DNA of 64,000 bases from assembly GCF_016907315.1 (NCBI RefSeq), contig NZ_JAFBBS010000001.1, positions 1,426,001-1,490,000 of the forward strand, in the 5' to 3' direction. Source of the DNA: Microbacterium esteraromaticum (lineage in GTDB: Bacteria; Actinomycetota; Actinomycetes; Actinomycetales; Microbacteriaceae). Shown here piece by piece: positions 1 through 64,000 of this stretch. The notes under the pieces are model-generated. The model was given only the letters and a program-made list of their open reading frames with translations, had not been told where the DNA came from and made no database searches. The position numbers and the translations under genes were made by a program. Position 1 is the stretch's first letter; each line of letters begins with the position of its first letter.

Positions 1-342
1 CCGCCGCCAACGGGACCACGCGATGACGACGGCGACGAGGCACACCACCGTGCCGGCCACGGCGACGAGCGTGACGGTCTGGCCGGTCTGCACGGTGATC
101 GTGCCACCTGTTGTGGCGTCGTACACGCATGCACGACCGATCGGGAGGAACGTGACGTCGGCTGCGAACCGGGGCATCTCGCCGGTCATGACCGCGTTCT
201 CGGGCACGCTGCGAAGGCACGCACCGTCGATCTCACGAGAGTTCCCGTACTGCGAGAGCACGGCGACCCAGATGGCGGCCTGTCCGACGAAGGCCAGAAT
301 GATCAGCCAGGCGGTGTGCACCCTCTGTGTCGCCCGTGTCAT
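1..342 (-). CDS. Small membrane protein of unknown function (3' end missing)
   Basis: The frame is open from an ATG at 342 to the left edge (114 codons), so the C-terminus is outside the window. The start of the protein reads MTRATQRVHTAWLIILAFVG, giving a hydrophobic segment at about residues 9-28. A polar stretch of about 60 residues with two cysteines (around 43 and 71) follows, and then a second hydrophobic segment (about 91-110) rich in Val and Ala ending in a basic WSRWR. This looks like two membrane spans around an extracytoplasmic, possibly disulfide-bonded loop. I do not recognise a family. A + strand frame over the same bases is poorer in composition and has no such topology. Confidence 0.55.
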   Translation of the reverse strand, partial: MTRATQRVHTAWLIILAFVGQAAIWVAVLSQYGNSREIDGACLRSVPENAVMTGEMPRFAADVTFLPIGRACVYDATTGGTITVQTGQTVTLVAVAGTVVCLVAVVIAWSRWRR

Positions 343-407
343 CCGGCCAGTGTTCCACAGCGTCGCTGTGAGGTCAGCGCATCGTCGATGTCGCTCGCGG
401 TCTGACG

Positions 408-617
408 TCGGAAGTCTCGGACCATTCGGTCTGCGGGCGGCGTGCCGGATGCTGACGCGCCGCGCCGCGAGCATCCGGGCTGGTAATTCCGACAGCCCCG
501 GAGCCCAGCGGAGTCAGTGAACGGCCGGCTGTCGGAAGTCCCGGGCCATCCGGTGCGCGCACGGCGCGGCGGATGCTGACACGCCGCGCCACGAGCATCC
601 GGTCTGGCACTTCCGAC
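408..617. repeat. Two copies of an imperfect palindromic repeat of about 86 bp
   Basis: Copies lie at 408-493 and 531-617, about 37 bp apart. Each begins GTCGGAAGT, ends (A)TTCCGAC, and contains inner 8-9 bp arms CGGATGCT and AGCATCCG (445-453/470-478; 570-577/594-601) around a GC-rich centre. Each could therefore fold into a long hairpin with an inner and an outer stem. An extra arm-like AGTTCCGAC follows at 630-638. The spacer 343-754 holds no convincing gene, only this repeat, a G-run tract and the glyS terminator. It may be a REP/MITE-like family, but copies elsewhere in the genome cannot be tested here. Confidence 0.6.
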
Positions 618-648
618 GGTCGCGTCCGGCAGTTCCGACCGGCCTGAC

Positions 649-700
649 AACCCAACCCGACCGACCCGACCCAACCCACCCCAACCCACCCCCGCCCCGC
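649..700 (-). repeat. G-run tract, potential G-quadruplex
   Basis: The minus strand carries eight or more runs of 3-5 G separated by 1-2 nt, with spacers T, TT and TC. On the + strand the same tract reads as repeated CCCAACC and CCCGACC. It meets the usual G3+N1-7 quadruplex pattern many times over. It lies just downstream of the glyS terminator on the transcribed sense strand. Function is unknown. Confidence 0.5.
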
Positions 701-709
701 ACACGACGA

Positions 710-739
710 AGCCCCGATTCACCGCGGTGAATCGGGGCT
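710..739 (-). terminator. Terminator of glyS
   Basis: A perfect 30-bp palindrome (arms AGCCCCGATTCACCG and CGGTGAATCGGGGCT) starts 15 nt past the glyS stop. On the minus strand it is followed by TTCGTCGT and then the G-run tract. It is a strong hairpin with a weak U-tract, as is common in high-GC actinobacteria. Confidence 0.8.
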
Positions 740-754
740 CCGCGGAGACAGGCC

Positions 755-2140
755 TCAGGCGCCGCGCAGGCGCTCAGCCAGGTAGGCCTCGAGGTTGTCG
801 AGCGGCACGCGCTCCTGACCCATGGTGTCGCGGTCGCGCACGGTGACGGCGCGATCGTCGAGCGAGTCGAAGTCGACCGTCACGCAGAACGGGGTGCCGA
901 CCTCGTCCTGGCGGCGGTAGCGGCGGCCGATGGCGCCGGCGTCGTCGAAGTCGATGGTCCAGTTGCCGCGCAGCGTGTCGGCCACCTCGCGGGCGAGCGG
1001 CGAGAGGCGCTCGTTGCGCGACAGCGGCAGCACGGCGACCTTGATGGGCGCGAGGCGCGGGTCGAGCTTGAGTACGGTGCGCGTGTCGGTGCCGCCCTTG
1101 GCGTTGGGCACCTCTTCCTCTTCGTACGCGTCGACGAGGAAGGCCATCATGGCGCGGGTGAGTCCGAACGACGGCTCGATCACGTAAGGCGTGTAGCGCT
1201 CTCCGGATGCCTGGTCGAAGTACGTCAGCGACTGGCCGGAAGCCTCGCTGTGCGACGACAGGTCGTAGTCGGTGCGGTTGGCGACACCCATCAGCTCGCC
1301 CCACTCCGAGCCCTGGAAGCCGAAGCGGTACTCGACGTCGATGGTGCCGGCCGAGTAGTGCGCGCGGTCGTCTTCGGGGACGTCGTACTGACGGATGTTC
1401 TCGGGGTCGATGCCGAGGTCGATGAACCAGTTCCAGCACGCCTCGACCCAGTGGTCGAACCATTCCTTGGCTTCGGCGGGCGGCACGAAGTACTCGATCT
1501 CCATCTGCTCGAACTCGCGGGTGCGGAAGATGAAGTTTCCGGGGGTGATCTCGTTGCGGAACGCCTTGCCGACCTGGCCGATGCCGAACGGCGGCTTCTT
1601 GCGCGAGGCGGTGAGCACGTTCGAGAAGTTCACGAAGATGCCCTGCGCGGTCTCGGGACGCATGTAGTGCAGGCCCGACTCGTCGTCGACGACGCCGAGA
1701 TAGGTCTTCACGAGACCCGAGAACGACTTCGGCTCGGTCCACTTGCCGCGGGTGCCGCAGTCGGGGCAGACGATGTCGGCCAGGCCGTTCTCGGGCTGGC
1801 GGCCCTTCTTGGCGACGAACGCCTCGACGAGGTGGTCTTCACGGTGGCGCTTGTGGCACTGCAGGCACTCGACGAGCGGGTCGCTGAAGGTCGCGACGTG
1901 GCCCGACGCCTCCCACACGCGCTTGGGCAGGATGATCGACGAGTCGAGGCCGACCATGTCGCCGCGTCCGCGCACGAACGTCTGCCACCACTGGCGACGG
2001 ATGTTCTCTTTCAGCTCGGTGCCGAGGGGGCCGTAGTCCCATGCAGAACGCGAACCGCCGTAGATCTCACCCGCTTGGAACACGAACCCGCGGTGGCGGG
2101 CGAGGGCGATGACCTTGTCAAGACGGGACTGTTCGGCCAC
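755..2140 (-). CDS. glyS: Glycyl-tRNA synthetase (alpha2 dimeric type)
   Basis: Class II aminoacyl-tRNA synthetase that charges tRNA-Gly in the cytosol; essential for translation. The product of 461 aa fits the single-chain alpha2 enzyme of actinobacteria and eukaryotes, not the two-subunit GlyQS. Visible features are the N-terminal [14 protein letters not shown] block, motif 2 with [21 protein letters not shown], motif 3 with [13 protein letters not shown], and a C-terminal anticodon-binding domain containing [17 protein letters not shown] zinc-finger-like CLQCHKRH...CPDCG insertion lies near residues 95-145. I chose the GTG at 2140 because GGAG sits 7 nt before it and the protein then begins [17 protein letters not shown]; a longer frame reaches 2197 but has no support. 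It is a single gene with a strong terminator. Confidence 0.97.
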
Positions 2141-2175
2141 GGTGGCTCCAATGGTCGGATGCTGCGGGTGAGAAG

Positions 2176-2203
2176 CCCGTGAACACGGGCATCCCAATCC
2201 TAC
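2176..2203 (-). promoter_or_regulatory. Putative glyS promoter and 5'-end hairpin
   Basis: The minus-strand hexamer TAGGAT (2198-2203) would place a transcript start near 2191. Exactly there begins a perfect hairpin, GCCCGTG-2nt-CACGGGC (2176-2191). The leader to the GTG is then about 50 nt, so the stem-loop would cap the mRNA 5' end. No clear -35 element is seen, and the leader is far too short for a T-box. Confidence 0.35.
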
Positions 2204-2250
2204 CCGCGACGCCCTTCCGGCATGTCGGATGCCGGTGGGATGCTGGGGCC

Positions 2251-2664
2251 ATGGAACAGCGCGTGAGCTTCATCACCCTCGCCGTGGCCGACGTCGCCCG
2301 CACTCGGAGGTTCTACGTCGACGGACTCGGCTGGCAGCCGATCTTCGAGTCCGACGACGTGATCATGCTGCCCGTCGCCGAGCACCTGATCCTGTCGCTG
2401 TGGAGCGTCGACGGCTTCACCGCCGAGATCGGCGCGGCACCCGCATCCGGGATCGCACCGATCACCCTCGCGCACAACCTCGAGACCGAAGCCGAGGTCG
2501 ACGCCGTGCTCGCCGAGGCCCAGGCGCTGGGCGCGACCGTCTCACCCGCGGCGAGGCGCGAGTGGGGCGGCTATTCGGGGTACTTCGCCGATCCAGACGG
2601 CTTCCGGTGGGAGATCGCGGTCAACCCGGGCGACACCGGTGCGTTCGTGCTGCCCCGAGCGTGA
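2251..2664 (+). CDS. VOC (glyoxalase/bleomycin-resistance fold) family protein
   Basis: A 137-aa single-domain vicinal-oxygen-chelate protein. The N-terminal beta strand [18 protein letters not shown] and the C-terminal [14 protein letters not shown] are the two halves of the paired beta-alpha-beta-beta-beta fold. Members bind a divalent metal and act as lyases, isomerases, dioxygenases or drug-binding proteins, and the substrate cannot be read from sequence. The last motif keeps the usual Glu (WEIA), but the first strand lacks the His common in glyoxalase I (VADV). I chose the ATG at 2251, immediately before EQRVSF; the frame extends upstream to 2179 but lacks family similarity there. The stop is one base from the convergent GNAT stop. 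Confidence 0.85.
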
Positions 2665-2665
2665 C

Positions 2666-3355
2666 CTATTCGGTGAAGAGGTAGCCGCGCTCGTTGTCGA
2701 AACCGGCGATCTTCAGGCCACGACCGAGCAGCTCCTCCATCTCGCCGCGCAGACGCAGGCGCCACTCGTGCGCGGCATCGGGGTCGCTGACGCGCATCGC
2801 CTCGATGTCGTCCGGGATCTCGAGCGTCGCGACGACCGATTCGGATGCCGGGGGCTTGGCGATGTCGGCCAGCGCCCACTGCACGTCGAGACGGTCGCTC
2901 TCGTCGCCCGCGTCGCCGCCACCGAAGATGCCGTAGCGGTTCACCGAGTAGCCGCTCACGCGTGCGCCGAGCACGGTGAGGAAGAAGTGCGCGTTGCGGG
3001 CGACCAGCGGGTCGTACGTCCAGGTGATGCTGCCGACCTCGCGCGAGAAGGCCCACTGACGCTGGTGCTCCTTGAGCTCGCGACCCCAGCCGCGGCCACG
3101 GTACTCGGGCAGCAGGGCGGTGATGTGCGAGTGCATCGTGCGCTTTCCCGGCTCGCCGAAGAAGGCGATCGAGGCGCCGACCATGCGCTCCTGTCCGTCG
3201 CTGTCGTCGAACAGTCCGACGACGTAGTTGCCCGAGTGCTGCAGGGCACGCAGCGTGCCGGCGTCGATGACGCGGTTCTCGCCGCGGATCGAATCCAGCA
3301 ACTCCTGGGCGTCGATGATCAGTTCAACGGTGTCGAGATCTCGAATCGTGCGCAC
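2666..3355 (-). CDS. GNAT superfamily N-acetyltransferase (COG3375-like)
   Basis: A 229-aa acyl-CoA-dependent acyltransferase. The acetyl-CoA pyrophosphate-binding loop is visible as PEYRGRGWGRELKEHQR (about residues 83-99), preceded by the substrate-side strand TMHSHITALLP. The motif ITWTYDPLVARNAHFFL after the loop is typical of the large COG3375 group, whose substrates are undefined. A GTG start at 3355 is preceded by GAAGGAAAG about 10 nt upstream. Its coding end abuts the VOC gene end (convergent, 1 nt apart). The C-terminal half is charged and Glu/Arg-rich. The family call is firm and the function open. Confidence 0.85.
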   Translation of the reverse strand: MRTIRDLDTVELIIDAQELLDSIRGENRVIDAGTLRALQHSGNYVVGLFDDSDGQERMVGASIAFFGEPGKRTMHSHITALLPEYRGRGWGRELKEHQRQWAFSREVGSITWTYDPLVARNAHFFLTVLGARVSGYSVNRYGIFGGGDAGDESDRLDVQWALADIAKPPASESVVATLEIPDDIEAMRVSDPDAAHEWRLRLRGEMEELLGRGLKIAGFDNERGYLFTE

Positions 3356-3413
3356 GATGTCAGTCTTTCCTTCTCGGAGCGATTGCGAAAACGCCGGATG
3401 CCCGGGTGCCGCG

Positions 3414-3791
3414 TCAGCGGACGAAGCGGATGCTCATCGGGTACTCGTACGGCCAGCCGCCGTTCGACTTCACCGCCGCGATGATGCTGAAGACGATGTT
3501 GAGCACCCATGCGGCGAGCATGATGAGCAGGCCGATGCCGATGATCGACAGCAGGCTGCCGACGAAGTAGGCGATCAGCAGCGTCAGCTGGAAGTTCAGG
3601 GCGGTTGCGGTGTGCGCCCGGACGAACGGCCCGCGCTCCTTGAGCACGAGGTAGCCGATCAGTGCAGGCAGGAACTGGAACAGGATCCCCCCGACGTGCA
3701 CGAGCGTCGACCACATCTTCTCGTCGGACGGGCTCATCGGCTGCGGTGCTGCCGCGTAGGGTCCGGGCTGCGGCGGGGGAATGTTGCTCAT
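3414..3791 (-). CDS. DUF4870 small membrane protein
   Basis: A 125-aa protein with a Pro-rich cytosolic N-terminus (SNIPPPQPGPYAAAPQP), then three hydrophobic segments: about 34-50 (LVHVGGILFQFLPALIGYLV), 68-85 and 86-105. DUF4870 hallmarks are the opening DEKMWSTLVHVGGI, the middle KERGPFVRAHTATALNFQLT and the ending AAVKSNGGWPYEYPMSIRFV. The family is widespread in Gram-positives, and its role is unknown although a stress or envelope link is often proposed. The ATG at 3791 has a TACGCT box 6 nt upstream and no ribosome binding site, so a leaderless message is likely. Confidence 0.9.
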   Translation of the reverse strand: MSNIPPPQPGPYAAAPQPMSPSDEKMWSTLVHVGGILFQFLPALIGYLVLKERGPFVRAHTATALNFQLTLLIAYFVGSLLSIIGIGLLIMLAAWVLNIVFSIIAAVKSNGGWPYEYPMSIRFVR

Positions 3792-3797
3792 GCGGCC

Positions 3798-3803
3798 AGC
3801 GTA
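3798..3803 (-). promoter_or_regulatory. -10 box of the DUF4870 gene
   Basis: TACGCT on the minus strand, 6 nt before the ATG at 3791. No ribosome binding site lies between. Confidence 0.45.
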
Positions 3804-3829
3804 CCGGGGCTGTCAGCGAGCCGGAAAGG

Positions 3830-4450
3830 TCAGCGGGCGGGGAAGGCTTCACCTCCGCCTGCGGCGAGCGCGTGCGCGACGATCTCGAGGTACTCCTGCA
3901 TCATCGCGTCTGGCATGGCCGGCAACGCCTGCTCCCAGTAGGGCAGGATCGCCCCGCGGCCCTGCATCATCCCAGCCGGTCGTGCGTACGCCCACAGGTG
4001 CAGATGCGCCGACCCGTCGTTCCAGCGCGAGAAGTGACAGCGGGCGACCGCAGGGATGCTCTTGGCGGCCTCCGAGACACGCTGCAGAATCGGGCCCAGC
4101 CCGGCGAGCACCTCGATCGGGGCGTCTTCGAGCGTGACGTGCCTGCGCGGCGAGATGGCGCCGATGAACGGGATGCCGCTGGCGCCCTGCATGCCGCCGC
4201 TGACGCGCCACTCATCGTCCTGCCAGATCGTGTGCTCGTTCGCGGGCCTGCAGTGACCGCACTGCGACGGGTCGAGTTCGCCGCTGCGCGGCTTCTCGGG
4301 CACGAGCATCGGCTCGAGCGGCAGCAGCTCGAATGCGGCGATGCTCGCGCGAGGACCGCTGCCGGGTATGCCGCTCGTGTCGAGGGTCTGCCCGATGGGG
4401 GCCCAGCGGTGCCAGTCGGTGTCGGCGGGATGCTGCTCGTCGGCGCTCAT
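3830..4450 (-). CDS. HIT-like superfamily protein with degenerate triad
   Basis: A 206-aa cytosolic protein. The central block has FIGAISPRRHVTLEDAP followed by a helix, a beta strand (ARCHFSRWND) and SAHLHLWAYARPAG at about residues 145-158. This matches the end of a histidine-triad fold, where the usual HxHxH motif appears as HLHLW, so the third His is Trp. A CGHC pair near residue 65 resembles the zinc site of HIT proteins. HIT enzymes hydrolyse or transfer nucleotidyl groups, and loss of the third His makes activity uncertain. I start at MSADEQHPAD (ATG 4450). The frame runs open further upstream into 4732, but that part overlaps the divergent TspO-like gene and has no family character. 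Confidence 0.65.
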   Translation of the reverse strand: MSADEQHPADTDWHRWAPIGQTLDTSGIPGSGPRASIAAFELLPLEPMLVPEKPRSGELDPSQCGHCRPANEHTIWQDDEWRVSGGMQGASGIPFIGAISPRRHVTLEDAPIEVLAGLGPILQRVSEAAKSIPAVARCHFSRWNDGSAHLHLWAYARPAGMMQGRGAILPYWEQALPAMPDAMMQEYLEIVAHALAAGGGEAFPAR

Positions 4451-4466
4451 GGGTCCATCGAACCAC

Positions 4467-4495
4467 GTGGTACCGACGAAGCCCCGCTGTGTCAA
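4467..4495 (-). promoter_or_regulatory. Putative promoter of the HIT-like gene
   Basis: On the minus strand TTGACA (4490-4495) and TACCAC (4467-4472) are separated by exactly 17 nt. Transcription would begin near 4460, about 10 nt before the ATG. It is one of the few places in the window with a consensus -35. Confidence 0.5.
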
Positions 4496-4525
4496 CGGGC
4501 CAGCCGAGCCCCCACCGCCCGCCGG

Positions 4526-4531
4526 TAGGGT
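4526..4531 (+). promoter_or_regulatory. -10 box of the TspO-like gene
   Basis: TAGGGT, 7 nt before the ATG at 4539, with no ribosome binding site in the gap. Confidence 0.4.
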
Positions 4532-4538
4532 CGGCGGC

Positions 4539-5327
4539 ATGCACAGCACCGGACGCGACATCGTGAGGCAGTCGACCATCATCGCCGCGGCGGTGTTCAT
4601 GATCATCGGGGCAGCCGTCGGCGGCGGCGCGTTCGGCGGCGAGTCGGTCGCCGAACTGCAGAACGGTGCGCTGTCGGCGCAGGGCTCGTACCTGGCTCCA
4701 GCCGGACCTGCGTTCGCGATCTGGTCTGTCATCTATCTCGGACTCGCCGCGTACACGGTGTGGCAGGCGCTGCCCGCGCAGCGCGACAGCACTCGTCAGC
4801 GGGTGATCGGGTGGTGGGTCGCGGCGTCGATGGTGCTCAACGGCCTGTGGCTGGTGACCGCCCGCTACCTGAACCTCGTCGCGACCGTGATCGTGATCGC
4901 CGCTCTTCTCGCCGTGCTGGCCCGCATCATCATCATGCTCGGGCGCGATAGGGCATCCGGTGTCGTCGATCTCACCCTCTTCGACGGCACGATGGGACTG
5001 CACTTCGGCTGGGTGACGATCGCGACGGTCGCGAACACCGCCGCGTGGTTGACGCAGACGCTGCCGGCCGAGCTCGGCGAGCAGGCGGATGCATGGGGCA
5101 TCGCCGTTCTCGTCGTCGTCGCCGTCATCGCCGTCGCGAGCGCTCTCGCCTCGCGCCGGCTCGCGCCGGCGCTCGCCACGTCATGGGGCCTCGTCTGGCT
5201 CGCGGTCGGACGGCTCGGGGGCGAGCCGGAGAGCACGCCGATCGGCGTGACGGCGCTGGTCGTCGCCGCCGTGGTCATCGTCGCGGGAGTGATCGGGATG
5301 CTGCGGGCCCGGCGCGCCCTGCGCTGA
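4539..5327 (+). CDS. TspO/MBR-related membrane protein (tryptophan-rich sensory protein type)
   Basis: A 262-aa polytopic membrane protein. Hydrophobic segments are visible around 13-35, 68-92 (GPAFAIWSVIYLGLAAYTVW), 105-125, 128-150, 165-185, 192-215, 216-235 and 236-255. The sequence APAGPAFAIWSVIYLGLAAY is the conserved block of this actinobacterial branch of the TspO/MBR group, which is longer than the 150-160 aa five-helix TspO. TspO proteins bind porphyrins or cholesterol-like ligands, but whether this long branch does is unknown. The ATG at 4539 was chosen over upstream in-frame codons because the N-terminal helix begins there and the upstream part overlaps the HIT-like gene. Confidence 0.7.
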   Translation: MHSTGRDIVRQSTIIAAAVFMIIGAAVGGGAFGGESVAELQNGALSAQGSYLAPAGPAFAIWSVIYLGLAAYTVWQALPAQRDSTRQRVIGWWVAASMVLNGLWLVTARYLNLVATVIVIAALLAVLARIIIMLGRDRASGVVDLTLFDGTMGLHFGWVTIATVANTAAWLTQTLPAELGEQADAWGIAVLVVVAVIAVASALASRRLAPALATSWGLVWLAVGRLGGEPESTPIGVTALVVAAVVIVAGVIGMLRARRALR

Positions 5328-5365
5328 CAGGCATCCACGGCCCCGGGCCGCATCAAGGCGAAGCG

Positions 5366-5371
5366 TAGGCT
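5366..5371 (+). promoter_or_regulatory. -10 box of the POT transporter gene
   Basis: TAGGCT, 6 nt before the ATG at 5378; the gap GGAACG is not a ribosome binding site. Confidence 0.45.
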
Positions 5372-5377
5372 GGAACG

Positions 5378-6847
5378 ATGCCTTCCCCAGAGACACCCTC
5401 CGCCACGACCCCGGCGGAGAAGCACTTCCTCGGTCAGCCACGCGCACTGGCCCACCTCTTCGGCGTCGAGATGTGGGAGCGCTTCAGCTTCTACGGCATG
5501 CAGGGAATCCTGCTGATCTACCTGTACTTCAGCGTCACCAAGGGCGGGCTGGGGCTCGACGAGGCGGTCGCCGGAGGCATCGTCGGCGCCTACGGCGGAT
5601 CGGTCTACCTCTCGACGATCCTCGGCGCCTGGCTCGCCGACCGCCTGTTCGGCTCGGAGCGGGTGCTGTTCGGCAGCGCGATCGTGATCGTCGCGGGTCA
5701 CCTGGCGCTCGCCCTCATCCCCGGCATCGCCGGTGTGGCCGTGGGCCTGGTGCTCGTCGCGCTCGGATCGGGAGGCCTGAAGGCCAATGCGACCGCTGTC
5801 GTCGGCACGCTGTACGCCGAGGACGACACTCGCCGCGACGCCGGTTTCTCGCTGTTCTACCTCGGCATCAACCTGGGCTCGTTCTTCGGTCCGCTGCTCA
5901 CCGGTCTGCTGCAGAAGTCGGTCGGCTTCCACTGGGGCTTCGGGCTCGCCGCGGTCGGCATGACCGCCGGCCTGATCCAGTACAGCTTCGGTCGCAAGGA
6001 GCTGCCGGCTGCGGCGCGCGAGGTTCCCAACCCGCTGCCGCGCGGCCGCTACCCGCTGTTCGCCGGCATCGCCGTCGGCGGCATCGCCGTGATCGCCCTG
6101 CTCGTGCTGGTGGGCGTGATCCGCGCCGACAACCTCGCGAGCATCGTGATCTTCTGCGCTCTCGCGGCGACCATCGCGTACTTCGCCGTCATCCTGTCGA
6201 GCCGTCACATCGACTCGACTGAGCGCTCGCGGGTGTGGGCGTTCGTGCCGCTGTTCATCACCAGCGTCGCGTTCTGGTCGCTGTACCAGCAGCAGTTCAC
6301 CGTGCTGACCGTCTACAGCGACAAGCGCCTCGACCGCTCGCTGTTCGGCATGGAACTGCCCGTATCGGCCGTGCAGTCGATCAACCCGGTGTTCATCATC
6401 GTCTTCTCGGGCATCTTCGCCGCCCTGTGGACGCGCCTCGGCTCCCGCCAGCCGTCGACCCCGGTGAAGTTCGCACTCGGCACCGCGCTGATGGGCGGGG
6501 CGTTCCTGCTGTTCCTGCCGTTCGCGAACGGCGGCGAGGGCTCGACCCCGTTGCTCGCGATCGCCGGCATCCTGTTCGTGTTCACGGTCGCCGAGCTGCT
6601 TCTGTCGCCCATCGGCCTGTCTGCGGCGACCAAGCTCGCACCTGCCCGCTTCAAGACGCAGATGGTGGCGCTGTTCTTCCTGTCGATCTCGCTCGGCACG
6701 GCGATCTCGGGTTGGCTCGTGCAGTTCTACGACCCGACGAACGAGGTGCCGTACTTCACGGTGCTCGGCCTGATCGCGATCGCGGTCGGTGCGGGCCTGT
6801 TCGCGTCGGTGAAGCCCGTCATGAAGCTGATGAAGGGCGTCAGCTGA
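5378..6847 (+). CDS. Proton-dependent oligopeptide transporter (POT/PTR2 family)
   Basis: A 489-aa inner-membrane symporter that imports di- and tripeptides with protons. The first helix carries the POT signature EMWERFSFYGMQGILLIYL (about residues 29-47), with the ExxER-like WERF element. The second signature reads FSLFYLGINLGSFFGPLLTG (about 161-180). About 14 hydrophobic segments are present, the usual count for bacterial POTs, and FWSLYQQQFTVLTVY in helix 7 is another family landmark. It has its own promoter, and two consecutive hairpins after the stop mark its end. Length and motifs are complete. Confidence 0.95.
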   Translation: MPSPETPSATTPAEKHFLGQPRALAHLFGVEMWERFSFYGMQGILLIYLYFSVTKGGLGLDEAVAGGIVGAYGGSVYLSTILGAWLADRLFGSERVLFGSAIVIVAGHLALALIPGIAGVAVGLVLVALGSGGLKANATAVVGTLYAEDDTRRDAGFSLFYLGINLGSFFGPLLTGLLQKSVGFHWGFGLAAVGMTAGLIQYSFGRKELPAAAREVPNPLPRGRYPLFAGIAVGGIAVIALLVLVGVIRADNLASIVIFCALAATIAYFAVILSSRHIDSTERSRVWAFVPLFITSVAFWSLYQQQFTVLTVYSDKRLDRSLFGMELPVSAVQSINPVFIIVFSGIFAALWTRLGSRQPSTPVKFALGTALMGGAFLLFLPFANGGEGSTPLLAIAGILFVFTVAELLLSPIGLSAATKLAPARFKTQMVALFFLSISLGTAISGWLVQFYDPTNEVPYFTVLGLIAIAVGAGLFASVKPVMKLMKGVS

Positions 6848-6885
6848 CGAGATCGGCTTCGGAGACGCGGCGGTCGTCCTGAGAT

Positions 6886-6927
6886 CCGGATGCCCGGCAT
6901 CCGGCGTCCGGATGCCCGGCGTCCGGA
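6886..6927 (+). terminator. Double hairpin after the POT transporter gene
   Basis: Two adjacent stem-loops: CCGGATGC-CCG-GCATCCGG at 6886-6904 (perfect) and TCCGGATGC-CCG-GCGTCCGGA at 6907-6927 (one mismatch). They begin 39 nt after the stop. There is no U-run. The two are near-identical tandem copies about 22 bp apart. Confidence 0.6.
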
Positions 6928-6983
6928 ACCTGGCCGACCTGCCGGATCCGAGGCGTTCGCGCCGTCGCCCCTCCGGGCACCGG

Positions 6984-6989
6984 TAGCCT
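6984..6989 (+). promoter_or_regulatory. -10 box of the MFS exporter gene
   Basis: TAGCCT, 6 nt before the GTG at 6996; the gap is CGTTCG. Confidence 0.4.
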
Positions 6990-6995
6990 CGTTCG

Positions 6996-8438
6996 GTGGG
7001 CAATGCGGATGACAGAGCGAGGAAGCGGCTCTCCCGCACCCCCTCCCGGGCGGCGATCATCGCGGTGCTGGCGTTCGTCGGGCTCTGCTCGGCGTTCATG
7101 TTCACGCTGGTCGTGCCGCTGCAGGCCGAGCTTCCGCGGCTGCTGAACGCCTCGCGCGAAGACACCAGCTGGGTCGTGACGATCACACTGCTCGTCGCCG
7201 CCGTGGCGACTCCGATCTCAGGACGTCTCGGCGACATGTACGGCAAGCGCCGCGTCGTGATCGCGCTGCTCGCCCTGCTCGCGGTCGGCTCGATCGTCGC
7301 GGCACTGTCGTCGTCGATCATCGGGGTGATCATCGGTCGCGCCCTGCAGGGTGCGACGACCGGAGTCGTTCCGCTGGGCATCGCGATCATGCGCGACGTG
7401 CTGCCGCCTGAGCGCCTCGGCACGGCGGTCGCACTGATGAGTGCGACCATGGGCGTCGGCGGGGCGGTCGGGATGCCCGTCGCCGCGTTCGTCGCCGAGA
7501 ACGCCGATTGGCACGGGCTGTTCTGGCTCGCCGCCGGGCTGGGCGTGATCGGACTGGTGCTGGTTCTGCTGGTGGTTCCGGATGACGTGCTGCTCGCACC
7601 GGGTCGGCTCGACGTCGTCGGCGCGCTCGGCCTCGCTGCGGGGCTCACCGGCCTGCTGCTGTACGTGTCGCGAGGCGCGGAGTGGGGCTGGACCTCGCCC
7701 TTCGGCCTGACGTGCCTGATCGGCGGGCTCGCTGTGCTGGGCGTCTGGGGCTGGTATCAGCTGAGGGCGAAGGAGCCGCTGCTCGACCTGCGCGTCGCCG
7801 CGCGACCGGCCGTGCTCTTCACGAACATCGCCGCCATCGGCATGGGCTTCGCCCTGTTCTCGTCGAACGTGACCTTTCCGCAGATGCTCGAGCTGCCCCG
7901 CGAGTCCGGTTCGGGGCTGGGTCTCGACATGTTCGCCGCGGCCATGATCGTCGCCATCTCGGGCGTCATGATGATGATCATCTCACCGCTGTCCGGCTGG
8001 CTCGAGCGCACCGTGGGACCGCGGCCGCTGTTCACGGTCGGCACCGCGGCGATCGTGCTCGCCTATGCGTTCGTGCTGATCTGGTCGACCGAGGTGTGGC
8101 ACTTCGTCATCGCCAACGTGCTGATCGGGATCGGGATCGGATTCGCGTTCGCCGCTATGCCGATGATCATCATGCGCGCCGTGCCCGCGCACGAGACCGG
8201 AGCCTCGAACGGCCTGAACGCGCTGTTCCGCTCGGTCGGCACCTCGACCGCATCGGCGGTCATGGGTGGTGTGCTGGCCGCGATGAGCATCGAGGTCGGC
8301 GGGCGCGCGATCCCGACCCGCGAAGCCTTCGAGGTGTGCTTCTGGCTGTCGATCGTCGCGGGGGTCATCGGCTTCGCGCTGACGTTCCTGATCCCCCGGC
8401 ATCCCGCCGCCGAGGCGCATCCGGCCCTCCCCCGCTGA
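6996..8438 (+). CDS. MFS transporter, drug:H+ antiporter type (14-TM, DHA2-like)
   Basis: A 480-aa major-facilitator protein. Motif A appears as GRLGDMYGKRRVVIALLAL (about residues 76-94), and motif C-like glycines lie in SATMGVGGAVGMPVAAF (about 150-166), typical of efflux antiporters. Around 14 hydrophobic segments run from about 22 to the end. Close homologues are annotated as multidrug or small-molecule exporters; the substrate is unknown. It starts at GTG with no ribosome binding site. No regulator gene is adjacent; the downstream neighbour is convergent. Confidence 0.85.
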   Translation: MGNADDRARKRLSRTPSRAAIIAVLAFVGLCSAFMFTLVVPLQAELPRLLNASREDTSWVVTITLLVAAVATPISGRLGDMYGKRRVVIALLALLAVGSIVAALSSSIIGVIIGRALQGATTGVVPLGIAIMRDVLPPERLGTAVALMSATMGVGGAVGMPVAAFVAENADWHGLFWLAAGLGVIGLVLVLLVVPDDVLLAPGRLDVVGALGLAAGLTGLLLYVSRGAEWGWTSPFGLTCLIGGLAVLGVWGWYQLRAKEPLLDLRVAARPAVLFTNIAAIGMGFALFSSNVTFPQMLELPRESGSGLGLDMFAAAMIVAISGVMMMIISPLSGWLERTVGPRPLFTVGTAAIVLAYAFVLIWSTEVWHFVIANVLIGIGIGFAFAAMPMIIMRAVPAHETGASNGLNALFRSVGTSTASAVMGGVLAAMSIEVGGRAIPTREAFEVCFWLSIVAGVIGFALTFLIPRHPAAEAHPALPR

Positions 8439-8539
8439 CCGCGCGTCGCCGGCGTCCGCCGGTGGCCGGTCCGGATGCCGGCACCGGTGCGTCAGGGCCT
8501 GGGCCGACACCCGCAGATCGAGCGCCGCACCCACTGGGC

Positions 8540-9544
8540 TCAGTGCGTGTACTCCATGAGGTCGGTGCCCAGCACACGGAACGCGTCGTGCGCGCGCAGC
8601 CGGTGGCTGATCGAGAGGTCGTCGAAGCACACGGTCAGGGCGTAGGCGACGCCGGACCGCGGCCCGACGAGCACTCCCGCCTCAGCGCGCACGCCCCTGT
8701 CGCGTCCGGTCTTGTTGATGAACAGCAGCCGGTGCGCGTCGTTGTCGTGCGCGAACGGGTCGAGGCCGGTGGCCGACGCGACCAGGCTGAGATCGTGGTT
8801 GAGGCTGAGCCACTCCGCGACCTGCGCGCTGACGGCCGCATCGACGGCCTGCGAGTCGACGAGGGCCGCGAACAGCTTCGCGAACTCGCGGGTCGTGCCG
8901 ACCGCGACGTGCGGAGCGTCGTCAGGGCCGCGTTTGTCGCGGAATCGGTCGAGCACCGCGCTGCGCGGCATCCCGAGCGACACCATGCGCGCACGCACCT
9001 GATCGTGACCTACGGCGTCGAGCAGCACGTTCGCGGCAGTCGGGTCGCCCGCAGCTGCGGCGAGCACGGCGAGGTCGATGAGCGGCAGCGCGGGCGCGCG
9101 CAGGTGGCGCCACAGGCCGGCGCGGGTGACCAGCGAGTCGTCGGGGCGGTCGACGATGCGCAGCGGGTCGAGCGTACGCGATTCGAAGCCGGCGGCCGCC
9201 TCGACCAGCACGGGAACGACACCGAGCCCGGCGATAGGCAGGGGAACGTGGTCGTCTCCCGACAGCACGACGCACCCCGAGTCGAGTTCGGCGACGTGCA
9301 CCGAGACCTGCGCACCGCTCTGCGCCAGCTCTTCGAGCCGGTGAAGGCTCGGCGCGAACGACCGGCGGTCGACGGCAGCGCGGCGCGGAACGCGACGCCC
9401 GCCGCGGGGCGCACGACGGCGGATCGCGGGCGCGCCCGATGCGGGCTCGGAGCCGGGAGCGGAGGACGGAACCACGCGCGAAGTCCTAACAGGAGTGGTG
9501 GGAGCAGCGTCTGTGGGGATCAGCCCCTCCTGCCGAACCCCCAT
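8540..9544 (-). CDS. Class A beta-lactamase-fold protein with degenerate active site
   Basis: A 334-aa protein annotated in relatives as serine hydrolase. The first 60 residues are Arg/Pro/Ala-rich with no clear signal peptide. The fold signature follows: VSVHVAELDSGCVVLSGDD, then PIAGLGVVPVLVEAA at 103-117, where class A enzymes have the nucleophile SxxK, here GLGV. At 166-168 the SDN loop appears as GDP in GDPTAANVLLDAVG. The third motif KTG is intact at 278-280 (INKTG). Ser70, Lys73 and Ser130 equivalents are therefore absent, so hydrolysis by the usual mechanism is not expected. A binding or regulatory role is an inference. The start is uncertain: ATG 9544 has no ribosome binding site, but AGGAGG occurs shortly inside. 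Confidence 0.75.
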   Translation of the reverse strand: MGVRQEGLIPTDAAPTTPVRTSRVVPSSAPGSEPASGAPAIRRRAPRGGRRVPRRAAVDRRSFAPSLHRLEELAQSGAQVSVHVAELDSGCVVLSGDDHVPLPIAGLGVVPVLVEAAAGFESRTLDPLRIVDRPDDSLVTRAGLWRHLRAPALPLIDLAVLAAAAGDPTAANVLLDAVGHDQVRARMVSLGMPRSAVLDRFRDKRGPDDAPHVAVGTTREFAKLFAALVDSQAVDAAVSAQVAEWLSLNHDLSLVASATGLDPFAHDNDAHRLLFINKTGRDRGVRAEAGVLVGPRSGVAYALTVCFDDLSISHRLRAHDAFRVLGTDLMEYTH

Positions 9545-9589
9545 GCCTAGGTCAGCATAGTCGCGCGACCTCCGCCCGGTAACCCGACC

Positions 9590-11554
9590 TCACCAGATCG
9601 TGACGCGCTGTTCCTTCGGCAGGTGCAGGCGGTCGCCCTCGTTCACGTCGAAAGCCTCGTAGAAGGCATCGATGTTGCTGAGGATCTGGTTGCAGCGGAA
9701 CTCGTTGGGCGAGTGCGGATCGATCGTGAGCAGGCGGATGGTCTCCGCGTCGCGGCTCTTCTGCTGCCACACCTGGGCCCACGACAGCAGCAGGCGCTGG
9801 ATGCCCGTGTAGCCGTCGATCACGGGCGCCTCTTCGCCGTCGAGCGACAGCTCGTATGCCTTCAGGGCGATGCCGAGTCCGCCGAGGTCGCCGATGTTCT
9901 CGCCGATCGTGAGCGCACCGTTCACGGTGTTCTCGTCGCTGAGGCCGAGCGGCACGAGCACGTCGTACTGTGCGATGAGCGCCTTGGTGCGCTCGTCGAA
10001 CGCCGCGCGATCAGCATCCGTCCACCAGTCCTGCAGACGACCGTCGCCGTCGTACCGGCTGCCCTGGTCGTCGAAGCCGTGGCCGATCTCGTGGCCGATC
10101 ACCGCGCCGATGCCGCCGTAGTTCGCGGCCGCGTCGCGGCCGGCGTCGAAGAACGGGTACTGCAGGATCGCCGCCGGGAAGACGATCTCGTTCATCAGCG
10201 GGTTGTAGTACGCGTTGACCATCTGCGGCGGCATGTGCCATTCGTCGCGGTCGATCGGTCCGCCGACCTTCTTGACCTGACGGTCGTGCTCGAACACCGT
10301 CGCGCGGTGCGCGTTGCCGACGAGGTCGGCCGGGTCGATCTCGACGCCGTCGTATTCGCGCCACACGTCGGGGTGGCCGATCTTCGGACGGAACGTGTCG
10401 AGCTTGGCGAGCGCCTTCTCTCGCGTCTCGGGGCTCATCCAGTCGAGTTCCTGGATGCTCTGGCGGTACGCCTCGATGAGGTTCGCCACGAGCTCGTCCA
10501 TGGCGGCCTTGGACTCTGACGGGAAGTGACGCTCGACGTAGATCTTCCCGACGGCGTCGCCGAGCGAGCCCTCGACGAGCGAGACACCGCGCTTCCAGCG
10601 CTCGCGGATCGACGGGGTGCCGGTGAGCTCGGTGCCGTAGAACGAGAAGTTCTCGTCGATGAAGTCGTCAGTGAGGTAGGCGGCCATGCCATGCACGACC
10701 TTGGCGCGCAGCCACGCCTTCCAGTCGTCGAGGCGCTCGTCGACGAGCAGAGCGCCGAGCCCTTCGAAGAAGCTGGGCTGATAGACGACGAGCTCGTCGA
10801 AAGCGCTCGGGTTGGCCACGGCCACGGCATCGCGCCACGGCACGAGGTCGACGCCGACGAGGTTCTGGAACTCGTCCCACGACTGCAGGTTGTAGGTCTT
10901 GACGGCGTCGCGCGAGGCGACGTTGTCCCAGTGGTGGCCGGCGATGTCGTGCTCGAGGCCGAAGGCGCGGTCGGCCTGGCCTGCCGGGTCGTCGATTTCG
11001 GCGAGGGTGAGGATGCGCTCGAGGTGCGCACGGTACGCGGCGCGGGTGCCGTCGAAGCTCTCGAGACGGTAGTAGCTCTCGTCGGGCAGCGAGAGACCGG
11101 CCTGCACGACGAACGGCACGTAGCGCTCGGGCTTGCCGGGGTCGGGCTCGATGAAGACGCCGATCAGCGCGGCGATGCCGTCGCGGTCGAGCGTGCCGAC
11201 GGTCTGAAGGAACGACGGGATGCTGTCGATCGCGTCGACCTTGGCGAGCTCGGCCTTCAGGGGTGCGAGGCCCAGCTCGGCGATGCGCTGGGTGTCCATG
11301 AAGCTGCGGAACAGGTCGCCGACCTTGCGCTCGAGGGTGCCCTCTGCGGCGTCCTGCGACTCGACGATGATCTCGCGGACATCCTTCTCGGCCTGCTCTG
11401 CGAGCATGTGGAACGAGCCCCAGCGCGCCTTGTCTGCGGGGATCTCGGCGGCGTCGAGCCACGCGCCGTTGACGTGGCGGTAGAGGTCGTCCTGCGGACG
11501 GATGTCGGAGCTGAACTCGCTGATGGCAAGGCCGGAGGGCAGAACGTCAGTCAT
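9590..11554 (-). CDS. pepO: M13 family zinc metallopeptidase (neprilysin/PepO-like)
   Basis: A 654-aa peptidase of the M13 family, which cleaves oligopeptides. The zinc site HEIGHGFDD lies near residue 490, with the third ligand and catalytic Asp in ENIGDLGGL near 550. The substrate-backbone motif NAYYNPLMNEIVFPAAIL is present just before HExxH. The N-terminus DDLYRHVNGAW is the conserved opening of soluble bacterial members. No signal peptide or TM anchor is visible, so a cytosolic location is likely, unlike the membrane-anchored animal enzymes. The length is normal and all catalytic residues are present. The gene appears monocistronic and probably leaderless. Confidence 0.95.
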   Translation of the reverse strand: MTDVLPSGLAISEFSSDIRPQDDLYRHVNGAWLDAAEIPADKARWGSFHMLAEQAEKDVREIIVESQDAAEGTLERKVGDLFRSFMDTQRIAELGLAPLKAELAKVDAIDSIPSFLQTVGTLDRDGIAALIGVFIEPDPGKPERYVPFVVQAGLSLPDESYYRLESFDGTRAAYRAHLERILTLAEIDDPAGQADRAFGLEHDIAGHHWDNVASRDAVKTYNLQSWDEFQNLVGVDLVPWRDAVAVANPSAFDELVVYQPSFFEGLGALLVDERLDDWKAWLRAKVVHGMAAYLTDDFIDENFSFYGTELTGTPSIRERWKRGVSLVEGSLGDAVGKIYVERHFPSESKAAMDELVANLIEAYRQSIQELDWMSPETREKALAKLDTFRPKIGHPDVWREYDGVEIDPADLVGNAHRATVFEHDRQVKKVGGPIDRDEWHMPPQMVNAYYNPLMNEIVFPAAILQYPFFDAGRDAAANYGGIGAVIGHEIGHGFDDQGSRYDGDGRLQDWWTDADRAAFDERTKALIAQYDVLVPLGLSDENTVNGALTIGENIGDLGGLGIALKAYELSLDGEEAPVIDGYTGIQRLLLSWAQVWQQKSRDAETIRLLTIDPHSPNEFRCNQILSNIDAFYEAFDVNEGDRLHLPKEQRVTIW

Positions 11555-11560
11555 GCCCTC

Positions 11561-11566
11561 AGCCTA
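11561..11566 (-). promoter_or_regulatory. -10 box of the M13 peptidase gene
   Basis: TAGGCT on the minus strand, 6 nt before the ATG at 11554; the gap is GAGGGC. Confidence 0.45.
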
Positions 11567-11626
11567 TGCGGCGCCGCGGACGTCTCAGGTGATGGATAGG
11601 GTCTGGAAGAGGCAGAGGAGCGCGAC

Positions 11627-12706
11627 ATGATCGACAACCCATTCGTGACATGGGCGGTGGTGGGCATCGTCACGGTCGCCTCGATGAGCCTGTTCGCTTC
11701 AATCCTCAACCTCGCGCAGTACGCGACGATGCGGCCACCGCGACTCCGCCGATTCGCCGCAGTCAGGCATCGCGCTCTGGGCCTGCAGCAGCTGCTTCTG
11801 CCAGCGCTGCTCGCTCTGGGCACCGGCCTCATCATCAGCATGTCAGCCACCTACCTGACCGCCGGGTTCCGGGAACCGGGGGCCGGTGACGACACCCTGA
11901 TCGGCCTGGCGCTGCTCGTCGCCGCGTTTCTGCTCGCGGCTGTGATCGGTGCGTTCCTCTTGACGGGCGGGGTCGAGATCGCCGACCTCGCGAAAGATCC
12001 CGTGACCATCACCTCGGCGGCAGGTTCTCTCACCGGCGCGGCCCCGGACGACGCAGCTGCGCTCGCCGACCTCCGGACGAACCTCGCTGAGTGGCGCCGG
12101 GTACGAGGCGTGCGGGCGTTCTTCTCCAATCGCGACCTGGGCGACGATGCACTCAACAGCGCGCTCGACGCTGTCATCGATGCGCGGGCGGCGAAGCTGT
12201 CGACGTCGATCCGCTATCTGCGGCCGCGACTTCTCATGCCCGTGCTCCGAGCGTTCCCGTCGATGCTGCTCGGCCCGCTGACGGTGATCTCGGGGCTGGT
12301 CATCGCACTGGTGGCGCTGCAGATCGATCCGTCACGAGGCAGCCTGCAGTGGGCTGGTGTGACGGCGGCCGTGGTGACGATGGTCCTTCTCGCCTTCGCG
12401 GCGACCGTGTTCCACTGGTGGAGCAAGCTGCTCTGCGCCGTGAGGCAGTACGCCGACTATCGGTCGTACGAGCTGCCGGCGGCCCAGGCGCTCGACGAGG
12501 CAGACGCGCGGATCACCGGCGAGCTGGCCCGCCGGCAGGGGCTGGCCGCTCTACCCGCTCGTCTCGACATGCTCGCGGCGGCGGTGTCTGCACCCGGGCG
12601 CAGGAAGGCAGGTCCGGAGCTGCTCGGTGCCGTAGCCGTCGGCGCCGTCACCGCCTGCACTGCGCTCCTGGTCTCGAGAGCCGGCGCTCGACGCGGCGAC
12701 CGCTGA
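11627..12706 (+). CDS. Membrane protein of unknown function
   Basis: A 359-aa protein that I cannot place in a family. Hydrophobic segments are visible at about 7-28, 50-78 (QQLLLPALLALGTGLIISMS), 92-118, 218-240 and 245-268. Between the third and fourth lies a soluble stretch of about 90 residues rich in Ala, Asp and Arg. The C-terminal 80 residues are soluble except for a weak AVAVGAVTACTALLV segment near the end. The ATG at 11627 has AGAGGAG 6-12 nt upstream, and TAGGGT (11596-11601) could be its -10. It stands alone between a divergent peptidase and a convergent TetR gene (9 nt from its stop). Confidence 0.7.
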   Translation: MIDNPFVTWAVVGIVTVASMSLFASILNLAQYATMRPPRLRRFAAVRHRALGLQQLLLPALLALGTGLIISMSATYLTAGFREPGAGDDTLIGLALLVAAFLLAAVIGAFLLTGGVEIADLAKDPVTITSAAGSLTGAAPDDAAALADLRTNLAEWRRVRGVRAFFSNRDLGDDALNSALDAVIDARAAKLSTSIRYLRPRLLMPVLRAFPSMLLGPLTVISGLVIALVALQIDPSRGSLQWAGVTAAVVTMVLLAFAATVFHWWSKLLCAVRQYADYRSYELPAAQALDEADARITGELARRQGLAALPARLDMLAAAVSAPGRRKAGPELLGAVAVGAVTACTALLVSRAGARRGDR

Positions 12707-12714
12707 AGCTCGCG

Positions 12715-13356
12715 TCAGCCGCGCGGGCTGAGCTCGGCCACGATCGTCCCGGCCCGCGCACCCACGAGCGTCTCGCACGCCTGGGCCAGGCGCTCGGCGA
12801 ACGCTGCGCCGTCGGTGCGGCGGGTGAGGGCGTGCGCGGCGATGCCGTCGATCATGGCGAGGATCTGCCATCCGACGGCCAGGGGGTCCTCGGTGGTGAA
12901 GAGCCGGGCATCCCTGCCCTCGTCGATCACTGCGGCGATGAATGACTGCCAGGCGTCCATCTGCTCTTCGATGGCCTCGGCGAGCGCGGCGCTGCCGCGG
13001 CCGAGCGACCAGGCGTCGACCCAGATCAGGGTGACGTCGTTGTGGCCGCTGTCGAGCACGGTCTCGATCATGCGGGCGACGCGGGCGGGCGGTGAGTCCG
13101 CGAGGGCGACCTCGGCGCGGATCTCATCGAGCTCGGCGCTGACGAGTTCGCGGAAGGTGCGCACGAGAAGGTCGTCCATGCTCTCGACGTAGTGCGCGAC
13201 GAGTCCGGATGCGACCCCGGCGCGGGCTGCGACGGCCCGCAGGGTGAGGGCCGACAGCCCGTCCTCTCGGGCGACGGCCAGCGCGGCGTCGTGGATCTCG
13301 GCGGATCGCTGCTGCGGGCTCTTGCGCGTGCGAGTGCGGGTGGCGGGTGTTGACAT
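12715..13356 (-). CDS. TetR-family regulator of the agmatine deiminase operon
   Basis: A 213-aa repressor. The N-terminal helix-turn-helix lies at about residues 30-60 (LTLRAVAARAGVASGLVAHY), preceded by the usual RSAEIHDAALAVAREDG helix. The C-terminal two thirds is a variable helical ligand and dimerisation domain of BetI-like character. It is transcribed divergently from aguA with a 69-nt gap holding a perfect 22-bp palindrome, so it probably represses aguA-amidase-permease and itself. The ligand might be agmatine, N-carbamoylputrescine or putrescine (inference). Its recognition helix resembles that of the next TetR in the window (RAVAxRxGVxxGLxxHY), in line with their similar operators. 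Confidence 0.9.
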   Translation of the reverse strand: MSTPATRTRTRKSPQQRSAEIHDAALAVAREDGLSALTLRAVAARAGVASGLVAHYVESMDDLLVRTFRELVSAELDEIRAEVALADSPPARVARMIETVLDSGHNDVTLIWVDAWSLGRGSAALAEAIEEQMDAWQSFIAAVIDEGRDARLFTTEDPLAVGWQILAMIDGIAAHALTRRTDGAAFAERLAQACETLVGARAGTIVAELSPRG

Positions 13357-13381
13357 GGTGCCTCCAGTGTAGGAACATCAT

Positions 13382-13403
13382 CTATTGATCGCTAGATCAA
13401 TAG
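13382..13403. promoter_or_regulatory. TetR operator in the regulator/aguA gap
   Basis: A perfect inverted repeat of 22 bp: arms CTATTGATC and GATCAATAG around a 4-nt centre GCTA. It lies between the divergent TetR and aguA start codons, 22 bp from the aguA ATG and just upstream of its AAAGGAG ribosome binding site. A near match occurs at 18343-18364. Confidence 0.8.
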
Positions 13404-13425
13404 ACAGCCGGGCAAAGGAGACCAC

Positions 13426-14463
13426 ATGAGCTGGCGGATGCCGCACGAAGGCGCACAGCACGACCGCACCTGGATGGCGTTCCCCCGCGCCGGCGTCACG
13501 CTGGGCGACGGCTCCGAATGGCAGGAGACGGCGTACCGCTCCTGGACCGACACGGCGCTCGCGATCGCCGAGTTCGAGCCCGTCACCATGGTCGTCGACC
13601 CGACCGAGGTCGAGCGCGCGAAGCGCATGCTCGGCTCCGACGTCGAGATCGTCGAGTCGCCCCTCGACGAGTTCTGGATGCGAGACTTCGGGCCCACCTT
13701 CGTCGTCGACGACGAGCGCCCGGGCGTGCTCGGCGCAGTCGACTGGATCTTCAACGGCTGGGGCGCTCCGGCCTGGGCCGAGTGGCAGGTATCGGCCGGG
13801 ATAGCCCGCATCGTCGCCGAGCGGGTCGGCGCCGAGCTCGTCAGCTCGGTGCTGGTGAACGAGGGCGGTGGCATCCACGTCGACGGCGAGGGCACGGTGC
13901 TGCTCACCGAGACCGTGCAGCTCGACCCCAACCGCAATCCGTACGCCGACAAGGCACGCATCGAGGCCGAGATGCTGCGCACCCTCGGCGCCGAGAAAGC
14001 GATCTGGCTGCCCCGCGGCCTCACGCGCGACTACGACGAGTTCGGCACCAACGGACACGTCGACATCGTGGCCGCTTTCGCCGGCCCCGGTCGTGTGCTG
14101 CTGCATCGGCAGGACGACCCCGCGCACCCCGACCACGAGGTCACCCGCGACCTCAAGCAGATGCTGCAGCAGCAGACGGATGCCGCCGGCCGCACCCTCG
14201 AGATCATCGACGTGCCCGCTCCCGCCGAGCTGCGCGACGACGAGGGCTTCGTCGACTGGAGCTACATCAACCATCTCGTCGTCAACGACGGCGTCGTCGT
14301 GTGCGGTTTCGGAGAGGAGAAGGCGGATGCCCGTGCCAGGGAGATCCTCGAAGAGGCCTACGGCCGTCGTGCCGTGACCGTCGACGCCCGCCCGATCTTC
14401 GCGCGCGGCGGCGGCATCCACTGCATCACCCAGCAGCAGCCGCGCCTCGAGAGGAGCAACTGA
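13426..14463 (+). CDS. aguA: Agmatine deiminase (AguA/PPAD family)
   Basis: A 345-aa guanidino-group-modifying enzyme of the bacterial PPAD family. It hydrolyses agmatine to N-carbamoylputrescine and ammonia in the cytosol. Visible blocks are MPHEGAQHDRTWMAFP at the N-terminus, DEFWMRDFGPTFVVD (about 84-98) with the WMRD substrate Asp, NEGGGIHVDGEGTVLL (about 145-160) with the catalytic His, and GTNGHVDIVAAF (about 205-216). The nucleophilic Cys is in ARGGGIHCITQQQP (about 325-338). All residues of the Cys-His-Asp machinery are present. A good ribosome binding site (AAAGGAG, 5 nt) supports the ATG at 13426. The stop overlaps the amidase start by one base, so translation is coupled. Confidence 0.93.
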   Translation: MSWRMPHEGAQHDRTWMAFPRAGVTLGDGSEWQETAYRSWTDTALAIAEFEPVTMVVDPTEVERAKRMLGSDVEIVESPLDEFWMRDFGPTFVVDDERPGVLGAVDWIFNGWGAPAWAEWQVSAGIARIVAERVGAELVSSVLVNEGGGIHVDGEGTVLLTETVQLDPNRNPYADKARIEAEMLRTLGAEKAIWLPRGLTRDYDEFGTNGHVDIVAAFAGPGRVLLHRQDDPAHPDHEVTRDLKQMLQQQTDAAGRTLEIIDVPAPAELRDDEGFVDWSYINHLVVNDGVVVCGFGEEKADARAREILEEAYGRRAVTVDARPIFARGGGIHCITQQQPRLERSN

Positions 14464-16166
14464 TGTTCGACGTCTACGAGCGCTCGATCGCCGAGCTGCG
14501 CGCGGCCCTCGAGTCGGGTGAGACCACGAGCGTCGAGCTCGTGCGGGCGTACCTCGCCCGCATCGACGCCTACGACGGCCCCGACACCGAGACCGCGCTG
14601 AACGCGGTGGTCGTGCGCAATCCGGATGCCCTGGCCGAGGCCGCGGCATCAGACTCCCGCCGGGCCGCAGGCGAGACGCGGGGGCCGCTCGACGGCATCC
14701 CGTACACGGCGAAGGACAGCTACCTCGTGACCGGGCTGACGGCTGCGGCCGGGTCGCCCGCGTTCGCCGACCTCGTCGCACAGCGTGATGCGTTCACGAT
14801 CGAGCGCCTGCGTGCGGGCGGGGCGATCTGCCTGGGTCTGACGAACATGCCGCCGATGGCGAACGGCGGCATGCAGCGCGGTGTCTACGGCAGAGCCGAG
14901 AGCCCGTACAGCGCCGAGTGGCTGACGAGCGCGTTCGGATCCGGCTCGTCGAACGGCTCGGGCACCGCGACGGCGGCGAGCTTCGGCGCCTTCGGCCTCG
15001 GCGAAGAGACCTGGTCGAGCGGCCGCGCCCCCGCGTCGTGCAACGCGCTCGTCGCCTACACGCCCAGCCGCGGCGTGATCTCGGTGCGCGGCAACTGGCC
15101 ACTCGTGCCGACCATGGACGTCGTCGTGCCGCACACCCGCACGATGGCCGACCTGCTCGAGGTGCTCGACGTGATCGTCGCCGACGACGCCGATGCCCGC
15201 GGCGACTTCTGGCGCGCGCAGCCGTGGGTGCGCATCCCGGCCGCGTCGGAGGTGCGACCAGGGTCGTACCCCGCGATCGCCCCGGCGAACCTGCGCGGCA
15301 TGCGCATCGGCATCCCGAAGATGTACATCAACGCCGACCCGGATGCCGGCACCGGCACCACCATCGGCGGGCCGACGGGTCAGAAGGTCGAGACCCGCGG
15401 GTCGATCATCGAGCTGTGGCAGCAGGCGCGTCTCGATCTGGAAGCAGCCGGAGCCGCGGTCGTCGAGGTCGACTTCCCCGCTGTCACCAACTACGAGGGC
15501 GACCGTGCGGGCGCCCCGACCATCGCCACCCGAGGGCTGGTGAGCCCCGAGTTCCTGAAGAGCGAGATCGTCGACCTGTCGGCATGGGCGTGGGACGACT
15601 TCCTCGCCGCGAACGGCGATCCGAACCTCGGCACGCTCGTCGGCGTCGACGGCGCGACGATCTTCCCCGCGCCTGAGGGCGCCCTTCCCGACCGGTACGA
15701 CGGCTTCGACGACGACATCGCCACATACCCGGCTCAGGTCGAGGCGCATCCGTACGCGAGTGTCACCGACATCCCGCATCTCGAAGAGGGGGTGCGCGGG
15801 CTGGAAGAGACCCGGCGCATCGATCTCGAGCAGTGGATGGACGGGCTCGGACTCGACGCCGTCGCCTTCCCGGCCATGGCCGACATCGGCCGCGCCGACA
15901 TGGACGTGAATCCCGCGTCGGCGGCGGCGGGCTGGCGCAACGGCGTGTGGGTCGCGAACGGCAATCTCGTGCCGCGGCACCTGGGCATCCCGACGGTCAC
16001 CGTGCCGATGGGGACCATGGCCGACATCGGCATGCCGGTGGGCCTGACCTTCGCCGGCCGCGCCTACGACGACACCGCGCTGCTCGCCCTCGGCCTCGCC
16101 TTCGAGACCACCGGCGACCGCCGCACCCCTCCCCCGCGCACGCCACGGCTTCCCGACGCCGACTGA
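14463..16166 (+). CDS. Amidase-signature family hydrolase
   Basis: A 567-aa amidase of the Ser-cisSer-Lys class. The Lys is in GIPYTAKDSYL (about residue 82), the cis-Ser in the Gly/Ser stretch SAFGSGSSNGSGTATAAS (about 158-175), and the nucleophile Ser in GLGEETWSSGRAPAS (about 178-192), where the common form is DTGGSIR. Family members hydrolyse C-N amide bonds of varied substrates. A stretch near residues 285-310 and one at 400-440 look like family-specific insertions. Because it is co-translated with aguA (1-nt overlap), it may hydrolyse N-carbamoylputrescine or a related amide, a job usually done by the nitrilase-type AguB; this is inference. Confidence 0.9.
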   Translation: MFDVYERSIAELRAALESGETTSVELVRAYLARIDAYDGPDTETALNAVVVRNPDALAEAAASDSRRAAGETRGPLDGIPYTAKDSYLVTGLTAAAGSPAFADLVAQRDAFTIERLRAGGAICLGLTNMPPMANGGMQRGVYGRAESPYSAEWLTSAFGSGSSNGSGTATAASFGAFGLGEETWSSGRAPASCNALVAYTPSRGVISVRGNWPLVPTMDVVVPHTRTMADLLEVLDVIVADDADARGDFWRAQPWVRIPAASEVRPGSYPAIAPANLRGMRIGIPKMYINADPDAGTGTTIGGPTGQKVETRGSIIELWQQARLDLEAAGAAVVEVDFPAVTNYEGDRAGAPTIATRGLVSPEFLKSEIVDLSAWAWDDFLAANGDPNLGTLVGVDGATIFPAPEGALPDRYDGFDDDIATYPAQVEAHPYASVTDIPHLEEGVRGLEETRRIDLEQWMDGLGLDAVAFPAMADIGRADMDVNPASAAAGWRNGVWVANGNLVPRHLGIPTVTVPMGTMADIGMPVGLTFAGRAYDDTALLALGLAFETTGDRRTPPPRTPRLPDAD

Positions 16167-16201
16167 CGCGCGCTCATCGCTGGTTTACAGAGAGGTAACC
16201 C

Positions 16202-17605
16202 ATGACCACCACCGCACCAGGCGCACCGAGTCTGCACCGCAGCCTCACGCAGCGTCACGTCGTCTTCATCGGACTGGCGTACATGTCGCCGTTCGCCGTG
16301 TTCGACACCTTCGGCATCGTCTCGGAGGCCACCAAGGGCCACGTGCCCATGTCGTACATCATCATCACGATCGCGGTGCTGTTCACCGCGTTCAGCTACG
16401 CGAAGATGGTGCGCGTCTACCCGTCTGCGGGCTCGGCGTACACGTACACCCGCCGCACGATCGGCGCCCCGGTCGGATTCATGGTCGGCTGGGTGGCGCT
16501 GCTCGACTATCTGTTCCTGCCGATGATCAACGCGCTGCTGGCCGGCATCTACCTGTCGGCGTCGTTCCCCGACGTGCCCGAGTGGGTGTGGATCGTCGGG
16601 CTCATCGTGATCATCACGGCGCTGAACATCGTCGGCGTGCGCATCAGCGCGGTCGCGAACATGATCATGGTCGTCTTCCAGGCGCTGCTCGCCGCCGTGT
16701 TCCTCGTGCTCACGATCGGCGCGATCACCAGCGACAACGCCCTCGCCTTCACTTTCGCGCCCTTCTACTCGATGAGCGCAGACCTCGCGAGCCTGGTCGG
16801 GGGCGCCGCCGTGCTCGCCCTCGCCTTCCTCGGCTTCGATGCGGTCACCACGCTGTCTGAAGAGACGGTCGACCCCCGCCGCACGGTGCCGCGCGCGATC
16901 ATGTGGATCGCCGCCCTCGGCGCCGCCTTCTTCGTCACGATCACCTACGTCATGCAGACCCTCGTGCCCGACATCGACGCGCTCTCGGCGATCACGCCCG
17001 ACATCGAGGGCGCCTCGCCGTACATCGCGCTGTTCATCGGCGGCATCGTGTTCCAGACGTTCTTCCTCGCCGGGGCGACGGTGTCGGTGCTCTCGTCCGG
17101 CCTCGCGTCGCAGCTCAGCGCCTCACGTCTGCTGTTCGCGATGGGCCGCGATGGCATCATCCCGCGAAAGGTCTTCGGCTACGTGCACCCGCGCCTGGGC
17201 ACGCCGGTGTTCAACATCGTCGTCGTCGGCGCGATCGCGCTGACCGCGCTGGGGCTCGACCTGAACGCGGCGACGTCGCTGATCAACTTCGGCGCCTTCA
17301 CCGCATTCGCGTTCGTCAACCTGTCGGTGATCGCGTTCTGGTGGCGCCACCGCGGTGACGAGAGCACACGCGGCTCGGTGCTCGCCTGGACCGTGGTGCC
17401 GGGCATCGGCTTCGTCATCAACCTCTGGCTGTGGCTGAGCCTCGACCAGATGGCCATGACGGTCGGCCTGATCTGGGCCGGAGTGGGCGCGCTGTACCTG
17501 CTGTGGCTGACCCGCGGCTTCCGCCGCCCGACACCCGAGGTCGCCTTCGACGAGGCAGAGGATCTTCCGACCGGCGTCGTGCGGACCCCGAAGGTCAACG
17601 CCTGA
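16202..17605 (+). CDS. APC-superfamily amino acid/polyamine permease
   Basis: A 467-aa transporter with 12 predicted helices. The first helix reads VVFIGLAYMSPFAVFDTFGI, where APC proteins carry their unwound substrate-binding stretch, and helix 6 has LALAFLGFDAVTTLSEET, the conserved GFD(A)xxxxxEE motif of the putrescine/amino acid importers (PuuP/YdgF-like branch). The gene follows the amidase after 35 nt with GAGAGG upstream of the ATG and closes the operon at a strong hairpin. Context suggests uptake of agmatine, putrescine or another amine used by the two enzymes before it. The substrate is not provable from sequence. Confidence 0.9.
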   Translation: MTTTAPGAPSLHRSLTQRHVVFIGLAYMSPFAVFDTFGIVSEATKGHVPMSYIIITIAVLFTAFSYAKMVRVYPSAGSAYTYTRRTIGAPVGFMVGWVALLDYLFLPMINALLAGIYLSASFPDVPEWVWIVGLIVIITALNIVGVRISAVANMIMVVFQALLAAVFLVLTIGAITSDNALAFTFAPFYSMSADLASLVGGAAVLALAFLGFDAVTTLSEETVDPRRTVPRAIMWIAALGAAFFVTITYVMQTLVPDIDALSAITPDIEGASPYIALFIGGIVFQTFFLAGATVSVLSSGLASQLSASRLLFAMGRDGIIPRKVFGYVHPRLGTPVFNIVVVGAIALTALGLDLNAATSLINFGAFTAFAFVNLSVIAFWWRHRGDESTRGSVLAWTVVPGIGFVINLWLWLSLDQMAMTVGLIWAGVGALYLLWLTRGFRRPTPEVAFDEAEDLPTGVVRTPKVNA

Positions 17606-17628
17606 CGCGGGAGCGCACCGAAGACTCA

Positions 17629-17664
17629 GAGACGCAGGTTCCCGGTCATCCGGACCTGCGTCTC
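17629..17664 (+). terminator. Terminator between the APC permease and TetR genes
   Basis: An 11-bp stem (GAGACGCAGGT/ACCTGCGTCTC) with a 14-nt GC-rich loop, followed on the + strand by GTCTTT. It lies between convergent genes and may serve both. Confidence 0.75.
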
Positions 17665-17696
17665 GTCTTTCCGCGGGAGCGCGCCGGCTACTCGAC

Positions 17697-18305
17697 CTAC
17701 CCGAGCGCGCCGTCCGGCAGCCCCAGCGTCCACGCGGCGACGTCGGCGACGAAGCTGGAGTAGCCGAAGCGCTCGGGGCCGGGCGGGTCGTTGACGTAGG
17801 TGGTCGTCGCGTCGACGGCCATCAGGATGCGCACGGCCGCGGCACCGGCATCCGCAGTCCGGAACTCTCCACGCGACAATCCTGACGCGACGATCTCGGT
17901 GATGCGCTCGAGGTACGCGGCCTCCTGCGCGGCGATGGCCGCGGCGAGCGCGGGGGTGAAGCGCGAGAGGTGACGGGCGTTCAGCCACAGACGCGAGAGC
18001 GGGACGGATGCCTCTGACGCGAAGAATGCGACGAACCGCGCCATCCTCTCGCTGGGGGTGCCCTCGCCGAGCAGCACCTCGGTGCGCTCGCTCGACGCGG
18101 CGCGCTCGAATGCGGCGATGACGAGGTCCTGCACGGCGGGGAAATAGTGCGAGATCAGGCCTGGTCGCACGCCGATGCGCTCGGCGACGGCGCGCACGGT
18201 GATGCGCTCGAGTCCGTCGTCGAGGGCGATCCCGGCAGCCGCGGCGAGGATCTCCTCACGGCGCTGGCCTGGCTGTTTCCGCGTGTACGAAGCGGGGCTT
18301 GACAT
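17697..18305 (-). CDS. TetR-family regulator of the NCS1 permease/amidohydrolase operon
   Basis: A 202-aa repressor. The HTH region REEILAAAAGIALDDGLERI-TVRAVAERIGVRPGLISHYF occupies about residues 14-54; the rest is a helical effector domain. Two starts are possible: ATG 18317 (no ribosome binding site) and ATG 18305 (GGGGA 5 nt upstream, giving MSSPASYTRKQ), and I prefer 18305. The gene is divergent from the NCS1 permease gene, and two operator-like 22-bp sites lie in the gap, beginning 14 bp from its start. Autoregulation and repression of the permease operon are therefore likely. The ligand may be a nucleobase, hydantoin-like or other cyclic amide compound. Confidence 0.88.
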   Translation of the reverse strand: MSSPASYTRKQPGQRREEILAAAAGIALDDGLERITVRAVAERIGVRPGLISHYFPAVQDLVIAAFERAASSERTEVLLGEGTPSERMARFVAFFASEASVPLSRLWLNARHLSRFTPALAAAIAAQEAAYLERITEIVASGLSRGEFRTADAGAAAVRILMAVDATTTYVNDPPGPERFGYSSFVADVAAWTLGLPDGALG

Positions 18306-18318
18306 CACCTTCCCCATG

Positions 18319-18364
18319 TTATTGGATAAGTGACCAACAGCACTATTGGCTACCCGATCAATAA
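18319..18364. promoter_or_regulatory. Two tandem TetR operators
   Basis: Two 22-bp imperfect palindromes 2 bp apart. Site 1 (18319-18340) has outer arms TTATTGG and CCAACAG. Site 2 (18343-18364) has outer arms CTATTG and GATCAATAA and matches the perfect operator at 13382-13403 in its first six bases and at GATCAATA. Centre spacing is 24 bp, a little over two helical turns, so two dimers could bind side by side. Confidence 0.7.
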
Positions 18365-18408
18365 GGATCGCCCAGGACGACGACGTCCCAGACCGCTGAG
18401 AGGCACCC

Positions 18409-19827
18409 ATGTCCCTGAACCCCGCGAGCGACGCTGCGGCAGACGCGGCTTCCGCCACCCACCCCGAGACGCGCGGCATCGAGCTCATCGGCGACGCCGA
18501 GCGCCACGGCCGACCCCGCGACCTGTTCTTCGTCTGGGCCGCACCCAACGTCAGCGTGCTCAACTTCACCGTCGGCGCGACGCTCATCGTGCTCGGTCTC
18601 GAGCTCTGGCAGGCACTGCTCGTGATCATCGCCGGAGCATTGCCGTGGATCTTCACCGGCGTCATCGCGATCTCGGGCCCCGCAGCCGGCACATCGGGCT
18701 CGGTGATCATGCGCGCGATGTACGGCGTCATCGGCAACCGCATCGTGGTCGCGTTCATGGGCTGGCTGGTATCGGCCGTCTACCTCGCGCTCAACTGGCT
18801 CGCCGCCGCCTTCCTCGGCGCCGACATGCTCGCCCGCCTAGGATGGGACGCCCCCATCGCCGCACCCATCGTGGTGACGATCGTCGTCGCCGCCGTCACC
18901 GTTCTCGTCGCGGTCTACGGCCACGGACTGATCCTGCGCACCTACACCTACGTCGCGGTGCTGCTGCTCGCGATCTTCCTCGTGCTCACCGGGTTCATCC
19001 TGCCGAACGTCGACTGGGCGTACCGGGCCGCAGAGCCGCTCCAGGGCGGCGCGCTGTGGTCTGCGGCATCCATCGGGTTCGCGATCCTGGCATCCTCTCC
19101 CCTGTCGTACATCAACAGCCCCGATATGGCGCGATACCTGCCCCGCTCGACGCCGCCGGGTCGCATCATCGCCGCGACCGCCCTCGGCGGCGCGGTGCCC
19201 GGCGTCTTCTTCACGACGATGGGCGCGCTGATGGCGACCGCCGTGAGCGCGGAAGATCTGCAGTTCGGCGTCGAGGGCGTCATGCTCGGCATGCTGCCCG
19301 CCGCCCTCGCACCCCTGCTCGTGTTCGGCGTGATCCTGAACACCGTCGCCCTGAACGGCATGACGACGTACACCTCGAGCATGGCGCTGCAGGCGATCGG
19401 CGTCCCGCTGCGGCGCATCCCCGCCGCGATCGTCGTCGGTGTGATCGGCACGGCGCTCACCATCTACCTGACGCTGTCGACCACGTTCCTCAGCGCGGTG
19501 AATCTGATCCTGCAGTTCCTCATCGTGGTCGCCGCGCCCGTGATGGCGATCTTCGTGGTCGACGTGGTGCTGCGCCGCAACCGCTACGACGGACTCGACC
19601 TGTTCGACGACCGGCCGGGTGGACGCTACTGGTACTCGGGCGGGTGGGGTGTTCCCGGGATCGTCGCCTTCGTGGTCGGCATCATCGCAAGCGCGCTCTG
19701 CCTGTCGACCGACGTGTGGACCGGCCCGATCGCCGAGGCACTCGGCTACATCGACCTGTCGGTCCCGGTCGGCGTTATCGTCGCCGGAGGCCTGTACGCA
19801 GTGATGAGCGGAAAGGTCGCACGATGA
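18409..19827 (+). CDS. NCS1-family permease (purine/cytosine type)
   Basis: A 472-aa nucleobase:cation symporter-1 family transporter with 12 hydrophobic segments. Helix 1 contains FFVWAAPNVSVLNFTVGAT (about 40-58), helix 3 has RAMYGVIGNR, the conserved RxxFGxxG-like element, and helix 6 has SYINSPDMARYLPRSTP, matching the SDYxRYxP motif of the cytosine/hydantoin branch. NCS1 members import cytosine, purines, allantoin, hydantoin or thiamine. Translation of the following amidohydrolase starts inside its stop (ATGA overlap), so transporter and enzyme very probably act on the same compound. The ribosome binding site is GAGAGG, 5 nt before the ATG. Confidence 0.92.
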   Translation: MSLNPASDAAADAASATHPETRGIELIGDAERHGRPRDLFFVWAAPNVSVLNFTVGATLIVLGLELWQALLVIIAGALPWIFTGVIAISGPAAGTSGSVIMRAMYGVIGNRIVVAFMGWLVSAVYLALNWLAAAFLGADMLARLGWDAPIAAPIVVTIVVAAVTVLVAVYGHGLILRTYTYVAVLLLAIFLVLTGFILPNVDWAYRAAEPLQGGALWSAASIGFAILASSPLSYINSPDMARYLPRSTPPGRIIAATALGGAVPGVFFTTMGALMATAVSAEDLQFGVEGVMLGMLPAALAPLLVFGVILNTVALNGMTTYTSSMALQAIGVPLRRIPAAIVVGVIGTALTIYLTLSTTFLSAVNLILQFLIVVAAPVMAIFVVDVVLRRNRYDGLDLFDDRPGGRYWYSGGWGVPGIVAFVVGIIASALCLSTDVWTGPIAEALGYIDLSVPVGVIVAGGLYAVMSGKVAR

Positions 19828-21428
19828 CGACGCAGCTGTACACCGGAGGACGCATCTTCACGGCCGACCGGCGGGCCTGGGCGACCGCGATGGTGCTGGC
19901 GGGCGACCGCATCCAGTACGTCGGCGACGACGCCACCGCGAGCCGCATCGCCGGGCTGGATGCCGAGCGGCATCCGCTCGACGGAGCGCTGGTGCTGCCA
20001 GGGTTCGTCGACGCGCACTCGCATGTGATCCACACCGGCGAGGCGGCGCAGCAGGTCGACCTGTGGAGCGCGGCCGATCTGACGCAGATCCAGGCGGCGA
20101 TCTCCGAGGCGGCGGCCGCCGATCCGGAAGCCGTGCGCATCCGCGCTCAGGGGTGGCAGCAGAGCGCGGTCGCTCACCCCACCAGGCAGATGCTCGACGA
20201 GATCGTGCCGGATCGCCCCGTGTACGTGCAGGCGTTCGACCTGCACTCGATGTGGCTGAACACCGCGGCGCTGGCCGAAGTGGGGATCGGCGACGACACC
20301 GCCGACCCGGTCGGCGGTCGCATCCACCGCGACGCGGACGGCCACGCCAGCGGCGTCATCGACGAGACGGCCATGCAGCAGTTCGCCTGGGCGGCACTCG
20401 ACAGCTTCGAGACCGAGGCCGACACCGACCGCGCGCTCGAGGTGGCGCTGCGCGGCTTCGCCGAGACCGGCGTCACCGCGGTGACCGACATGGCTCTCGA
20501 TGAGGCGCAGCTGGCGACCATGCGCCGGTCGTATGCGGCGGGCGCTCTGACGACCCGCATCTCGGCGCACTGGCTGCTGAACCCGACCGGCGATGCCGAG
20601 AAGGACCTCGCTCAGGTGCACCGCGCCGCCGAGCTGGCCGACGCGATGGGCGACGACTGGCTGCGCGTCATCGGGGTCAAGATCCTCTCCGACGGCACCG
20701 TCGACGGCTGCACGGCGGCGGTGCGCGCGCCGTACGCCGACGGATCGCTGCCCGAGCCCGTGTGGTCGCTCGACGCCCTGACGACGGTCGTGGTCGCGGC
20801 CGATGCCGCCGGACTGCAGGTCGCGATCCACGCGATCGGCGATGCGGCCGTGGCGAACGCGATCACGGCGATCGAGCGCGCCGTCGCCGAGAACGGCCCG
20901 GCCCAGCGCCGGCACCGCATCGAGCACCTCGAGGTCGTCGACCCCGACGACATCGAGCGCCTCGCAGCCCTCGGCATCACGGCGTCGATGCAGCCCGTGC
21001 ACTCCGACCCCGCTATTCAGGACAACTGGCGCGCGATGCTGGGAGACCAGCGCATCGACCGCGGATACCCCTGGCCCGAGATGACCGAGCAGGGCGCGAC
21101 CCTGGTGTTCGGCACCGACTCCCCCACCTCGCACTTCGATCCCCTGCCGAACATGTTCATCGCCGCGACGCGGCGATCGGCGCTGAACCCGGCCCTCGAG
21201 CCGAACGTCGAGCGGTACAAGCTGCCGCTGGCGGATGCTGTGATCCACGCCACGCGCGACGCCGCCTGGGCGTGCCGCGCCGAGAACCGCTACGGCCGAC
21301 TCGCGGCCGGGCTGCTCGCCGACTTCATCGTGCTGGATCGGAATGTGTTCGAGCGCCCTGCGGAGGAGCTGCTGGAGGCGCGGGTCGTGCGCACGGTCGT
21401 CGGCGGAGCCGTGGTCTACGAGGCCTGA
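19824..21428 (+). CDS. Amidohydrolase, YtcJ-like (metal-dependent)
   Basis: A 534-aa member of the YtcJ/NfdA-like amidohydrolase family. The metal-binding HxH is in PGFVDAHSHVIHTG (about residues 60-73). Further ligands are in LQVAIHAIGDAAVANAI (about 332-348) and RHRIEHLEVV (about 362-371), and the terminal Asp is in FGTDSPTSHFDPL (about 430-442). The C-terminal GRLAAGLLADFIVLDRN is the usual closing beta-sandwich segment. The family hydrolyses exocyclic amide or formamide bonds. The 4-nt overlap with the NCS1 permease suggests degradation of an imported nitrogen heterocycle or N-acyl compound. A paralogous enzyme is encoded at 43454-45067. Confidence 0.92.
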   Translation: MTTQLYTGGRIFTADRRAWATAMVLAGDRIQYVGDDATASRIAGLDAERHPLDGALVLPGFVDAHSHVIHTGEAAQQVDLWSAADLTQIQAAISEAAAADPEAVRIRAQGWQQSAVAHPTRQMLDEIVPDRPVYVQAFDLHSMWLNTAALAEVGIGDDTADPVGGRIHRDADGHASGVIDETAMQQFAWAALDSFETEADTDRALEVALRGFAETGVTAVTDMALDEAQLATMRRSYAAGALTTRISAHWLLNPTGDAEKDLAQVHRAAELADAMGDDWLRVIGVKILSDGTVDGCTAAVRAPYADGSLPEPVWSLDALTTVVVAADAAGLQVAIHAIGDAAVANAITAIERAVAENGPAQRRHRIEHLEVVDPDDIERLAALGITASMQPVHSDPAIQDNWRAMLGDQRIDRGYPWPEMTEQGATLVFGTDSPTSHFDPLPNMFIAATRRSALNPALEPNVERYKLPLADAVIHATRDAAWACRAENRYGRLAAGLLADFIVLDRNVFERPAEELLEARVVRTVVGGAVVYEA

Positions 21429-21436
21429 GGGCGGGG

Positions 21437-21453
21437 CCCGCCGGAGCGGGTTT
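21437..21453 (+). terminator. Terminator after the YtcJ-like gene
   Basis: CCCGC-CGGA-GCGGG followed by TTT, 8 nt after the stop. Confidence 0.55.
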
Positions 21454-21492
21454 CCGCGGAATTCGGGGGCGACGGGCGGGGCTGGTTCGGCT

Positions 21493-21498
21493 TAGTAT
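21493..21498 (+). promoter_or_regulatory. Putative -10 box of pilB
   Basis: TAGTAT, 8 nt before the GTG at 21507. No -35 match is seen at the expected spacing. Confidence 0.35.
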
Positions 21499-21506
21499 GA
21501 AGCCAG

Positions 21507-23219
21507 GTGAGTGCCCTAGGGGGGGCGGTGCTCACGGGAATGGGGATCGCTGTGCGAGGACTCGCGCATACTCTTGTGCTGACCGGCGCGGCCAGGGCCG
21601 ATGACGTGTCGGCCGCCATGGCCGCCGTCGGCGACGGCGACGAGCTCGGCCCCTGGCTGGTGCGCAAGGGAGCCACCACCGACGCCCAGCTCGCCGAGGC
21701 GATCGCGCTCGCCACGAACCACCGTTACATCGATCTGTCGACGTACGAGTTCGATCCCGATGTGATCGCCCTCGTGCCGGGCAACCTCTGCCGCCGCTAC
21801 CGGCTGATCCCGTTGCGCGTGATGCGCGACGAGCTGACCGTCGCGATGATCGACCCGACCGACATCATCGCGCTCGACGACATCGCGAGCCTGACTGACA
21901 TGCGCGTCACGCCGATCGTCGCGGCGGCGGATGCCCTGGCGCAGACCTTCGAGCGCTTCCTGCGCTCCGACGGCGAGCTGACCGACCTGTCTGAGCAGAT
22001 AGGGGAATCGTCGAGCTCATCCGACATCGTCTTCACCGAGCACCTCGACGATCAGGACGCCGATGCGCCCGTCGTGCGTTTCGTGAACCTGCTGATCACA
22101 CAGGCGATCAACGACCGTGCGAGCGACATCCACATCGAACCGGGCGAGCACCGGCTGACCGTGCGGTTCCGCATCGACGGTGTGCTGCACGAGATGCAGA
22201 GCGCCGACCGCGGCATTCAGGACGGCGTGATCTCGCGACTGAAGATCATGTCGTCGATCGACATCGCCGAGCGTCGTGTGCCGCAGGACGGCCGCATCTC
22301 GGTGCTGCACGAAGGACGCTCCGTCGACCTTCGCGTGGCGACTCTGCCGACGGTGTGGGGCGAGAAGATCGTCATGCGCATCCTCGACAACACCGGTCAG
22401 TCGATGACGATGGAAGACCTGCGCTTCTCGCCGGTCAACCGCGACCGGTTCAGCGACGCGATCACCCGGCCCCACGGCATGGTGCTGGTGACCGGTCCGA
22501 CCGGCTCGGGCAAGTCGACCACTCTGTACACGGCGCTGCGCACGGTCGCGAACCCCCGGATCAACGTGATCACGGTCGAAGACCCGGTCGAGTACCGCAT
22601 CGCGGGCATCAACCAGGTGCAGGTGAATCCCCGTGCCGGCCTCACCTTCGCGACCGCGCTGCGCTCGATCCTGCGCTCCGACCCCGATGTCGTGCTCGTC
22701 GGAGAGATCCGCGACCGCGAGACGGCCGCGATCTCGATCGAGGCGGCACTCACCGGTCACCTCGTGCTCTCGACCCTGCACACGAACGACGCCCCGAGCG
22801 CGCTGACGCGTCTGACCGAGATCGGCATCGAGCCCTTCCTCGTGGCGACCGCGTTGAGCGCCGTCGTCGCGCAGCGCCTTGCCCGGCGACTGTGCATGCG
22901 GTGCCGCAAGCCGTACGAGGGCGATGCCAAGATGCTGCGGCAGATCGGCATGCCTCCCGCTCTGATCGACTCGGCCGACGTACATGTCGCCGTCGGGTGC
23001 GCGAGCTGCTCGAACACCGGCTACCGCGGCCGGGTCGCCCTGCACGAGGTGATGACCGTCACCGACGAGATCGAGCAGCGGCTGGTCGCCCGCGCGACCG
23101 GTGCCGACCTGCGTGAGCTCGCGCTGAGGCAGGGCATGCTCGAGCTGCGCGACGACGGCTGGACGAAGGTCGCCGACGGCATCACGACGATCGAGGAAGT
23201 GCTGCGCGTCTCGGTGTGA
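21507..23219 (+). CDS. pilB: Type IV pilus extension ATPase PilB
   Basis: A 570-aa GspE/PilB-type hexameric ATPase that powers pilus polymerisation at the cytosolic face of PilC. The N-terminal GspEII/MshEN-like domain spans about 1-150, then a linker. The ATPase core shows Walker A GPTGSGKSTT (about 330), Asp box VITVEDPVEY, Walker B DPDVVLVGEIRD and His box TGHLVLSTLHTND. The zinc-binding tetracysteine CMRC...CASC follows near residues 470-500, a hallmark of extension but not retraction ATPases. The start is uncertain: GTG 21507, ATG 21540 and GTG 21552 are all in frame. The gene stands apart from the other pil genes on the opposite strand, ending 3 nt from the pilC end. Confidence 0.93.
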   Translation: MSALGGAVLTGMGIAVRGLAHTLVLTGAARADDVSAAMAAVGDGDELGPWLVRKGATTDAQLAEAIALATNHRYIDLSTYEFDPDVIALVPGNLCRRYRLIPLRVMRDELTVAMIDPTDIIALDDIASLTDMRVTPIVAAADALAQTFERFLRSDGELTDLSEQIGESSSSSDIVFTEHLDDQDADAPVVRFVNLLITQAINDRASDIHIEPGEHRLTVRFRIDGVLHEMQSADRGIQDGVISRLKIMSSIDIAERRVPQDGRISVLHEGRSVDLRVATLPTVWGEKIVMRILDNTGQSMTMEDLRFSPVNRDRFSDAITRPHGMVLVTGPTGSGKSTTLYTALRTVANPRINVITVEDPVEYRIAGINQVQVNPRAGLTFATALRSILRSDPDVVLVGEIRDRETAAISIEAALTGHLVLSTLHTNDAPSALTRLTEIGIEPFLVATALSAVVAQRLARRLCMRCRKPYEGDAKMLRQIGMPPALIDSADVHVAVGCASCSNTGYRGRVALHEVMTVTDEIEQRLVARATGADLRELALRQGMLELRDDGWTKVADGITTIEEVLRVSV

Positions 23220-23222
23220 CGG

Positions 23223-24461
23223 TCAGCCCTGTTTCGCGATGTCGCCGTAGAGGGTGAAGATCGGCATGTACAGCGCGATCACCATTCCGCCGATCACCAC
23301 GCCGAGACCCACGATGAGCACCGGCTCGATGAGCGACGACAGCTGCTCGGTCGCGGTCTCGACCTCATCCTCATAGAAGTCGGCGATGCTGCCGAGCATC
23401 TGGCCGAGCGTTCCCGACTCCTCACCGACGGCGACCATCTGCGACACCATCGGCGGGAACACGGCGGCGTTCGACAGGGGCACGGCGAACGAGCGACCCG
23501 CGCGGATCGACTCTTGGATGTCGCGCACGGTCTGCTCGATCTTCCAGTTGCTCGACGCCTGGCCCACGATCGACAGCGCCTGGATGATCGGCACACCGGC
23601 GTCGAGCATCATCGATAGGTTCCGCGAGAACCGCGCGACGGCCATCTTGGTCACCAGCGCGCCGAAGATCGGGAGCTTCAGCTTGATCGGGTCGACGATC
23701 TTTCGATAGCCGTCCGTGTAGCGGTTGCGCATCCACCACACCCACCCGATCAGCACTGCCAGCGCGATCACAGGCAGGATCCAGATCATGTTGTGCGAGA
23801 TCGTCACGAGGATGAGCGTCGGCAGCGGCAGCTCGCCGCCCAGTCCCTCGAACATGTCCTCAAACACCGGCACGATGAACGTCACCATGACAAGCACGCC
23901 GAGCATCGCGATCACGAGCACCACAGCCGGGTACGTCGTCGCGGATCGGATCTTGCCGTGCAGCTCTGCCTGCTTCTGGTAGTTCTCGGCGATCGACTCG
24001 AGCGCGGCCCCGAGGAAGCCGCCCGACTCCCCGACGCGCACGATCGACACCATCAGCGGGGGGAAGATGAGCGGATGCCGCTGCAGCGACGCTGACAGCG
24101 ACGAGCCCGTCTCCACATCATTGGCCACCATCGAGACCACGGCACTGAGCTTCTTGTCGGAGGTCTGGTCCGCCAGCACGTTGAGCGTGCGCAGCAGAGG
24201 CAGACCGGCGTTGATCAGCGCTGACATCTGCCGAGCGAAGATGGCGAGCGTCTTGGCCGGCACGCCCTTCTTCAGACTGGGGAGTGTGATCTCGCGTCGC
24301 AGGCCGGTCTTGGCCAGAGCCGAGACCTCGATGGGCATGAGGCCCTGAGCTCTGAGCTTTGCAGTCACGACGGCCTCGCTGGTGGCATCCATCGTGCCCT
24401 TGAGGGTGTGCGTCGTGTTGGGGTCGATGGCCTGATACTGCCACTCCTGCATCGTGGCCAT
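23223..24461 (-). CDS. pilC: Type IV pilus platform protein PilC
   Basis: A 412-aa inner-membrane platform protein of the T2SF/GspF family, on which PilB and PilT act. Two copies of the T2SSF domain are visible. The first runs over about 50-195, with the FARQMSALINAGLPLLRTLN start. The second covers about 255-400, with ARFSRNLSMMLDAGVPIIQA and SQMVAVGEESGTLGQMLG. Hydrophobic spans lie at about 180-205, 225-247 and 378-402. The first residues (MQEWQYQAIDPN) are the usual opening. The ATG at 24461 overlaps the pilT stop by one base (TGATG), so it is translationally coupled and is the last gene of the operon. Confidence 0.95.
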   Translation of the reverse strand: MATMQEWQYQAIDPNTTHTLKGTMDATSEAVVTAKLRAQGLMPIEVSALAKTGLRREITLPSLKKGVPAKTLAIFARQMSALINAGLPLLRTLNVLADQTSDKKLSAVVSMVANDVETGSSLSASLQRHPLIFPPLMVSIVRVGESGGFLGAALESIAENYQKQAELHGKIRSATTYPAVVLVIAMLGVLVMVTFIVPVFEDMFEGLGGELPLPTLILVTISHNMIWILPVIALAVLIGWVWWMRNRYTDGYRKIVDPIKLKLPIFGALVTKMAVARFSRNLSMMLDAGVPIIQALSIVGQASSNWKIEQTVRDIQESIRAGRSFAVPLSNAAVFPPMVSQMVAVGEESGTLGQMLGSIADFYEDEVETATEQLSSLIEPVLIVGLGVVIGGMVIALYMPIFTLYGDIAKQG

Positions 24462-25597
24462 CACGAACCCCACTCTTCGAGCTGCTGGTCGACGGCATAG
24501 TGCGACCATGAGTCGGCGTCGAAGTCGTTCGCACGCACGAAGACGTTGTCGAGCGATGCGGGGTCCGATGCGAAGGTGCGAGCCACCGCCGCCGCGACCG
24601 TCCCCTCGCCGACCAGGCGGCGCAGGTCCTGATCGAGGGTGTGCATGCCGTCGTTCGCGCCCGCCTGCATGGCGGTGTAGAGCTGAGCCACCTGCCCTTC
24701 GCGGATGAGGTTGGCCACGGCGGGATTGTTGACGAGCACCTCGGTCGCAATCGTCCGTCCGCCGGACTGCGCGCGCGGCAGCAGGGTCTGGCTGATGACT
24801 CCCTGCAAGGTGTCGCCGAGCTGGGTCCGGATCTGATGCTGCTGATCGGCGGGGAACACGTCGACGATGCGGTTCACCGACTTCGCAGCGCCCTGGGTGT
24901 GCAGCGTGGAGAGCACGAGGTGGCCCGTCTCCGCGGCCGACAACGCGGTCATGATCGACTCGGGGTCTCGAAGCTCGCCGACGAGAATGACGTCGGGATC
25001 CTGACGCAGCACGCGCCGCAGCGCCTCGGCGAACGAGTTGGTGTCGCTGCCCACCTCGCGTTGGTGGATCAGAGCCCGCTTGCTGGTGTGGTGGAACTCG
25101 ATCGGGTCCTCGATCGTGACGATGTGCACCGGGCGGGTGCTGTTGATGATGTCGACCATGGCGGTCAGCGTGGTCGACTTGCCAGATCCGGTCGGGCCCG
25201 TCAGCAGCACAAGGCCGCGCGGGCGCAGGGCGAGGTCTCTCGCGATCGCGGGCGCTCCGAGCTGCTCGAGCGTGAACACCTGTTCGGGAATGAAGCGCAG
25301 CGCGATGGCGATGGAGCCCAGCTGCTGGAACACGTTGACGCGCAGGCGCCCGACGCCATCGACGGCGAAGGCCAGGTCGACCTCGTGTCGCTCGTCGAAC
25401 TCGGCACGCTGACCGCTGTTCATCAGCGTGAAGGCCGCGGATCGGACCCAGCTGTCGCTGAGCACATCCGGGTGCCCAGGGATGGCGACGAGGTCGCCGT
25501 CCACGCGCATCAGCGGGATCGCCTCGGCAGTGATGTGCACGTCGGATGCACCGGATTCGGCACCGACGCGAAGCAGATCGTCGAGAGTCTCAGTCAT
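24461..25597 (-). CDS. pilT: Type IV pilus retraction ATPase PilT
   Basis: A 378-aa ATPase that depolymerises pili and drives retraction (twitching, DNA uptake). An N-terminal PAS-like region begins TLDDLLRVGAESGASDVHI. Walker A GPTGSGKSTT (about 135), Asp box VTIEDPIEF, Walker B DPDVILVGELRD and His box TGHLVLSTLHTQGA are all intact. There is no tetracysteine zinc site, which separates it from PilB. The PilT-specific AIRNLIRE-like element appears as NPAVANLIREGQVAQLYTAM. I prefer the ATG at 25597 because GGAG lies 9 nt upstream; ATG 25612 has none. Its presence implies that the pili are dynamic and not only secretion pseudopili. Confidence 0.94.
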   Translation of the reverse strand: MTETLDDLLRVGAESGASDVHITAEAIPLMRVDGDLVAIPGHPDVLSDSWVRSAAFTLMNSGQRAEFDERHEVDLAFAVDGVGRLRVNVFQQLGSIAIALRFIPEQVFTLEQLGAPAIARDLALRPRGLVLLTGPTGSGKSTTLTAMVDIINSTRPVHIVTIEDPIEFHHTSKRALIHQREVGSDTNSFAEALRRVLRQDPDVILVGELRDPESIMTALSAAETGHLVLSTLHTQGAAKSVNRIVDVFPADQQHQIRTQLGDTLQGVISQTLLPRAQSGGRTIATEVLVNNPAVANLIREGQVAQLYTAMQAGANDGMHTLDQDLRRLVGEGTVAAAVARTFASDPASLDNVFVRANDFDADSWSHYAVDQQLEEWGS

Positions 25598-25598
25598 G

Positions 25599-26318
25599 TC
25601 ATTCGTCTCCATCGTCGTGCAGGAAGGCGATCACCGTGATCTGCATGTCGAAGGTCTCAGCTGTGCGGGTGGTGGTCACAGAGTCGATCGCGATGCCCCT
25701 CGGCCCGGCCCTGAGACCGTCGAGGAACGCGAATGCGCTGCTGATGTCGGTGGCGCTCGCGCGGATGGTCAGCTCGACCTGCTGTCGCGACGGTTCAGTT
25801 GCGGCAGGCGTCGCGGCGTCGGTTCCCTCGGCAGCCGCGCCCTCAGGGGTCGCGGCGGCGGCTGCGTCGTCGGCGACCTCGGCCGCATCGTCGATCGGGG
25901 TTCCGGTCTCGGTCTGCTCGGCCGGTTCCGCTGGTGCGCCGGGAGCGTCCGCGCCGCCGGTGGTGCCCGTCCGGGCGGCGTACGGCGCGAGATCGCCCCT
26001 GCTGACGCCGGTGATCTCGACGCCGGCCGATGTGCCCGCACGCGAGATGCGGTCGAACACCTGGTTCAGCAGCTCTCCGTCGGGGATCTGCGCGCGCAGC
26101 TGTTCAACGCCGCTCTCGATCTCGTCGAGGCGCTCGTTCTGCGCGGTGAGGTCGGCGATCTGCGCTTCATACCCCGCATTCGTGGTCTCGACCTGCTGCC
26201 GCTGGCCCGCTGCGGTGAAGACGCCGCCCACGAGGGGCACGACGCCGACCAGAACGGCCGCAGCGAGCACGGCGGCCGCGACGAGCGCTCCGATCAGAGT
26301 GATCAGCTGCTTCGTCAT
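25599..26318 (-). CDS. pilO: PilO-like pilus alignment protein with Ala/Pro/Glu-rich insert
   Basis: A 239-aa bitopic membrane protein. One N-terminal span (about 5-35) is followed by a coiled-coil-like segment (QQVETTNAGYEAQIADLTAQ onwards, about 43-80) and a C-terminal ferredoxin-like domain (about 178-239) of the PilO/GspM kind. Between them, about residues 115-172 form a low-complexity Ala/Pro/Glu/Thr-rich stretch not typical of the proteobacterial protein (about 205 aa). PilO partners with PilN in the inner-membrane alignment complex linked to PilM. Start codons GTG 26321 and ATG 26318 are both possible; the ATG overlaps the pilN stop. Identification rests on topology and position between pilN and pilT. 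Confidence 0.75.
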   Translation of the reverse strand: MTKQLITLIGALVAAAVLAAAVLVGVVPLVGGVFTAAGQRQQVETTNAGYEAQIADLTAQNERLDEIESGVEQLRAQIPDGELLNQVFDRISRAGTSAGVEITGVSRGDLAPYAARTGTTGGADAPGAPAEPAEQTETGTPIDDAAEVADDAAAAATPEGAAAEGTDAATPAATEPSRQQVELTIRASATDISSAFAFLDGLRAGPRGIAIDSVTTTRTAETFDMQITVIAFLHDDGDE

Positions 26319-26983
26319 CACTTCGCCTCTTCTTCCGGCTCGGTGGCGAACCGCCCTGTGTACACGTTCTGATCGAATGCGACGTCCATCGTGTATGTGA
26401 AGCGGCCTTCGTCAGCAGTGCTCTCGATGAGGGCATTCGCGTCGCTGCGCACGATCGCCGGCACGTTTCGCAGCCGCGCGGCGATCGTGGCGATCTCCAG
26501 CGTGTTCGGGCTGTCGAGAGTGATGGTCCCGCTGAGTCCGATCTTGTTCGCCGCCTCTTCCTCATTGATCGCCAGCGCCGAGGGCGGTCCCGGCGTCAGC
26601 TCGAAGCCGACGAGTCGCACATCGCCGGGAAGCTGCGATTCGATCTTGCGCTGGATGTCCTTCCAGACCAGGTCAGACCCCATGGCCTCGGCGAGGTATC
26701 CGCGCAGTTCGCGGTCCGTAGCGAGAGCGCCGCTCACCTCGGACAGCGAGCCGATCTGCGTGATCAGGATGTTCGTGCGAGTCTGCTCGGACGCCAGCTG
26801 CTGCTGGGCGAATTGATTCCACACCCAGGCACCGGCGACGAGCAGCACCGAGACGATGATCGCCGCGATGCCGACCCACACCCACCGGCCGGCAAGGGCC
26901 TCTCGCTCCCGCCGTGCGACTTCAGACGGCGGCAGCAGGTTCACACGGGGGGCCTGGCCCACCATGGCGGCTGTGCGTGCCAT
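26318..26983 (-). CDS. pilN: PilN-like pilus assembly protein
   Basis: A 221-aa bitopic protein. The short cytosolic N-terminus contains VNLLPPSEVARRE, matching the conserved (I)NLLP motif through which PilN docks on PilM. A single span follows (about 33-58), then a periplasm-equivalent domain with a short helix (about 60-110) and a ferredoxin-like C-terminal fold. It overlaps pilM and pilO by one base each, so stoichiometric synthesis is likely. The acidic tail is EPEEEAK. Confidence 0.85.
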   Translation of the reverse strand: MARTAAMVGQAPRVNLLPPSEVARREREALAGRWVWVGIAAIIVSVLLVAGAWVWNQFAQQQLASEQTRTNILITQIGSLSEVSGALATDRELRGYLAEAMGSDLVWKDIQRKIESQLPGDVRLVGFELTPGPPSALAINEEEAANKIGLSGTITLDSPNTLEIATIAARLRNVPAIVRSDANALIESTADEGRFTYTMDVAFDQNVYTGRFATEPEEEAK

Positions 26984-28008
26984 CAGCTGTCCTTTCCGAG
27001 CGCGAGACCGAGGGTGCTCACGAGATTCAGCGCGAGCTCGCCCGTCGGCGCGCTCTCACGCATCGCGATCACCTCGGGCAGGCCGATCACCCTCACGGGT
27101 GCCCCCGCGTGCTCATTCAGGCCTGCCTGCACGCCCTCGACCATCGCTCCGGCGCCCGTGAGCAGCACCTGCTGGATCTGGGCGGCGCCGGGGCGGTTCA
27201 GGTAGAACGACAGCGTGCTTCGCAGACGCGCGATGAGATCGGCTGAGGGGCGCCCGCCGACGTCGCCGCGCAGAGCGCCGCGCGGCAGCACGCCGGCGCT
27301 GCCGACAACGCTTCCGGCGAGCTCGGCGGCCGGTGCCGTCATGCTCTCGTCTGACGCGATCAGGCTGCGCCGGCGGACGGCCGCGGTCTCGAGGTCAGCG
27401 GGAAGGATGCGGACGAACTCGGGAATGCCATCCCGCATGATCACGATCTGCGTCGTGTGGTCTCCGACATGGATGACGGCGACCGTGCCCTGCGGCGCGA
27501 CGACGCGTCCGGCCCGAGCCAGTCCGAACGCCGTGAGGTCGACCGCCTGCACCCGCAGCTTCGTCCGCGTGAAGGCCGCGATGAGCTGCTCCACGGTGTC
27601 GGCGACGGCGGCGACGAGCAGCCCGTGCAGCTGCTCGCCCTGCTGCGACGTGGGGTAGTAGTCGAGCACCGCCTGGCTGACCGGAACAGGAAGCAGGTCC
27701 TGCACCTGGAAGGGCAGCGCCTTGCGCAGCAGCTCGGGCGGCATGGCTGCCGTGCTGTACTCACGGACGAGCACGCGGCGACTGGCGATGCCGAGGGTGA
27801 CGGAACGGCCCTTGATGCGTGCGGTCGTCCACAGCTGCCGCAGCGCGACGGCGACCGCCCCCTCGTCGATGATCTCGGAGTCTTTCGCGGCGTCGGGCGG
27901 CAACGCCACTTCGCCGAAGGCGACCACGCGCGGGGAGCGCCCGGCGCTGACCTCCACCGCGCGCACGCTCTCTTCGGTGATCTCGACACCGACGTGAGTG
28001 GCTGCCAT
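26983..28008 (-). CDS. pilM: Actin-like pilus assembly ATPase PilM
   Basis: A 341-aa cytosolic FtsA/actin-like protein that binds the PilN N-terminus and connects the membrane complex to PilB/PilT. Landmarks are the opening THVGVEITEESVRAVEV (phosphate 1 strand), the PilM core AMPPELLRKALPFQVQDLLP, VAVIHVGDHTTQIVIM (phosphate 2 region) and LLTGAGAMVEGV (adenosine loop). The ATG at 28008 is preferred over 28014 because AGGAG, overlapping the pilD stop, is 8 nt upstream of it and only 2 nt from the other. Confidence 0.9.
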   Translation of the reverse strand: MAATHVGVEITEESVRAVEVSAGRSPRVVAFGEVALPPDAAKDSEIIDEGAVAVALRQLWTTARIKGRSVTLGIASRRVLVREYSTAAMPPELLRKALPFQVQDLLPVPVSQAVLDYYPTSQQGEQLHGLLVAAVADTVEQLIAAFTRTKLRVQAVDLTAFGLARAGRVVAPQGTVAVIHVGDHTTQIVIMRDGIPEFVRILPADLETAAVRRRSLIASDESMTAPAAELAGSVVGSAGVLPRGALRGDVGGRPSADLIARLRSTLSFYLNRPGAAQIQQVLLTGAGAMVEGVQAGLNEHAGAPVRVIGLPEVIAMRESAPTGELALNLVSTLGLALGKDS

Positions 28009-28019
28009 TGTCATGACTC

Positions 28020-28931
28020 CTAGCTGTACAGGCCCAGGTACCAGCGGCCTACCGGCTCACCGATAAGGATTCCGACCCACGCTCCCGCGAGAATCCACGG
28101 GCCGAACGGGATCGCTGTCTTCCGTTTCGCTCGATTCAACAGCATCAGGCAGATTCCGAACACTCCACCGAGCAGGAAGGCGGCGAAAGCACCGACGGCG
28201 AGCGCTCCCCATCCGAACCAGCCCAGCACCGTTCCGACCAGGCCGGCGAGCTTCACGTCGCCGCCGCCCATGCCGCGCGGACTGATCACACGCACGACGA
28301 AATAGAAGACGTACAGTGCGGCGCCGCCGATGAGCGCGCGCAGGAACGGCCACCAGTCGATCTCGCCGCTCGCCGACGCCCGGCCGGGCGATGCGCTCAG
28401 TTCACCGGCAGCGGCAGGGAACATGCCCGACAGCACGGTCGTGATCAGCAGCAGGATGACGATCGCCGCCCAGCCCGGCAGCACGATCGCATTCGGCAGC
28501 CGCTTCGTATCGAGGTCGATGAGTGTCAGAGCGATGCTCAGGCTCGCGAAGACAAGGAGCATCACGAGAACGCCCCAGAATTCCGCCGTTCCGAACCACA
28601 GAGCGCCGTCGACGGGGCGGGCGTCGAGCGGCCGTCCGGCCGCCACACCCCACGCGACACCCGCAAACAGCACGGCCGTGGCGGCTTCAACGAGCGGATA
28701 GCGCGCCGATATCGGAGTTGAACAGCTCGCGCATCGCCTCCGCAGCGCCAACCACGACGCCACCGGTATGTTCTGATACCAGCGGATGCTTGCGTTGCAT
28801 CCGGGGCATCTGCTCTCTCGCAGCAGGGAGATTCCGGCCGGTACGCGATACGCGACCACGTTGAGGAAAGATCCGATTGCGAGCCCGAACAGCCCTGCGA
28901 ACACTGCGACGAAGATGACGGCCGCCGCCAT
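28020..28931 (-). CDS. pilD: Prepilin peptidase (A24 family)
   Basis: A 303-aa polytopic aspartyl protease that removes the prepilin leader and N-methylates the new terminus. The N-terminal methylase domain has the zinc-type CPGC...CASC pairs (about residues 43-72). The two catalytic aspartates are in LIDLDTKRLPN (about 138-148) and GGGDVKLAGL (about 222-231), the GD motif of the family. Eight or so hydrophobic segments are visible. It should process the three prepilins encoded upstream in the same operon. It starts inside the pilX-like stop (TGATG). Confidence 0.95.
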   Translation of the reverse strand: MAAAVIFVAVFAGLFGLAIGSFLNVVAYRVPAGISLLRESRCPGCNASIRWYQNIPVASWLALRRRCASCSTPISARYPLVEAATAVLFAGVAWGVAAGRPLDARPVDGALWFGTAEFWGVLVMLLVFASLSIALTLIDLDTKRLPNAIVLPGWAAIVILLLITTVLSGMFPAAAGELSASPGRASASGEIDWWPFLRALIGGAALYVFYFVVRVISPRGMGGGDVKLAGLVGTVLGWFGWGALAVGAFAAFLLGGVFGICLMLLNRAKRKTAIPFGPWILAGAWVGILIGEPVGRWYLGLYS

Positions 28932-30568
28932 CAGCGCTCCACTTGCCGGGTGCGGTCGCTCAGCGAGTACTCCATCTGCGTGACGATGACGGCGTCATCG
29001 CTCTCGCCGCGCACCTTGCAGCCCAGCTTCTTGAACGCGTCCGGCCAGCTCATGGTCGCGCAGGTGTACGACGCCCCGTTGCCGAACATCACCGACCCGG
29101 TGTCGTTCGAGTACAGCTGTCCGGTGAAGCTCGCTCTGACGTTGCCGGTGAGTCCGCACGGTGTGTAGATCATGATCTTCGCGCCCGACACATTGGCTCC
29201 GCTAGCGATGTCGATCGTGTCCTTCTGACTGCCGTTGCCGCAGGTCGGCGACGTCTCGCCGTCGGTGAGCGCCCTGTTGGCGTCGGCATGCAGGAAGACC
29301 AGCTGCTTGCCGCCCGTCAGGCCGGTGTTGAGCGTCAGGTTCATCCTCTTGCCCGCCGGCGCGAGAAAGACGACGTCCTTGTTCAGGGCGACCGACGACG
29401 GGCCGGTCAGAGTGATGTCGGTGCTCACCGACGAGCAACCGCGGTAGTCCAAGGCGATCGGAGTGGTGGGCCCGGTGGAGAGCAGCGAGATGATCTCGGC
29501 CGAGGTCTTCGTGCAGGCCGAGACCGGGGCGACGTTCCAGCTGGACGTCTCGTCGAGGTCGATCCACGAGGTGACCGATTTGATGAAGGCCAGCGTGGGG
29601 TCGAAGACCGGTGAGGGAGCAGCAGTCGTCTGCGAGCCAGAGACGACCCACTTGCTCCCCACGTTGATCGATCCCGTGGCCGAGACGTTGCCGTACACCC
29701 GACCGTCCGTGGCTCCCGTGTTGGTCAGGTCGATGCTGCCACCGGCCAGAAGGTTGCCCGACCCGACCGGGGTGGGCGGCGCCTTGCCGAGCACAGAGCC
29801 GTTCGACGTGAACGTGATGTTGCCCGCCGCTCGCACCTCTCCCGTCACCTTGACCAGCTGAGAAGCCCCGTTGACGTTCTCGTGAGCCCAGATGCTGCCG
29901 TTCACCGTGCAGTCTCGGCTGAGGTTGACGCTGCCGTTCGTCACGTAGAGATCACCGTTGATGGTTCCTTCGTTCGCGCAGGTGTAATCGCCCGAGCGCA
30001 CGACGAGGTCGCCGGTGTAGTTCGAGACCGTGGAGGTCACACCTCCGGCGAAGTAGGCGAGCACACCGCCCGCGTACATTTTCTCGGCGTGCTCCCACCG
30101 GTAGATCGAATCGATCTCCGCGCGCGCACCCTGAGCATCGGTGCCGATCGAATTGATGACGAAATAGCCGAGCTTCTCGCTCACCGGCGGGCAGGTCTGT
30201 GACAGCCCGCTGTCTTCGTGACTCGACGGAGCCACGTCACTCGGCGTCCAGTAGATCGAGTACTGGAACTGCACCGGCGATGCGTTCGTGCTGTTCCACG
30301 AAGTGGTGTCGCATGTAAAGCTCTTGCGGTCGGCAGACACTCCAGCGGTCAGCAGGGCATAGGCGGTGTCGCGGCCGGATTCGGCCGAGATGAAGGCCTG
30401 CGTGCTGCTGCGGTTGGCGGTATTGGCTTGCACAGTGAAGACGACACTCGCCGCGATGGTCGACGCGACGAGGAATCCGAGCAGCATCACGACGACGACG
30501 ACGGCGACCAGCACGGCACCGGCGTCATTCGGAGAATGGGGGGCGCGTCGTGAAGACGATCGGATCAT
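28931..30568 (-). CDS. Large PilX-like pilus assembly protein with beta-helical body
   Basis: A 545-aa protein encoded among the minor pilins. The N-terminus (AGAVLVAVVVVVMLLGFLVA, about 16-36) resembles PilX_N proteins: a pilin-like helix without Glu5. The body (about 145-345) is Gly/Thr/Ser/Asn-rich with short repeating strands such as TINGDLYVTNGSVNLS and GRVYGNVSATGSINVG, suggesting a right-handed beta-solenoid similar to bactofilin or adhesin folds. Eight or more Cys in the exported part could form disulfides. PilX- and PilY1-type proteins initiate pili and act in adhesion, so a tip location is likely but unproven. Start ATG 30568 overlaps the previous stop by 4 nt; a GTG at 30577 is also in frame. 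Confidence 0.75.
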   Translation of the reverse strand: MIRSSSRRAPHSPNDAGAVLVAVVVVVMLLGFLVASTIAASVVFTVQANTANRSSTQAFISAESGRDTAYALLTAGVSADRKSFTCDTTSWNSTNASPVQFQYSIYWTPSDVAPSSHEDSGLSQTCPPVSEKLGYFVINSIGTDAQGARAEIDSIYRWEHAEKMYAGGVLAYFAGGVTSTVSNYTGDLVVRSGDYTCANEGTINGDLYVTNGSVNLSRDCTVNGSIWAHENVNGASQLVKVTGEVRAAGNITFTSNGSVLGKAPPTPVGSGNLLAGGSIDLTNTGATDGRVYGNVSATGSINVGSKWVVSGSQTTAAPSPVFDPTLAFIKSVTSWIDLDETSSWNVAPVSACTKTSAEIISLLSTGPTTPIALDYRGCSSVSTDITLTGPSSVALNKDVVFLAPAGKRMNLTLNTGLTGGKQLVFLHADANRALTDGETSPTCGNGSQKDTIDIASGANVSGAKIMIYTPCGLTGNVRASFTGQLYSNDTGSVMFGNGASYTCATMSWPDAFKKLGCKVRGESDDAVIVTQMEYSLSDRTRQVER

Positions 30569-31152
30569 GGCCAGCACGGCGACACCCCTGACCCCGCGCC
30601 GGTGTTTCGGGCTGCCACCTCGCCTCGGAACACGACCGGCGAGGCCTCAGTGCGGATCTGGAACGAGTAGGTAATCACGTTGCCGTCCTTGGTGAAGTAG
30701 GTGGGGGACGGAGAGACGTCCTGCCGGATGGTCGGGCCTTTCCATGGGGGTGTGGTCCAGGAGGGGGTCCCGGATCCGGCGGTCATGAAGGCCGCCGAAC
30801 CCTTGGCGGTGTCGGCCGGATCAGCGGGGGCGAACTTGAAAGCCTGGCAAGTTTTCGTGCCAGCCCCGATTGTCCAGATGGTCAAGGTATCCGCTCCCGA
30901 GACCCGCGTACCGTCGGAATTTCGCACCGCGTGTTCGACTGCGGACGCCACGACCTGACCCTCGTTCGTCGCCACAGTCGTGGAGCTCACCTGCCGCTGG
31001 GTGTTCCAGGAGTTGACGAGGATCATCGTGACGACTCCGCCGAGCAGCGCCACGATGAGGACGACGACGATCAGCTCGATGAGTGAGATGCCGTCGTCAC
31101 TTGCGCCTGCGGGTCCTCTCGGTCGCCGCAAGGAGTCAATCGGGGGGGTCAT
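30565..31152 (-). CDS. Minor prepilin, PilW-like
   Basis: A 195-aa protein with a class III prepilin signal. The 21-residue leader ending SDDG is followed by ISLIELIVVVLIVALLGG, with Glu at position 5 after the predicted cleavage. The C-terminal globular part has one Cys near the middle and CWP at the end, probably a disulfide. Likely role: minor pilin in the initiation or tip complex. ATG 31152 overlaps the pilV-like stop (ATGA). Confidence 0.85.
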   Translation of the reverse strand: MTPPIDSLRRPRGPAGASDDGISLIELIVVVLIVALLGGVVTMILVNSWNTQRQVSSTTVATNEGQVVASAVEHAVRNSDGTRVSGADTLTIWTIGAGTKTCQAFKFAPADPADTAKGSAAFMTAGSGTPSWTTPPWKGPTIRQDVSPSPTYFTKDGNVITYSFQIRTEASPVVFRGEVAARNTGAGSGVSPCWP

Positions 31153-31544
31153 TGCTTCACGTAGATGATCGCGTCGACGCGCACCAGGATCGAGGAATCG
31201 TGGACGGCGTCGAGCGACACCTGAACTGCGGTCTTCGGTGTGCACGTCGGGTTCCTCCCCCCGGCGGTCGGCGCCTCGATGCTGAACTCCCGGTTGGTGC
31301 CTTCGAAGTACGGATCGGCGATAGCGCGGATGGCGTTGACCTTGGCGCAGGTCTGCGCTGTACGCGCTTCTTCTATGAGGCTGTTGAGCTCACGGGTGGC
31401 CGTCGCAGTGACCGACTGCGTGGAGGACTGACTGATGCCTCGCGCAAGAAACGGAAGCAAGGCGACCGCGATGATAGCGAGGAGCATCATCGCGATGACG
31501 ACCTCGACCAGACCGAAGCCCTCATCCGAACGCGTGCGAAACAT
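31149..31544 (-). CDS. Minor prepilin, PilV-like
   Basis: A 131-aa prepilin. The 9-residue leader MFRTRSDEG precedes FGLVEVVIAMMLLAIIAVAL, with Glu at +5. Two Cys (TCAKV and PTCTP) in the globular domain could pair. The PilV/minor pilin assignment is by size, leader and order. No good ribosome binding site precedes ATG 31544, so initiation may depend on coupling or be weak. It lies beyond the pilA hairpin. Confidence 0.8.
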   Translation of the reverse strand: MFRTRSDEGFGLVEVVIAMMLLAIIAVALLPFLARGISQSSTQSVTATATRELNSLIEEARTAQTCAKVNAIRAIADPYFEGTNREFSIEAPTAGGRNPTCTPKTAVQVSLDAVHDSSILVRVDAIIYVKQ

Positions 31545-31568
31545 CTGAGTTCTGCCAAAACCATCTGT

Positions 31569-31596
31569 AGCGGGGATGACAGCAGTCATCCCCGCT
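31569..31596 (-). terminator. Attenuator/terminator between pilA and the minor pilin genes
   Basis: A perfect 12-bp stem, AGCGGGGATGAC/GTCATCCCCGCT, with a 4-nt loop, 15 nt after the pilA stop. On the minus strand it is followed by ACAGATGGTTTT. Because the next gene begins only 67 nt after the pilA stop with no clear promoter, partial read-through would set a high pilA-to-minor-pilin ratio. Confidence 0.8.
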
Positions 31597-31611
31597 GCAG
31601 GCGGCATCAGA

Positions 31612-32031
31612 TTAAGGGCATCCTGGACCTTCGAGCTTGGCGTCCAAGTCCGAGGGCCAACGAGTGTTACCCGCCGCAACATCGGCACTCACACACACGT
31701 CGTTCACCTGGGTGTCAGTCAGGGCGAAAGTTCCTCCGACCCCAACCGTGATGTCGTCATTGCTGACGCTGGCGAGAGCGGTCGTGGGTGTGGTTGCAGT
31801 GTCGTTGTCCCCCAGGGCGGCGGCGACCGCTGCGGCACCGTTGGCGGCGGCGCTGTCGATCGCAGCCTGCTGCGAGGACCTTTGAATGTTGCCGAACACC
31901 GGAATGGCGATCGCGACCAGGATGCCGAGGATCACGACGACGATGATGAGCTCGATGAGAGAGAAGCCGGCCTCGCCGTTCTCCTCCCGCTCGGCCTTCT
32001 TGGCCTCGATGAGGCGGCGGATAGTGAGCAT
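31612..32031 (-). CDS. pilA: Major type IV prepilin PilA
   Basis: A 139-aa type IVa-like pilin. The 22-residue charged leader MLTIRRLIEAKKAEREENGEAG is cut before FSLIELIIVVVILGILVAI, with Phe at +1 and Glu at +5; this is the classical N-terminal helix that packs the pilus core. The mature protein is about 117 aa, with an Ala-rich helix continuation (QQAAIDSAAANGAAAVAAAL) and a C-terminal pair of Cys (DVCVSADV and PGCP) delimiting a D-region loop. The ATG at 32031 has GGAGG 11 nt upstream; an in-frame ATG 17 codons earlier has no leader logic. First gene of the operon and probably the most abundant product. Confidence 0.93.
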   Translation of the reverse strand: MLTIRRLIEAKKAEREENGEAGFSLIELIIVVVILGILVAIAIPVFGNIQRSSQQAAIDSAAANGAAAVAAALGDNDTATTPTTALASVSNDDITVGVGGTFALTDTQVNDVCVSADVAAGNTRWPSDLDAKLEGPGCP

Positions 32032-32335
32032 GCTTGAGGTTCCCTCCGGGATAACGGTGTGTGGGGGTAGGTCCCTGGGCATGGCTCACTGAGTCAGCGT
32101 CATTGCTGACGGCGTCAGTTTCCCCGGGGTCTCGGAGTCGCCGTCATCCCATTTGAAAACGACTCCTCAGAGGTCATAGTGGCCCCCTAAAGGGGGCAAG
32201 CGCAAGAACTAATTGTCACGTTCAGATCACGCTCTCCTCGATATCGAAATATGCGTGATATCGCGTAACTAGTACGCCGAACTACGTGGAATTCACGCAC
32301 TCGATCCAGTTATCGAACGCGCTAGTGTCCAGACC
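32032..32335. promoter_or_regulatory. Divergent regulatory region of pilA and the lipoprotein gene
   Basis: A gene-free spacer clearly less GC-rich than its surroundings. It contains a hairpin GCCCCCT-2nt-AGGGGGC (32182-32197), a palindromic CTGAC-GGC-GTCAG close to 32120, and two GATATC words around 32250. These could shape a long pilA 5' leader or bind regulators. I could not assign a convincing -35/-10 pair for pilA, and the hairpin does not match the c-di-GMP riboswitch conserved core. Confidence 0.5.
32323..32328 (+). promoter_or_regulatory. -10 box of the lipoprotein gene
   Basis: TAGTGT, 7 nt before the ATG at 32336; no ribosome binding site in the gap CCAGACC. Confidence 0.4.
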
Positions 32336-32785
32336 ATGAAGATCCGCATCGCCGCCCTGCTGGCGCTGCCCCTGGTGCTGTGCTCATGCAGCGTCGTCGA
32401 CGCCGTAACAGCGCCCGTGGGCCCAGCCCAGATAGGCACGACGATCGAGCAGCAGGAGACGACGCAGCGACCCGCTGGAGCGCTCGACTGGTCGGCCGCG
32501 CGAGCGAGCATCGGCAGCACGGCAACGGTCTGCGGGCCGGTCGTCAGCACGTTCACAGCGACGAAGAGCGAAGGGCAGCCGACGTTCCTCAACCTCGGAG
32601 TCGACCACCCCGACCCCGCCGGCCTCACCGTCGTCATCTTCGGCGACCACCGCAGCGCCTTCCCGTTCGACCCCGCGCTCGAGTACGACGCCGCCGAGAT
32701 CTGCGTCACCGGCGAGATCCGCCCGCACGAGCAGTTCGTTCAGATCGAAGCGCGGACCCCCGAGCAGATCACCGTGATCGGCTGA
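32336..32785 (+). CDS. Probable lipoprotein with OB-fold-like domain
   Basis: A 149-aa exported protein. The signal peptide MKIRIAALLALPLVLCSCSV ends in a lipobox-like LCSC, with Cys18 (or Cys16) as the lipidation site. After a short Thr/Gln linker, about residues 52-148 resemble the bacterial OB-fold seen in many small envelope proteins (pattern TATVCGPV...FLNLG...TVVIFGD...ICVTGEI...QI). It lies divergent from pilA, so a pilus or surface function is possible but unsupported. It ends 3 nt from the convergent DUF1992 gene. Confidence 0.75.
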   Translation: MKIRIAALLALPLVLCSCSVVDAVTAPVGPAQIGTTIEQQETTQRPAGALDWSAARASIGSTATVCGPVVSTFTATKSEGQPTFLNLGVDHPDPAGLTVVIFGDHRSAFPFDPALEYDAAEICVTGEIRPHEQFVQIEARTPEQITVIG

Positions 32786-32788
32786 TCC

Positions 32789-33346
32789 TCAGCGACGCCA
32801 CCAGCGTCGAGTGCGCCGCGGCTCAGCATCCGGAAGCGTCTCGGCGCGGGCATCCGCGATCCGAGCCGCACGACGCTCCCGCCATGCCGCCACCTCGGCG
32901 TCGATGTCGCGCGGCCGCGTCACCACCGGCGGCCCGCCCCGCAGCTGCCGCCGCGCATCGACCACACGGCGGTTGAAGTCGTCGAGCACGACGCGCACAT
33001 CCTCCTCGCGGCCGAGCTGATCCAGCTCGCCGTCGAGCTCACGGTCTTCGACCCGGAGCATGAGAGCGGGCGGACCGAGGCCAGACAGGTTCTCGGTCTC
33101 GATCTTGCGGCGGATCCACCAGTCGGGATCGTGATGCGAGCCCAGGCCCTCGAGCGGCTTGCCTGCGCCGGGCAGGTTGTCGAACTCGCCCCGGCGGATC
33201 GCGAGCTGGATGGCCGTCTCGACGAACTCCGCCTTGTTCTGCGCATTGAGCACCATCGACGCTTCTGCGTCCTGATCGGCATCCGTGCTCTCGCCCGCGT
33301 CACGGCGGGCTCGGTAGCGGGCGGCATTGCTCATCGCATCAGACAT
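32789..33346 (-). CDS. DUF1992 (DnaJ-homologue subfamily C member 28-like) protein
   Basis: A 185-aa protein. The DUF1992 core covers about residues 32-105: AEFVETAIQLAIRRGEFDNL, PGAGKPL and DPDWWIRRKIE are its markers. The rest is a charged helical tail ending in RRTRRWWRR. The domain occurs with DnaJ-related proteins, though no J domain is present here, and its function is not established. The ATG at 33346 has GGAGGTG 6 nt upstream; a longer open frame to 33451 is not used. Confidence 0.88.
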   Translation of the reverse strand: MSDAMSNAARYRARRDAGESTDADQDAEASMVLNAQNKAEFVETAIQLAIRRGEFDNLPGAGKPLEGLGSHHDPDWWIRRKIETENLSGLGPPALMLRVEDRELDGELDQLGREEDVRVVLDDFNRRVVDARRQLRGGPPVVTRPRDIDAEVAAWRERRAARIADARAETLPDAEPRRTRRWWRR

Positions 33347-33432
33347 GAGAGGCACCTCCGTGCTCTCCAGGGTACGCGGGTGACGGCGCTCGGGCCCCGG
33401 GCGATCACCAAGCGCCCTGAGACAATGGGCCG

Positions 33433-33909
33433 GTGTCCTCCCCGCAGCCATCAGCCGTTCCGGCCCTGCGCATCCGTCCCTCGAAGGGGGTGGAAGAGTA
33501 TCCGGCGCTCGCCTCGATCTGGCGTGGTGCTGTCGACGCGACCCATGACTTCCTCGCAGACCCGGATCGCGACGACATCGAGGCCAGGCTGCAGTCCGAC
33601 TACTTCCCCGCGGTCGTGCTCTGCGTCGCGGAGCGCGATGGCGTGCCCGTGGGATTCGCGGGCACCCTCGACGGGAATCTCGAGATGCTCTTCATCGATG
33701 CGAGCCGGCGTGGTGAGGGAATCGGCACCGCACTGCTCTCGCACACGATCGCAGAGCATGGCGTGCGCAAGGTCGACGTCAACGAGCAGAACCTCCCGGC
33801 CACAGCCTTCTACACCCGCCGCGGGTTCGAGGTGGTCGGACGCAACGACACCGATGAGGCCGGTCGGCCTTACCCGCTGCTGCACCTCCGACTGAATCGT
33901 TCATCGTAG
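33433..33909 (+). CDS. GNAT superfamily N-acetyltransferase (YjaB-like)
   Basis: A 158-aa acetyltransferase. The acetyl-CoA loop is LEMLFIDASRRGEGIGTALL (about 80-99), followed by KVDVNEQNLPATAFYTRRGF (about 113-132), the conserved end of a compact GNAT fold with a catalytic Tyr. The N-terminal element ALASIWRGAVDATHDFL is typical of the YjaB/YiiD-like subgroup. Substrate unknown. GTG start with GACAAT 6 nt upstream, suggesting a leaderless message. Confidence 0.85.
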   Translation: MSSPQPSAVPALRIRPSKGVEEYPALASIWRGAVDATHDFLADPDRDDIEARLQSDYFPAVVLCVAERDGVPVGFAGTLDGNLEMLFIDASRRGEGIGTALLSHTIAEHGVRKVDVNEQNLPATAFYTRRGFEVVGRNDTDEAGRPYPLLHLRLNRSS

Positions 33910-33931
33910 TTCTGTTCGAAGATTAGGGGTC

Positions 33932-33948
33932 AGAAAGTGTCGCTTTCT
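33932..33948. promoter_or_regulatory. Hairpin upstream of the DUF222/HNH gene
   Basis: AGAAAG-TGTCG-CTTTCT lies in an 85-nt spacer that is notably A/T-rich (33910-33994). It begins 23 nt after the GNAT stop and ends 46 nt before the HNH gene. Terminator, operator or promoter element cannot be told apart. Confidence 0.35.
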
Positions 33949-33994
33949 CGTACCTTTGGTTTACTGCGGGTGGACTGAGACCTAGGCTTCTTTC

Positions 33995-35350
33995 ATGTCA
34001 GTAACCGCTCTTCATCCCCTGCGAGAGGCCGTCGCGGCTCTCGCCGGCATGTGGGCGGATGCTGCGACCGCAGCCGATCTCGACCGCGCTGACCTCGTGT
34101 CGATGACCCGCGCCATCGGGTCGGCCAGACGTGCGCTCGACGCCCTGCAGGCGGATATCGCCGCGGCGATCGCGCATGAGTCGCGGCCCGAGCTGGGCGC
34201 GGAGTCACTCGCAAAGCAGCAGGGGTTCCGGAACACGGCGCAGCTCATCGCCACGACCACCGGCACCAGCGCAGGAGACGCCGCTCGGCTGGTGAAGGTC
34301 GGGGAGGCGATCGCTCCGCGGCGTGATCTTCTGGGCGAGCCGGCGCCGGCGAAGTATCCGGCCGTGCAGGCGGGCGTGATCTCTGGCGCCCTCGGCGGGC
34401 CGGCCGCAGCGCTGATCGTGGAGTTCCTCGACAGGGCACGCGTGGGCGTCGACAAGGCTGTCGTGGCCGATGTGGAGCGGCAGCTCGTCGACCGAGCGGT
34501 CGGACTGTCACTCGACGACGTCCGCCGGCTGGTGAAGCGCGCCGAAGCGCTGCTCGAAGCAGACAGGCTCGAAGCGCGCGAAGAAGAACGGCGTGCGCAG
34601 CGGTCGCTGAGCATCTTCGAGCGCGACGGGATGCTGCACCTGAACCTCGTGACGCCTGTCGAAGAGGGCGCGGCGATCAGAGCCGCGGTCGACGGATACG
34701 TGACGGCGCAGTTCCAGGCCCGGAAAGACGTCGACGCCGGCGGGGCGGATGCCGATCAGCGCACCGTCGCCATGATGCGCGCCGACGCGCTCAGCCTGTT
34801 CTGCAGCCACGTGCTCGACTGCGACAGCCGGATGCCCGTCAGCGGCGCCACCGTGATCGTCCGCATCAACGCGTCGGACCTCGAGAACGGCACCGGGCAC
34901 GGCACCATCGACGGCGTCGACCAGCCCATCTCGGTCGCCTCGGTCCGCCGGATGGCGGCGTCAGGCGGAGTGATCCCGTGCGTGCTCGACTCGACCGGAG
35001 AGATCCTCGACTGGGGACGCGAGAAGCGACTGTTCACGAGGGCTCAGAAGCTCGCGCTCGTCGATCGCGACGGCGGATGCGCCATGTGCGGGCTCCCCCC
35101 GAACATGACCGAGGTGCACCACATCAGATGGTGGAGCCGAGATGCGGGCCCGACCGACCTGCGCAACGGAATCCTGCTGTGCTCGACCTGTCACCACCGC
35201 ATTCACGACAACGGGTGGGAGATCCGCGTGGAAGGCGCCGACAGGCGATCCGGCACCAGGGGGCGAGTGTGGTTCGTCCCACCGCCCCACGTCGACCCGA
35301 CCCGAGCACCCCGCCTCGGCGGCAGAGCCCGCTACGACATCGCCGCCTGA
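33995..35350 (+). CDS. DUF222 + HNH endonuclease (13E12 repeat family)
   Basis: A 451-aa protein with an N-terminal helical DUF222 domain (about 20-310, Ala/Arg/Leu-rich) and a C-terminal HNH nuclease domain (about 350-415). The HNH shows CAMCGLPPNMTEVHHI and LCSTCHHRIHDNGWE, that is both zinc CxxC pairs and the catalytic HH, all intact. Such genes are multi-copy in actinobacterial genomes and vary between strains, and they may be linked to mobile or defence functions; the biological role is not established. The A/T-rich upstream spacer stands out from the rest of the window. Confidence 0.93.
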   Translation: MSVTALHPLREAVAALAGMWADAATAADLDRADLVSMTRAIGSARRALDALQADIAAAIAHESRPELGAESLAKQQGFRNTAQLIATTTGTSAGDAARLVKVGEAIAPRRDLLGEPAPAKYPAVQAGVISGALGGPAAALIVEFLDRARVGVDKAVVADVERQLVDRAVGLSLDDVRRLVKRAEALLEADRLEAREEERRAQRSLSIFERDGMLHLNLVTPVEEGAAIRAAVDGYVTAQFQARKDVDAGGADADQRTVAMMRADALSLFCSHVLDCDSRMPVSGATVIVRINASDLENGTGHGTIDGVDQPISVASVRRMAASGGVIPCVLDSTGEILDWGREKRLFTRAQKLALVDRDGGCAMCGLPPNMTEVHHIRWWSRDAGPTDLRNGILLCSTCHHRIHDNGWEIRVEGADRRSGTRGRVWFVPPPHVDPTRAPRLGGRARYDIAA

Positions 35351-35419
35351 CGCCCGCGCGGCCGGCGCGGCGACCCTCCCGGCCCGGCACCCGCCGCGCG
35401 GGGCGTCCGAGCCACCCCA

Positions 35420-35425
35420 TAGGCT
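35420..35425 (+). promoter_or_regulatory. -10 box of the MATE transporter gene
   Basis: TAGGCT, 6 nt before the GTG at 35432; the gap is CGTGAG. Confidence 0.45.
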
Positions 35426-35431
35426 CGTGAG

Positions 35432-36766
35432 GTGGCATCCACCGCATCCCCTTCCTCCTCTCTCAACCGCGAGATCCTGCGCCTCGCGGTGCCGGCGCTG
35501 GGCGCGCTCGTCGCCGAGCCCGCCTTCCTCATCCTCGACTCGGTGATGGTCGGCCACCTCGGCACATCACCCCTCGCCGGCCTCGGCATCGCCAGCGCCG
35601 TGCTGCAGACGATCGTCGGCCTGATGATCTTCCTCGCGTACTCGACGACCCCCGCCGTGGCCCGCCGATTCGGCGCCGGCAACCCCGGCGACGCCGTCTC
35701 GGTCGGCATCGACGGCATGTGGCTCGCCCTCGGACTCGGCGCCGTGCTCGCCGCCGCCGGAGCCGTCGCGAGCCCCGCACTGGTCGCCGCGTTCGGGGCA
35801 TCCGACGCCGTCTCGACTGAGGCGCAGACCTACCTCACCATCTCGATGTGGGGCCTGCCCGCCATGCTCATCGTGTTCGCCGCGACCGGGCTGCTGCGCG
35901 GCATGCAAGACACCATGACCCCGCTGTGGATCGCCGGTCTCGGCTTCGGCGCCAACGCCCTGCTCAACTGGATCTTCATCTACGGGTTCGGCTGGGGCAT
36001 CGCCGGCTCCGCCTTCGGCACCGTCGCCGCGCAGTGGGGGATGGTCGCCGCGTACGTCGTCGTCATCCGCCGCCTCGCCCTCAGGCACGGCGCATCGATG
36101 AAGGCGCAGCGCGACGGCATCCGCGGCACCGCCCGCTCGGGCGGATGGCTGTTCCTGCGCACCGTCAGCCTGCGCGTCGCACTGCTGGCGACCGTCGCGG
36201 TCGCGACCGGCATCGGCACGCAGGAGCTCGCCGGCTGGCAGATCGCCTTCACCATCTTCTCGACCGCCGCGTTCGCGCTCGACGCGCTCGCGATCGCCGC
36301 GCAGGCGATGATCGGCAAGAGCCTCGGCTCGGGCGACATCGACCAGGTGCACCGCGTGCTGCGCCGCACCGTCGCGTGGGGCGCATGGTTCGGCGTGATC
36401 GTCGGCGCCACGATCGCCGCCCTGTCTGGCGTGATCGGGGTCGTCTTCACCGGGGATGCCGAGATCGGCGCGCTCGTGCAGCCCGCCTTCCTCGTGCTCG
36501 CCATCGCCCAGCCGATCGCCGGAATCGTGTTCGTGCTCGACGGCGTGCTGATGGGCGCGAACGACGCCCGCTACCTCGCGATCGCCGGTCTGCTCAACCT
36601 CGTGCCGTTCCTCCCTGCACTGTGGATCATCTCAGCCACCGGCGTCGACGGCACAGCAGGCCTCATCTGGCTCGCCGCCGCCTTCTTCGGCATCTACCTG
36701 CTCGCCCGCCTCGGCACGCTCGGCTGGCGGGTGCGCACCGACGCCTGGACCAGGGTCGGCGCCTGA
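35432..36766 (+). CDS. MATE family efflux transporter (DinF-like)
   Basis: A 444-aa cation-coupled multidrug exporter with 12 hydrophobic segments in two six-helix repeats. The first repeat begins EILRLAVPALGALVAEPAFL, with DSVMVGHLGTSPLAGLGIA following. The second begins near 235 with FLRTVSLRVALLATVAVATG and AIAAQAMIGKSLGSGD. The DinF branch is indicated by EPAFLILDSVMVGHLG. Substrates are often cationic drugs or, for DinF, bile salts and oxidants; none can be assigned here. GTG start, probably leaderless, monocistronic. Confidence 0.93.
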   Translation: MASTASPSSSLNREILRLAVPALGALVAEPAFLILDSVMVGHLGTSPLAGLGIASAVLQTIVGLMIFLAYSTTPAVARRFGAGNPGDAVSVGIDGMWLALGLGAVLAAAGAVASPALVAAFGASDAVSTEAQTYLTISMWGLPAMLIVFAATGLLRGMQDTMTPLWIAGLGFGANALLNWIFIYGFGWGIAGSAFGTVAAQWGMVAAYVVVIRRLALRHGASMKAQRDGIRGTARSGGWLFLRTVSLRVALLATVAVATGIGTQELAGWQIAFTIFSTAAFALDALAIAAQAMIGKSLGSGDIDQVHRVLRRTVAWGAWFGVIVGATIAALSGVIGVVFTGDAEIGALVQPAFLVLAIAQPIAGIVFVLDGVLMGANDARYLAIAGLLNLVPFLPALWIISATGVDGTAGLIWLAAAFFGIYLLARLGTLGWRVRTDAWTRVGA

Positions 36767-36888
36767 CCCTCTGACGCCGCCGACGAACCCCGGGTTCCGT
36801 ACGGCGCCGGACTCACGCCGCCCACACCGGCGCGGACTGGCGCCGACCGTCCCGGACCGGCGCCGAACAGCGCGGATGAGTCACCTGC

Positions 36889-38604
36889 TCAGGCGACCTC
36901 GCCCGCTGCCACCGTCTCGGCGAGCATGTGCACCCGAGGCAGGTGGTGCGCTCCATAGAAGTCGGCAGACACCAGGCGCGCGGCGTCAGAAGCATCCAGA
37001 GTCTCGTGCGTCAGCACAGCGGCGACTGCGAGAGCATGCATCCAGCCACCGGCGAGCGTTCCGAGCAGCATCAGGTACGGCACGCTGACGCCGTACGCGT
37101 CGCGGGTCGCGCCGAAGCCCACGACGGATGCCGTGGCGCGGCGAGCCGCCTCCACCGCGCGCTCGAGGCGATCGGCCGTGCGCCCCGCGACCTCGTGGTC
37201 GAGGGCGCGCAGCTGCCCCACGGTCTCACCGATGAGACCGAACAGCGACTCGGCCGTCGCGCCGCCGTCGCGGATCACCTTGCGACCGATGAGGTCGTTC
37301 GACTGGATCGCGGTCGTGCCCTCGTAGATCGGCATGATCCGGGCATCCCGGTAGTGCTGCGCGACGCCGGTCTCTTCGATGAAGCCCATACCGCCGTGCA
37401 CCTGGATCGCATCGCTCGTGAGGGCGACGGCGTCTTCGGTCGCCCAGCCCTTCAGGATCGGCACGAAGAACTCCGCCAGCGATCCCGTCCCGTCGGTGTC
37501 GGCGCGGTCGAACAGGTCGCCGAGGTAGACGCCGAGAGCGCGCATGGCGAACAGGCGGCTCTGCATCGACAGCAGCAGCCGGCGCACGTCAGGGTGCTCG
37601 GCGATCGGCGCGCCGGCGGGGCGGTCGAGCACCGCGCCCTGACGGCGGTCGTTCGTGTAGGCGACGGCCTGCTGGTAGGCCCGGTCGGAGATTCCGGTCG
37701 CCTGGAAGCCCATGCCAGCGCGCGCCGAGTTCATCATGACGAACATGCCCGCGAGCCCGCCGCCGACCTCGCCGACGAGGTACCCGGTCGCGTCCTCGTA
37801 GGCGAGCACGCAGGTGGGGCTGCCGTGGATGCCGAGCTTGTGCTCGAGCGCCACCGTCGCGACGGCGTTGCGCTCGCCCGGCTTGCCCGACGCGTCGGGC
37901 AGGAACTTGGGCACGACGAACAGCGACAGGCCCTTCGCCCCGGCGGGGGCGTCGGGCGTGCGCGCGAGCACGAGGTGCACGATGTTCTCGGCGACGTCGT
38001 GGTCGCCCCAGGTGATGAAGATCTTCTGGCCGCTGACGCCCCACGATCCGTCGGCGCGCGGGGTGGCGATCGTGCGGATCGCGCCCAGGTCGGTGCCGGC
38101 GTCGGGCTCGGTGAGGTTCATCGTGCCTGTCCACTCGCCCGAGACGAGCTTGGTGAGGTAGATCTCGCGGAGCTCGTCGGATGCCGCCGCATCGAGCGCG
38201 TGGATCTGACCGGCTGTCAGAAGCCAGCAGAGCGCGAAGGCGGCGTTGGAGGCGTTCCAGATCTCACCCAGGCCCGCGCGGATCGACCCGGGCAGGCCAT
38301 CGCCGCCGGCCGACTCGGGCGCCTCGGCGCTGACCCAGCCTGCCTCGACGAACGCCTGGTAGGCCTGGGCGAAGCCGTCGGGAAGCCGCACCTGCCCGTC
38401 TTCGATGCGAGCGCCCTCGCGGTCGCCGCTGGTTTCGAGCGGTGCGAGGACGGATGCCGCGAACTCGCCGGCCCCCGCGATGATCTCGGTGGCATCCTCG
38501 GCCGTGAACGCGCCGCTCGTCGCGCGGGCGGGCAGGTCGAGACCGAACGCCTCGCCGAAGAGGAAGCGGTAGTCGTCGACCGGGGGGACGTAGTCGGATG
38601 CCAT
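36889..38604 (-). CDS. Acyl-CoA dehydrogenase
   Basis: A 571-aa flavoprotein that introduces the alpha-beta double bond into acyl-CoA. It belongs to the longer acyl-CoA dehydrogenase branch (about 570-600 aa) with an N-terminal extension. Landmarks are MNLTEPDAGTDLGAIRT (FAD/substrate loop, about 160-176), GQKIFITWGDHD (about 192-203), DAIQVHGGMGFIEETGVAQHYRD (about 405-427; the QxHGGxGxxxE motif) and ARIMPIYEGTTAIQSNDLIG (about 428-447), where the Glu is the usual catalytic base. A C-terminal helical region follows. The ATG at 38604 has GGAG 8 nt upstream. No beta-oxidation partners are adjacent. Confidence 0.95.
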   Translation of the reverse strand: MASDYVPPVDDYRFLFGEAFGLDLPARATSGAFTAEDATEIIAGAGEFAASVLAPLETSGDREGARIEDGQVRLPDGFAQAYQAFVEAGWVSAEAPESAGGDGLPGSIRAGLGEIWNASNAAFALCWLLTAGQIHALDAAASDELREIYLTKLVSGEWTGTMNLTEPDAGTDLGAIRTIATPRADGSWGVSGQKIFITWGDHDVAENIVHLVLARTPDAPAGAKGLSLFVVPKFLPDASGKPGERNAVATVALEHKLGIHGSPTCVLAYEDATGYLVGEVGGGLAGMFVMMNSARAGMGFQATGISDRAYQQAVAYTNDRRQGAVLDRPAGAPIAEHPDVRRLLLSMQSRLFAMRALGVYLGDLFDRADTDGTGSLAEFFVPILKGWATEDAVALTSDAIQVHGGMGFIEETGVAQHYRDARIMPIYEGTTAIQSNDLIGRKVIRDGGATAESLFGLIGETVGQLRALDHEVAGRTADRLERAVEAARRATASVVGFGATRDAYGVSVPYLMLLGTLAGGWMHALAVAAVLTHETLDASDAARLVSADFYGAHHLPRVHMLAETVAAGEVA

Positions 38605-38644
38605 GGTGCACTCCATTCGGGTGAAACTCAGACCCAGTTTACGC

Positions 38645-38657
38645 GAGACTGCGTCTC
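38645..38657. promoter_or_regulatory. Operator-like palindrome upstream of the acyl-CoA dehydrogenase gene
   Basis: GAGAC-TGC-GTCTC, with a related CTCAGAC word 20 nt closer to the gene. It could be a TetR-type (FadR-like) site. The evidence is only symmetry and position. Confidence 0.3.
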
Positions 38658-38684
38658 AGTGGAATGGGCGAGTCCGGCATCCGC

Positions 38685-39305
38685 TCAGGCGTACCGGCGG
38701 CACCACTCGTACATCACGACGGCGGCGGCGGCACTGGCGTTGATCGAGCGGGTCGAGCCGTACTGCGTGATCTCGATGTGGCCGGATGCCGCGGCGAGCG
38801 CCTCATCCGACAGCCCAGGCCCCTCCTGCCCGAACAGCAGGACGCAGCGCTCGGGCAGCTCGGCGCGGTCGACCGGCACGGCCTCGCCGACGTTGTCGAC
38901 GGCGATGATCGGGATGCCCTCGCTCGCAGCCCACGCCGCGAACGTCTCGACGTCGGGATGGTGCACCACGTGCTGGTACCGGTCTGTGACCATCGCGCCG
39001 CGCTTGTTCCACCGCCGACGGCCGATGATGTGCACGGTATCGGCGAGGAAGGCATTGGCGCTGCGCACGATCGAGCCGATGTTCATGTCGTGCTGCCAGT
39101 TCTCGATGGCGACATGGAACGGATGCCGCTGCGTGTCGAGGTCGGCGACGATGGCATCCATCCGCCAGTACCGGTAGCGGTCGATGACGTTGCGGGTGTC
39201 GCCGTGCGCGAGCAGCTCGTGGTCGTAGTGCTCATCGGCCGGCCACTCGCCCTGCCATGGGCCGACGCCGTAGCCCGGCTGCGCCTCTGAACCGGTCTCA
39301 TCCAT
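38685..39305 (-). CDS. SPOUT-family RNA 2'-O-methyltransferase (TrmH/SpoU)
   Basis: A 206-aa enzyme that transfers a methyl group from SAM to ribose 2'-OH of tRNA or rRNA. Motif 1 NWQHDMNIGSIVRSANAF (about 75-92) contains the catalytic Asn/Arg. Motif 2 is CVLLFGQEGPGLSDEAL and motif 3 is IEITQYGSTRSINASAAAAVVMYEW, forming the trefoil-knot SAM site. Compared with TrmH it has an N-terminal extension without an RNA-binding L30 domain. Which nucleotide is modified cannot be inferred. The start is at ATG 39305 (or GTG 39308); the longer frame upstream overlaps mntH regulatory DNA. Confidence 0.9.
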   Translation of the reverse strand: MDETGSEAQPGYGVGPWQGEWPADEHYDHELLAHGDTRNVIDRYRYWRMDAIVADLDTQRHPFHVAIENWQHDMNIGSIVRSANAFLADTVHIIGRRRWNKRGAMVTDRYQHVVHHPDVETFAAWAASEGIPIIAVDNVGEAVPVDRAELPERCVLLFGQEGPGLSDEALAAASGHIEITQYGSTRSINASAAAAVVMYEWCRRYA

Positions 39306-39413
39306 CACGACCCAGCGTAGCCGCGGGTGCCCCTGCCGGCTCGAATCGCTCAGGTCGGGGGCCGCGATCGGCGCCGGTCGAATGATCTGGAAGCGAGGGC
39401 CACCGATGCTATG

Positions 39414-39429
39414 TTTAGGCATGCCGAAA
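39414..39429. promoter_or_regulatory. MntR/DtxR-type operator over the mntH start codon
   Basis: TTTAGGCATGCCGAAA, a 16-bp palindrome with one mismatched pair, resembles DtxR-family metal boxes. The mntH ATG is its centre. TATGTT (39410-39415) just upstream may be the -10, so a bound repressor would block the start site directly. A DtxR-family gene is encoded 1.7 kb downstream. Confidence 0.7.
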
Positions 39430-40707
39430 AATCAGGTTCATGAACCCGGTCCGCAGCCGATCCGGGTGCGCAGGTCATGGATGCGCAGCGCCTGGCTGCT
39501 CGGCCCCGCCCTCGTCGCCGGCGTCGCCTACCTCGACCCCGGCAACGTCGCGAGCAACATGACCGCCGGCGCCCGCTACGGCTACCTGCTCGTGTGGGTC
39601 GTGATCGCAGGCAACGTGATGGCCTGGCTGATCCAGTACCTCTCGGCGAAGCTCGGCATCGTCACGGGTCGCAGCCTGCCCGAGGTGCTGGGCACCCGCA
39701 TCCGCAACCGCTGGGCGCGCCGCGCGTACTGGCTGCAGGCAGAGCTCGTCGCCATGGCAACCGACATCGCCGAGGTGCTCGGCGGAGCGGTCGCACTGAA
39801 CCTGCTCTTCGGCGTGCCTCTGCTGCTGGGCGGCGCGATCACCGGTGCCGTCTCGATCGTGCTGCTCGCGATCCAGACCCGCCGCGGACCACGGCATTTC
39901 GAGTTCGTCATCATCGGCCTGATGACCGTGATCGTCATCGGGTTCGTCGCCGGGCTGTTCGTCGCACCGCCCGACCCCGCCGGCGTGGTCGGCGGCATGC
40001 TGCCGCGCTTCGCCGACAGCGGATCGGTGCTGCTCGCGGCATCCATCCTCGGTGCGACCGTCATGCCGCACGCGATCTACGCGCACAGCGCCCTGACCCG
40101 CGACCGGTTCGGTTCCGGCAGCGGCACGGCCTCTTCGGGGTCGCGACTTCCGAGCATCCGGATGCTGCTCACCGTCACCCGCTGGGATGTGACCATCGCC
40201 ATGATCATCGCCGGCTCGGTGAATCTCGCGATCCTGCTGCTTGCCGCCGCCAATCTGCCCGGCGTCGAGGGCACCGACTCGCTCGAGGGTGCGCACGCCG
40301 CGATCAGCGCCGGACTCGGGCCGATCATCGGCACCCTCTTCGCGGTCGGCCTGCTGGCATCAGGGCTCGCCTCGACCTCGGTCGGCGCCTACGCCGGGGC
40401 CGAGATCATGCACGGGCTGCTGACCGTGCGCGTGCCTGTGCTCGCGCGGCGGCTGGTCACGCTGATCCCGGCGCTCATCATCCTCGGCGTCGGGTTCGAC
40501 CCCACGCTGGCGCTCGTGCTCAGCCAGGTCGTGCTGTCGTTCGGCATCCCGTTCGCCCTGATCCCGCTCGTGGTCCTGACCGCTCAGCGTCGCACGCTCG
40601 GCGAGCACGCGAACCGGCGGCTGACCACGGTGCTCGGCGTGGTGTTCGCCGCTCTGCTGATCACGCTCAACGGCGTGCTGCTCTGGCTCGTCGCGACCGG
40701 GGCCTGA
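39421..40707 (+). CDS. mntH: Nramp-family manganese transporter MntH
   Basis: A 428-aa proton-coupled divalent metal importer. The metal-binding DPGN of helix 1 lies at residues 39-42, and the helix 6 motif MPHAIYAHS lies near 214, with the Met/His pair typical of Mn2+/Fe2+ selectivity. Eleven hydrophobic segments are visible. I chose ATG 39421 (MPKNQVHEPG), which lies inside the metal box and has no ribosome binding site, consistent with a leaderless message; upstream in-frame ATGs would precede the promoter. Expression is likely repressed by Mn-bound MntR. Confidence 0.94.
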   Translation: MPKNQVHEPGPQPIRVRRSWMRSAWLLGPALVAGVAYLDPGNVASNMTAGARYGYLLVWVVIAGNVMAWLIQYLSAKLGIVTGRSLPEVLGTRIRNRWARRAYWLQAELVAMATDIAEVLGGAVALNLLFGVPLLLGGAITGAVSIVLLAIQTRRGPRHFEFVIIGLMTVIVIGFVAGLFVAPPDPAGVVGGMLPRFADSGSVLLAASILGATVMPHAIYAHSALTRDRFGSGSGTASSGSRLPSIRMLLTVTRWDVTIAMIIAGSVNLAILLLAAANLPGVEGTDSLEGAHAAISAGLGPIIGTLFAVGLLASGLASTSVGAYAGAEIMHGLLTVRVPVLARRLVTLIPALIILGVGFDPTLALVLSQVVLSFGIPFALIPLVVLTAQRRTLGEHANRRLTTVLGVVFAALLITLNGVLLWLVATGA

Positions 40708-40810
40708 CGCGGGCCCACTCCACTCGCTCTCGTCGAGACAAAGCCCGGCAGACAATCTCCGCAGCAGCGGCGAAAGCAGCGCGATCGAAGGGCCGGGCGA
40801 GCACCGCGGG

Positions 40811-40816
40811 TAGGCT
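40811..40816 (+). promoter_or_regulatory. -10 box of the small membrane protein/mntR operon
   Basis: TAGGCT, 7 nt before the ATG at 40824; the gap is CGAGAGC. Confidence 0.45.
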
Positions 40817-40823
40817 CGAGAGC

Positions 40824-41150
40824 ATGCCCTCCTCCCCCGCCAAGAAGCACCGCGACGACTCCGAGGCGCGCCGCGCGATGCAGCTGAGCACCTGGTTCGC
40901 GCTCGGTGCGGCGGCGCTGGGAGTGCTGCTCATCGCGCTGCCGAAGCTGCTGCCCGCGGGCGGACCGTGGGTGCAGCTGGGTCTCGGCGCGCTGACGCTG
41001 TTCCTCGCCTTCCGCGCCCGCACGATCGGCACGCGAGGCGTCAACGACTACGACGGACGCCTGTCACTGCTCGCGGCGATCGCCGGCTTCGCGATCCTCT
41101 TCTTCGCGGGCAACGCCGCCTTCACCGTGCTCGCCTCGATGAACGGCTGA
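40824..41150 (+). CDS. Small three-TM membrane protein, unknown
   Basis: A 108-aa protein with a charged N-terminus (SPAKKHRDDSEARR) and three hydrophobic segments at about 24-42, 47-65 and 82-104. No family recognised. Its stop is two bases before the mntR GTG, so the two are almost certainly co-transcribed, and a link to metal homeostasis is possible. Confidence 0.8.
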   Translation: MPSSPAKKHRDDSEARRAMQLSTWFALGAAALGVLLIALPKLLPAGGPWVQLGLGALTLFLAFRARTIGTRGVNDYDGRLSLLAAIAGFAILFFAGNAAFTVLASMNG

Positions 41151-41152
41151 CC

Positions 41153-41755
41153 GTGGCATCCCCCGCCTTCGACGACTACCTCAAGACGGTCTACGCGCAC
41201 ACCGAATGGCAGGACGCGCCGATCACCCCATCGCAGCTCGCCGCCGCCCTCGGCATCGCCCCGTCGAGCGTCACCGAGATGGTCAAGAAGCTCGCCGCCG
41301 CCGGGCTCGTCTCGCACGTTCCGTACGGCGCGGTGAAGCTCACGGATGCCGGGCGCGGGCGCGCCCTGCAGATGCTGCGCCGCCACAGGTTGATCGAGAC
41401 GTGGCTGGTGCGCGAGTTCGGCTACGCCTGGCACGAGGTGCACGACGAGGCGGAGGTGCTCGAGCACACCATCAGCGACCGGCTGCTGGATGCCATCGAC
41501 GAGCGTCTCGGCCGACCGCGGTTCGACCCGCACGGCGACGCCATCCCCGACGCCGACGGCGAGGTCGTGCGTGAGCCCTTCGTGCTGCTCGCCGACGCCG
41601 CGTCAGGGCACCGCGGGCGCGTGCTGCGCGTGAGCGATCGCGATCCCGAGCTGCTCCAGCAGCTCGAGGATGCCGGCATCTCCGTCGGTGCCGAGATCAC
41701 CGCCCCGGCCGACCTGCCTGCCGGCGCGGCCGATGCGGTGTGGCTGAGCGCCTGA
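41153..41755 (+). CDS. mntR: DtxR-family metal-dependent regulator (MntR-like)
   Basis: A 200-aa metal-responsive repressor. The winged HTH occupies about residues 3-65: FDDYLKTVYAHTEWQDAPIT, LAAALGIAPSSVTEMVKKLA, GAVKLTDAGR. The dimerisation/metal domain follows with HRLIETWLVREFGYAWHEVH and DEAEVLEHTISDRLLDAIDE, containing the His/Glu ligands common to the family. The C-terminal 60 residues form an SH3/FeoA-like end, as in DtxR/IdeR and unlike Bacillus MntR. Proximity to mntH and the palindrome over the mntH start favour Mn2+ sensing. GTG start. Confidence 0.9.
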   Translation: MASPAFDDYLKTVYAHTEWQDAPITPSQLAAALGIAPSSVTEMVKKLAAAGLVSHVPYGAVKLTDAGRGRALQMLRRHRLIETWLVREFGYAWHEVHDEAEVLEHTISDRLLDAIDERLGRPRFDPHGDAIPDADGEVVREPFVLLADAASGHRGRVLRVSDRDPELLQQLEDAGISVGAEITAPADLPAGAADAVWLSA

Positions 41756-41829
41756 CGTCAGCGCCGCTCATCGCGACCGCGTCAGTCGCCGCTCCGCGCG
41801 ACCGCTTCGTCGGCCGTTCTGACGACCGA

Positions 41830-41867
41830 CGCTTCGCGCGCGGGACCCCGGGTCCCCAGTCGAAGCG
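41830..41867. terminator. Bidirectional terminator between mntR and nhaC
   Basis: Nested stems: CGCTTCG...CGAAGCG (41830-41836/41861-41867) enclosing GGGACC...GGTCCC. It sits between convergent genes in a 147-nt spacer. Confidence 0.6.
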
Positions 41868-41902
41868 ACCGGGGGCGCCGGGGTCTGCCGCAGCCGCCGC
41901 GA

Positions 41903-43351
41903 TCACACCATCGCGAACCCGGCGACCAGGTAGGCGATGAGCGACAGCACCGCGGCGATGCCCGCGTAGGGCAGGATCGCCAGCATCAGGTTGATCGGCT
42001 TGATGCCGATCGTGCGCGAGGCGAGGATGATGCCGTCGCCGTACAGGCAGGTCGTGCTTCCCAGCGCTGCACCCGAGAAGACCGCGGCACCTGCCAGGAT
42101 CGGGTCGGCGCCGAGGGCGACCGCGAGCGGCAGCACGACGGGCGTGATGACGGCGGCGAGGTCCCAGAACGATCCGGTGGCGTAGGCGTAGATGCCGCAC
42201 ACGACGAAGACGATCGCCGGCAGCAGCGCAGGGGTGAGCACCGGCTCGGTGACCTGGATGACGAACTCGGCGAGCTGCAGGGCGATGTTCATCTCCTGCA
42301 CCATGAAGGCGAGCACGGTCAGCACGATGACGAAGAGCATGCTCTCGATGCCCTGCATGGCGCCGTCGACGATGCCGCGCAGCGTGAGGCGGCGCTCGAT
42401 CAGGGCGAGCGCGACGGTGACCGCGAGGGCAGCCCCGGTGCCGGTGACGACGTTCGCGTCGGTCGCGATGGTGACGCCGACCAGCGTGGCCATCACGATC
42501 AGGAACGACCACGGCCGCGCCTGACGCGGCCGGCCGATCACATCGGTCGAGACGGCGACGGCGACGCGCTGGGCGGTCGACCCGTCGGCGTCGTCGGCGC
42601 GCAGCTCGGCCAGCAGCCTGCCGCCCTCGGCGACGCGCTCGTCGTCGGTGGTGCCCAGGGGGAAGACGTCGCCGTCGCGATCCGCCCGCTCGGCGTCACG
42701 GCGCAGGAGGCCGATGCGCGGCAGCCAGCCGGCGCTCATCAGCAGCGCGACGACGAGCGCCGCCCAGCCGAAGAAGATCAGCGGGATGGCCTGCAGATAC
42801 GCGCCGAAACCGCTGCCGCCGACCGTCACGCCCTCGGCCTCGAACAGGCCTGAGAAGAACAGCGCCCAGGTCGAGACAGGGACGAGCACGGCGATCGGCG
42901 CGGCGGTCATCTTCATGATCGAGCCGAGCTGCGTGCGCGGCACGCGGTAGCGGTCGGTGACGGCCTTCATCGAGGTGCCGACGGTGAGCACGTTCAGGTA
43001 GTCGTCGACGAACAGCACGACCGAGAGCACGAAGGTCAGCAGTGTCGACTTGCGACGGGAGTTGATGAATCGCTCGGCCCAGGCGGCGAAGTCGGAGACG
43101 ATGCCCGACTTCTCGAACAGGGTGATGAGGATGCCGAAGAGCACGACGATGAGCAGCAGCCACTGCGCGGTCTCGTTCGACAGTGACTTGCCGACGTATT
43201 CGACCCAGATGTCGAAGCCGCCCACGCCGCCGAGCAGGACGGCGCCGACGACGGTGCCGCACAGCAGTGCCAGCAGGGTGCGGCGGGTGAGGACGGCGAC
43301 GATGAGAATCGTCACGATCGGCAGGAGCGCGAGTGCGCCATATGCGGGCAT
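41903..43351 (-). CDS. Na+/H+ antiporter of the NhaC family
   Basis: A 482-aa polytopic transporter with 11-13 hydrophobic segments. NhaC family marks are LLALLCGTVVGAVLLGG near the N-terminus, FVDDYLNVLTVGTSMKAVTD (about 114-133, with the acidic DD pair), APIAVLVPVSTWALFFSG, and YAYATGSFWDLAAVITPVVL (about 395-414). A soluble acidic loop of about 50 residues lies mid-protein. Some homologues exchange other substrates (malate/lactate, arginine). It lies 102 nt downstream of the YtcJ-like amidohydrolase on the same strand, so co-transcription and a substrate-uptake role are possible. Confidence 0.88.
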   Translation of the reverse strand: MPAYGALALLPIVTILIVAVLTRRTLLALLCGTVVGAVLLGGVGGFDIWVEYVGKSLSNETAQWLLLIVVLFGILITLFEKSGIVSDFAAWAERFINSRRKSTLLTFVLSVVLFVDDYLNVLTVGTSMKAVTDRYRVPRTQLGSIMKMTAAPIAVLVPVSTWALFFSGLFEAEGVTVGGSGFGAYLQAIPLIFFGWAALVVALLMSAGWLPRIGLLRRDAERADRDGDVFPLGTTDDERVAEGGRLLAELRADDADGSTAQRVAVAVSTDVIGRPRQARPWSFLIVMATLVGVTIATDANVVTGTGAALAVTVALALIERRLTLRGIVDGAMQGIESMLFVIVLTVLAFMVQEMNIALQLAEFVIQVTEPVLTPALLPAIVFVVCGIYAYATGSFWDLAAVITPVVLPLAVALGADPILAGAAVFSGAALGSTTCLYGDGIILASRTIGIKPINLMLAILPYAGIAAVLSLIAYLVAGFAMV

Positions 43352-43394
43352 GGGGAATCACCTCGGTGTGATCGATGCGCGGACGCGCAGGTTC

Positions 43395-43439
43395 GGGGCG
43401 GGAAGGAGGGGCGGGAAGGAGGGGCGGGGAGGGCTCGGG
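43395..43439 (+). repeat. Purine-rich 13-bp tandem repeat
   Basis: The unit GGGGCGGGAAGGA occurs at 43395-43407 and 43408-43420, with a partial third copy from 43421. The + strand has at least eight runs of 3-4 G and could form a G-quadruplex in the template strand of the amidohydrolase-nhaC transcript. Confidence 0.65.
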
Positions 43440-43453
43440 CGGGTGCGAGCGGA

Positions 43454-45067
43454 TCAGGCGGGGATGCCGCCGACGACGGTGCGCAGGATGGGCGCGTCCG
43501 GAAGGTCGTCGGGCGCGATGTGCAGAGGGTTCTCCTCCCACACCACGTAATCGGCGCGGCAGCCGGGAGCGATCCGCCCCAGGTCGCCGTCCCCCTGGGC
43601 GCGAGCAGCGCCGACGGTGTAGCCGTGCAGGGCCTGGTAGGCCGTGAGTCGCTGCTCGGGTTCGAAGACGGGCGCGTCTGGCTGGCCGGGACGGCGGCGC
43701 AGCATCGCCCATGCCAGTCCGATGCGCGCGTCGTTCTGCGCGATCGGCCAGTCGGAGCCGAGTGCGACGGGTGCGCCGGCAGCCCAGAAGTCGCCTGCCC
43801 GCCACGCGCGTGCGACACGCTCGGGGCCGAGGCGACGCGACCACTCGTCGGAGCCGTCGGCCTTGCGCCACTGCAGGTGCAGGGGCTGCACGGATGCCGT
43901 GATGCCGGCAGCCGCGATGCGCCGGACGTCGCGATCGGTCGTCAGCTCGAGGTGCTCGATGCGGTGCGGAGCGCCGTTCGCGCTGCGGGCGCCGGCGGCG
44001 AGGTACGCGTCGACGACCTCGCTGACCGCACGGTCGCCGATGGCGTGGGTGGCCACCTGGAATCCGGCATCGGCGTACTCACGCACGGTGCGGGCGTAGG
44101 CCGCGGCGTTCTTCCAGAAGGGCTCGCCCCCGCCGCCGTCGATGTCGAGCTCGTGCAGCCACGCGGTGCCGGTCTCGACCACGCCGTCGGCGTAGAGCTT
44201 CACCACGCCGCCGCGCCAGCGTCCGCCGCGGCGGTCGCGCATGCGCAGGTTCTCGGCGGTGCGATCGGCATCGAAGCCGGGCTCGTGATCGATCGCCGAG
44301 ACGATGCGCACCGGCAGACCGGGGCCGCTCTCGAGCTCGTCGAGCAGCGCAAGGGTGTCGAAGCCGCCGTCCATGATCGCTCCGCCGGTCAGGCCCGAGC
44401 CGGTGAGCCCGCGCAGCAGGTCGTGCGCTGCGGCGAGCTCGGCCTCGCGGCTGAGGGCGGGTGCAGCCTTGCGCACCGGCTCGTAGGCGGGCAGTTCGCG
44501 CAGCTCGCCAGTCGGGCTGCCCGCCGCGTCGACGACGATGCAGGAGCTGTCGTCGAAGTCGCGCGCGCGGTCGATCCCGGCCCGCGTGAGAGCAGCCGCG
44601 CTGGCCAGCGCCGTGTGCCCGTCGTAGAGGATGACGAGAGCGGGAAGGCCGCGAACGGCGTCCTCGATCGCGGCCGACGTCATCGGCACGTCGTGGAAGA
44701 CGTCGTAGTCGAGGTTCCAGGCGCGTACCCAGGGGTCGGCGTCATCGGCGATCGCGCGATCCGCCTCGGCACGCAGCACCTCGCGCAGCCGTTCGATCGT
44801 CGTGATGCCGCCGAGGTCTGCACCGGCCGTGAGAGCGATGCCCTGCAGAGGGTGCAGGTGCGCGTCGATGAGGCCTGGGGTCACCGTCGCACCGTGCAGA
44901 TCGAGCACCTCCGTGCGGGCGGTGCGGAGCTCCCGAACGATGTCGTCGGACCCGACCGCGATGAACCGGCCGTCGCGGATCGCGAACGCGGTGGCCGCGG
45001 GGCGCCGCGGATCCATGGTCACGACGCGCGCGCCCGTGACGATAGTGTCGGCTCCGACATCCCGCAT
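43454..45067 (-). CDS. Amidohydrolase, YtcJ-like (second copy)
   Basis: A 537-aa metal-dependent hydrolase of the same family as the product of 19824-21428. Metal ligands are in PGLIDAHLHPLQG (about residues 64-76), FQVATHAIGDRAVSEVV (about 335-351), PHRIEHLEL (about 367-375) and ALGSDWPIAQND (about 440-451). The end QGDGDLGRIAPGCRADYVVW is the family closing motif. Substrates are amides of imported organic acids or amines; none can be assigned. It is divergent from a TetR gene with a 17-bp palindrome between, and upstream of nhaC on the same strand. The ATG at 45067 is the plausible start. Confidence 0.9.
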   Translation of the reverse strand: MRDVGADTIVTGARVVTMDPRRPAATAFAIRDGRFIAVGSDDIVRELRTARTEVLDLHGATVTPGLIDAHLHPLQGIALTAGADLGGITTIERLREVLRAEADRAIADDADPWVRAWNLDYDVFHDVPMTSAAIEDAVRGLPALVILYDGHTALASAAALTRAGIDRARDFDDSSCIVVDAAGSPTGELRELPAYEPVRKAAPALSREAELAAAHDLLRGLTGSGLTGGAIMDGGFDTLALLDELESGPGLPVRIVSAIDHEPGFDADRTAENLRMRDRRGGRWRGGVVKLYADGVVETGTAWLHELDIDGGGGEPFWKNAAAYARTVREYADAGFQVATHAIGDRAVSEVVDAYLAAGARSANGAPHRIEHLELTTDRDVRRIAAAGITASVQPLHLQWRKADGSDEWSRRLGPERVARAWRAGDFWAAGAPVALGSDWPIAQNDARIGLAWAMLRRRPGQPDAPVFEPEQRLTAYQALHGYTVGAARAQGDGDLGRIAPGCRADYVVWEENPLHIAPDDLPDAPILRTVVGGIPA

Positions 45068-45088
45068 GGCATCTCTTCCCGCAGTAGA

Positions 45089-45118
45089 ATTGAAAGTGTT
45101 TCAATAAAGTAGCAGAAT
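45089..45118. promoter_or_regulatory. TetR operator overlapping the regulator's own promoter
   Basis: A perfect 17-bp palindrome ATTGAAA-GTG-TTTCAAT (45089-45105) in the 60-nt gap between the divergent amidohydrolase and TetR genes. The + strand promoter of tetR reads TTGAAA (45090-45095), 17 nt, CAGAAT (45113-45118), so the operator covers its -35. The ATG lies 9 nt after the -10, giving almost no leader. Confidence 0.75.
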
Positions 45119-45127
45119 CGAGCTCCG

Positions 45128-45781
45128 ATGATGAGAACCCCGCGGGGCGCGGGGCGCCCCACGGCACCCCTGCTCACCGAGGACCGCATCCTGCAGGCCG
45201 CGTTCCGGCTGACGCGCGAGCGCACTCCCCGGCAGTTCACGATGACCGCGCTGGCCGAGGCGCTGGGCGTGCGCACCTCGGCGCTGTATCACCACTTCGC
45301 GAACCGCGACGCGGTGATCCGGGCTATGCGCGGCCGCATCTCGGCGATGATCGACACCGAATGGCAGCAGAGCGACGACCTCGCACGCACCCTCGAGTCG
45401 TGGGGGCACGCCTACCGCTCGGCGATGCTCGCCGCCCCCGGCGCCATCGTGATGCTGGCGACCCTGCCCATCGACGAGGACGCCTCCTCGTTCGCACAGT
45501 ACGAGCACGTCACCCGGCTCATGACCGCCGACGGATGGCCCGTCGAGAAGGCTGCCGACGCGATCATCGCGATCGAGTCCTTCGTGATCGGATCGGCCCT
45601 CGACGCCCTGGCCCCCGCCGACAACATGTCGCCTGGTGCCCTCGCCGAGACGTTCCCCGCCTTCGCCGACGCCGAGCGCCGTCGTGCCGCCGCGAGCGAC
45701 GACCCGGCGCGCCGCACCTTCGCGATCGGTCTCACCGCCCTCATCCACGGGCTCACGCACTGGGCCGCCCGCCGCGACTGA
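45128..45781 (+). CDS. TetR-family regulator of the second YtcJ-like gene
   Basis: A 217-aa repressor. HTH at about residues 19-62: EDRILQAAFRLTRERTPRQF, then TMTALAEALGVRTSALYHHF. The TetR_C-like effector domain contains WGHAYRSAMLAAPGAIVMLA. It is divergent from the amidohydrolase, and its operator overlaps its own promoter, so autoregulation is expected. The start could be ATG 45128 or 45131. The small-molecule inducer is unknown. Confidence 0.9.
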   Translation: MMRTPRGAGRPTAPLLTEDRILQAAFRLTRERTPRQFTMTALAEALGVRTSALYHHFANRDAVIRAMRGRISAMIDTEWQQSDDLARTLESWGHAYRSAMLAAPGAIVMLATLPIDEDASSFAQYEHVTRLMTADGWPVEKAADAIIAIESFVIGSALDALAPADNMSPGALAETFPAFADAERRRAAASDDPARRTFAIGLTALIHGLTHWAARRD

Positions 45782-45828
45782 TGGCCCCGCAGCGCCTAAG
45801 CTGAACGGACCGGATCGAGAGGACGCCC

Positions 45829-45993
45829 ATGGACCAGCAGGACATGCTCTTCCTGGTGCTGATCAGCATCGGCCTCGCGTCGCTCACGATCGTCGTCATC
45901 CAGCTGCTCAAGCGCCCCAGCCGCGACAACCGCGGCGAGTGGTACGAGGGTCCGTGGGACGATGACGACACGCCCCGCGGGCGCAAACGCTGA
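45829..45993 (+). CDS. 54-aa single-span membrane protein
   Basis: A small gene with an ATG at 45829 preceded by GAGAGGA. The product starts MDQQDMLFLVLISIGLASLT, with one hydrophobic helix (about 7-27), then KRPSRDNRGEWYEGPWDDDD and a basic GRKR tail. Its stop overlaps the YdeI-family start by one base (TGATG), strong support for translation. Family unknown. Confidence 0.75.
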   Translation: MDQQDMLFLVLISIGLASLTIVVIQLLKRPSRDNRGEWYEGPWDDDDTPRGRKR

Positions 45994-46562
45994 TGGGGGC
46001 TCTCGACGACGGCGAGCGGATCACCGCACCGGATGCCGGTACGTGGCGCGCCTGGCTCGACGAGAACCACATGCGCGCCGGCGGCGTCTGGCTGCTGCAC
46101 GTGCGCCGCGCGAGCGACGACGGCCTCTCCTACGAAGACGCGGTTCGGCAGGCGCTCTGCTTCGGCTGGATCGACGGCCCCGTGCGCACCTTCGGCGATG
46201 ACACCGTCGGGCAGTGGTTCTCACCGCGTCGACGCGGCAGCGGATGGGCGGCGACGAACAAGGCCCGACTGATCGAACTCGAGGCGGCCGGCTTGCTGGC
46301 CCCTGCGGGCATCCGGGTGATCGAGGCAGCGAAGGCCGACGGATCGTGGACGATGCTCGACGGCCCAGAGGCCGGCATCGAGCCCGACGACTTCGCCGCG
46401 GCGCTGGATGCCGTTCCCGCCGCGCGCGAGAACTGGAACGCCTTCCCCAAGTCGGTGAAGAAGCTCGGCCTCACGAGCATCGCCACGGCCAAGCGCGCCG
46501 AGACCCGGGCATCCCGCATCGCGAAGATCGTCGCCGACGCGGCCGTCGGCAGGCGGCCCTGA
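45993..46562 (+). CDS. YdeI/OmpD-associated family protein
   Basis: A 189-aa cytosolic protein. The N-terminal block SYEDAVRQALCFGWIDGPVR (about 47-66) and SPRRRGSGWAATNKARLIEL (about 77-96) are the family core. The C-terminal helix pair ENWNAFPKSVKKLGLTSIAT and KRAETRASRIAKIVADAA is the conserved bacteriocin-protection/YdeI end. Members are linked to stress or antimicrobial-peptide tolerance in some bacteria; the biochemistry is unknown. Coupled to the 54-aa membrane protein. Confidence 0.9.
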   Translation: MGALDDGERITAPDAGTWRAWLDENHMRAGGVWLLHVRRASDDGLSYEDAVRQALCFGWIDGPVRTFGDDTVGQWFSPRRRGSGWAATNKARLIELEAAGLLAPAGIRVIEAAKADGSWTMLDGPEAGIEPDDFAAALDAVPAARENWNAFPKSVKKLGLTSIATAKRAETRASRIAKIVADAAVGRRP

Positions 46563-46570
46563 CGTGGAGG

Positions 46571-47131
46571 CTACTGCGGGTCGAGAGCCAGGTCGTCGAG
46601 GTCGTAGGCGGCGAGCCACTGCAGGCCCTCGGCCTCGATAGCGGCCTGTGCGCCGGTCTTGCGGTCGACGATCACGGCGACCGCGACGACCTCTGCGCCC
46701 TCGCGGCGCAGGACCTCGACGGCCTTCAGAGCCGACTGCCCAGTGGTCGAGGTGTCTTCGAGCACCACGACCAGCTTGCCCGCGACGTCGGCACCCTCGA
46801 CCTGGCGGCCGCGGCCGTGGTCCTTCGGCTCCTTGCGCACGACGAACGCGTCGAGCGGACGGTCGGATGCCACCGAGGCGTGCATCACGGAGTTCGCGAT
46901 CGGGTCGGCGCCGAGCGTCAGGCCCCCGACGGCCGAGATGTCGTGGTCTTTGATGAGGTCGAGCATGATGCGCCCGATCGCGGGAGCCGCGCGGTGATCG
47001 AGCGTGAGCTTGCGCATGTCGACGTAGTAGGTCGCCTTCTTGCCGCTCGAGAGCGTGAAGTCGCCGTGGAACACCGCCTCATCCTTGATGAGGTCTAGCA
47101 GGGACTGGCGGTCTTCGGCGAGGGTGGTCAC
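46571..47131 (-). CDS. pyrE: Orotate phosphoribosyltransferase
   Basis: A 186-aa enzyme converting orotate and PRPP to OMP in de novo pyrimidine synthesis. The opening helix-strand FHGDFTLSSGKKATYYVDMR (about 21-40) is the OPRT-specific substrate loop. KEPKDHGRGRQVEGAD (about 100-115) is the flexible catalytic loop. VVVLEDTSTTGQSALKAV (about 121-138) is the PRPP-binding motif. It starts at GTG with TAGGAT 6 nt upstream and no ribosome binding site. The gene stands alone, away from a pyr operon, as in many actinobacteria. Confidence 0.95.
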   Translation of the reverse strand: MTTLAEDRQSLLDLIKDEAVFHGDFTLSSGKKATYYVDMRKLTLDHRAAPAIGRIMLDLIKDHDISAVGGLTLGADPIANSVMHASVASDRPLDAFVVRKEPKDHGRGRQVEGADVAGKLVVVLEDTSTTGQSALKAVEVLRREGAEVVAVAVIVDRKTGAQAAIEAEGLQWLAAYDLDDLALDPQ

Positions 47132-47137
47132 GGATTC

Positions 47138-47143
47138 ATCCTA
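47138..47143 (-). promoter_or_regulatory. -10 box of pyrE
   Basis: TAGGAT on the minus strand, 6 nt before the GTG at 47131; the gap is GAATCC. Confidence 0.45.
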
Positions 47144-47174
47144 TTCGGCCTACCGTTGAGCGCAGGAGGTCCAC

Positions 47175-47711
47175 ATGTTCTCATTCGATCCCTATGCCGA
47201 GCTCGCCCGGCTGCGCCCCGTCGCGCCGCTAGAGCTGACCAGCCCCGACTTCGACGCGGGCGGGCCGCTGCCCGGCTTCGCGTGGTCGTCGGATCGGGCC
47301 GGTGAAGACCGGCATCCGACCCTCGAATGGTCCGACCCGCCTGCCGGGACCCTCAGCTTCGCCATCTCGTGCTTCGACCCCGACGCCCCGACCGGATCGG
47401 GCTTCTGGCACTGGGCCGCGTACGACATCGCCCCCGACGTGCGCCGGCTCGACAGCGGCGACGGCACCTCGGCGAACCTGCCGACCGGTGCCGTGGTGCT
47501 GCCGAACGAGGCCCGCACCGAGCGCTTCATCGGCGCGGCTCCGCCCGCCGGCACGGGCGTGCATCGCTACTTCTTCGTCGTCGACGCGCTCGACGTCGAC
47601 CACCTCGACCTCGAGCCCGGATCGACACCGGCGGTACTCGGCTTCAACAGGCACTTCCACACGCTGGCGCGCGGCGTGCTGATCGGCACGGGAGACCCCT
47701 CGGAGCGCTAG
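47175..47711 (+). CDS. YbhB/YbcL-type PEBP (Raf kinase inhibitor-like) protein
   Basis: A 178-aa phosphatidylethanolamine-binding-protein fold. Signature 1 reads SFAISCFDPDAPTGSGFWHW (about 57-76), with the DPDAP and HW elements forming the ligand pocket. Signature 2 is GVHRYFFVVDALD (about 129-141). AGGAGG lies 5 nt before the ATG at 47175. Bacterial members are cytosolic or periplasmic, with no signal peptide here; the ligand is unknown. Confidence 0.92.
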   Translation: MFSFDPYAELARLRPVAPLELTSPDFDAGGPLPGFAWSSDRAGEDRHPTLEWSDPPAGTLSFAISCFDPDAPTGSGFWHWAAYDIAPDVRRLDSGDGTSANLPTGAVVLPNEARTERFIGAAPPAGTGVHRYFFVVDALDVDHLDLEPGSTPAVLGFNRHFHTLARGVLIGTGDPSER

Positions 47712-47740
47712 GCCCGGCCGCGGCTGTCCGCCGCCACGAA

Positions 47741-47746
47741 TAGGCT
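47741..47746 (+). promoter_or_regulatory. -10 box of xthA
   Basis: TAGGCT, 6 nt before the ATG at 47753; the gap is GGATGC. Confidence 0.45.
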
Positions 47747-47752
47747 GGATGC

Positions 47753-48601
47753 ATGCGTCTGGCCACCTGGAACATCAACTCGATCCGCACCCGCGTCTCG
47801 CGCGCCGTCGACTTCGCCGTGCGGGAAGACATCGATGTGCTGGCCTTCCAGGAGATCAAGTGCAAGCCCGAGCAGTTCCCGTACCAGCCGTTCGAAGAGG
47901 CCGGCTACCAGGTCGAGGTTCACGGGCTGAACCAGTGGAATGGCGTCGCGATCGCGAGCCGCCTGCCGATGACCGACGTGCGCACCTCGTTCGCGGGGCA
48001 GCCGGGGTTCGCGAAGGGGCATGAGGGCCCCGACGCCCCGCTCGAGGCCAGGGCCCTCGGCGTGATGGTCGACGGAGTGCGGGTGTGGAGCCTGTACGTG
48101 CCCAACGGCCGCTCGCTGAACGACGAGCACTACCACTACAAGCTGCACTGGCTCGAGGCTCTGCGCACCGCGACCGCCGCCGAGCTCGCCGCCGATCCGA
48201 ACCTGCCGCTCGCCCTCGTCGGCGACTTCAACATCATCCCGTTCGATCACGACAACGGCGACCCGGCCATCGTGCAGGGCTTCTCGACGCACGTGTCGCC
48301 GCCCGAGCGCGAGGCGTTCTTCGCCCTCGAGTCGGCAGGCGTCACCGACGTCGTGCGCCCGCTGATCCCGGAGGGCTTCACGTACTGGGACTACCAGCGC
48401 CTCAAGTTCCCGCGGAACGAGGGCATCCGCATCGATTTCGTGCTCGGCTCGAAGCCCTTCGCCGACGCCGTCACAGGCGCGGCGATCCACCGCAACGAGC
48501 GCAAGGGCGAGCAGCCCAGCGACCACGTGCCCGTCGTCGTCGACCTCGACTTCGGCGGTGACGACGACGGCGACGGCGACATGCCGATGATCTTCGCGTG
48601 A
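47753..48601 (+). CDS. xthA: Exodeoxyribonuclease III
   Basis: A 282-aa Mg-dependent AP endonuclease and 3'-5' exonuclease for base-excision repair. Landmarks are ATWNINSIRTR at the N-terminus, DVLAFQEIKC (catalytic Glu, about residue 34), VWSLYVPNGRSLNDEHYHYK (Tyr/Asn), LVGDFNIIPFD (Asp and Asn, about 156-166), EGIRIDFVLGS and SDHVPVVVDLDF (terminal Asp-His). The extra acidic tail GGDDDGDGD is unusual for the family. Its stop overlaps the GTG of the following HAD gene by 4 nt. Confidence 0.95.
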   Translation: MRLATWNINSIRTRVSRAVDFAVREDIDVLAFQEIKCKPEQFPYQPFEEAGYQVEVHGLNQWNGVAIASRLPMTDVRTSFAGQPGFAKGHEGPDAPLEARALGVMVDGVRVWSLYVPNGRSLNDEHYHYKLHWLEALRTATAAELAADPNLPLALVGDFNIIPFDHDNGDPAIVQGFSTHVSPPEREAFFALESAGVTDVVRPLIPEGFTYWDYQRLKFPRNEGIRIDFVLGSKPFADAVTGAAIHRNERKGEQPSDHVPVVVDLDFGGDDDGDGDMPMIFA

Positions 48602-49422
48602 GCGCTCTCTCGGGCATCCGCCTGATCGCGACCGACCTCGACGGCACGCTGCTCGATGACGGCGGGCGGGTGAGCGCGCGCACACGTGCGGCTCTCGACG
48701 CCGCCCGCGATGCCGGGATCGAGACCATCCCCGTCACCGCCCGCCAGCCGATCGGGCTGCGGCCGATCGCCGAGCAGGCCGGCTTCGACTCGTGGGCGCT
48801 GTGCGGCAACGGCGCCTACGGACTGCACCTGAAGACCGGCGAGCACCTGTTCGCAGAAGAGATCCCCGCCGACGTGCAGCGCGAGCTGGCTGAGGCGCTG
48901 CTGAAGAGCATCCCGGATCTGGTCTTCGCCAGCGTGCGCGACGCAGGCGAGGGTTTCGTGGCCCAGCACGGCTACGCCGACATCGCGCAGCTGAGCGACC
49001 ACAAGCGCGACCCGCAGACGATGGGCGGCGTCGCACTCGACGAGGTCGTCGGATCGCCCAGCCTCAAGCTCGTCATCCGGCATGCGTCGGTGCCCATCGA
49101 CGAGATCTTCATGGCGCTGAATGCGCTGGGCCTCACGGGTTTCGCTGCGACTCTGTCCGGTGCACCGTTCGTCGAGGTGATGGCGCAGGGCGTGACCAAG
49201 GCCACCGGGCTCGCGCAGGTGTGCGAGCGGCTCGGCGTCGAGCACTCCCAGGTGCTGGCCTTCGGCGACGCGCTCAACGACCTCGAGATGCTGCAGTGGG
49301 CAGGTCATGGCGTCGCGATGGCGAACGCGATCGACGTCGTGCGCGATGCCGCCGACGAGGTCACCGCATCGAACCACGACGACGGCGTCGCCGCGGTGAT
49401 CGAGCGGATGCTCGAGGGCTGA
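48598..49422 (+). CDS. Cof-type HAD-superfamily phosphatase
   Basis: A 274-aa HAD-IIB hydrolase. Motif I is LIATDLDGTLLDDGG (about 9-23; nucleophile Asp and acid Asp), motif II is TIPVTARQP (about 43-51), motif III is the Lys in MAQGVTKATGLAQV (about 195-208), and motif IV is LAFGDALNDLEML (about 219-231). The large C2B cap lies between. Cof-type enzymes dephosphorylate sugar phosphates, flavin mononucleotide or pyridoxal phosphate; the substrate is undefined. GTG start inside the xthA stop. Ends 4 nt from a convergent gene. Confidence 0.93.
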   Translation: MSALSGIRLIATDLDGTLLDDGGRVSARTRAALDAARDAGIETIPVTARQPIGLRPIAEQAGFDSWALCGNGAYGLHLKTGEHLFAEEIPADVQRELAEALLKSIPDLVFASVRDAGEGFVAQHGYADIAQLSDHKRDPQTMGGVALDEVVGSPSLKLVIRHASVPIDEIFMALNALGLTGFAATLSGAPFVEVMAQGVTKATGLAQVCERLGVEHSQVLAFGDALNDLEMLQWAGHGVAMANAIDVVRDAADEVTASNHDDGVAAVIERMLEG

Positions 49423-49426
49423 GCCT

Positions 49427-50062
49427 TCAGGACCCCATGGTGCCGGTGCGCACCTCTCCCGGTTCGGGGGCATAGCGCAGCAGCAGGGCGCCGCCGTCTC
49501 CTGTCTCGGCGCTGATCAGGCGCATGTTGTGCGGGGCCGCTCCGTCGGGGAACACCTTCTTGCCCCGCCCGAGGACCACGGGGTACACCCAGAGCTGCAG
49601 CTCGTCGTAGAGCTGCTCGGCGAGCAGGGTCTGCACGAGGTCGACGCTGCCGATCACGTGCACGTCCTGATGCCGCTCGCGCAGGCTGGCGATCTCGGCG
49701 GCGAGGTCGTCGCCGATTAGCGTCGAGCCCTGCCAGTCGAGCGCGAGCGAGGCATCCCGCGATGCCACGTATTTCGGCACCCGGTCGAACAGCTGCCCGA
49801 TCGGCCCCTCCGGCCCGGTCGTGTGCTGCGGCCAGTATCCGGCGAAGATGTCGTACGTGCGGCGTCCGAGCAGCAGGGCGTCGAGGGTCTGCATGCCCGT
49901 CATCACGCTCTCGCCCACCGCCTGGCTCGGGTATCCCGCCTGCCATCCGCCGTACGGGAAGTCGTCGCTCGGATCCTCTTCCGGGCCGCCCGGCGCCTGG
50001 GCGACGCCGTCGAGGGTGGTGAACAGGTCGATGATGATGCGTCCGCTCATGACGTTCATCAT
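49427..50062 (-). CDS. Dihydrofolate reductase/RibD C-terminal family protein
   Basis: A 211-aa reductase of the RibD C-terminal-like group (COG0262). The opening RIIIDLFTTLDGVAQAPGGP (about 6-25) matches the DHFR-like strand. DALLLGRRTYDIFAGYWPQH (about 61-80) and DVHVIGSVDLVQTLL (about 134-148) provide the NADPH site. LWVYPVVLGRGKKVFPDG (about 158-175) is the family C-terminal motif. Usually a stand-alone oxidoreductase with unknown substrate, not the folate enzyme. ATGs at 50062, 50059 and 50050 are all possible. Confidence 0.9.
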   Translation of the reverse strand: MMNVMSGRIIIDLFTTLDGVAQAPGGPEEDPSDDFPYGGWQAGYPSQAVGESVMTGMQTLDALLLGRRTYDIFAGYWPQHTTGPEGPIGQLFDRVPKYVASRDASLALDWQGSTLIGDDLAAEIASLRERHQDVHVIGSVDLVQTLLAEQLYDELQLWVYPVVLGRGKKVFPDGAAPHNMRLISAETGDGGALLLRYAPEPGEVRTGTMGS

Positions 50063-50146
50063 GCGCCTGCTCTCTCGGGCGCGAAACCCCGATCTCGGCG
50101 GCACCCCGCCCATCCCGACGATGTGGCCGGGCGGCTGGGGCATCCT

Positions 50147-50256
50147 CGCCCCTGCTGGTCGTCCTCGCCCCTGCTGATCGACGCGAATGAGCAGGGGCGA
50201 CGACGCTGAGCAGGGGCGACGACGCTGAGCAGGGGCGACGACGCTGAGCAGGGGCG
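50147..50256. repeat. Mirrored 19-bp-period repeat cluster
   Basis: The 10-bp core CGCCCCTGCT occurs twice (50147-50156, 50166-50175). Its reverse complement AGCAGGGGCG then occurs four times (from 50190, 50209, 50228, 50247). All copies in each arm are exactly 19 bp apart. The second half is a tandem repeat of unit GAGCAGGGGCGACGACGCT. The two arms can pair in several registers into long hairpins. The cluster lies in the 260-bp gap between the MFS gene and the reductase gene (both minus), which otherwise holds nothing recognisable. Confidence 0.85.
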
Positions 50257-50322
50257 GGAGCCAGGGGCTCAGGCGGACAAACCGGCGCGAGCCAGGCCGA
50301 CGAGCCAGCACGACCCACGCCC

Positions 50323-51498
50323 TCAGCGCGAGCGGCGCAGGCCGAGCGCGGCGAGTGCGCCGGCTCCGGCGGTGAGCGCCGCGACGACGAGCAGGCCGGC
50401 GCCGGCGACGGATGCTGTGCCGACCGCACCGGCGATCAGCGGACCGCCCGCGTCTCCCAGCTCGCGCCCGAGCTCGGCCGATCCCATCGTGCGACCCATG
50501 CGCTCCTCGGGCGTCGAGGCGGCGAGGTGCGAGAAGGCGACCGGGGTGGCCGACCCGACGCCGACGCCCACCAGCAGGGCGGTCGCGATGAGTCCGATGA
50601 GCGCCGGCGTCAGGGCATCCAGCGCCACCGCACCCGACAGCGCGAGGCCCGCAGCGATCAGCGCAAGACCGCCGATCCCGCCGACGCGCACCGAGATGCG
50701 GCCGCGGTCATGCGCGGTGCCTACCAGCGGCTGAACGACGGCCGACGCCACCGCGAGCACCGTCACCAGTGCCATGCTGCCGACCGTGCCGATGCCGGCC
50801 TGGCGGGCGAGCAGCGGCAGGAAGCCGACCGCGACGGCGAGCGCGCCGGTCGTCGCAGCGAGCACGAGGGTGGGCACGACAAACCCGGGCGCTGTGAGCT
50901 CGCGTCCGAGGTCGACGAGCGTCACCCTCGTGCGCGGCAGCACGGGCACCTTCGGCACGGCGAGCATCACCCACACGGCGGCGACGAGGCCGATCACGGC
51001 GAGCGCCCAGAACAACGAGGGCAGACCGCCCCACACGACGAGCACGGCGCCGAACAGCGGCCCGAGTGCGTAGCCGAGGCTCTTCCACGATCCGTAGCGT
51101 CCGAAGTACCTGCCGCGCGAGGCGCCGTCGGTCAGTCTGGCGACGGCGGCCGACGATGCGGGCGAGAACGCCGACGCCGCCGCCCCCTGGCCGAAGCGCG
51201 CGACGATCAGTCCGACCGTGCCCGGTACGAGCGCGCCGAGCACCGAGAACGCCGTGAACGCGAGCAGCCCGCCGACGATCACCGGCCGCACGCCGACGCG
51301 ATCGCTGAGCGCACCGAACAGGGGTTTGAGCAGCACCTCGGCGAGGTCGTACAGCGCGAGGGTGAGGCCGAAGGCCAGCAGGGTCCAGCCGATGTCGTCG
51401 GTCTCGGCACCGAGCGCCGCCGCGATGCCGTGCGCCCCGAACGCGGTCGTGAAGCCCGCGAGGTACAGGGGCGCGAGGCGGGGGCGCGGGTCGGTCAC
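50323..51498 (-). CDS. MFS transporter
   Basis: A 391-aa 12-helix major-facilitator protein. Motif A appears as KPLFGALSDRVGVRPVIVGG (about 59-78), and the second-half equivalent is PLVGTAHDRGRISVRVGGIG (about 255-274). Motif C-like sequence SWKSLGYALGPLFGAVL (about 138-154) suggests an exporter of drugs or small metabolites. GTG start. The adjacent HAD phosphatase is divergent. Substrate unknown. Confidence 0.88.
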   Translation of the reverse strand: MTDPRPRLAPLYLAGFTTAFGAHGIAAALGAETDDIGWTLLAFGLTLALYDLAEVLLKPLFGALSDRVGVRPVIVGGLLAFTAFSVLGALVPGTVGLIVARFGQGAAASAFSPASSAAVARLTDGASRGRYFGRYGSWKSLGYALGPLFGAVLVVWGGLPSLFWALAVIGLVAAVWVMLAVPKVPVLPRTRVTLVDLGRELTAPGFVVPTLVLAATTGALAVAVGFLPLLARQAGIGTVGSMALVTVLAVASAVVQPLVGTAHDRGRISVRVGGIGGLALIAAGLALSGAVALDALTPALIGLIATALLVGVGVGSATPVAFSHLAASTPEERMGRTMGSAELGRELGDAGGPLIAGAVGTASVAGAGLLVVAALTAGAGALAALGLRRSR

Positions 51499-51537
51499 GC
51501 TCGATTCTCACACGTGCCGCGCTCGGGCTTCGGCCGA

Positions 51538-51543
51538 TAGCCT
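51538..51543 (+). promoter_or_regulatory. -10 box of the HAD-IIA gene
   Basis: TAGCCT, 6 nt before the ATG at 51550; the gap is GAAGCC. Confidence 0.4.
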
Positions 51544-51549
51544 GAAGCC

Positions 51550-52338
51550 ATGGCTGATCGCTCCGAGATCGAATGCTGGCTCACAGACATGGACGGCGTC
51601 CTCGTGCACGAGAACGACGCCATCCCCGGGGCGTCCGAGCTTCTCGCGGGGTGGGAGCGCGACGGCATCCCGTACCTCGTGCTCACCAACAACTCGATCT
51701 TCACGGCGCGCGACCTGTCGGCCCGGCTGCGCGCCAGCGGCCTGCACGTGCCTGAGCACCGCATCTGGACCTCAGCCCTCGCCACCGCCGACTTCCTCGC
51801 CCAGCAGCTGCCTGGCGGCTCGGCGTTCGTGATCGGCGAGGCGGGTCTGCTCACGGCTCTGCACGAGGCCGGCTTCATCATGACCGAGACGCGGCCCGAC
51901 TTCGTCGTGGTCGGCGAGACGCGCAACTACTCATTCGAGGCGATCACCAAGGCGATCCGTCTCATCGGCGCGGGCGCGCGCTTCATCGTCACCAACCCCG
52001 ACGCCACCGGCCCCAGCGCCGAGGGCCCGCTGCCCGCGACCGGCGCGATCGCCGCGCTGATCACCAAGGCGACGGGGCGAGAGCCGTACGTGGTGGGCAA
52101 GCCGAACCCGATGATGTTCCGCTCGGCCCTGAACAAGATCGGTGCCCACTCCGAGAAGACGGGCATGATCGGCGACCGCATGGACACCGACATCGTCGCC
52201 GGCATCGAAGCCGGCCTGCACACGGTGCTGGTCATGACCGGCATCAGCGACCGCGTCGAGATCGAGCGGTATCCGTTCCGTCCCGACGAGATCGTGCAGT
52301 CCGTCGCTGATCTGCTTCCGCCCGAGCGCACCGACTGA
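51550..52338 (+). CDS. HAD-IIA family phosphatase (NagD-like)
   Basis: A 262-aa HAD hydrolase with a C2 cap. Motif I appears as CWLTDMDGVLVHEN (about 9-22), motif II is YLVLTNNSIFT (about 42-52), the Lys is in YVVGKPNPMMF (about 181-191), and motif IV is TGMIGDRMDTDIVAGIEAGL (about 202-221). NagD-type enzymes dephosphorylate nucleoside monophosphates, p-nitrophenyl phosphate or glycerol-phosphate derivatives. It has its own leaderless promoter, and a GGATGCC/GGCATCC hairpin follows at 52381-52396. Confidence 0.93.
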   Translation: MADRSEIECWLTDMDGVLVHENDAIPGASELLAGWERDGIPYLVLTNNSIFTARDLSARLRASGLHVPEHRIWTSALATADFLAQQLPGGSAFVIGEAGLLTALHEAGFIMTETRPDFVVVGETRNYSFEAITKAIRLIGAGARFIVTNPDATGPSAEGPLPATGAIAALITKATGREPYVVGKPNPMMFRSALNKIGAHSEKTGMIGDRMDTDIVAGIEAGLHTVLVMTGISDRVEIERYPFRPDEIVQSVADLLPPERTD

Positions 52339-52380
52339 CGCGCTCGGTCGCGAGTTCGCCCGCCCCGTCCGCCGTGAGGG

Positions 52381-52396
52381 GGATGCCGTGGCATCC
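52381..52396 (+). terminator. Hairpin after the HAD-IIA gene
   Basis: GGATGCC-GT-GGCATCC flanked by G-rich and C-rich bases, 43 nt past the stop and immediately upstream of the kinase promoter. Confidence 0.5.
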
Positions 52397-52406
52397 TCCG
52401 CCTCCG

Positions 52407-52412
52407 TAAGTT
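52407..52412 (+). promoter_or_regulatory. -10 box of the histidine kinase operon
   Basis: TAAGTT, 6 nt before the ATG at 52419; the gap is GGAGAG, which could also act as a weak ribosome binding site on a longer message. Confidence 0.35.
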
Positions 52413-52418
52413 GGAGAG

Positions 52419-53749
52419 ATGCCCGAGTCCGCCGCCTTCACGCGCACGCCGACCGACCGCGACCGGCAGCAGGACGTGCTGCTCGCCGTGGTCATGCTGG
52501 TCGGCGGCGTCATCAGCGCGGCGCTGTCGACCATCGCCGGCCTCTACGGCGATGAGCAGGCGCCGATGTGGTGGGCGCTGCTGGTGGTCGTCGGCATCTC
52601 GCTGCCGCTGATCGTGCGGCGCCGCTACCCCGCTGCGGTCGCCATCGTGATCGCGCTCGTCATGTTCACGAGCGTCACGCTGCGCGTGCCTGAGATCTAC
52701 GCGACGAACATCGCCATGTTCGTCGCCCTGTACACGGTCGGCGCGTGGATGAACGATCGCCGCCGTGCGTTCTTCGTGCGCGCGGGCATCATCCTCGGCA
52801 TGTTCATCTGGCTCCTCATCGTCATGTACCGCGACGCCATCGACGAGGCCGACAAGGCCGACGTCGCTGCCGGGCTCTTCTCGCCGTTCGTCGCGTTCAT
52901 GATGATCAACCTGCTCATCAACGTGCTCTACTTCGGCGGCGCCTACTACTTCGGCGAGCGCTCGTGGCAGGCGGCGGCGCAGCGCTTCGCCCTCGAAGAG
53001 CGCACGCGCGAGCTCGAGGCCCAGCGAGAGATCACGGCCGCGCAGGCGGTGGCGCTCGACCGGGTGCGCATCGCGCGCGAGCTGCACGATGTCGTGGCGC
53101 ATCACGTGTCGGTCATGGGCGTGCAGGCCGGGGCCGCGCGGCTCGTGATCGACAGCGACCCCGATGAGGCGAAGCGCATGCTGGCAGGCGTGGAGCAGGC
53201 GTCGCGTGAGGCGATCAGAGACTTCCGGCAGTTGCTTGAGACCCTGCGCGATCCTGGCGACGGCGGGTCGGATGAGCCGTCGTCGGTCGGGCTGGCAGAC
53301 ATCGAGCGGCTCGCTCAGGCGTCTCGGGATGCCGGGCTGCCCACCGATTTCACCGTGATCGGCGAGCCCGTCGCGGTGCCGTCGACCGTCGAGGTCAACC
53401 TGTACCGCATCGCGCAGGAGGCGCTCACGAACGCCCGTCGTCACGCCGGCTCGGGAGCTTCGGCCGACGTGCGGCTGCGCTGGGTTCCGGATGCCGTGGA
53501 GCTGGAGATCGTGAACACGGGCCGTTCGGTGGGCGTGCTTCGCCCTGGTCTCGGTCAACTGGGCATGCGCGAGCGCGCTCTTGCGTCGGGCGGTGAGATC
53601 GAGCTGCAGCCGCGTCCGCAGGGCGGATTCCGTGTGCGGGTGGCCGTGCCGCTGGGCGCCTCTTCCGAGTTCGAGTCGCGCGAAGTGCAGATTCCAGGCC
53701 CCCAGGGCGACCAGTTGAGCGATGCGAACGCTGAGAGAGGGGCCCTCCG

Positions 53750-53753
<4 letters not shown>
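52419..53753 (+). CDS. Sensor histidine kinase (NarL/DesK-type, HisKA_3)
   Basis: A 444-aa membrane kinase. Six hydrophobic segments in residues 20-180 form a sensor without a large external domain, suggesting membrane-state or envelope-stress sensing. A coiled-coil linker (EERTRELEAQREITAAQAVA) leads to the HisKA_3 phosphoacceptor RIARELHDVVAHHVSVMGVQ (His near 226). The ATPase shows IAQEALTNARRHAG (N box) and GLGQLGMRERALASGGEI (G box). The last 30 residues are non-conserved. It overlaps the response regulator gene by 4 nt. Confidence 0.94.
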
Positions 53754-54414
<661 letters not shown>

Positions 54415-54418
<4 letters not shown>

Positions 54419-55605
54419 GCGCCGGCATGCGCCCTTCGCCGGCCCGCCCCTCGCCGACCCGCCCGATCACCGCCGGCATCGTCACCGCGCTCGTCGGGTT
54501 CACCAGCTCGTTCGCCGTGGTGCTCACCGGACTCGACGCCGTCGGCGCGAGGCCGGCGCAGGCGGCCAGCGGCCTGCTCGCGCTCAGCCTCACGATGGGC
54601 GCCGCGTGCATCATCCTCGCCTGGCGCTACCGCATGCCGATCACCTCGGCCTGGTCGACCCCCGGTGCCGCGCTGCTCGCCGCGATCAGCGCGGTGGACG
54701 GCGGCTGGCCGGCCGCGGTCGGCGCATTTCTCGTCGTCGCGGCACTCATCCTGCTCACGGCGCTCGTGCCGAGCCTCGGCGCGCTCATCGCGGCGATCCC
54801 GCCGTCGATCGCGCAGGCCATGCTCGCCGGGGTGCTGCTGCCGCTGTGCATCGCCCCGGTCGCCGGCATCGTGACGAATCCGTGGGGCGTGGTGCCCGTG
54901 GTGCTCACCTGGCTGGTCGTCACGCGGATCGCCCCTCGATGGGCGGTGCCTGCGGCCTTCGTGACTGCGACGGTCGTCGTGGTGGTCGGCATCGCGGCAT
55001 CCGGAACCGAGGTCGATCCGGCCGCGCTCCTTCCGGCTTTCACGCTGACAGCGCCCGCCTTCACGGTGGGGTCGATCGTGGGCATCGCACTGCCGCTGTT
55101 CATCGTCACGATGGCCTCGCAGAACGTGCCGGGCATCGCGGTCATGCGCAGCTTCGGATACGAGGTGCCCTGGCGGCCGGCGATGCTCGTCACGGGCATC
55201 GGCACCGCGCTCGGTGCGCCTGCCGGCGGCCACGCGATCAACCTCGCCGCGATCAGCGCCGCTCTCGCCGCGGCTCCCGACGCCGAGCCGGATCCGGCCC
55301 GACGCTGGATCGCCGGCATCTCGACCGGCGTCTCGTACATCGTGCTCGGCGGCCTGTCGGCCGTCTTCGCCGCGCTCGTGCTGCTGGCGCCGGCCGCGGT
55401 CATCCCCGCCGTCGCCGGACTCGCACTGTTCGGCGCGTTCGGCTCGGCGGTGCAGCAGGCGATCGACGACCCCGGCGAGCGGATGCCCGCCGTCGTGACG
55501 TTCCTGGTCGCGGCATCCGGCATCGCCCTGCTCGGCATCAGCGCCGCGTTCTGGGCGCTGGTCGCCGGTCTGCTCGTCCGGGCCGTGCTGCACCTCGGCA
55601 GGTAG
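54415..55605 (+). CDS. BenE-type benzoate:H+ symporter family protein
   Basis: A 396-aa polytopic membrane protein of the BenE family with about 12 hydrophobic segments. Markers are TALVGFTSSFAVVLTGLDAV (about 22-41), YRMPITSAWSTPGAALLA, PPSIAQAMLAGVLLPLC, SQNVPGIAVMRSFGYEVPWR (about 239-258) and APAGGHAINLAAISAAL (about 266-282). BenE imports benzoate in Acinetobacter; many homologues sit away from aromatic catabolism, as here. It overlaps the response regulator by 4 nt, so it is part of the two-component operon, an unusual partnership. Confidence 0.92.
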
Positions 55606-55666
55606 GCCGCGGGAGGGACCCGCCGGATCAGCCGCAGGGGGGATGCCGGGCACCACCCGCCTTCCC

Positions 55667-55672
55667 TAGCGT
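55667..55672 (+). promoter_or_regulatory. -10 box of the ABC exporter operon
   Basis: TAGCGT, 6 nt before the ATG at 55679; the gap is GAGGGC. Confidence 0.4.
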
Positions 55673-55678
55673 GAGGGC

Positions 55679-56569
55679 ATGAGCGTTCTCAGACTCGACG
55701 GCATCACCAAGAGCTACGGCTCGCGCAGAGTGCTCGACGGCATCCGGTTCGACGTCGCCCCAGGGCGGCTGACCGGATTCGTCGGCGGCAACGGCGCAGG
55801 CAAGACGACCACCATGCGCATCATCCTCGGCGTGCTCGCCGCCGACGGCGGCACCGTCACTCTCGGCGACCGGCCGGCCACCACCGCCGACCGGCAGCGC
55901 TTCGGGTACATGCCAGAGGAGCGAGGGCTGTACCCGAAGATGAAGGTGCTCGAGCAGGTGGTCTATCTCGCGCGCCTGCACGGCTTCAGCAAGGCGGATG
56001 CCACGACGCGCGCCACCGCGCTGCTCGAGGAGCTCGGGCTGGCCGAGCGCCTGAACGAGAAGATCGAGGCGCTGTCGCTCGGAAACCAGCAGCGCGCGCA
56101 GATCGCCGCCGCCCTCGTGCACGACCCGCAGGTGCTGATCCTCGACGAGCCGTTCTCGGGCCTCGACCCGCTCGCGGTCGACGTGGTCGCCGAGGTGCTG
56201 CAGCGTCGTGCCGCTGCAGGAGCCGCCATCCTGTTCTCGTCGCACCAGCTCGACGTGGTCGAGCGGCTCTGCGACGACCTGATCATCATCGCCGGCGGCA
56301 CGATCCGCGCCGCCGGATCGCGAGAAGAGCTGCGTTCGGCGCACTCCACGCTGCGGTACCAGCTGCACTCCAGCGGCGATGCCGGCTGGCTGCGCAGCGA
56401 GCCCGGCGTCGCGGTGCTCGACTTCGAGGGAGGTTCGGCGCTGTTCGACGTCGACGCTCCCGACACCGCGCAGCGCGTGCTGCGTCAGGCCATGGACCGA
56501 GGCGCCGTGTCGAGCTTCGCCCCCCAGCATCCCTCACTCGCCCAGATCTTCAAGGAGGTCATCGCATGA
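55679..56569 (+). CDS. ABC transporter ATP-binding protein (NatA-like)
   Basis: A 296-aa ATPase. Walker A is GGNGAGKTTTMRI (about 37-49), the Q-loop region is FGYMPEERGLYPKM (about 77-90), the signature is LSLGNQQRAQIAAALVHDP (about 136-154, LSLGN in place of LSGGQ), Walker B is LILDEPFSGLDP (about 157-168) and the H-loop is FSSHQLDVVE (about 184-193). The C-terminal DUF4162 region is typical of Na+/drug exporter subunits. It couples with the permease encoded immediately downstream (4-nt overlap). Confidence 0.94.
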   Translation: MSVLRLDGITKSYGSRRVLDGIRFDVAPGRLTGFVGGNGAGKTTTMRIILGVLAADGGTVTLGDRPATTADRQRFGYMPEERGLYPKMKVLEQVVYLARLHGFSKADATTRATALLEELGLAERLNEKIEALSLGNQQRAQIAAALVHDPQVLILDEPFSGLDPLAVDVVAEVLQRRAAAGAAILFSSHQLDVVERLCDDLIIIAGGTIRAAGSREELRSAHSTLRYQLHSSGDAGWLRSEPGVAVLDFEGGSALFDVDAPDTAQRVLRQAMDRGAVSSFAPQHPSLAQIFKEVIA

Positions 56570-57633
56570 ACAGCGCGATCTGGCTCGTCGCCGAACGTGA
56601 GATCACCGCGAAGCTGCGCAGTCGTGCGTTCGTCATCGCCACGGGCATCCTGCTGCTGATCGCCCTCGCCGGGGTGCTGATCGGCGGGTTCGCGAGCAAG
56701 AGCCCGTCCGCGGATGCCATCGCGGTCACGCCCGAGACGGCGAGCGCGGTCGAGGGGATTCCCGGGGTGGAGGCGCATCAGGTCGCCGACCGCGCCGCCG
56801 CGGAGAAGCTCGTCACCGCCGACGACGTCGAGGCGGCCCTCGTGCCCGGCGACAGAAACGGGTTCGGGTTCGTCATCCTCGCGAAGGAGAACGCGCCGTC
56901 GGACCTGATGATGATGCTGTCTCAGTCGCCGACCGTCGAGATCCTGCAGCCGGCCGGCACCGACCCGCTGCTGCGCTACCTCGTGGCGCTCGGCTTCGGG
57001 CTCGTCTTCCTGATGGCGGCATCGACCTTCGGAGGCACGATCGCGCAGAGCGTGGTGGAGGAGAAGCAGACCCGCGTGGTCGAGCTGCTCATCTCGGCGA
57101 TCCCGACGCGGGCGCTGCTCGCGGGCAAGGTGCTGGGGAACACGGTGCTCGCGATGGGGCAGATCATCGCCCTCGCGGTGATCGCGATCGTCGGGCTGAT
57201 CGTCACCGGGCAGGAGGACGTGCTCAGTGGCATCGGGGCGCCGATCCTCTGGTTCGCGGTGTTCTTCCTGTTCGGGTTCGTGCTGCTGGCGGCGCTGTAC
57301 GCGGCGGCGGCATCGATGGTGTCGCGTCAGGAGGACATCGGCTCGACCACCATGCCGCTCATGATGCTGGTGATGGCGCCGTACTTCCTCGTGATCTTCT
57401 TCAACGACAACCCGCTGGTGCTGACGATCATGTCGTACGTGCCCTTCTCGGCCCCGGTGGCGATGCCGGTGCGGATGTTCGTCGGCGAGGCGCAGTGGTG
57501 GGAGGGCGCGCTGTCGCTCGTGATCCTCGTGGCATCGTGCGTCGCGGCGATCCTCGTGGCGTCGAAGATCTACGAGAACTCGCTGCTGCGGATGGGCGGA
57601 CGCGTGAAGCTCGCCGAGGCCCTGCGGGGCTGA
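56566..57633 (+). CDS. ABC transporter permease (NatB/COG1668-like)
   Basis: A 355-aa membrane subunit. The first span is at about 21-43, then a large extracytoplasmic domain (about 45-125) and five more spans (about 132-155, 175-205, 222-250, 258-280 and 310-330). VEEKQTRVVELLISAIPTRA (about 164-183) is the conserved ABC2 coupling helix region. Together with the ATPase it forms an exporter of the Na+/antibiotic/peptide type. The operon ends at a 16-bp-stem hairpin. The two-component system upstream may sense the exported compound. Confidence 0.93.
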   Translation: MNSAIWLVAEREITAKLRSRAFVIATGILLLIALAGVLIGGFASKSPSADAIAVTPETASAVEGIPGVEAHQVADRAAAEKLVTADDVEAALVPGDRNGFGFVILAKENAPSDLMMMLSQSPTVEILQPAGTDPLLRYLVALGFGLVFLMAASTFGGTIAQSVVEEKQTRVVELLISAIPTRALLAGKVLGNTVLAMGQIIALAVIAIVGLIVTGQEDVLSGIGAPILWFAVFFLFGFVLLAALYAAAASMVSRQEDIGSTTMPLMMLVMAPYFLVIFFNDNPLVLTIMSYVPFSAPVAMPVRMFVGEAQWWEGALSLVILVASCVAAILVASKIYENSLLRMGGRVKLAEALRG

Positions 57634-57654
57634 TCAGGCGTCGCGAGACCTCTT

Positions 57655-57701
57655 GTTCCCGCACGAGACGGCGCTGGCGCGCATCCGTCTCGTGCGGGAA
57701 C
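57655..57701 (+). terminator. Terminator of the ABC exporter operon
   Basis: A perfect 16-bp stem, GTTCCCGCACGAGACG paired with its complement, around a 15-nt loop, 21 nt after the stop. The remainder of the 186-nt gap to the next gene shows nothing else clear. Confidence 0.75.
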
Positions 57702-57819
57702 TCGCGCCTCGTGTGAGGGAATCTGCGGATGCCGGGAATATGCGCATGCATAGGCTCGTTGGAGCACTCAGGACGATGAGGTCCGCCCGTGATCAGCCGT
57801 AAACGAAAGGCCTCATCTG

Positions 57820-58407
57820 ATGAGCACCCCTGTCCTCGACCGCACCGCCCAGACCGAGCACCCCGTCCTCGACGTCCTCGCCGACCGGTGGAGCCCCCGG
57901 GCCTTCGACTCCGAGACGCCCATCGACGAGGCCAAGCTCTCGTCCGCACTCGAGGCGGCCCGCTGGAGCCCCAGCGCCAACAACTCGCAGCCCTGGCGCT
58001 TCATCGTCGCCCGCCGCGGCACCGAGCTGCACCGCGGCATCCACTCGGCACTGATGGGCTTCAACCAGGCCTGGGCCGGCAACGCCGCTGCACTCATCGT
58101 CGCGGTCGCCGAGACCGTGAACGAAGAGGGCGCCCCGATCTCGCACGCCGTCTACGACCTCGGCCAGTCGGTCGCCCACCTGTCGGTGCAGGCCCACCAC
58201 GACGGCCTCGTCGTGCACCAGATGAGCGGCTTCGACGCCGACGACCTGCGCGAGGTCACCGGCCTCGGCGAGCGCTTCACCCCGATCACCGTCATCGCCC
58301 TGGGCGACCTCGGCGACGCGGGCGCTCTGCCCGAGGTGCTGCAGGAGCGCGAGTCGGCCCCGCGCGTCCGCCGCCCGATCGACGAAACAGTGCTCGCCAA
58401 CGCCTGA
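57820..58407 (+). CDS. Nitroreductase family protein
   Basis: A 195-aa FMN-dependent oxidoreductase. The N-terminal RWSPRAFDSETPI (about 24-36) and ARWSPSANNSQPWRFIV (about 47-63) are the FMN phosphate and isoalloxazine contacts. The C-terminal part is short, with no large insertion, similar to the compact NfsB/RutE-like group. Substrates are nitro-aromatics, quinones or malonic semialdehyde; undefined. Single gene with a bidirectional terminator after it. Confidence 0.92.
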   Translation: MSTPVLDRTAQTEHPVLDVLADRWSPRAFDSETPIDEAKLSSALEAARWSPSANNSQPWRFIVARRGTELHRGIHSALMGFNQAWAGNAAALIVAVAETVNEEGAPISHAVYDLGQSVAHLSVQAHHDGLVVHQMSGFDADDLREVTGLGERFTPITVIALGDLGDAGALPEVLQERESAPRVRRPIDETVLANA

Positions 58408-58423
58408 GCCCGCTGCTTTTTCC

Positions 58424-58465
58424 ACGACGAGAGCGCCGTCCCCTCTGGGGCGGCGCTCTCGTCGT
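58424..58465. terminator. Bidirectional terminator
   Basis: A 15-bp perfect outer stem (ACGACGAGAGCGCCG and its complement) topped by CCCC-TCT-GGGG, between the convergent nitroreductase and GH15 genes. CTTTTTCC precedes it on the + strand, which reads as an A-run for the opposite direction. Confidence 0.85.
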
Positions 58466-58468
58466 TCG

Positions 58469-60261
58469 TCAGCGGGGCGTGCTCTCGCCACCGCTCAGCG
58501 CATCGGCGGCGCGCACGAGTGCGAGGTGCGAGAACGCCTGCGGAGTATTGCCGAGCTGACGCCGGTTCACCGGGTCGTACTCCTCTGCCAGCATCCCGAC
58601 GTCGTTCGTCAGGGCGCAGAGCCGATCCATGAGCGCAGACGCCTCTTCGCGCCGGCCCGTGCTCGCGTACTGCTCGACCAGCCAGAACGAGCACGCGAGA
58701 AAAGGGCTCTCCTCCCCCGTGAGCCCGTCCACACCGCTCTGCGTGCGATAGCGGTGCAGCAGACCGTCATGCATGAGCGTCTGCTCGATGCGGGCGACCG
58801 TCGCCAGCATGCGCGGATCGTCGGCCGCGCAGTAGCCGACCTCCGGAAGCAGCAGCAGCGACGCATCCACCTCGTCGGTGTCGTAGTGCTGGGTGAAATG
58901 CCCGTCGCGCACTCCCCGTCGGTCGATCTCCGACCGCAGCAGGTCGCGCAGCTTGCGCCATGTGCCGACCGCTCCGGGCAGCCCGTACTGCTCGACAGCC
59001 CGCACGCCGCGGTCGAAGGCGGCCCACATCATCACCCGCGAGTGGGTGAACATGCGCGCGGGTCCGCGGATCTCCCACAGTCCCTGATCCGGACGCCCGA
59101 TCTGATCAGCCGCGAAGCGCAGCAGGCTGCGCTCGAGCGGCCACGAGAACTCGCTGTCCTTCAGACCGGCGGCCCGTGCGGCGGACAGGGTCACGAGCAC
59201 CTCGCCCACGACATCCGCCTGGTACTGCCCCCACGCTCCGTTGCCGACCCGCACCGGCGCCGAGGCGGCATACCCCGGCAGCGCCCTCAGCACGCTCTCG
59301 GTCAGATCGCGCTCCCCCGCCAGTCCGTACATGATCTGCAGGTCGGCGGGGTCGCCTGCCACCGCCCGCAGCAGCCACTCGCGCCAGCTGTCGGCCAGAC
59401 CGAGGAAGCCGTGATCGAGCAGCGCCTCGAGCGTGAGCGCCGCGTCGCGCAGCCACACATAGCGGTAGTCCAGTTGCGCTCGCCCCCGATCTGCTCGGAC
59501 AGCGCCATGGTCGCGGCGGCCGCGATGCCGCCCGTCTCGTGGTTGGTCAGCGCACGCAGGATCAGCAGCGAGCGGACCACCTTCTCGTGGTGCGGCCCCG
59601 AATGCTCGATCCTGTCGGCCCAGCTCTGCCACCACGTCTTCGTCACCTCGAGCACCTCATCGACGTCGAGCGGCTCGGGCGCCGGCCGATGCGAGGGGAA
59701 CCAGGCGAGCTGCAGGTCGCGCACCTCTCCGGCCGTCACGCGCACCTCGCCGCGGTGCTCATGATCGACGGCCGTCAGCCGCGCCCCTCGCACGCCGAGC
59801 GCGTCCGGCCCGGCCATCGCGACCAGCTGCGGCTCCGCGTCGGTGCCGGTCTGCCGCACCCACGGCATCGCCCGCGAGTAGTCGAACCGGATGCTGAGCC
59901 GCTGCGTGAACGACATCTCGCCGGCGACGCCGACGATGCGGCGCACGACATCCGTCCGCCTGATCTGCACGCCGGGATCGGGATCTATCGGCATGAAGTC
60001 GTGCACCTCGGCGACCGCATCCCCGCTCTGCCAGCGCGTGACCAGCACGAACGTGTCGCGGTCGTAGTGACGAGTGGCCGTGGCATCCGGATCGTCGGGG
60101 CGCAGCAGCCATCGCCCGTGCGATTCGTCGCCGAGCAGAGCGGCGAACGTGCTCGCCGAGTCCAGCCGGGGCAGACAGAGCCAGTCGATGCTGCCCTCTC
60201 TCGACACGAGCGCCGCGGTGCGGCAGTTGCTGAGCAGGGCATAGTCCTCGATCGGCGTCAC
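58469..60261 (-). pseudogene. GH15 glucoamylase/trehalase-like protein, split by a one-base frameshift
   Basis: Two overlapping minus-strand frames together make one GH15 protein of about 597 aa. The first runs from GTG 60261 (TPIEDYALLSNCRTAALVSR) to the conserved GGERNW near 59470. The second continues with DYRYVWLRDAALTLEALL and reaches the stop at 58469. Restoring one G (TGG-ACT to TGG-GAC) at about 59470-59471 rejoins the family motif NWDYRYVWLRDA. The N-terminal beta-sandwich and the (alpha/alpha)6 catalytic barrel, with MLAEEYDP near the end holding a catalytic Glu, are otherwise intact. Enzymes of this type hydrolyse alpha-glucosidic bonds (trehalose, glucans). Sequencing error or recent pseudogene cannot be told apart here. 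Confidence 0.85.
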
Positions 60262-60326
60262 CACCCGGGCAGTCTCGCACCGCCGCCTCGCCGGCCGCAC
60301 CCCCTTGCTTTCAGCGGGGCGGCGAC

Positions 60327-60332
60327 TACCGT
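60327..60332 (+). promoter_or_regulatory. -10 box of the zwf-like gene
   Basis: TACCGT, 7 nt before the ATG at 60340; the gap is CGGTGTC. Confidence 0.35.
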
Positions 60333-60339
60333 CGGTGTC

Positions 60340-61758
60340 ATGTCGACGACCACCGCATCGCCTTCCGCCACCACGCCTGCGACCACGACGCTCTTCATCC
60401 TCGGAGCAACGGGCGACCTCACCTCGCGGCTGCTGCTGCCATCGCTCGCGTCTCTGCTGTGCAAAGAGCAGAAGCACCGGGTCATCCTCCGGGGGTCGGG
60501 AACCGAGGAGTGGGATGCCGCGACCTGGCGCGCCACGATCGAGAAGGCATTCGCCGACCAGCCGCAGGCGATGGACCGCGTCGAGATCGCCGACTACATG
60601 CGCGCCGATGTGACGGATGCCTCGGCCGTGGCGTCGCTCGTCGAGACGCTCGATCCCGCGACCGTGCTCTACTTCGCCCTCCCGCCGGCCGTGACCGCCG
60701 CGGCGATCGATGCGATGGAGGGTCTGACACTGCCCGAGGGCACCGTGCTCGCGATGGAGAAGCCGTTCGGTCAGGACGAGCAGTCGGCCCACGAGCTCAA
60801 CCAGAAGCTCTTGGCCCTGGTGCCCGAGAAGCAGATCTTCCGGGTCGACCACTTCCTCGGCCGGTCGACCCTGCTCAACCTGCTCGGCGTGCGCCTCGCG
60901 AACCGCATCTGGGAACCGGTGTGGTCGGCCGAGCACATCGAGCAGGTGCTCATCCGCTTCGACGAGTCGGTCGCCCTCGAAGGCCGGGCGCGCTACTACG
61001 ACAAGGCGGGAGCCATGATCGACATGATCCAGAGCCACCTGCTGCAGGTGCTCGCACTGCTCGCGATGGATCCGCCGGCAACCCTCCACGAGCGCGATCT
61101 GCGCGACGCGAAGGCCGCGGTGCTGCGCGCCACGCATGTGATGGACGACGATCCCGCACGCTGGTCGCGCCGTGCTCAGTACACGGCCGGCACCCAGAAG
61201 CTCGCCGACGGCGGCTCGCGTGAGCTGCCCTCGTACCGCGACGAGGAGGGCGTCGACAACGTGCGCAAGACCGAGACGCTCGCAGAGGTGGTCTTCGAGG
61301 TGGCCAGCGACCGCTGGACAGGGGTGCCGTTCATCCTGCGCTCGGGCAAGGGCCTCGACCGCAAGCACTCCGAGATCGTGGTGACCTTCAAGCCGGTGCG
61401 CCATCTGCCGCCAGGGCTCACCGGCAGCCCGTCCGACGGCGGCCGGCTGACGTTCTCGCTGGGGCCGGACGAGATGCACCTGCGGCTGCACGTCACGGGC
61501 GGCGACGACCCGTTCGCGCTGCGCGACGAAGACCTCGTGACCGAGCTCGGCGTCGGCCAGCAGCGGTCGTACGAGGAGGTTCTCGACGAGCTGCTCGACG
61601 GCGACGTCGCCCTGTCTGTCCGGGCCGACGAGGCCGAGGAGTGCTGGCGGATCATCCAGCCGGTGCGCGATGCCTGGGCTCGCGGCGAGACTCCGCTCGA
61701 TGAGTACCCCGCCGGTTCCACGGGCCCGGCGTCGTGGAAGACGTCACAGGCGTCATGA
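60340..61758 (+). CDS. zwf: Glucose-6-phosphate dehydrogenase-like protein (divergent)
   Basis: A 472-aa NADP-dependent dehydrogenase. The Rossmann motif is FILGATGDLTSRLLLPSL (about 20-37), followed by ALPPAVTAAAIDAMEGL and MEKPFGQDEQSAHELN (about 144-159). The substrate/catalytic segment reads RVDHFLGRSTLLNLLGVR (about 168-185). In the classic enzyme this is RIDHYLGKE, so the conserved Lys is Arg here while the catalytic His is kept. It is shorter than the usual actinobacterial Zwf (about 510 aa) and is not beside tal, tkt or opcA, so it is probably an isozyme. It is divergent from the GH15 gene. Confidence 0.88.
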   Translation: MSTTTASPSATTPATTTLFILGATGDLTSRLLLPSLASLLCKEQKHRVILRGSGTEEWDAATWRATIEKAFADQPQAMDRVEIADYMRADVTDASAVASLVETLDPATVLYFALPPAVTAAAIDAMEGLTLPEGTVLAMEKPFGQDEQSAHELNQKLLALVPEKQIFRVDHFLGRSTLLNLLGVRLANRIWEPVWSAEHIEQVLIRFDESVALEGRARYYDKAGAMIDMIQSHLLQVLALLAMDPPATLHERDLRDAKAAVLRATHVMDDDPARWSRRAQYTAGTQKLADGGSRELPSYRDEEGVDNVRKTETLAEVVFEVASDRWTGVPFILRSGKGLDRKHSEIVVTFKPVRHLPPGLTGSPSDGGRLTFSLGPDEMHLRLHVTGGDDPFALRDEDLVTELGVGQQRSYEEVLDELLDGDVALSVRADEAEECWRIIQPVRDAWARGETPLDEYPAGSTGPASWKTSQAS

Positions 61759-61786
61759 GACGCGCGGAGAGCAAACAGGAGGGACG

Positions 61787-62083
61787 ATGCACGAAGACCG
61801 AGTGACCGTGACAGCGACGAACACTCACCTGTATCGCGGGGCGCGGCTGCTGGCTCCGCTGTCCGCAGCGGAACTCTCATCCGGCCCGCGGGGCCTGCAG
61901 ATCGTGTTCCGCGACGGCGTGGAGATCCCCGCAGAGCTGCTGCAGCACGATGACGGCGATTTCGCGATCGACGTCCCCGAGTACCTCACCGCCGCCGGCT
62001 CCACGATCACCACACGCATCTGGCATGTGACGATCGATGCGGTCGACGACACCTCGGCGATCGTCGTCGGCACGAAGGTGTGA
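61787..62083 (+). CDS. Small conserved-looking protein, unknown
   Basis: A 98-aa soluble protein, ATG at 61787 with AGGAGGG 3-9 nt upstream, the best ribosome binding site in this part of the window. The product is beta-rich with repeated Thr/Val/Ile strands (VTVTATNTHLY, LQIVFRDGVEI, TTRIWHVTIDAVD). No family recognised. It follows zwf after 28 nt and may be co-transcribed. A strong hairpin ends the unit. Confidence 0.7.
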   Translation: MHEDRVTVTATNTHLYRGARLLAPLSAAELSSGPRGLQIVFRDGVEIPAELLQHDDGDFAIDVPEYLTAAGSTITTRIWHVTIDAVDDTSAIVVGTKV

Positions 62084-62086
62084 CGA

Positions 62087-62119
62087 AGACGAGCCCGGTC
62101 GTGGCGACCGGGCTCGTCT
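62087..62119. terminator. Bidirectional terminator
   Basis: A 15-bp perfect stem, AGACGAGCCCGGTCG with its complement around a 3-nt loop, 3 nt after the stop of the 98-aa gene and 23 nt from the convergent permease stop. Confidence 0.85.
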
Positions 62120-62142
62120 CACGGTGTCAGGTGCCAGGCCGG

Positions 62143-63600
62143 CTAGTGGTCGGCCCGCTCGACGTCGACCTCGTTGCCGTCCTTGTCGACGACCTTGCCG
62201 TCGACGACCGAGTCGCCGTCTTCCAGGGCATCCAGGATGTAGATCGGGATGCTGCGGGTCGGAGCCGACACGAACGCGTTCTTGCGCTTCACGCCACCGA
62301 GGTGGTTGAACAGCAGGTTCAGGAAGATCGCGGCGACCGCTGCCGAGCTGATGCCCGAGTGGAAGATCGTGTTGAACCAGTCGGGCATCTGGTCGTAGAT
62401 CGTCGGAGCGGCGATCGGCAGCATGCCGATGCCGAGCGACGCCGCGACGATGATCAGGTTCATGTTGCCGCGGTAGTCGACCTTCGCCAGGGTGCGGATA
62501 CCGGATGCCGCGACCGAGCCGAACAGCACGATGCCCGCTCCGCCGAGCACCGGCGAGGGGATCTCGCCGACGACGCGTCCGAGGACCGGCAGCAGACCGA
62601 GGATGACGAGCACGACACCACCGGCGGTGACGACGAAGCGGCTCTTGACACCGGTGATGGCGACCAGGCCCACGTTCTGAGCGAAGGCCGACTGGGTGAA
62701 GGTGCCGAAGATCGGCGACACGGCGCTGGAGAGCATGTCGGCGCGCAGGCCGTCGGCGATGCGCTTCTTGTCGACCTTGGTGTTGACGATCTCGCCGACG
62801 GCGAGGATGTCGGCCGTGGTCTCGGTGAGCGTCACGAGGATGACGATGAACATCGAGATGATCGCGGCGATCTCGAACGTCGGCCAGCCGAAGGCGAACG
62901 GCGTCGGGAACGCGAAGATCGCGCCCTCGCCGACCTGCGAGAAGTCGACGCGTCCGAGGAACGCGGCGAAGATGGTGCCGGCGACGATCGCGAGCAGGAT
63001 CGACAGGCGCGAGACCGCGCCGACGGGCACCTTGCTGAGGATCAGCACGAACAGCAGCGTGACGAAGGCGAGCAGCAGGTTCTCGGGTGCGCCGAAGTCG
63101 TCGGCCGTGGCGTTTCCGCCCATCGCCCAGCGTGCCGCGACCGGCAGCAGGGTCAGGCCGATCGTGGTGATCACGACACCGGTGACGACCGGCGGGAAGA
63201 ACCGGATGACCATCGCGAAGATCGGCGCGATCAAGAGGCCGATCACCGACGCGGCTATCACCGACCCGAACACCGCCGGCAGACCGCCGCCGTTGGTGAC
63301 GATCGCGCCCATGGTCGCGACGCCGGCGAACGAGACGCCCTGCACGAGAGGCAGCTGCGAGCCGAAGAACGGGATGCCGACCGTCTGCAGGATCGTCGCG
63401 AGACCGCCCATGAAGAGGCACGACGCGATGAGCACGCCGATCTCTGCAGGGTTGAGTCCGGCGAGCTGCCCGATGATCAGCGGCGGGGCGATGATGCCGC
63501 CGTACATCGTGAGCACGTGCTGGAGCCCGTACCCGAAGGTGGCGCCGATGGACAGGCGCTCGTCCTCCGGGCGGAGCGCTTCCTTCGTCTGCTTACTCAT
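62143..63600 (-). CDS. NCS2-family purine/uracil permease
   Basis: A 485-aa 14-helix nucleobase:cation symporter-2 protein. Features are the opening FGYGLQHVLTMYGGIIAPPL (about 23-42), QLPLVQGVSFAGVATMG (about 81-97), the helix 8 region VTLTETTADILAVGEIVN (about 254-271), which holds the substrate-binding Glu, and FTQSAFAQNVGLVAITGVKS (about 300-319), the NCS2 signature with QNVG. ETTAD and the QN of QNVG favour the xanthine/uric acid subgroup over uracil. It follows an 8-oxoguanine-deaminase-like gene on the same strand, which supports purine uptake. The tail VVDKDGNEVDVERADH is polar. GAGG lies upstream of the ATG. Confidence 0.92.
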   Translation of the reverse strand: MSKQTKEALRPEDERLSIGATFGYGLQHVLTMYGGIIAPPLIIGQLAGLNPAEIGVLIASCLFMGGLATILQTVGIPFFGSQLPLVQGVSFAGVATMGAIVTNGGGLPAVFGSVIAASVIGLLIAPIFAMVIRFFPPVVTGVVITTIGLTLLPVAARWAMGGNATADDFGAPENLLLAFVTLLFVLILSKVPVGAVSRLSILLAIVAGTIFAAFLGRVDFSQVGEGAIFAFPTPFAFGWPTFEIAAIISMFIVILVTLTETTADILAVGEIVNTKVDKKRIADGLRADMLSSAVSPIFGTFTQSAFAQNVGLVAITGVKSRFVVTAGGVVLVILGLLPVLGRVVGEIPSPVLGGAGIVLFGSVAASGIRTLAKVDYRGNMNLIIVAASLGIGMLPIAAPTIYDQMPDWFNTIFHSGISSAAVAAIFLNLLFNHLGGVKRKNAFVSAPTRSIPIYILDALEDGDSVVDGKVVDKDGNEVDVERADH

Positions 63601-63648
63601 TTTCTGGACCTCTTCGTCGAGTGGGGTGGATCGGTGTTTCGGGGGATG

Positions 63649-64000
63649 TCAGGAATGTCGGGCGAGAAGGCCGCGGGCCGCCTCGCTGTGGTGGGCGATG
63701 AGCTGGGGAAGGTCGAGGCCGACGATCTGACCGTCGAGCACCCGCCACGCGCCGCCGACCATGACGCGGTCAGCACGCTCTGCGCCGCAGAGCAGCAGAG
63801 CCGCGACCGGGTCGTGGCTGCCTGAGAAGCGCAGCTCGTGGAGCGTGAACATCGCGAGATCTGCCTGCTTGCCCGGTGCGAGCACTCCGACGTCGTTGCG
63901 GCCGAGTGCCCTGGCCGACCCCTGGGTCGCCCAGTCGAGGGCGCGCTCGGGGGTGACCGCGGCGGCGCCGTAGCGCAGTCGCTGCAGGTAGAGCGCCTGG
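63649..64000 (-). CDS. 8-oxoguanine deaminase-like amidohydrolase (5' part outside the window)
   Basis: The last 116 residues of an amidohydrolase. The barrel's final segment LQRLRYGAAAVTPERALDWA leads to GVLAPGKQADLAMFTLHELR and FSGSHDPVAALLLCGAERAD, then VMVGGAWRVLDGQIVGLD. The FSGSHDPVAALLLCG block is typical of the 8-oxoguanine deaminase/hydroxydechloroatrazine hydrolase group. These enzymes deaminate oxidised guanine to uric acid or related purines. The stop is 48 nt from the NCS2 permease start, so the two are probably one purine-salvage or purine-catabolism operon. Metal-binding residues lie outside the window. Confidence 0.8.
   Translation of the reverse strand, partial: QALYLQRLRYGAAAVTPERALDWATQGSARALGRNDVGVLAPGKQADLAMFTLHELRFSGSHDPVAALLLCGAERADRVMVGGAWRVLDGQIVGLDLPQLIAHHSEAARGLLARHS

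Follow-up and report, generated by a model that had tools for sequence, protein, structure and literature searches.

Do the eleven clustered pil genes of the monoderm actinobacterium Microbacterium esteraromaticum specify a genuine type IVa pilus (T4aP), and if so, what might such a filament be used for? The genes lie in the 64,000-nucleotide stretch of DNA that was analysed here, hereafter the window. An initial annotation had described them as a complete and compact T4aP locus with intact ATPase and peptidase motifs, and this description holds: all eleven frames are open, family matches identify the parts, and the motifs are preserved, including Walker A in PilB and PilT and GGGD in PilD. 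The features are as follows, pilN being named by position and short motifs because its product matched no PilN family in Pfam and NCBIfam searches.

21540..23219, plus strand: pilB, extension ATPase with an N-terminal MshEN domain (T2SSE, E 3.5e-135; MshEN, E 9.9e-18)
23223..24464, minus strand: pilC, single inner-membrane platform protein (T2SSF in two stretches, E 2.5e-63)
24461..25612, minus strand: pilT, retraction ATPase (TIGR01420, 452.5 bits against a cut-off of 319.1; Walker A; AVANLIRE)
25599..26321, minus strand: pilO
26318..26983, minus strand: pilN (position, transmembrane-like stretch, RVNLLP close to the start)
26983..28014, minus strand: pilM (PF11104, E 6.7e-23; TIGR01175, 115.6 bits, below the cut-off of 133)
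28020..28931, minus strand: pilD, prepilin peptidase with CxxC pairs and GGGD (A24_N_bact, E 1.9e-31; Peptidase_A24, E 2.2e-11)
28931..30577, minus strand: pilX-like gene for a predicted tip pilin (no Glu5; nine invariant Cys)
30565..31152, minus strand: pilW-like minor prepilin, DG/ISLIE (from its sequence; N_methyl, E 0.003, below cut-off)
31149..31544, minus strand: pilV-like minor prepilin, EG/FGLVE (from its sequence; N_methyl, E 1.7e-5, above cut-off)
31612..32031, minus strand: pilA, major pilin with a long leader, EAG/FSLIE (TIGR02532, 27.2 bits against a cut-off of 16.3)
32336..32785, plus strand: predicted lipoprotein (LCSC by eye), divergent from pilA; flanking gene, not part of the pilus machine

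The pilB frame has three possible starts (GTG 21507, ATG 21540, and GTG 21549), and its product, which carries a Walker A motif and two CxxC pairs, has TIGR02538 as its top NCBIfam model, at 623.4 bits and below the cut-off of 675.65. The pilV-like product matches TIGR02523 at E 1.5e-4, under the model cut-off. PilA has 497 homologues at E<=1e-3, a class III leader with Glu5 was found in all 87 PilA rows, and the G.GD motif of PilD is kept in 84 of 85 rows. Glu5 had been reported as intact throughout, which is correct for PilA and the PilV- and PilW-like sequences but not for the PilX-like subunit. An MshEN domain occupies the N terminus of PilB (window positions 21540-22000). Members of this family bind cyclic di-GMP in other proteins, and this candidate domain might possibly control extension.

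The locus thus contains a PilM, PilN, and PilO assembly complex, an extension ATPase with one platform protein and a prepilin peptidase, a retraction ATPase, and a major pilin with the expected leader. It is not of the Tad/Flp kind, which has TadB/TadC platform paralogues and a Flp pilin, since there is a single platform gene with two T2SSF stretches; no Flp model is among the NCBIfam matches of the 139-residue PilA. The absence of PilQ noted initially was borne out, as the secretin family PF00263 has no match in the genome, while the same search was positive in 6 of 14 controls. Because most parts are common to T4aP and type II secretion systems, and GspE and GspF models score near the PilB and PilC models, the cluster could be imagined to form a pseudopilus exporting proteins rather than a true pilus. 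This we judge very improbable, because PilT scores well above its cut-off, PilM matches its own family, and there is neither a secretin match nor an outer membrane to cross. Scans for regulatory signals in the locus returned 3 terminators (3.3 expected) and 2 promoters (0.9 expected). A palindrome, CCCCTAAAGGGG at 32184 upstream of pilA and CCCTAGGGG near the pilB start, was considered as a shared operator. This reading was dropped because the pattern is absent upstream in other loci, that is, from the listed pilA and pilB upstream stretches of all rows from L066 on and from those of pilB in all 60 earlier loci.

How does this locus compare with known filaments? The accessible literature on the T4aP of Streptococcus sanguinis, another monoderm, describes the same PilM-N-O complex, single platform, extension ATPase, PilT, and PilD, as well as a major pilin with three minor pilins, without outer-membrane parts; the parts of a 2019 review available to us likewise state that PilQ and PilP are missing from monoderm T4aP. 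S. sanguinis also has modular minor pilins bearing grafted adhesive domains, as here, but the host is now an actinobacterium and the extra domain is a predicted beta-solenoid placed inside the pilin sheet. The Tad/Flp (Tfpc) pili of Micrococcus luteus and Bifidobacterium breve are also actinobacterial type IV filaments; their Flp pilins are described, in the portions available, as very small and their platform as a pair of paralogues, in contrast to the one platform, PilM-N-O, and PilT found here. Elsewhere in the genome, two TadA-type ATPases are encoded on contig C1 (940610-941377 and 621082-621894; L003 and L004), one passing the TIGR03819 cut-off of 373.15 with 396.4 bits and the other below it with 270.4, so the strain has Tad-like systems beside its T4aP.

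The PilX-like protein is a notable component. Its structural model consists of 1) a helix at residues 19-78, 2) pilin strands up to residue 169, 3) a beta-solenoid at about 180-530, and 4) a last strand at 531-547. The first Foldseek match of this model, over nearly the whole chain, is ComZ from Thermus thermophilus (PDB 6QVI; E 1.4e-5), with a low TM-score and 12% identity in the structural alignment; a profile of 56 PilX sequences found no solved chain at E<=1. ComZ, a proposed tip pilin and DNA receptor, similarly lacks the classical pilin motif, and in ComZ, as in the secondary structure of the PilX model, the solenoid is inserted before the last pilin strand. PilX differs from ComZ in its location in a monoderm T4aP locus, its nine Cys, which are invariant in 56/56 relatives, and a solenoid charge that is negative in every one of the 56. 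The model also shows the solenoid fold of tapirin C-terminal domains from Caldicellulosiruptor (6N2C and 6N2B), which along with the adhesin domain 4WA0 are matched at E 4.5e-3 or weaker; tapirins are not known to be pilins. The lack of Glu5 is expected of a tip cap. The pilus tip is likely formed by this large, disulphide-braced pilin with its predicted beta-solenoid. For the solenoid itself, binding to surfaces (sugar polymers or other cells) is the most likely role, that of a DNA receptor being less likely.

In T4aP, PilD trims prepilins, minor pilins start the fibre, PilB adds PilA via PilC and PilM-N-O, and PilT retracts the filament. Transferred to this locus, each step by homology, the four prepilins would be substrates of PilD. 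After trimming, PilV, PilW, and PilX would assemble into a starter complex capped by PilX, which has no Glu5, and PilA subunits would be inserted beneath it by PilB, working via PilC and PilM-N-O. The filament would be pushed out across the cell wall without a secretin, presenting solenoid PilX as its adhesive or receptor end, and PilT, judging by its sequence, would pull it back. We regard it as probable that the locus is the complete gene set of such a monoderm T4aP, with predicted cycles of extension and retraction and with the solenoid likely at the tip.

A pilus of this composition might instead serve DNA uptake, with PilX in the role of ComZ, so that DNA bound at the tip would be delivered to a ComEC channel when PilT retracts the filament. 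The structural match to ComZ, with its shared topology, favors this idea, as does the presence of ComEC in the genome, but ComEC is equally present in 20/20 picked genomes lacking T4aP, and a co-occurrence test of T4aP against ComEC gave no signal. Apart from pilus parts, the eleven genes include no competence gene, and the available literature assigns transformation in the actinobacterium M. luteus to a Tfpc (Tad) pilus, for which the two TadA-type ATPases provide a counterpart here. The negative charge of the solenoid also speaks against DNA uptake, though it does not decide DNA binding. We therefore consider DNA uptake rather unlikely.

A PilT match above the curated cut-off is found in 125/249 Microbacteriaceae genomes and in 246/396 genomes drawn across the phylum, but in only 68/247 genomes of the genus Microbacterium itself. 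Within the phylum sample, PilT at E below 1e-100 occurs in just 1/44 rows that share the class but not the order of the window (G609) and in 2/7 that share its order but not its family (G308 and G554), so the phylum-wide count comes mostly from other classes. Such pili had been called little described in this lineage. For experiments this stands, since according to the available text of the 2019 review, work on actinobacterial Tfp has dealt with Tfpc, and no experiment on actinobacterial or Microbacterium T4aP is evident in the titles and abstract openings of the matches listed, a set largely outside the subscription literature. For genomes it does not, given the PilT counts above and a 2019 survey that, in its accessible part, notes T4aP in Actinobacteria; this phylum is also included in a survey from 2011, available in part, that took in 53 Gram-positive genomes.

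Checking gene order across the family, as had been proposed, bore out the reading as a T4aP locus. In 55 loci from other genera (L006-L060), a nonrandom set chosen for strong PilT matches and long contigs, pilB-pilT-pilC-pilA are consecutive on one strand in 55/55, followed after pilA by V, W, X, D, M, N, and O as far as these were called. Calls are incomplete in places (N or O lacking in some, no X in L050, nothing past X in L053), pilD is called last in L027, and some order swaps stem from overlapping long open reading frames. Within Microbacterium, 65 of the 68 T4aP genomes were read and their orders counted by hand. The order of the window, A-V-W-X-D-M-N-O-T-C with pilB inverted, is present in 51/65 loci, window included, so that the opposite orientation of pilB, correctly seen at the outset, is no strain detail but part of an order typical of the genus. 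Two of the 51 (G843, L107; G649, L108) have a gene matching the DUF222/HNH protein of the window between pilC and the inverted pilB. The family order is kept in eight of the 65, among them G825, which shows only T-C-A on a short contig; three (L103, L197, and L206) have a split order in which B-T-C faces A..O; G652 (L203) has pilB upstream of and divergent from pilA, a fourth arrangement (1/65); and in two, pilB falls outside the stretch read. Four genomes, G698, G717, G791, and G831 (L104, L105, L183, and L187), have tandem copies of the locus about 10 kb apart. The pil calls in L156 look spurious.

Counted by hand and with inversions only, two events lead from the family order to that of the window, one turning T-C and the other A..O. 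In a FastTree phylogeny of PilB, PilC, PilT, and PilM with 121 rows, the 56 rearranged rows form one clade with a support value of 1.0, which also appears in a smaller tree, and none of the seven Microbacterium rows with the family order falls inside it. This tree omits the tandem loci, L020, L064, and L192, as well as L066 and L068, which are duplicate records; L069/L176 and L070/L179 have contigs of equal length, and each pair is probably one record that entered the count twice. With split rows among them, the window-type rows do not make up a clade of their own. The split order was considered as an intermediate toward that of the window, L103 being sister to all 20 window-type rows in the first tree. 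We do not claim this, because in the larger tree the window-type rows L182 and L188 branch outside the split order (support 0.999), whose own place has a support of 0.466; the split may as well be a later inversion.

The flanks suggest a history of exchange and loss. G729 has the pilus at the same site as the window, with flanks 84-90% and PilB 89% identical. In G601, the neighbors are close to those of the window (M13 peptidase 91%, permease 94%, DUF1992-like 85%, MatE 93%, and acyl-CoA dehydrogenase 94%), but at the site of the window locus the permease directly adjoins the DUF1992-like gene, and the pilus proteins PilB, PilC, PilT, PilM, and PilD are encoded on another contig and are 47-66% identical to those of the window. 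G673 has the same neighbors around an empty site in which the lipoprotein gene is reduced to its 3' end of about 130 bases, which fits a deletion; no pil match was found in the two stretches of this genome that were examined. Transfer or replacement of the locus, and its loss, are thereby indicated, and in the genus it has the appearance of an accessory trait, subject to rearrangement, duplication, exchange among species, and loss. A plasmid search with PilD returned only matches under 60% identity. The lipoprotein at 32336-32785 has no Pfam or NCBIfam match. Beside pilB, positions 16202-21428 encode an amino-acid permease, a TetR-like frame (by eye), a cytosine/purine permease, and an amidohydrolase, and a blastn comparison of the region at 17.6-21.5 kb with L154, the stretch from G729, gave no match longer than 120 bases.

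Could the locus be a decaying or silent remnant from which pili are no longer made? Patchiness would agree with this, 178/247 genomes of the genus being without a PilT match at E<=1e-60 and one relative having a gene stump alone at the site. Eleven open frames with preserved motifs, nine Cys kept in 56/56 PilX relatives, and tandem copies in four genomes argue the other way, and we give decay very little credence.

Taken together, these findings point to a pilus whose motor is ordinary and which is notable in three respects: 1) a predicted tip pilin resembling ComZ and tapirins within a Gram-positive T4aP, 2) a rearranged order of genes that is typical of Microbacterium, and 3) an accessory, exchanged history. 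A 2026 paper, in its available sections, reports the ssRNA phage Later, isolated on Microbacterium sp. CM01 and called the first leviviricete of a Gram-positive host, annotates a type IV pilus operon in CM01, and in its Discussion gives the mechanism of entry as unknown. Later might be linked to the type of locus found in the window. It is a tentative and, in our estimate, doubtful proposal that the solenoid-tipped retractable pilus is the entry receptor of ssRNA phages in Gram-positive bacteria, whose pressure would drive patchy loss, replacement, and fast pilin change in Microbacterium. Because only 68/247 genomes of the genus carry PilT above the cut-off, presence or absence of the pilus can be tested against phage sensitivity. 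If the PilX model is right, the idea of a tip receptor, known from ComZ, and that of an adhesin, known from tapirins, which have been separate, would meet in one Gram-positive machine. A full T4aP set in half of the sampled Microbacteriaceae would offer another model for crossing a thick wall without a secretin, and an actinobacterial pilus type that has hardly been studied would become testable, possibly also as a docking site for a recently found RNA phage.
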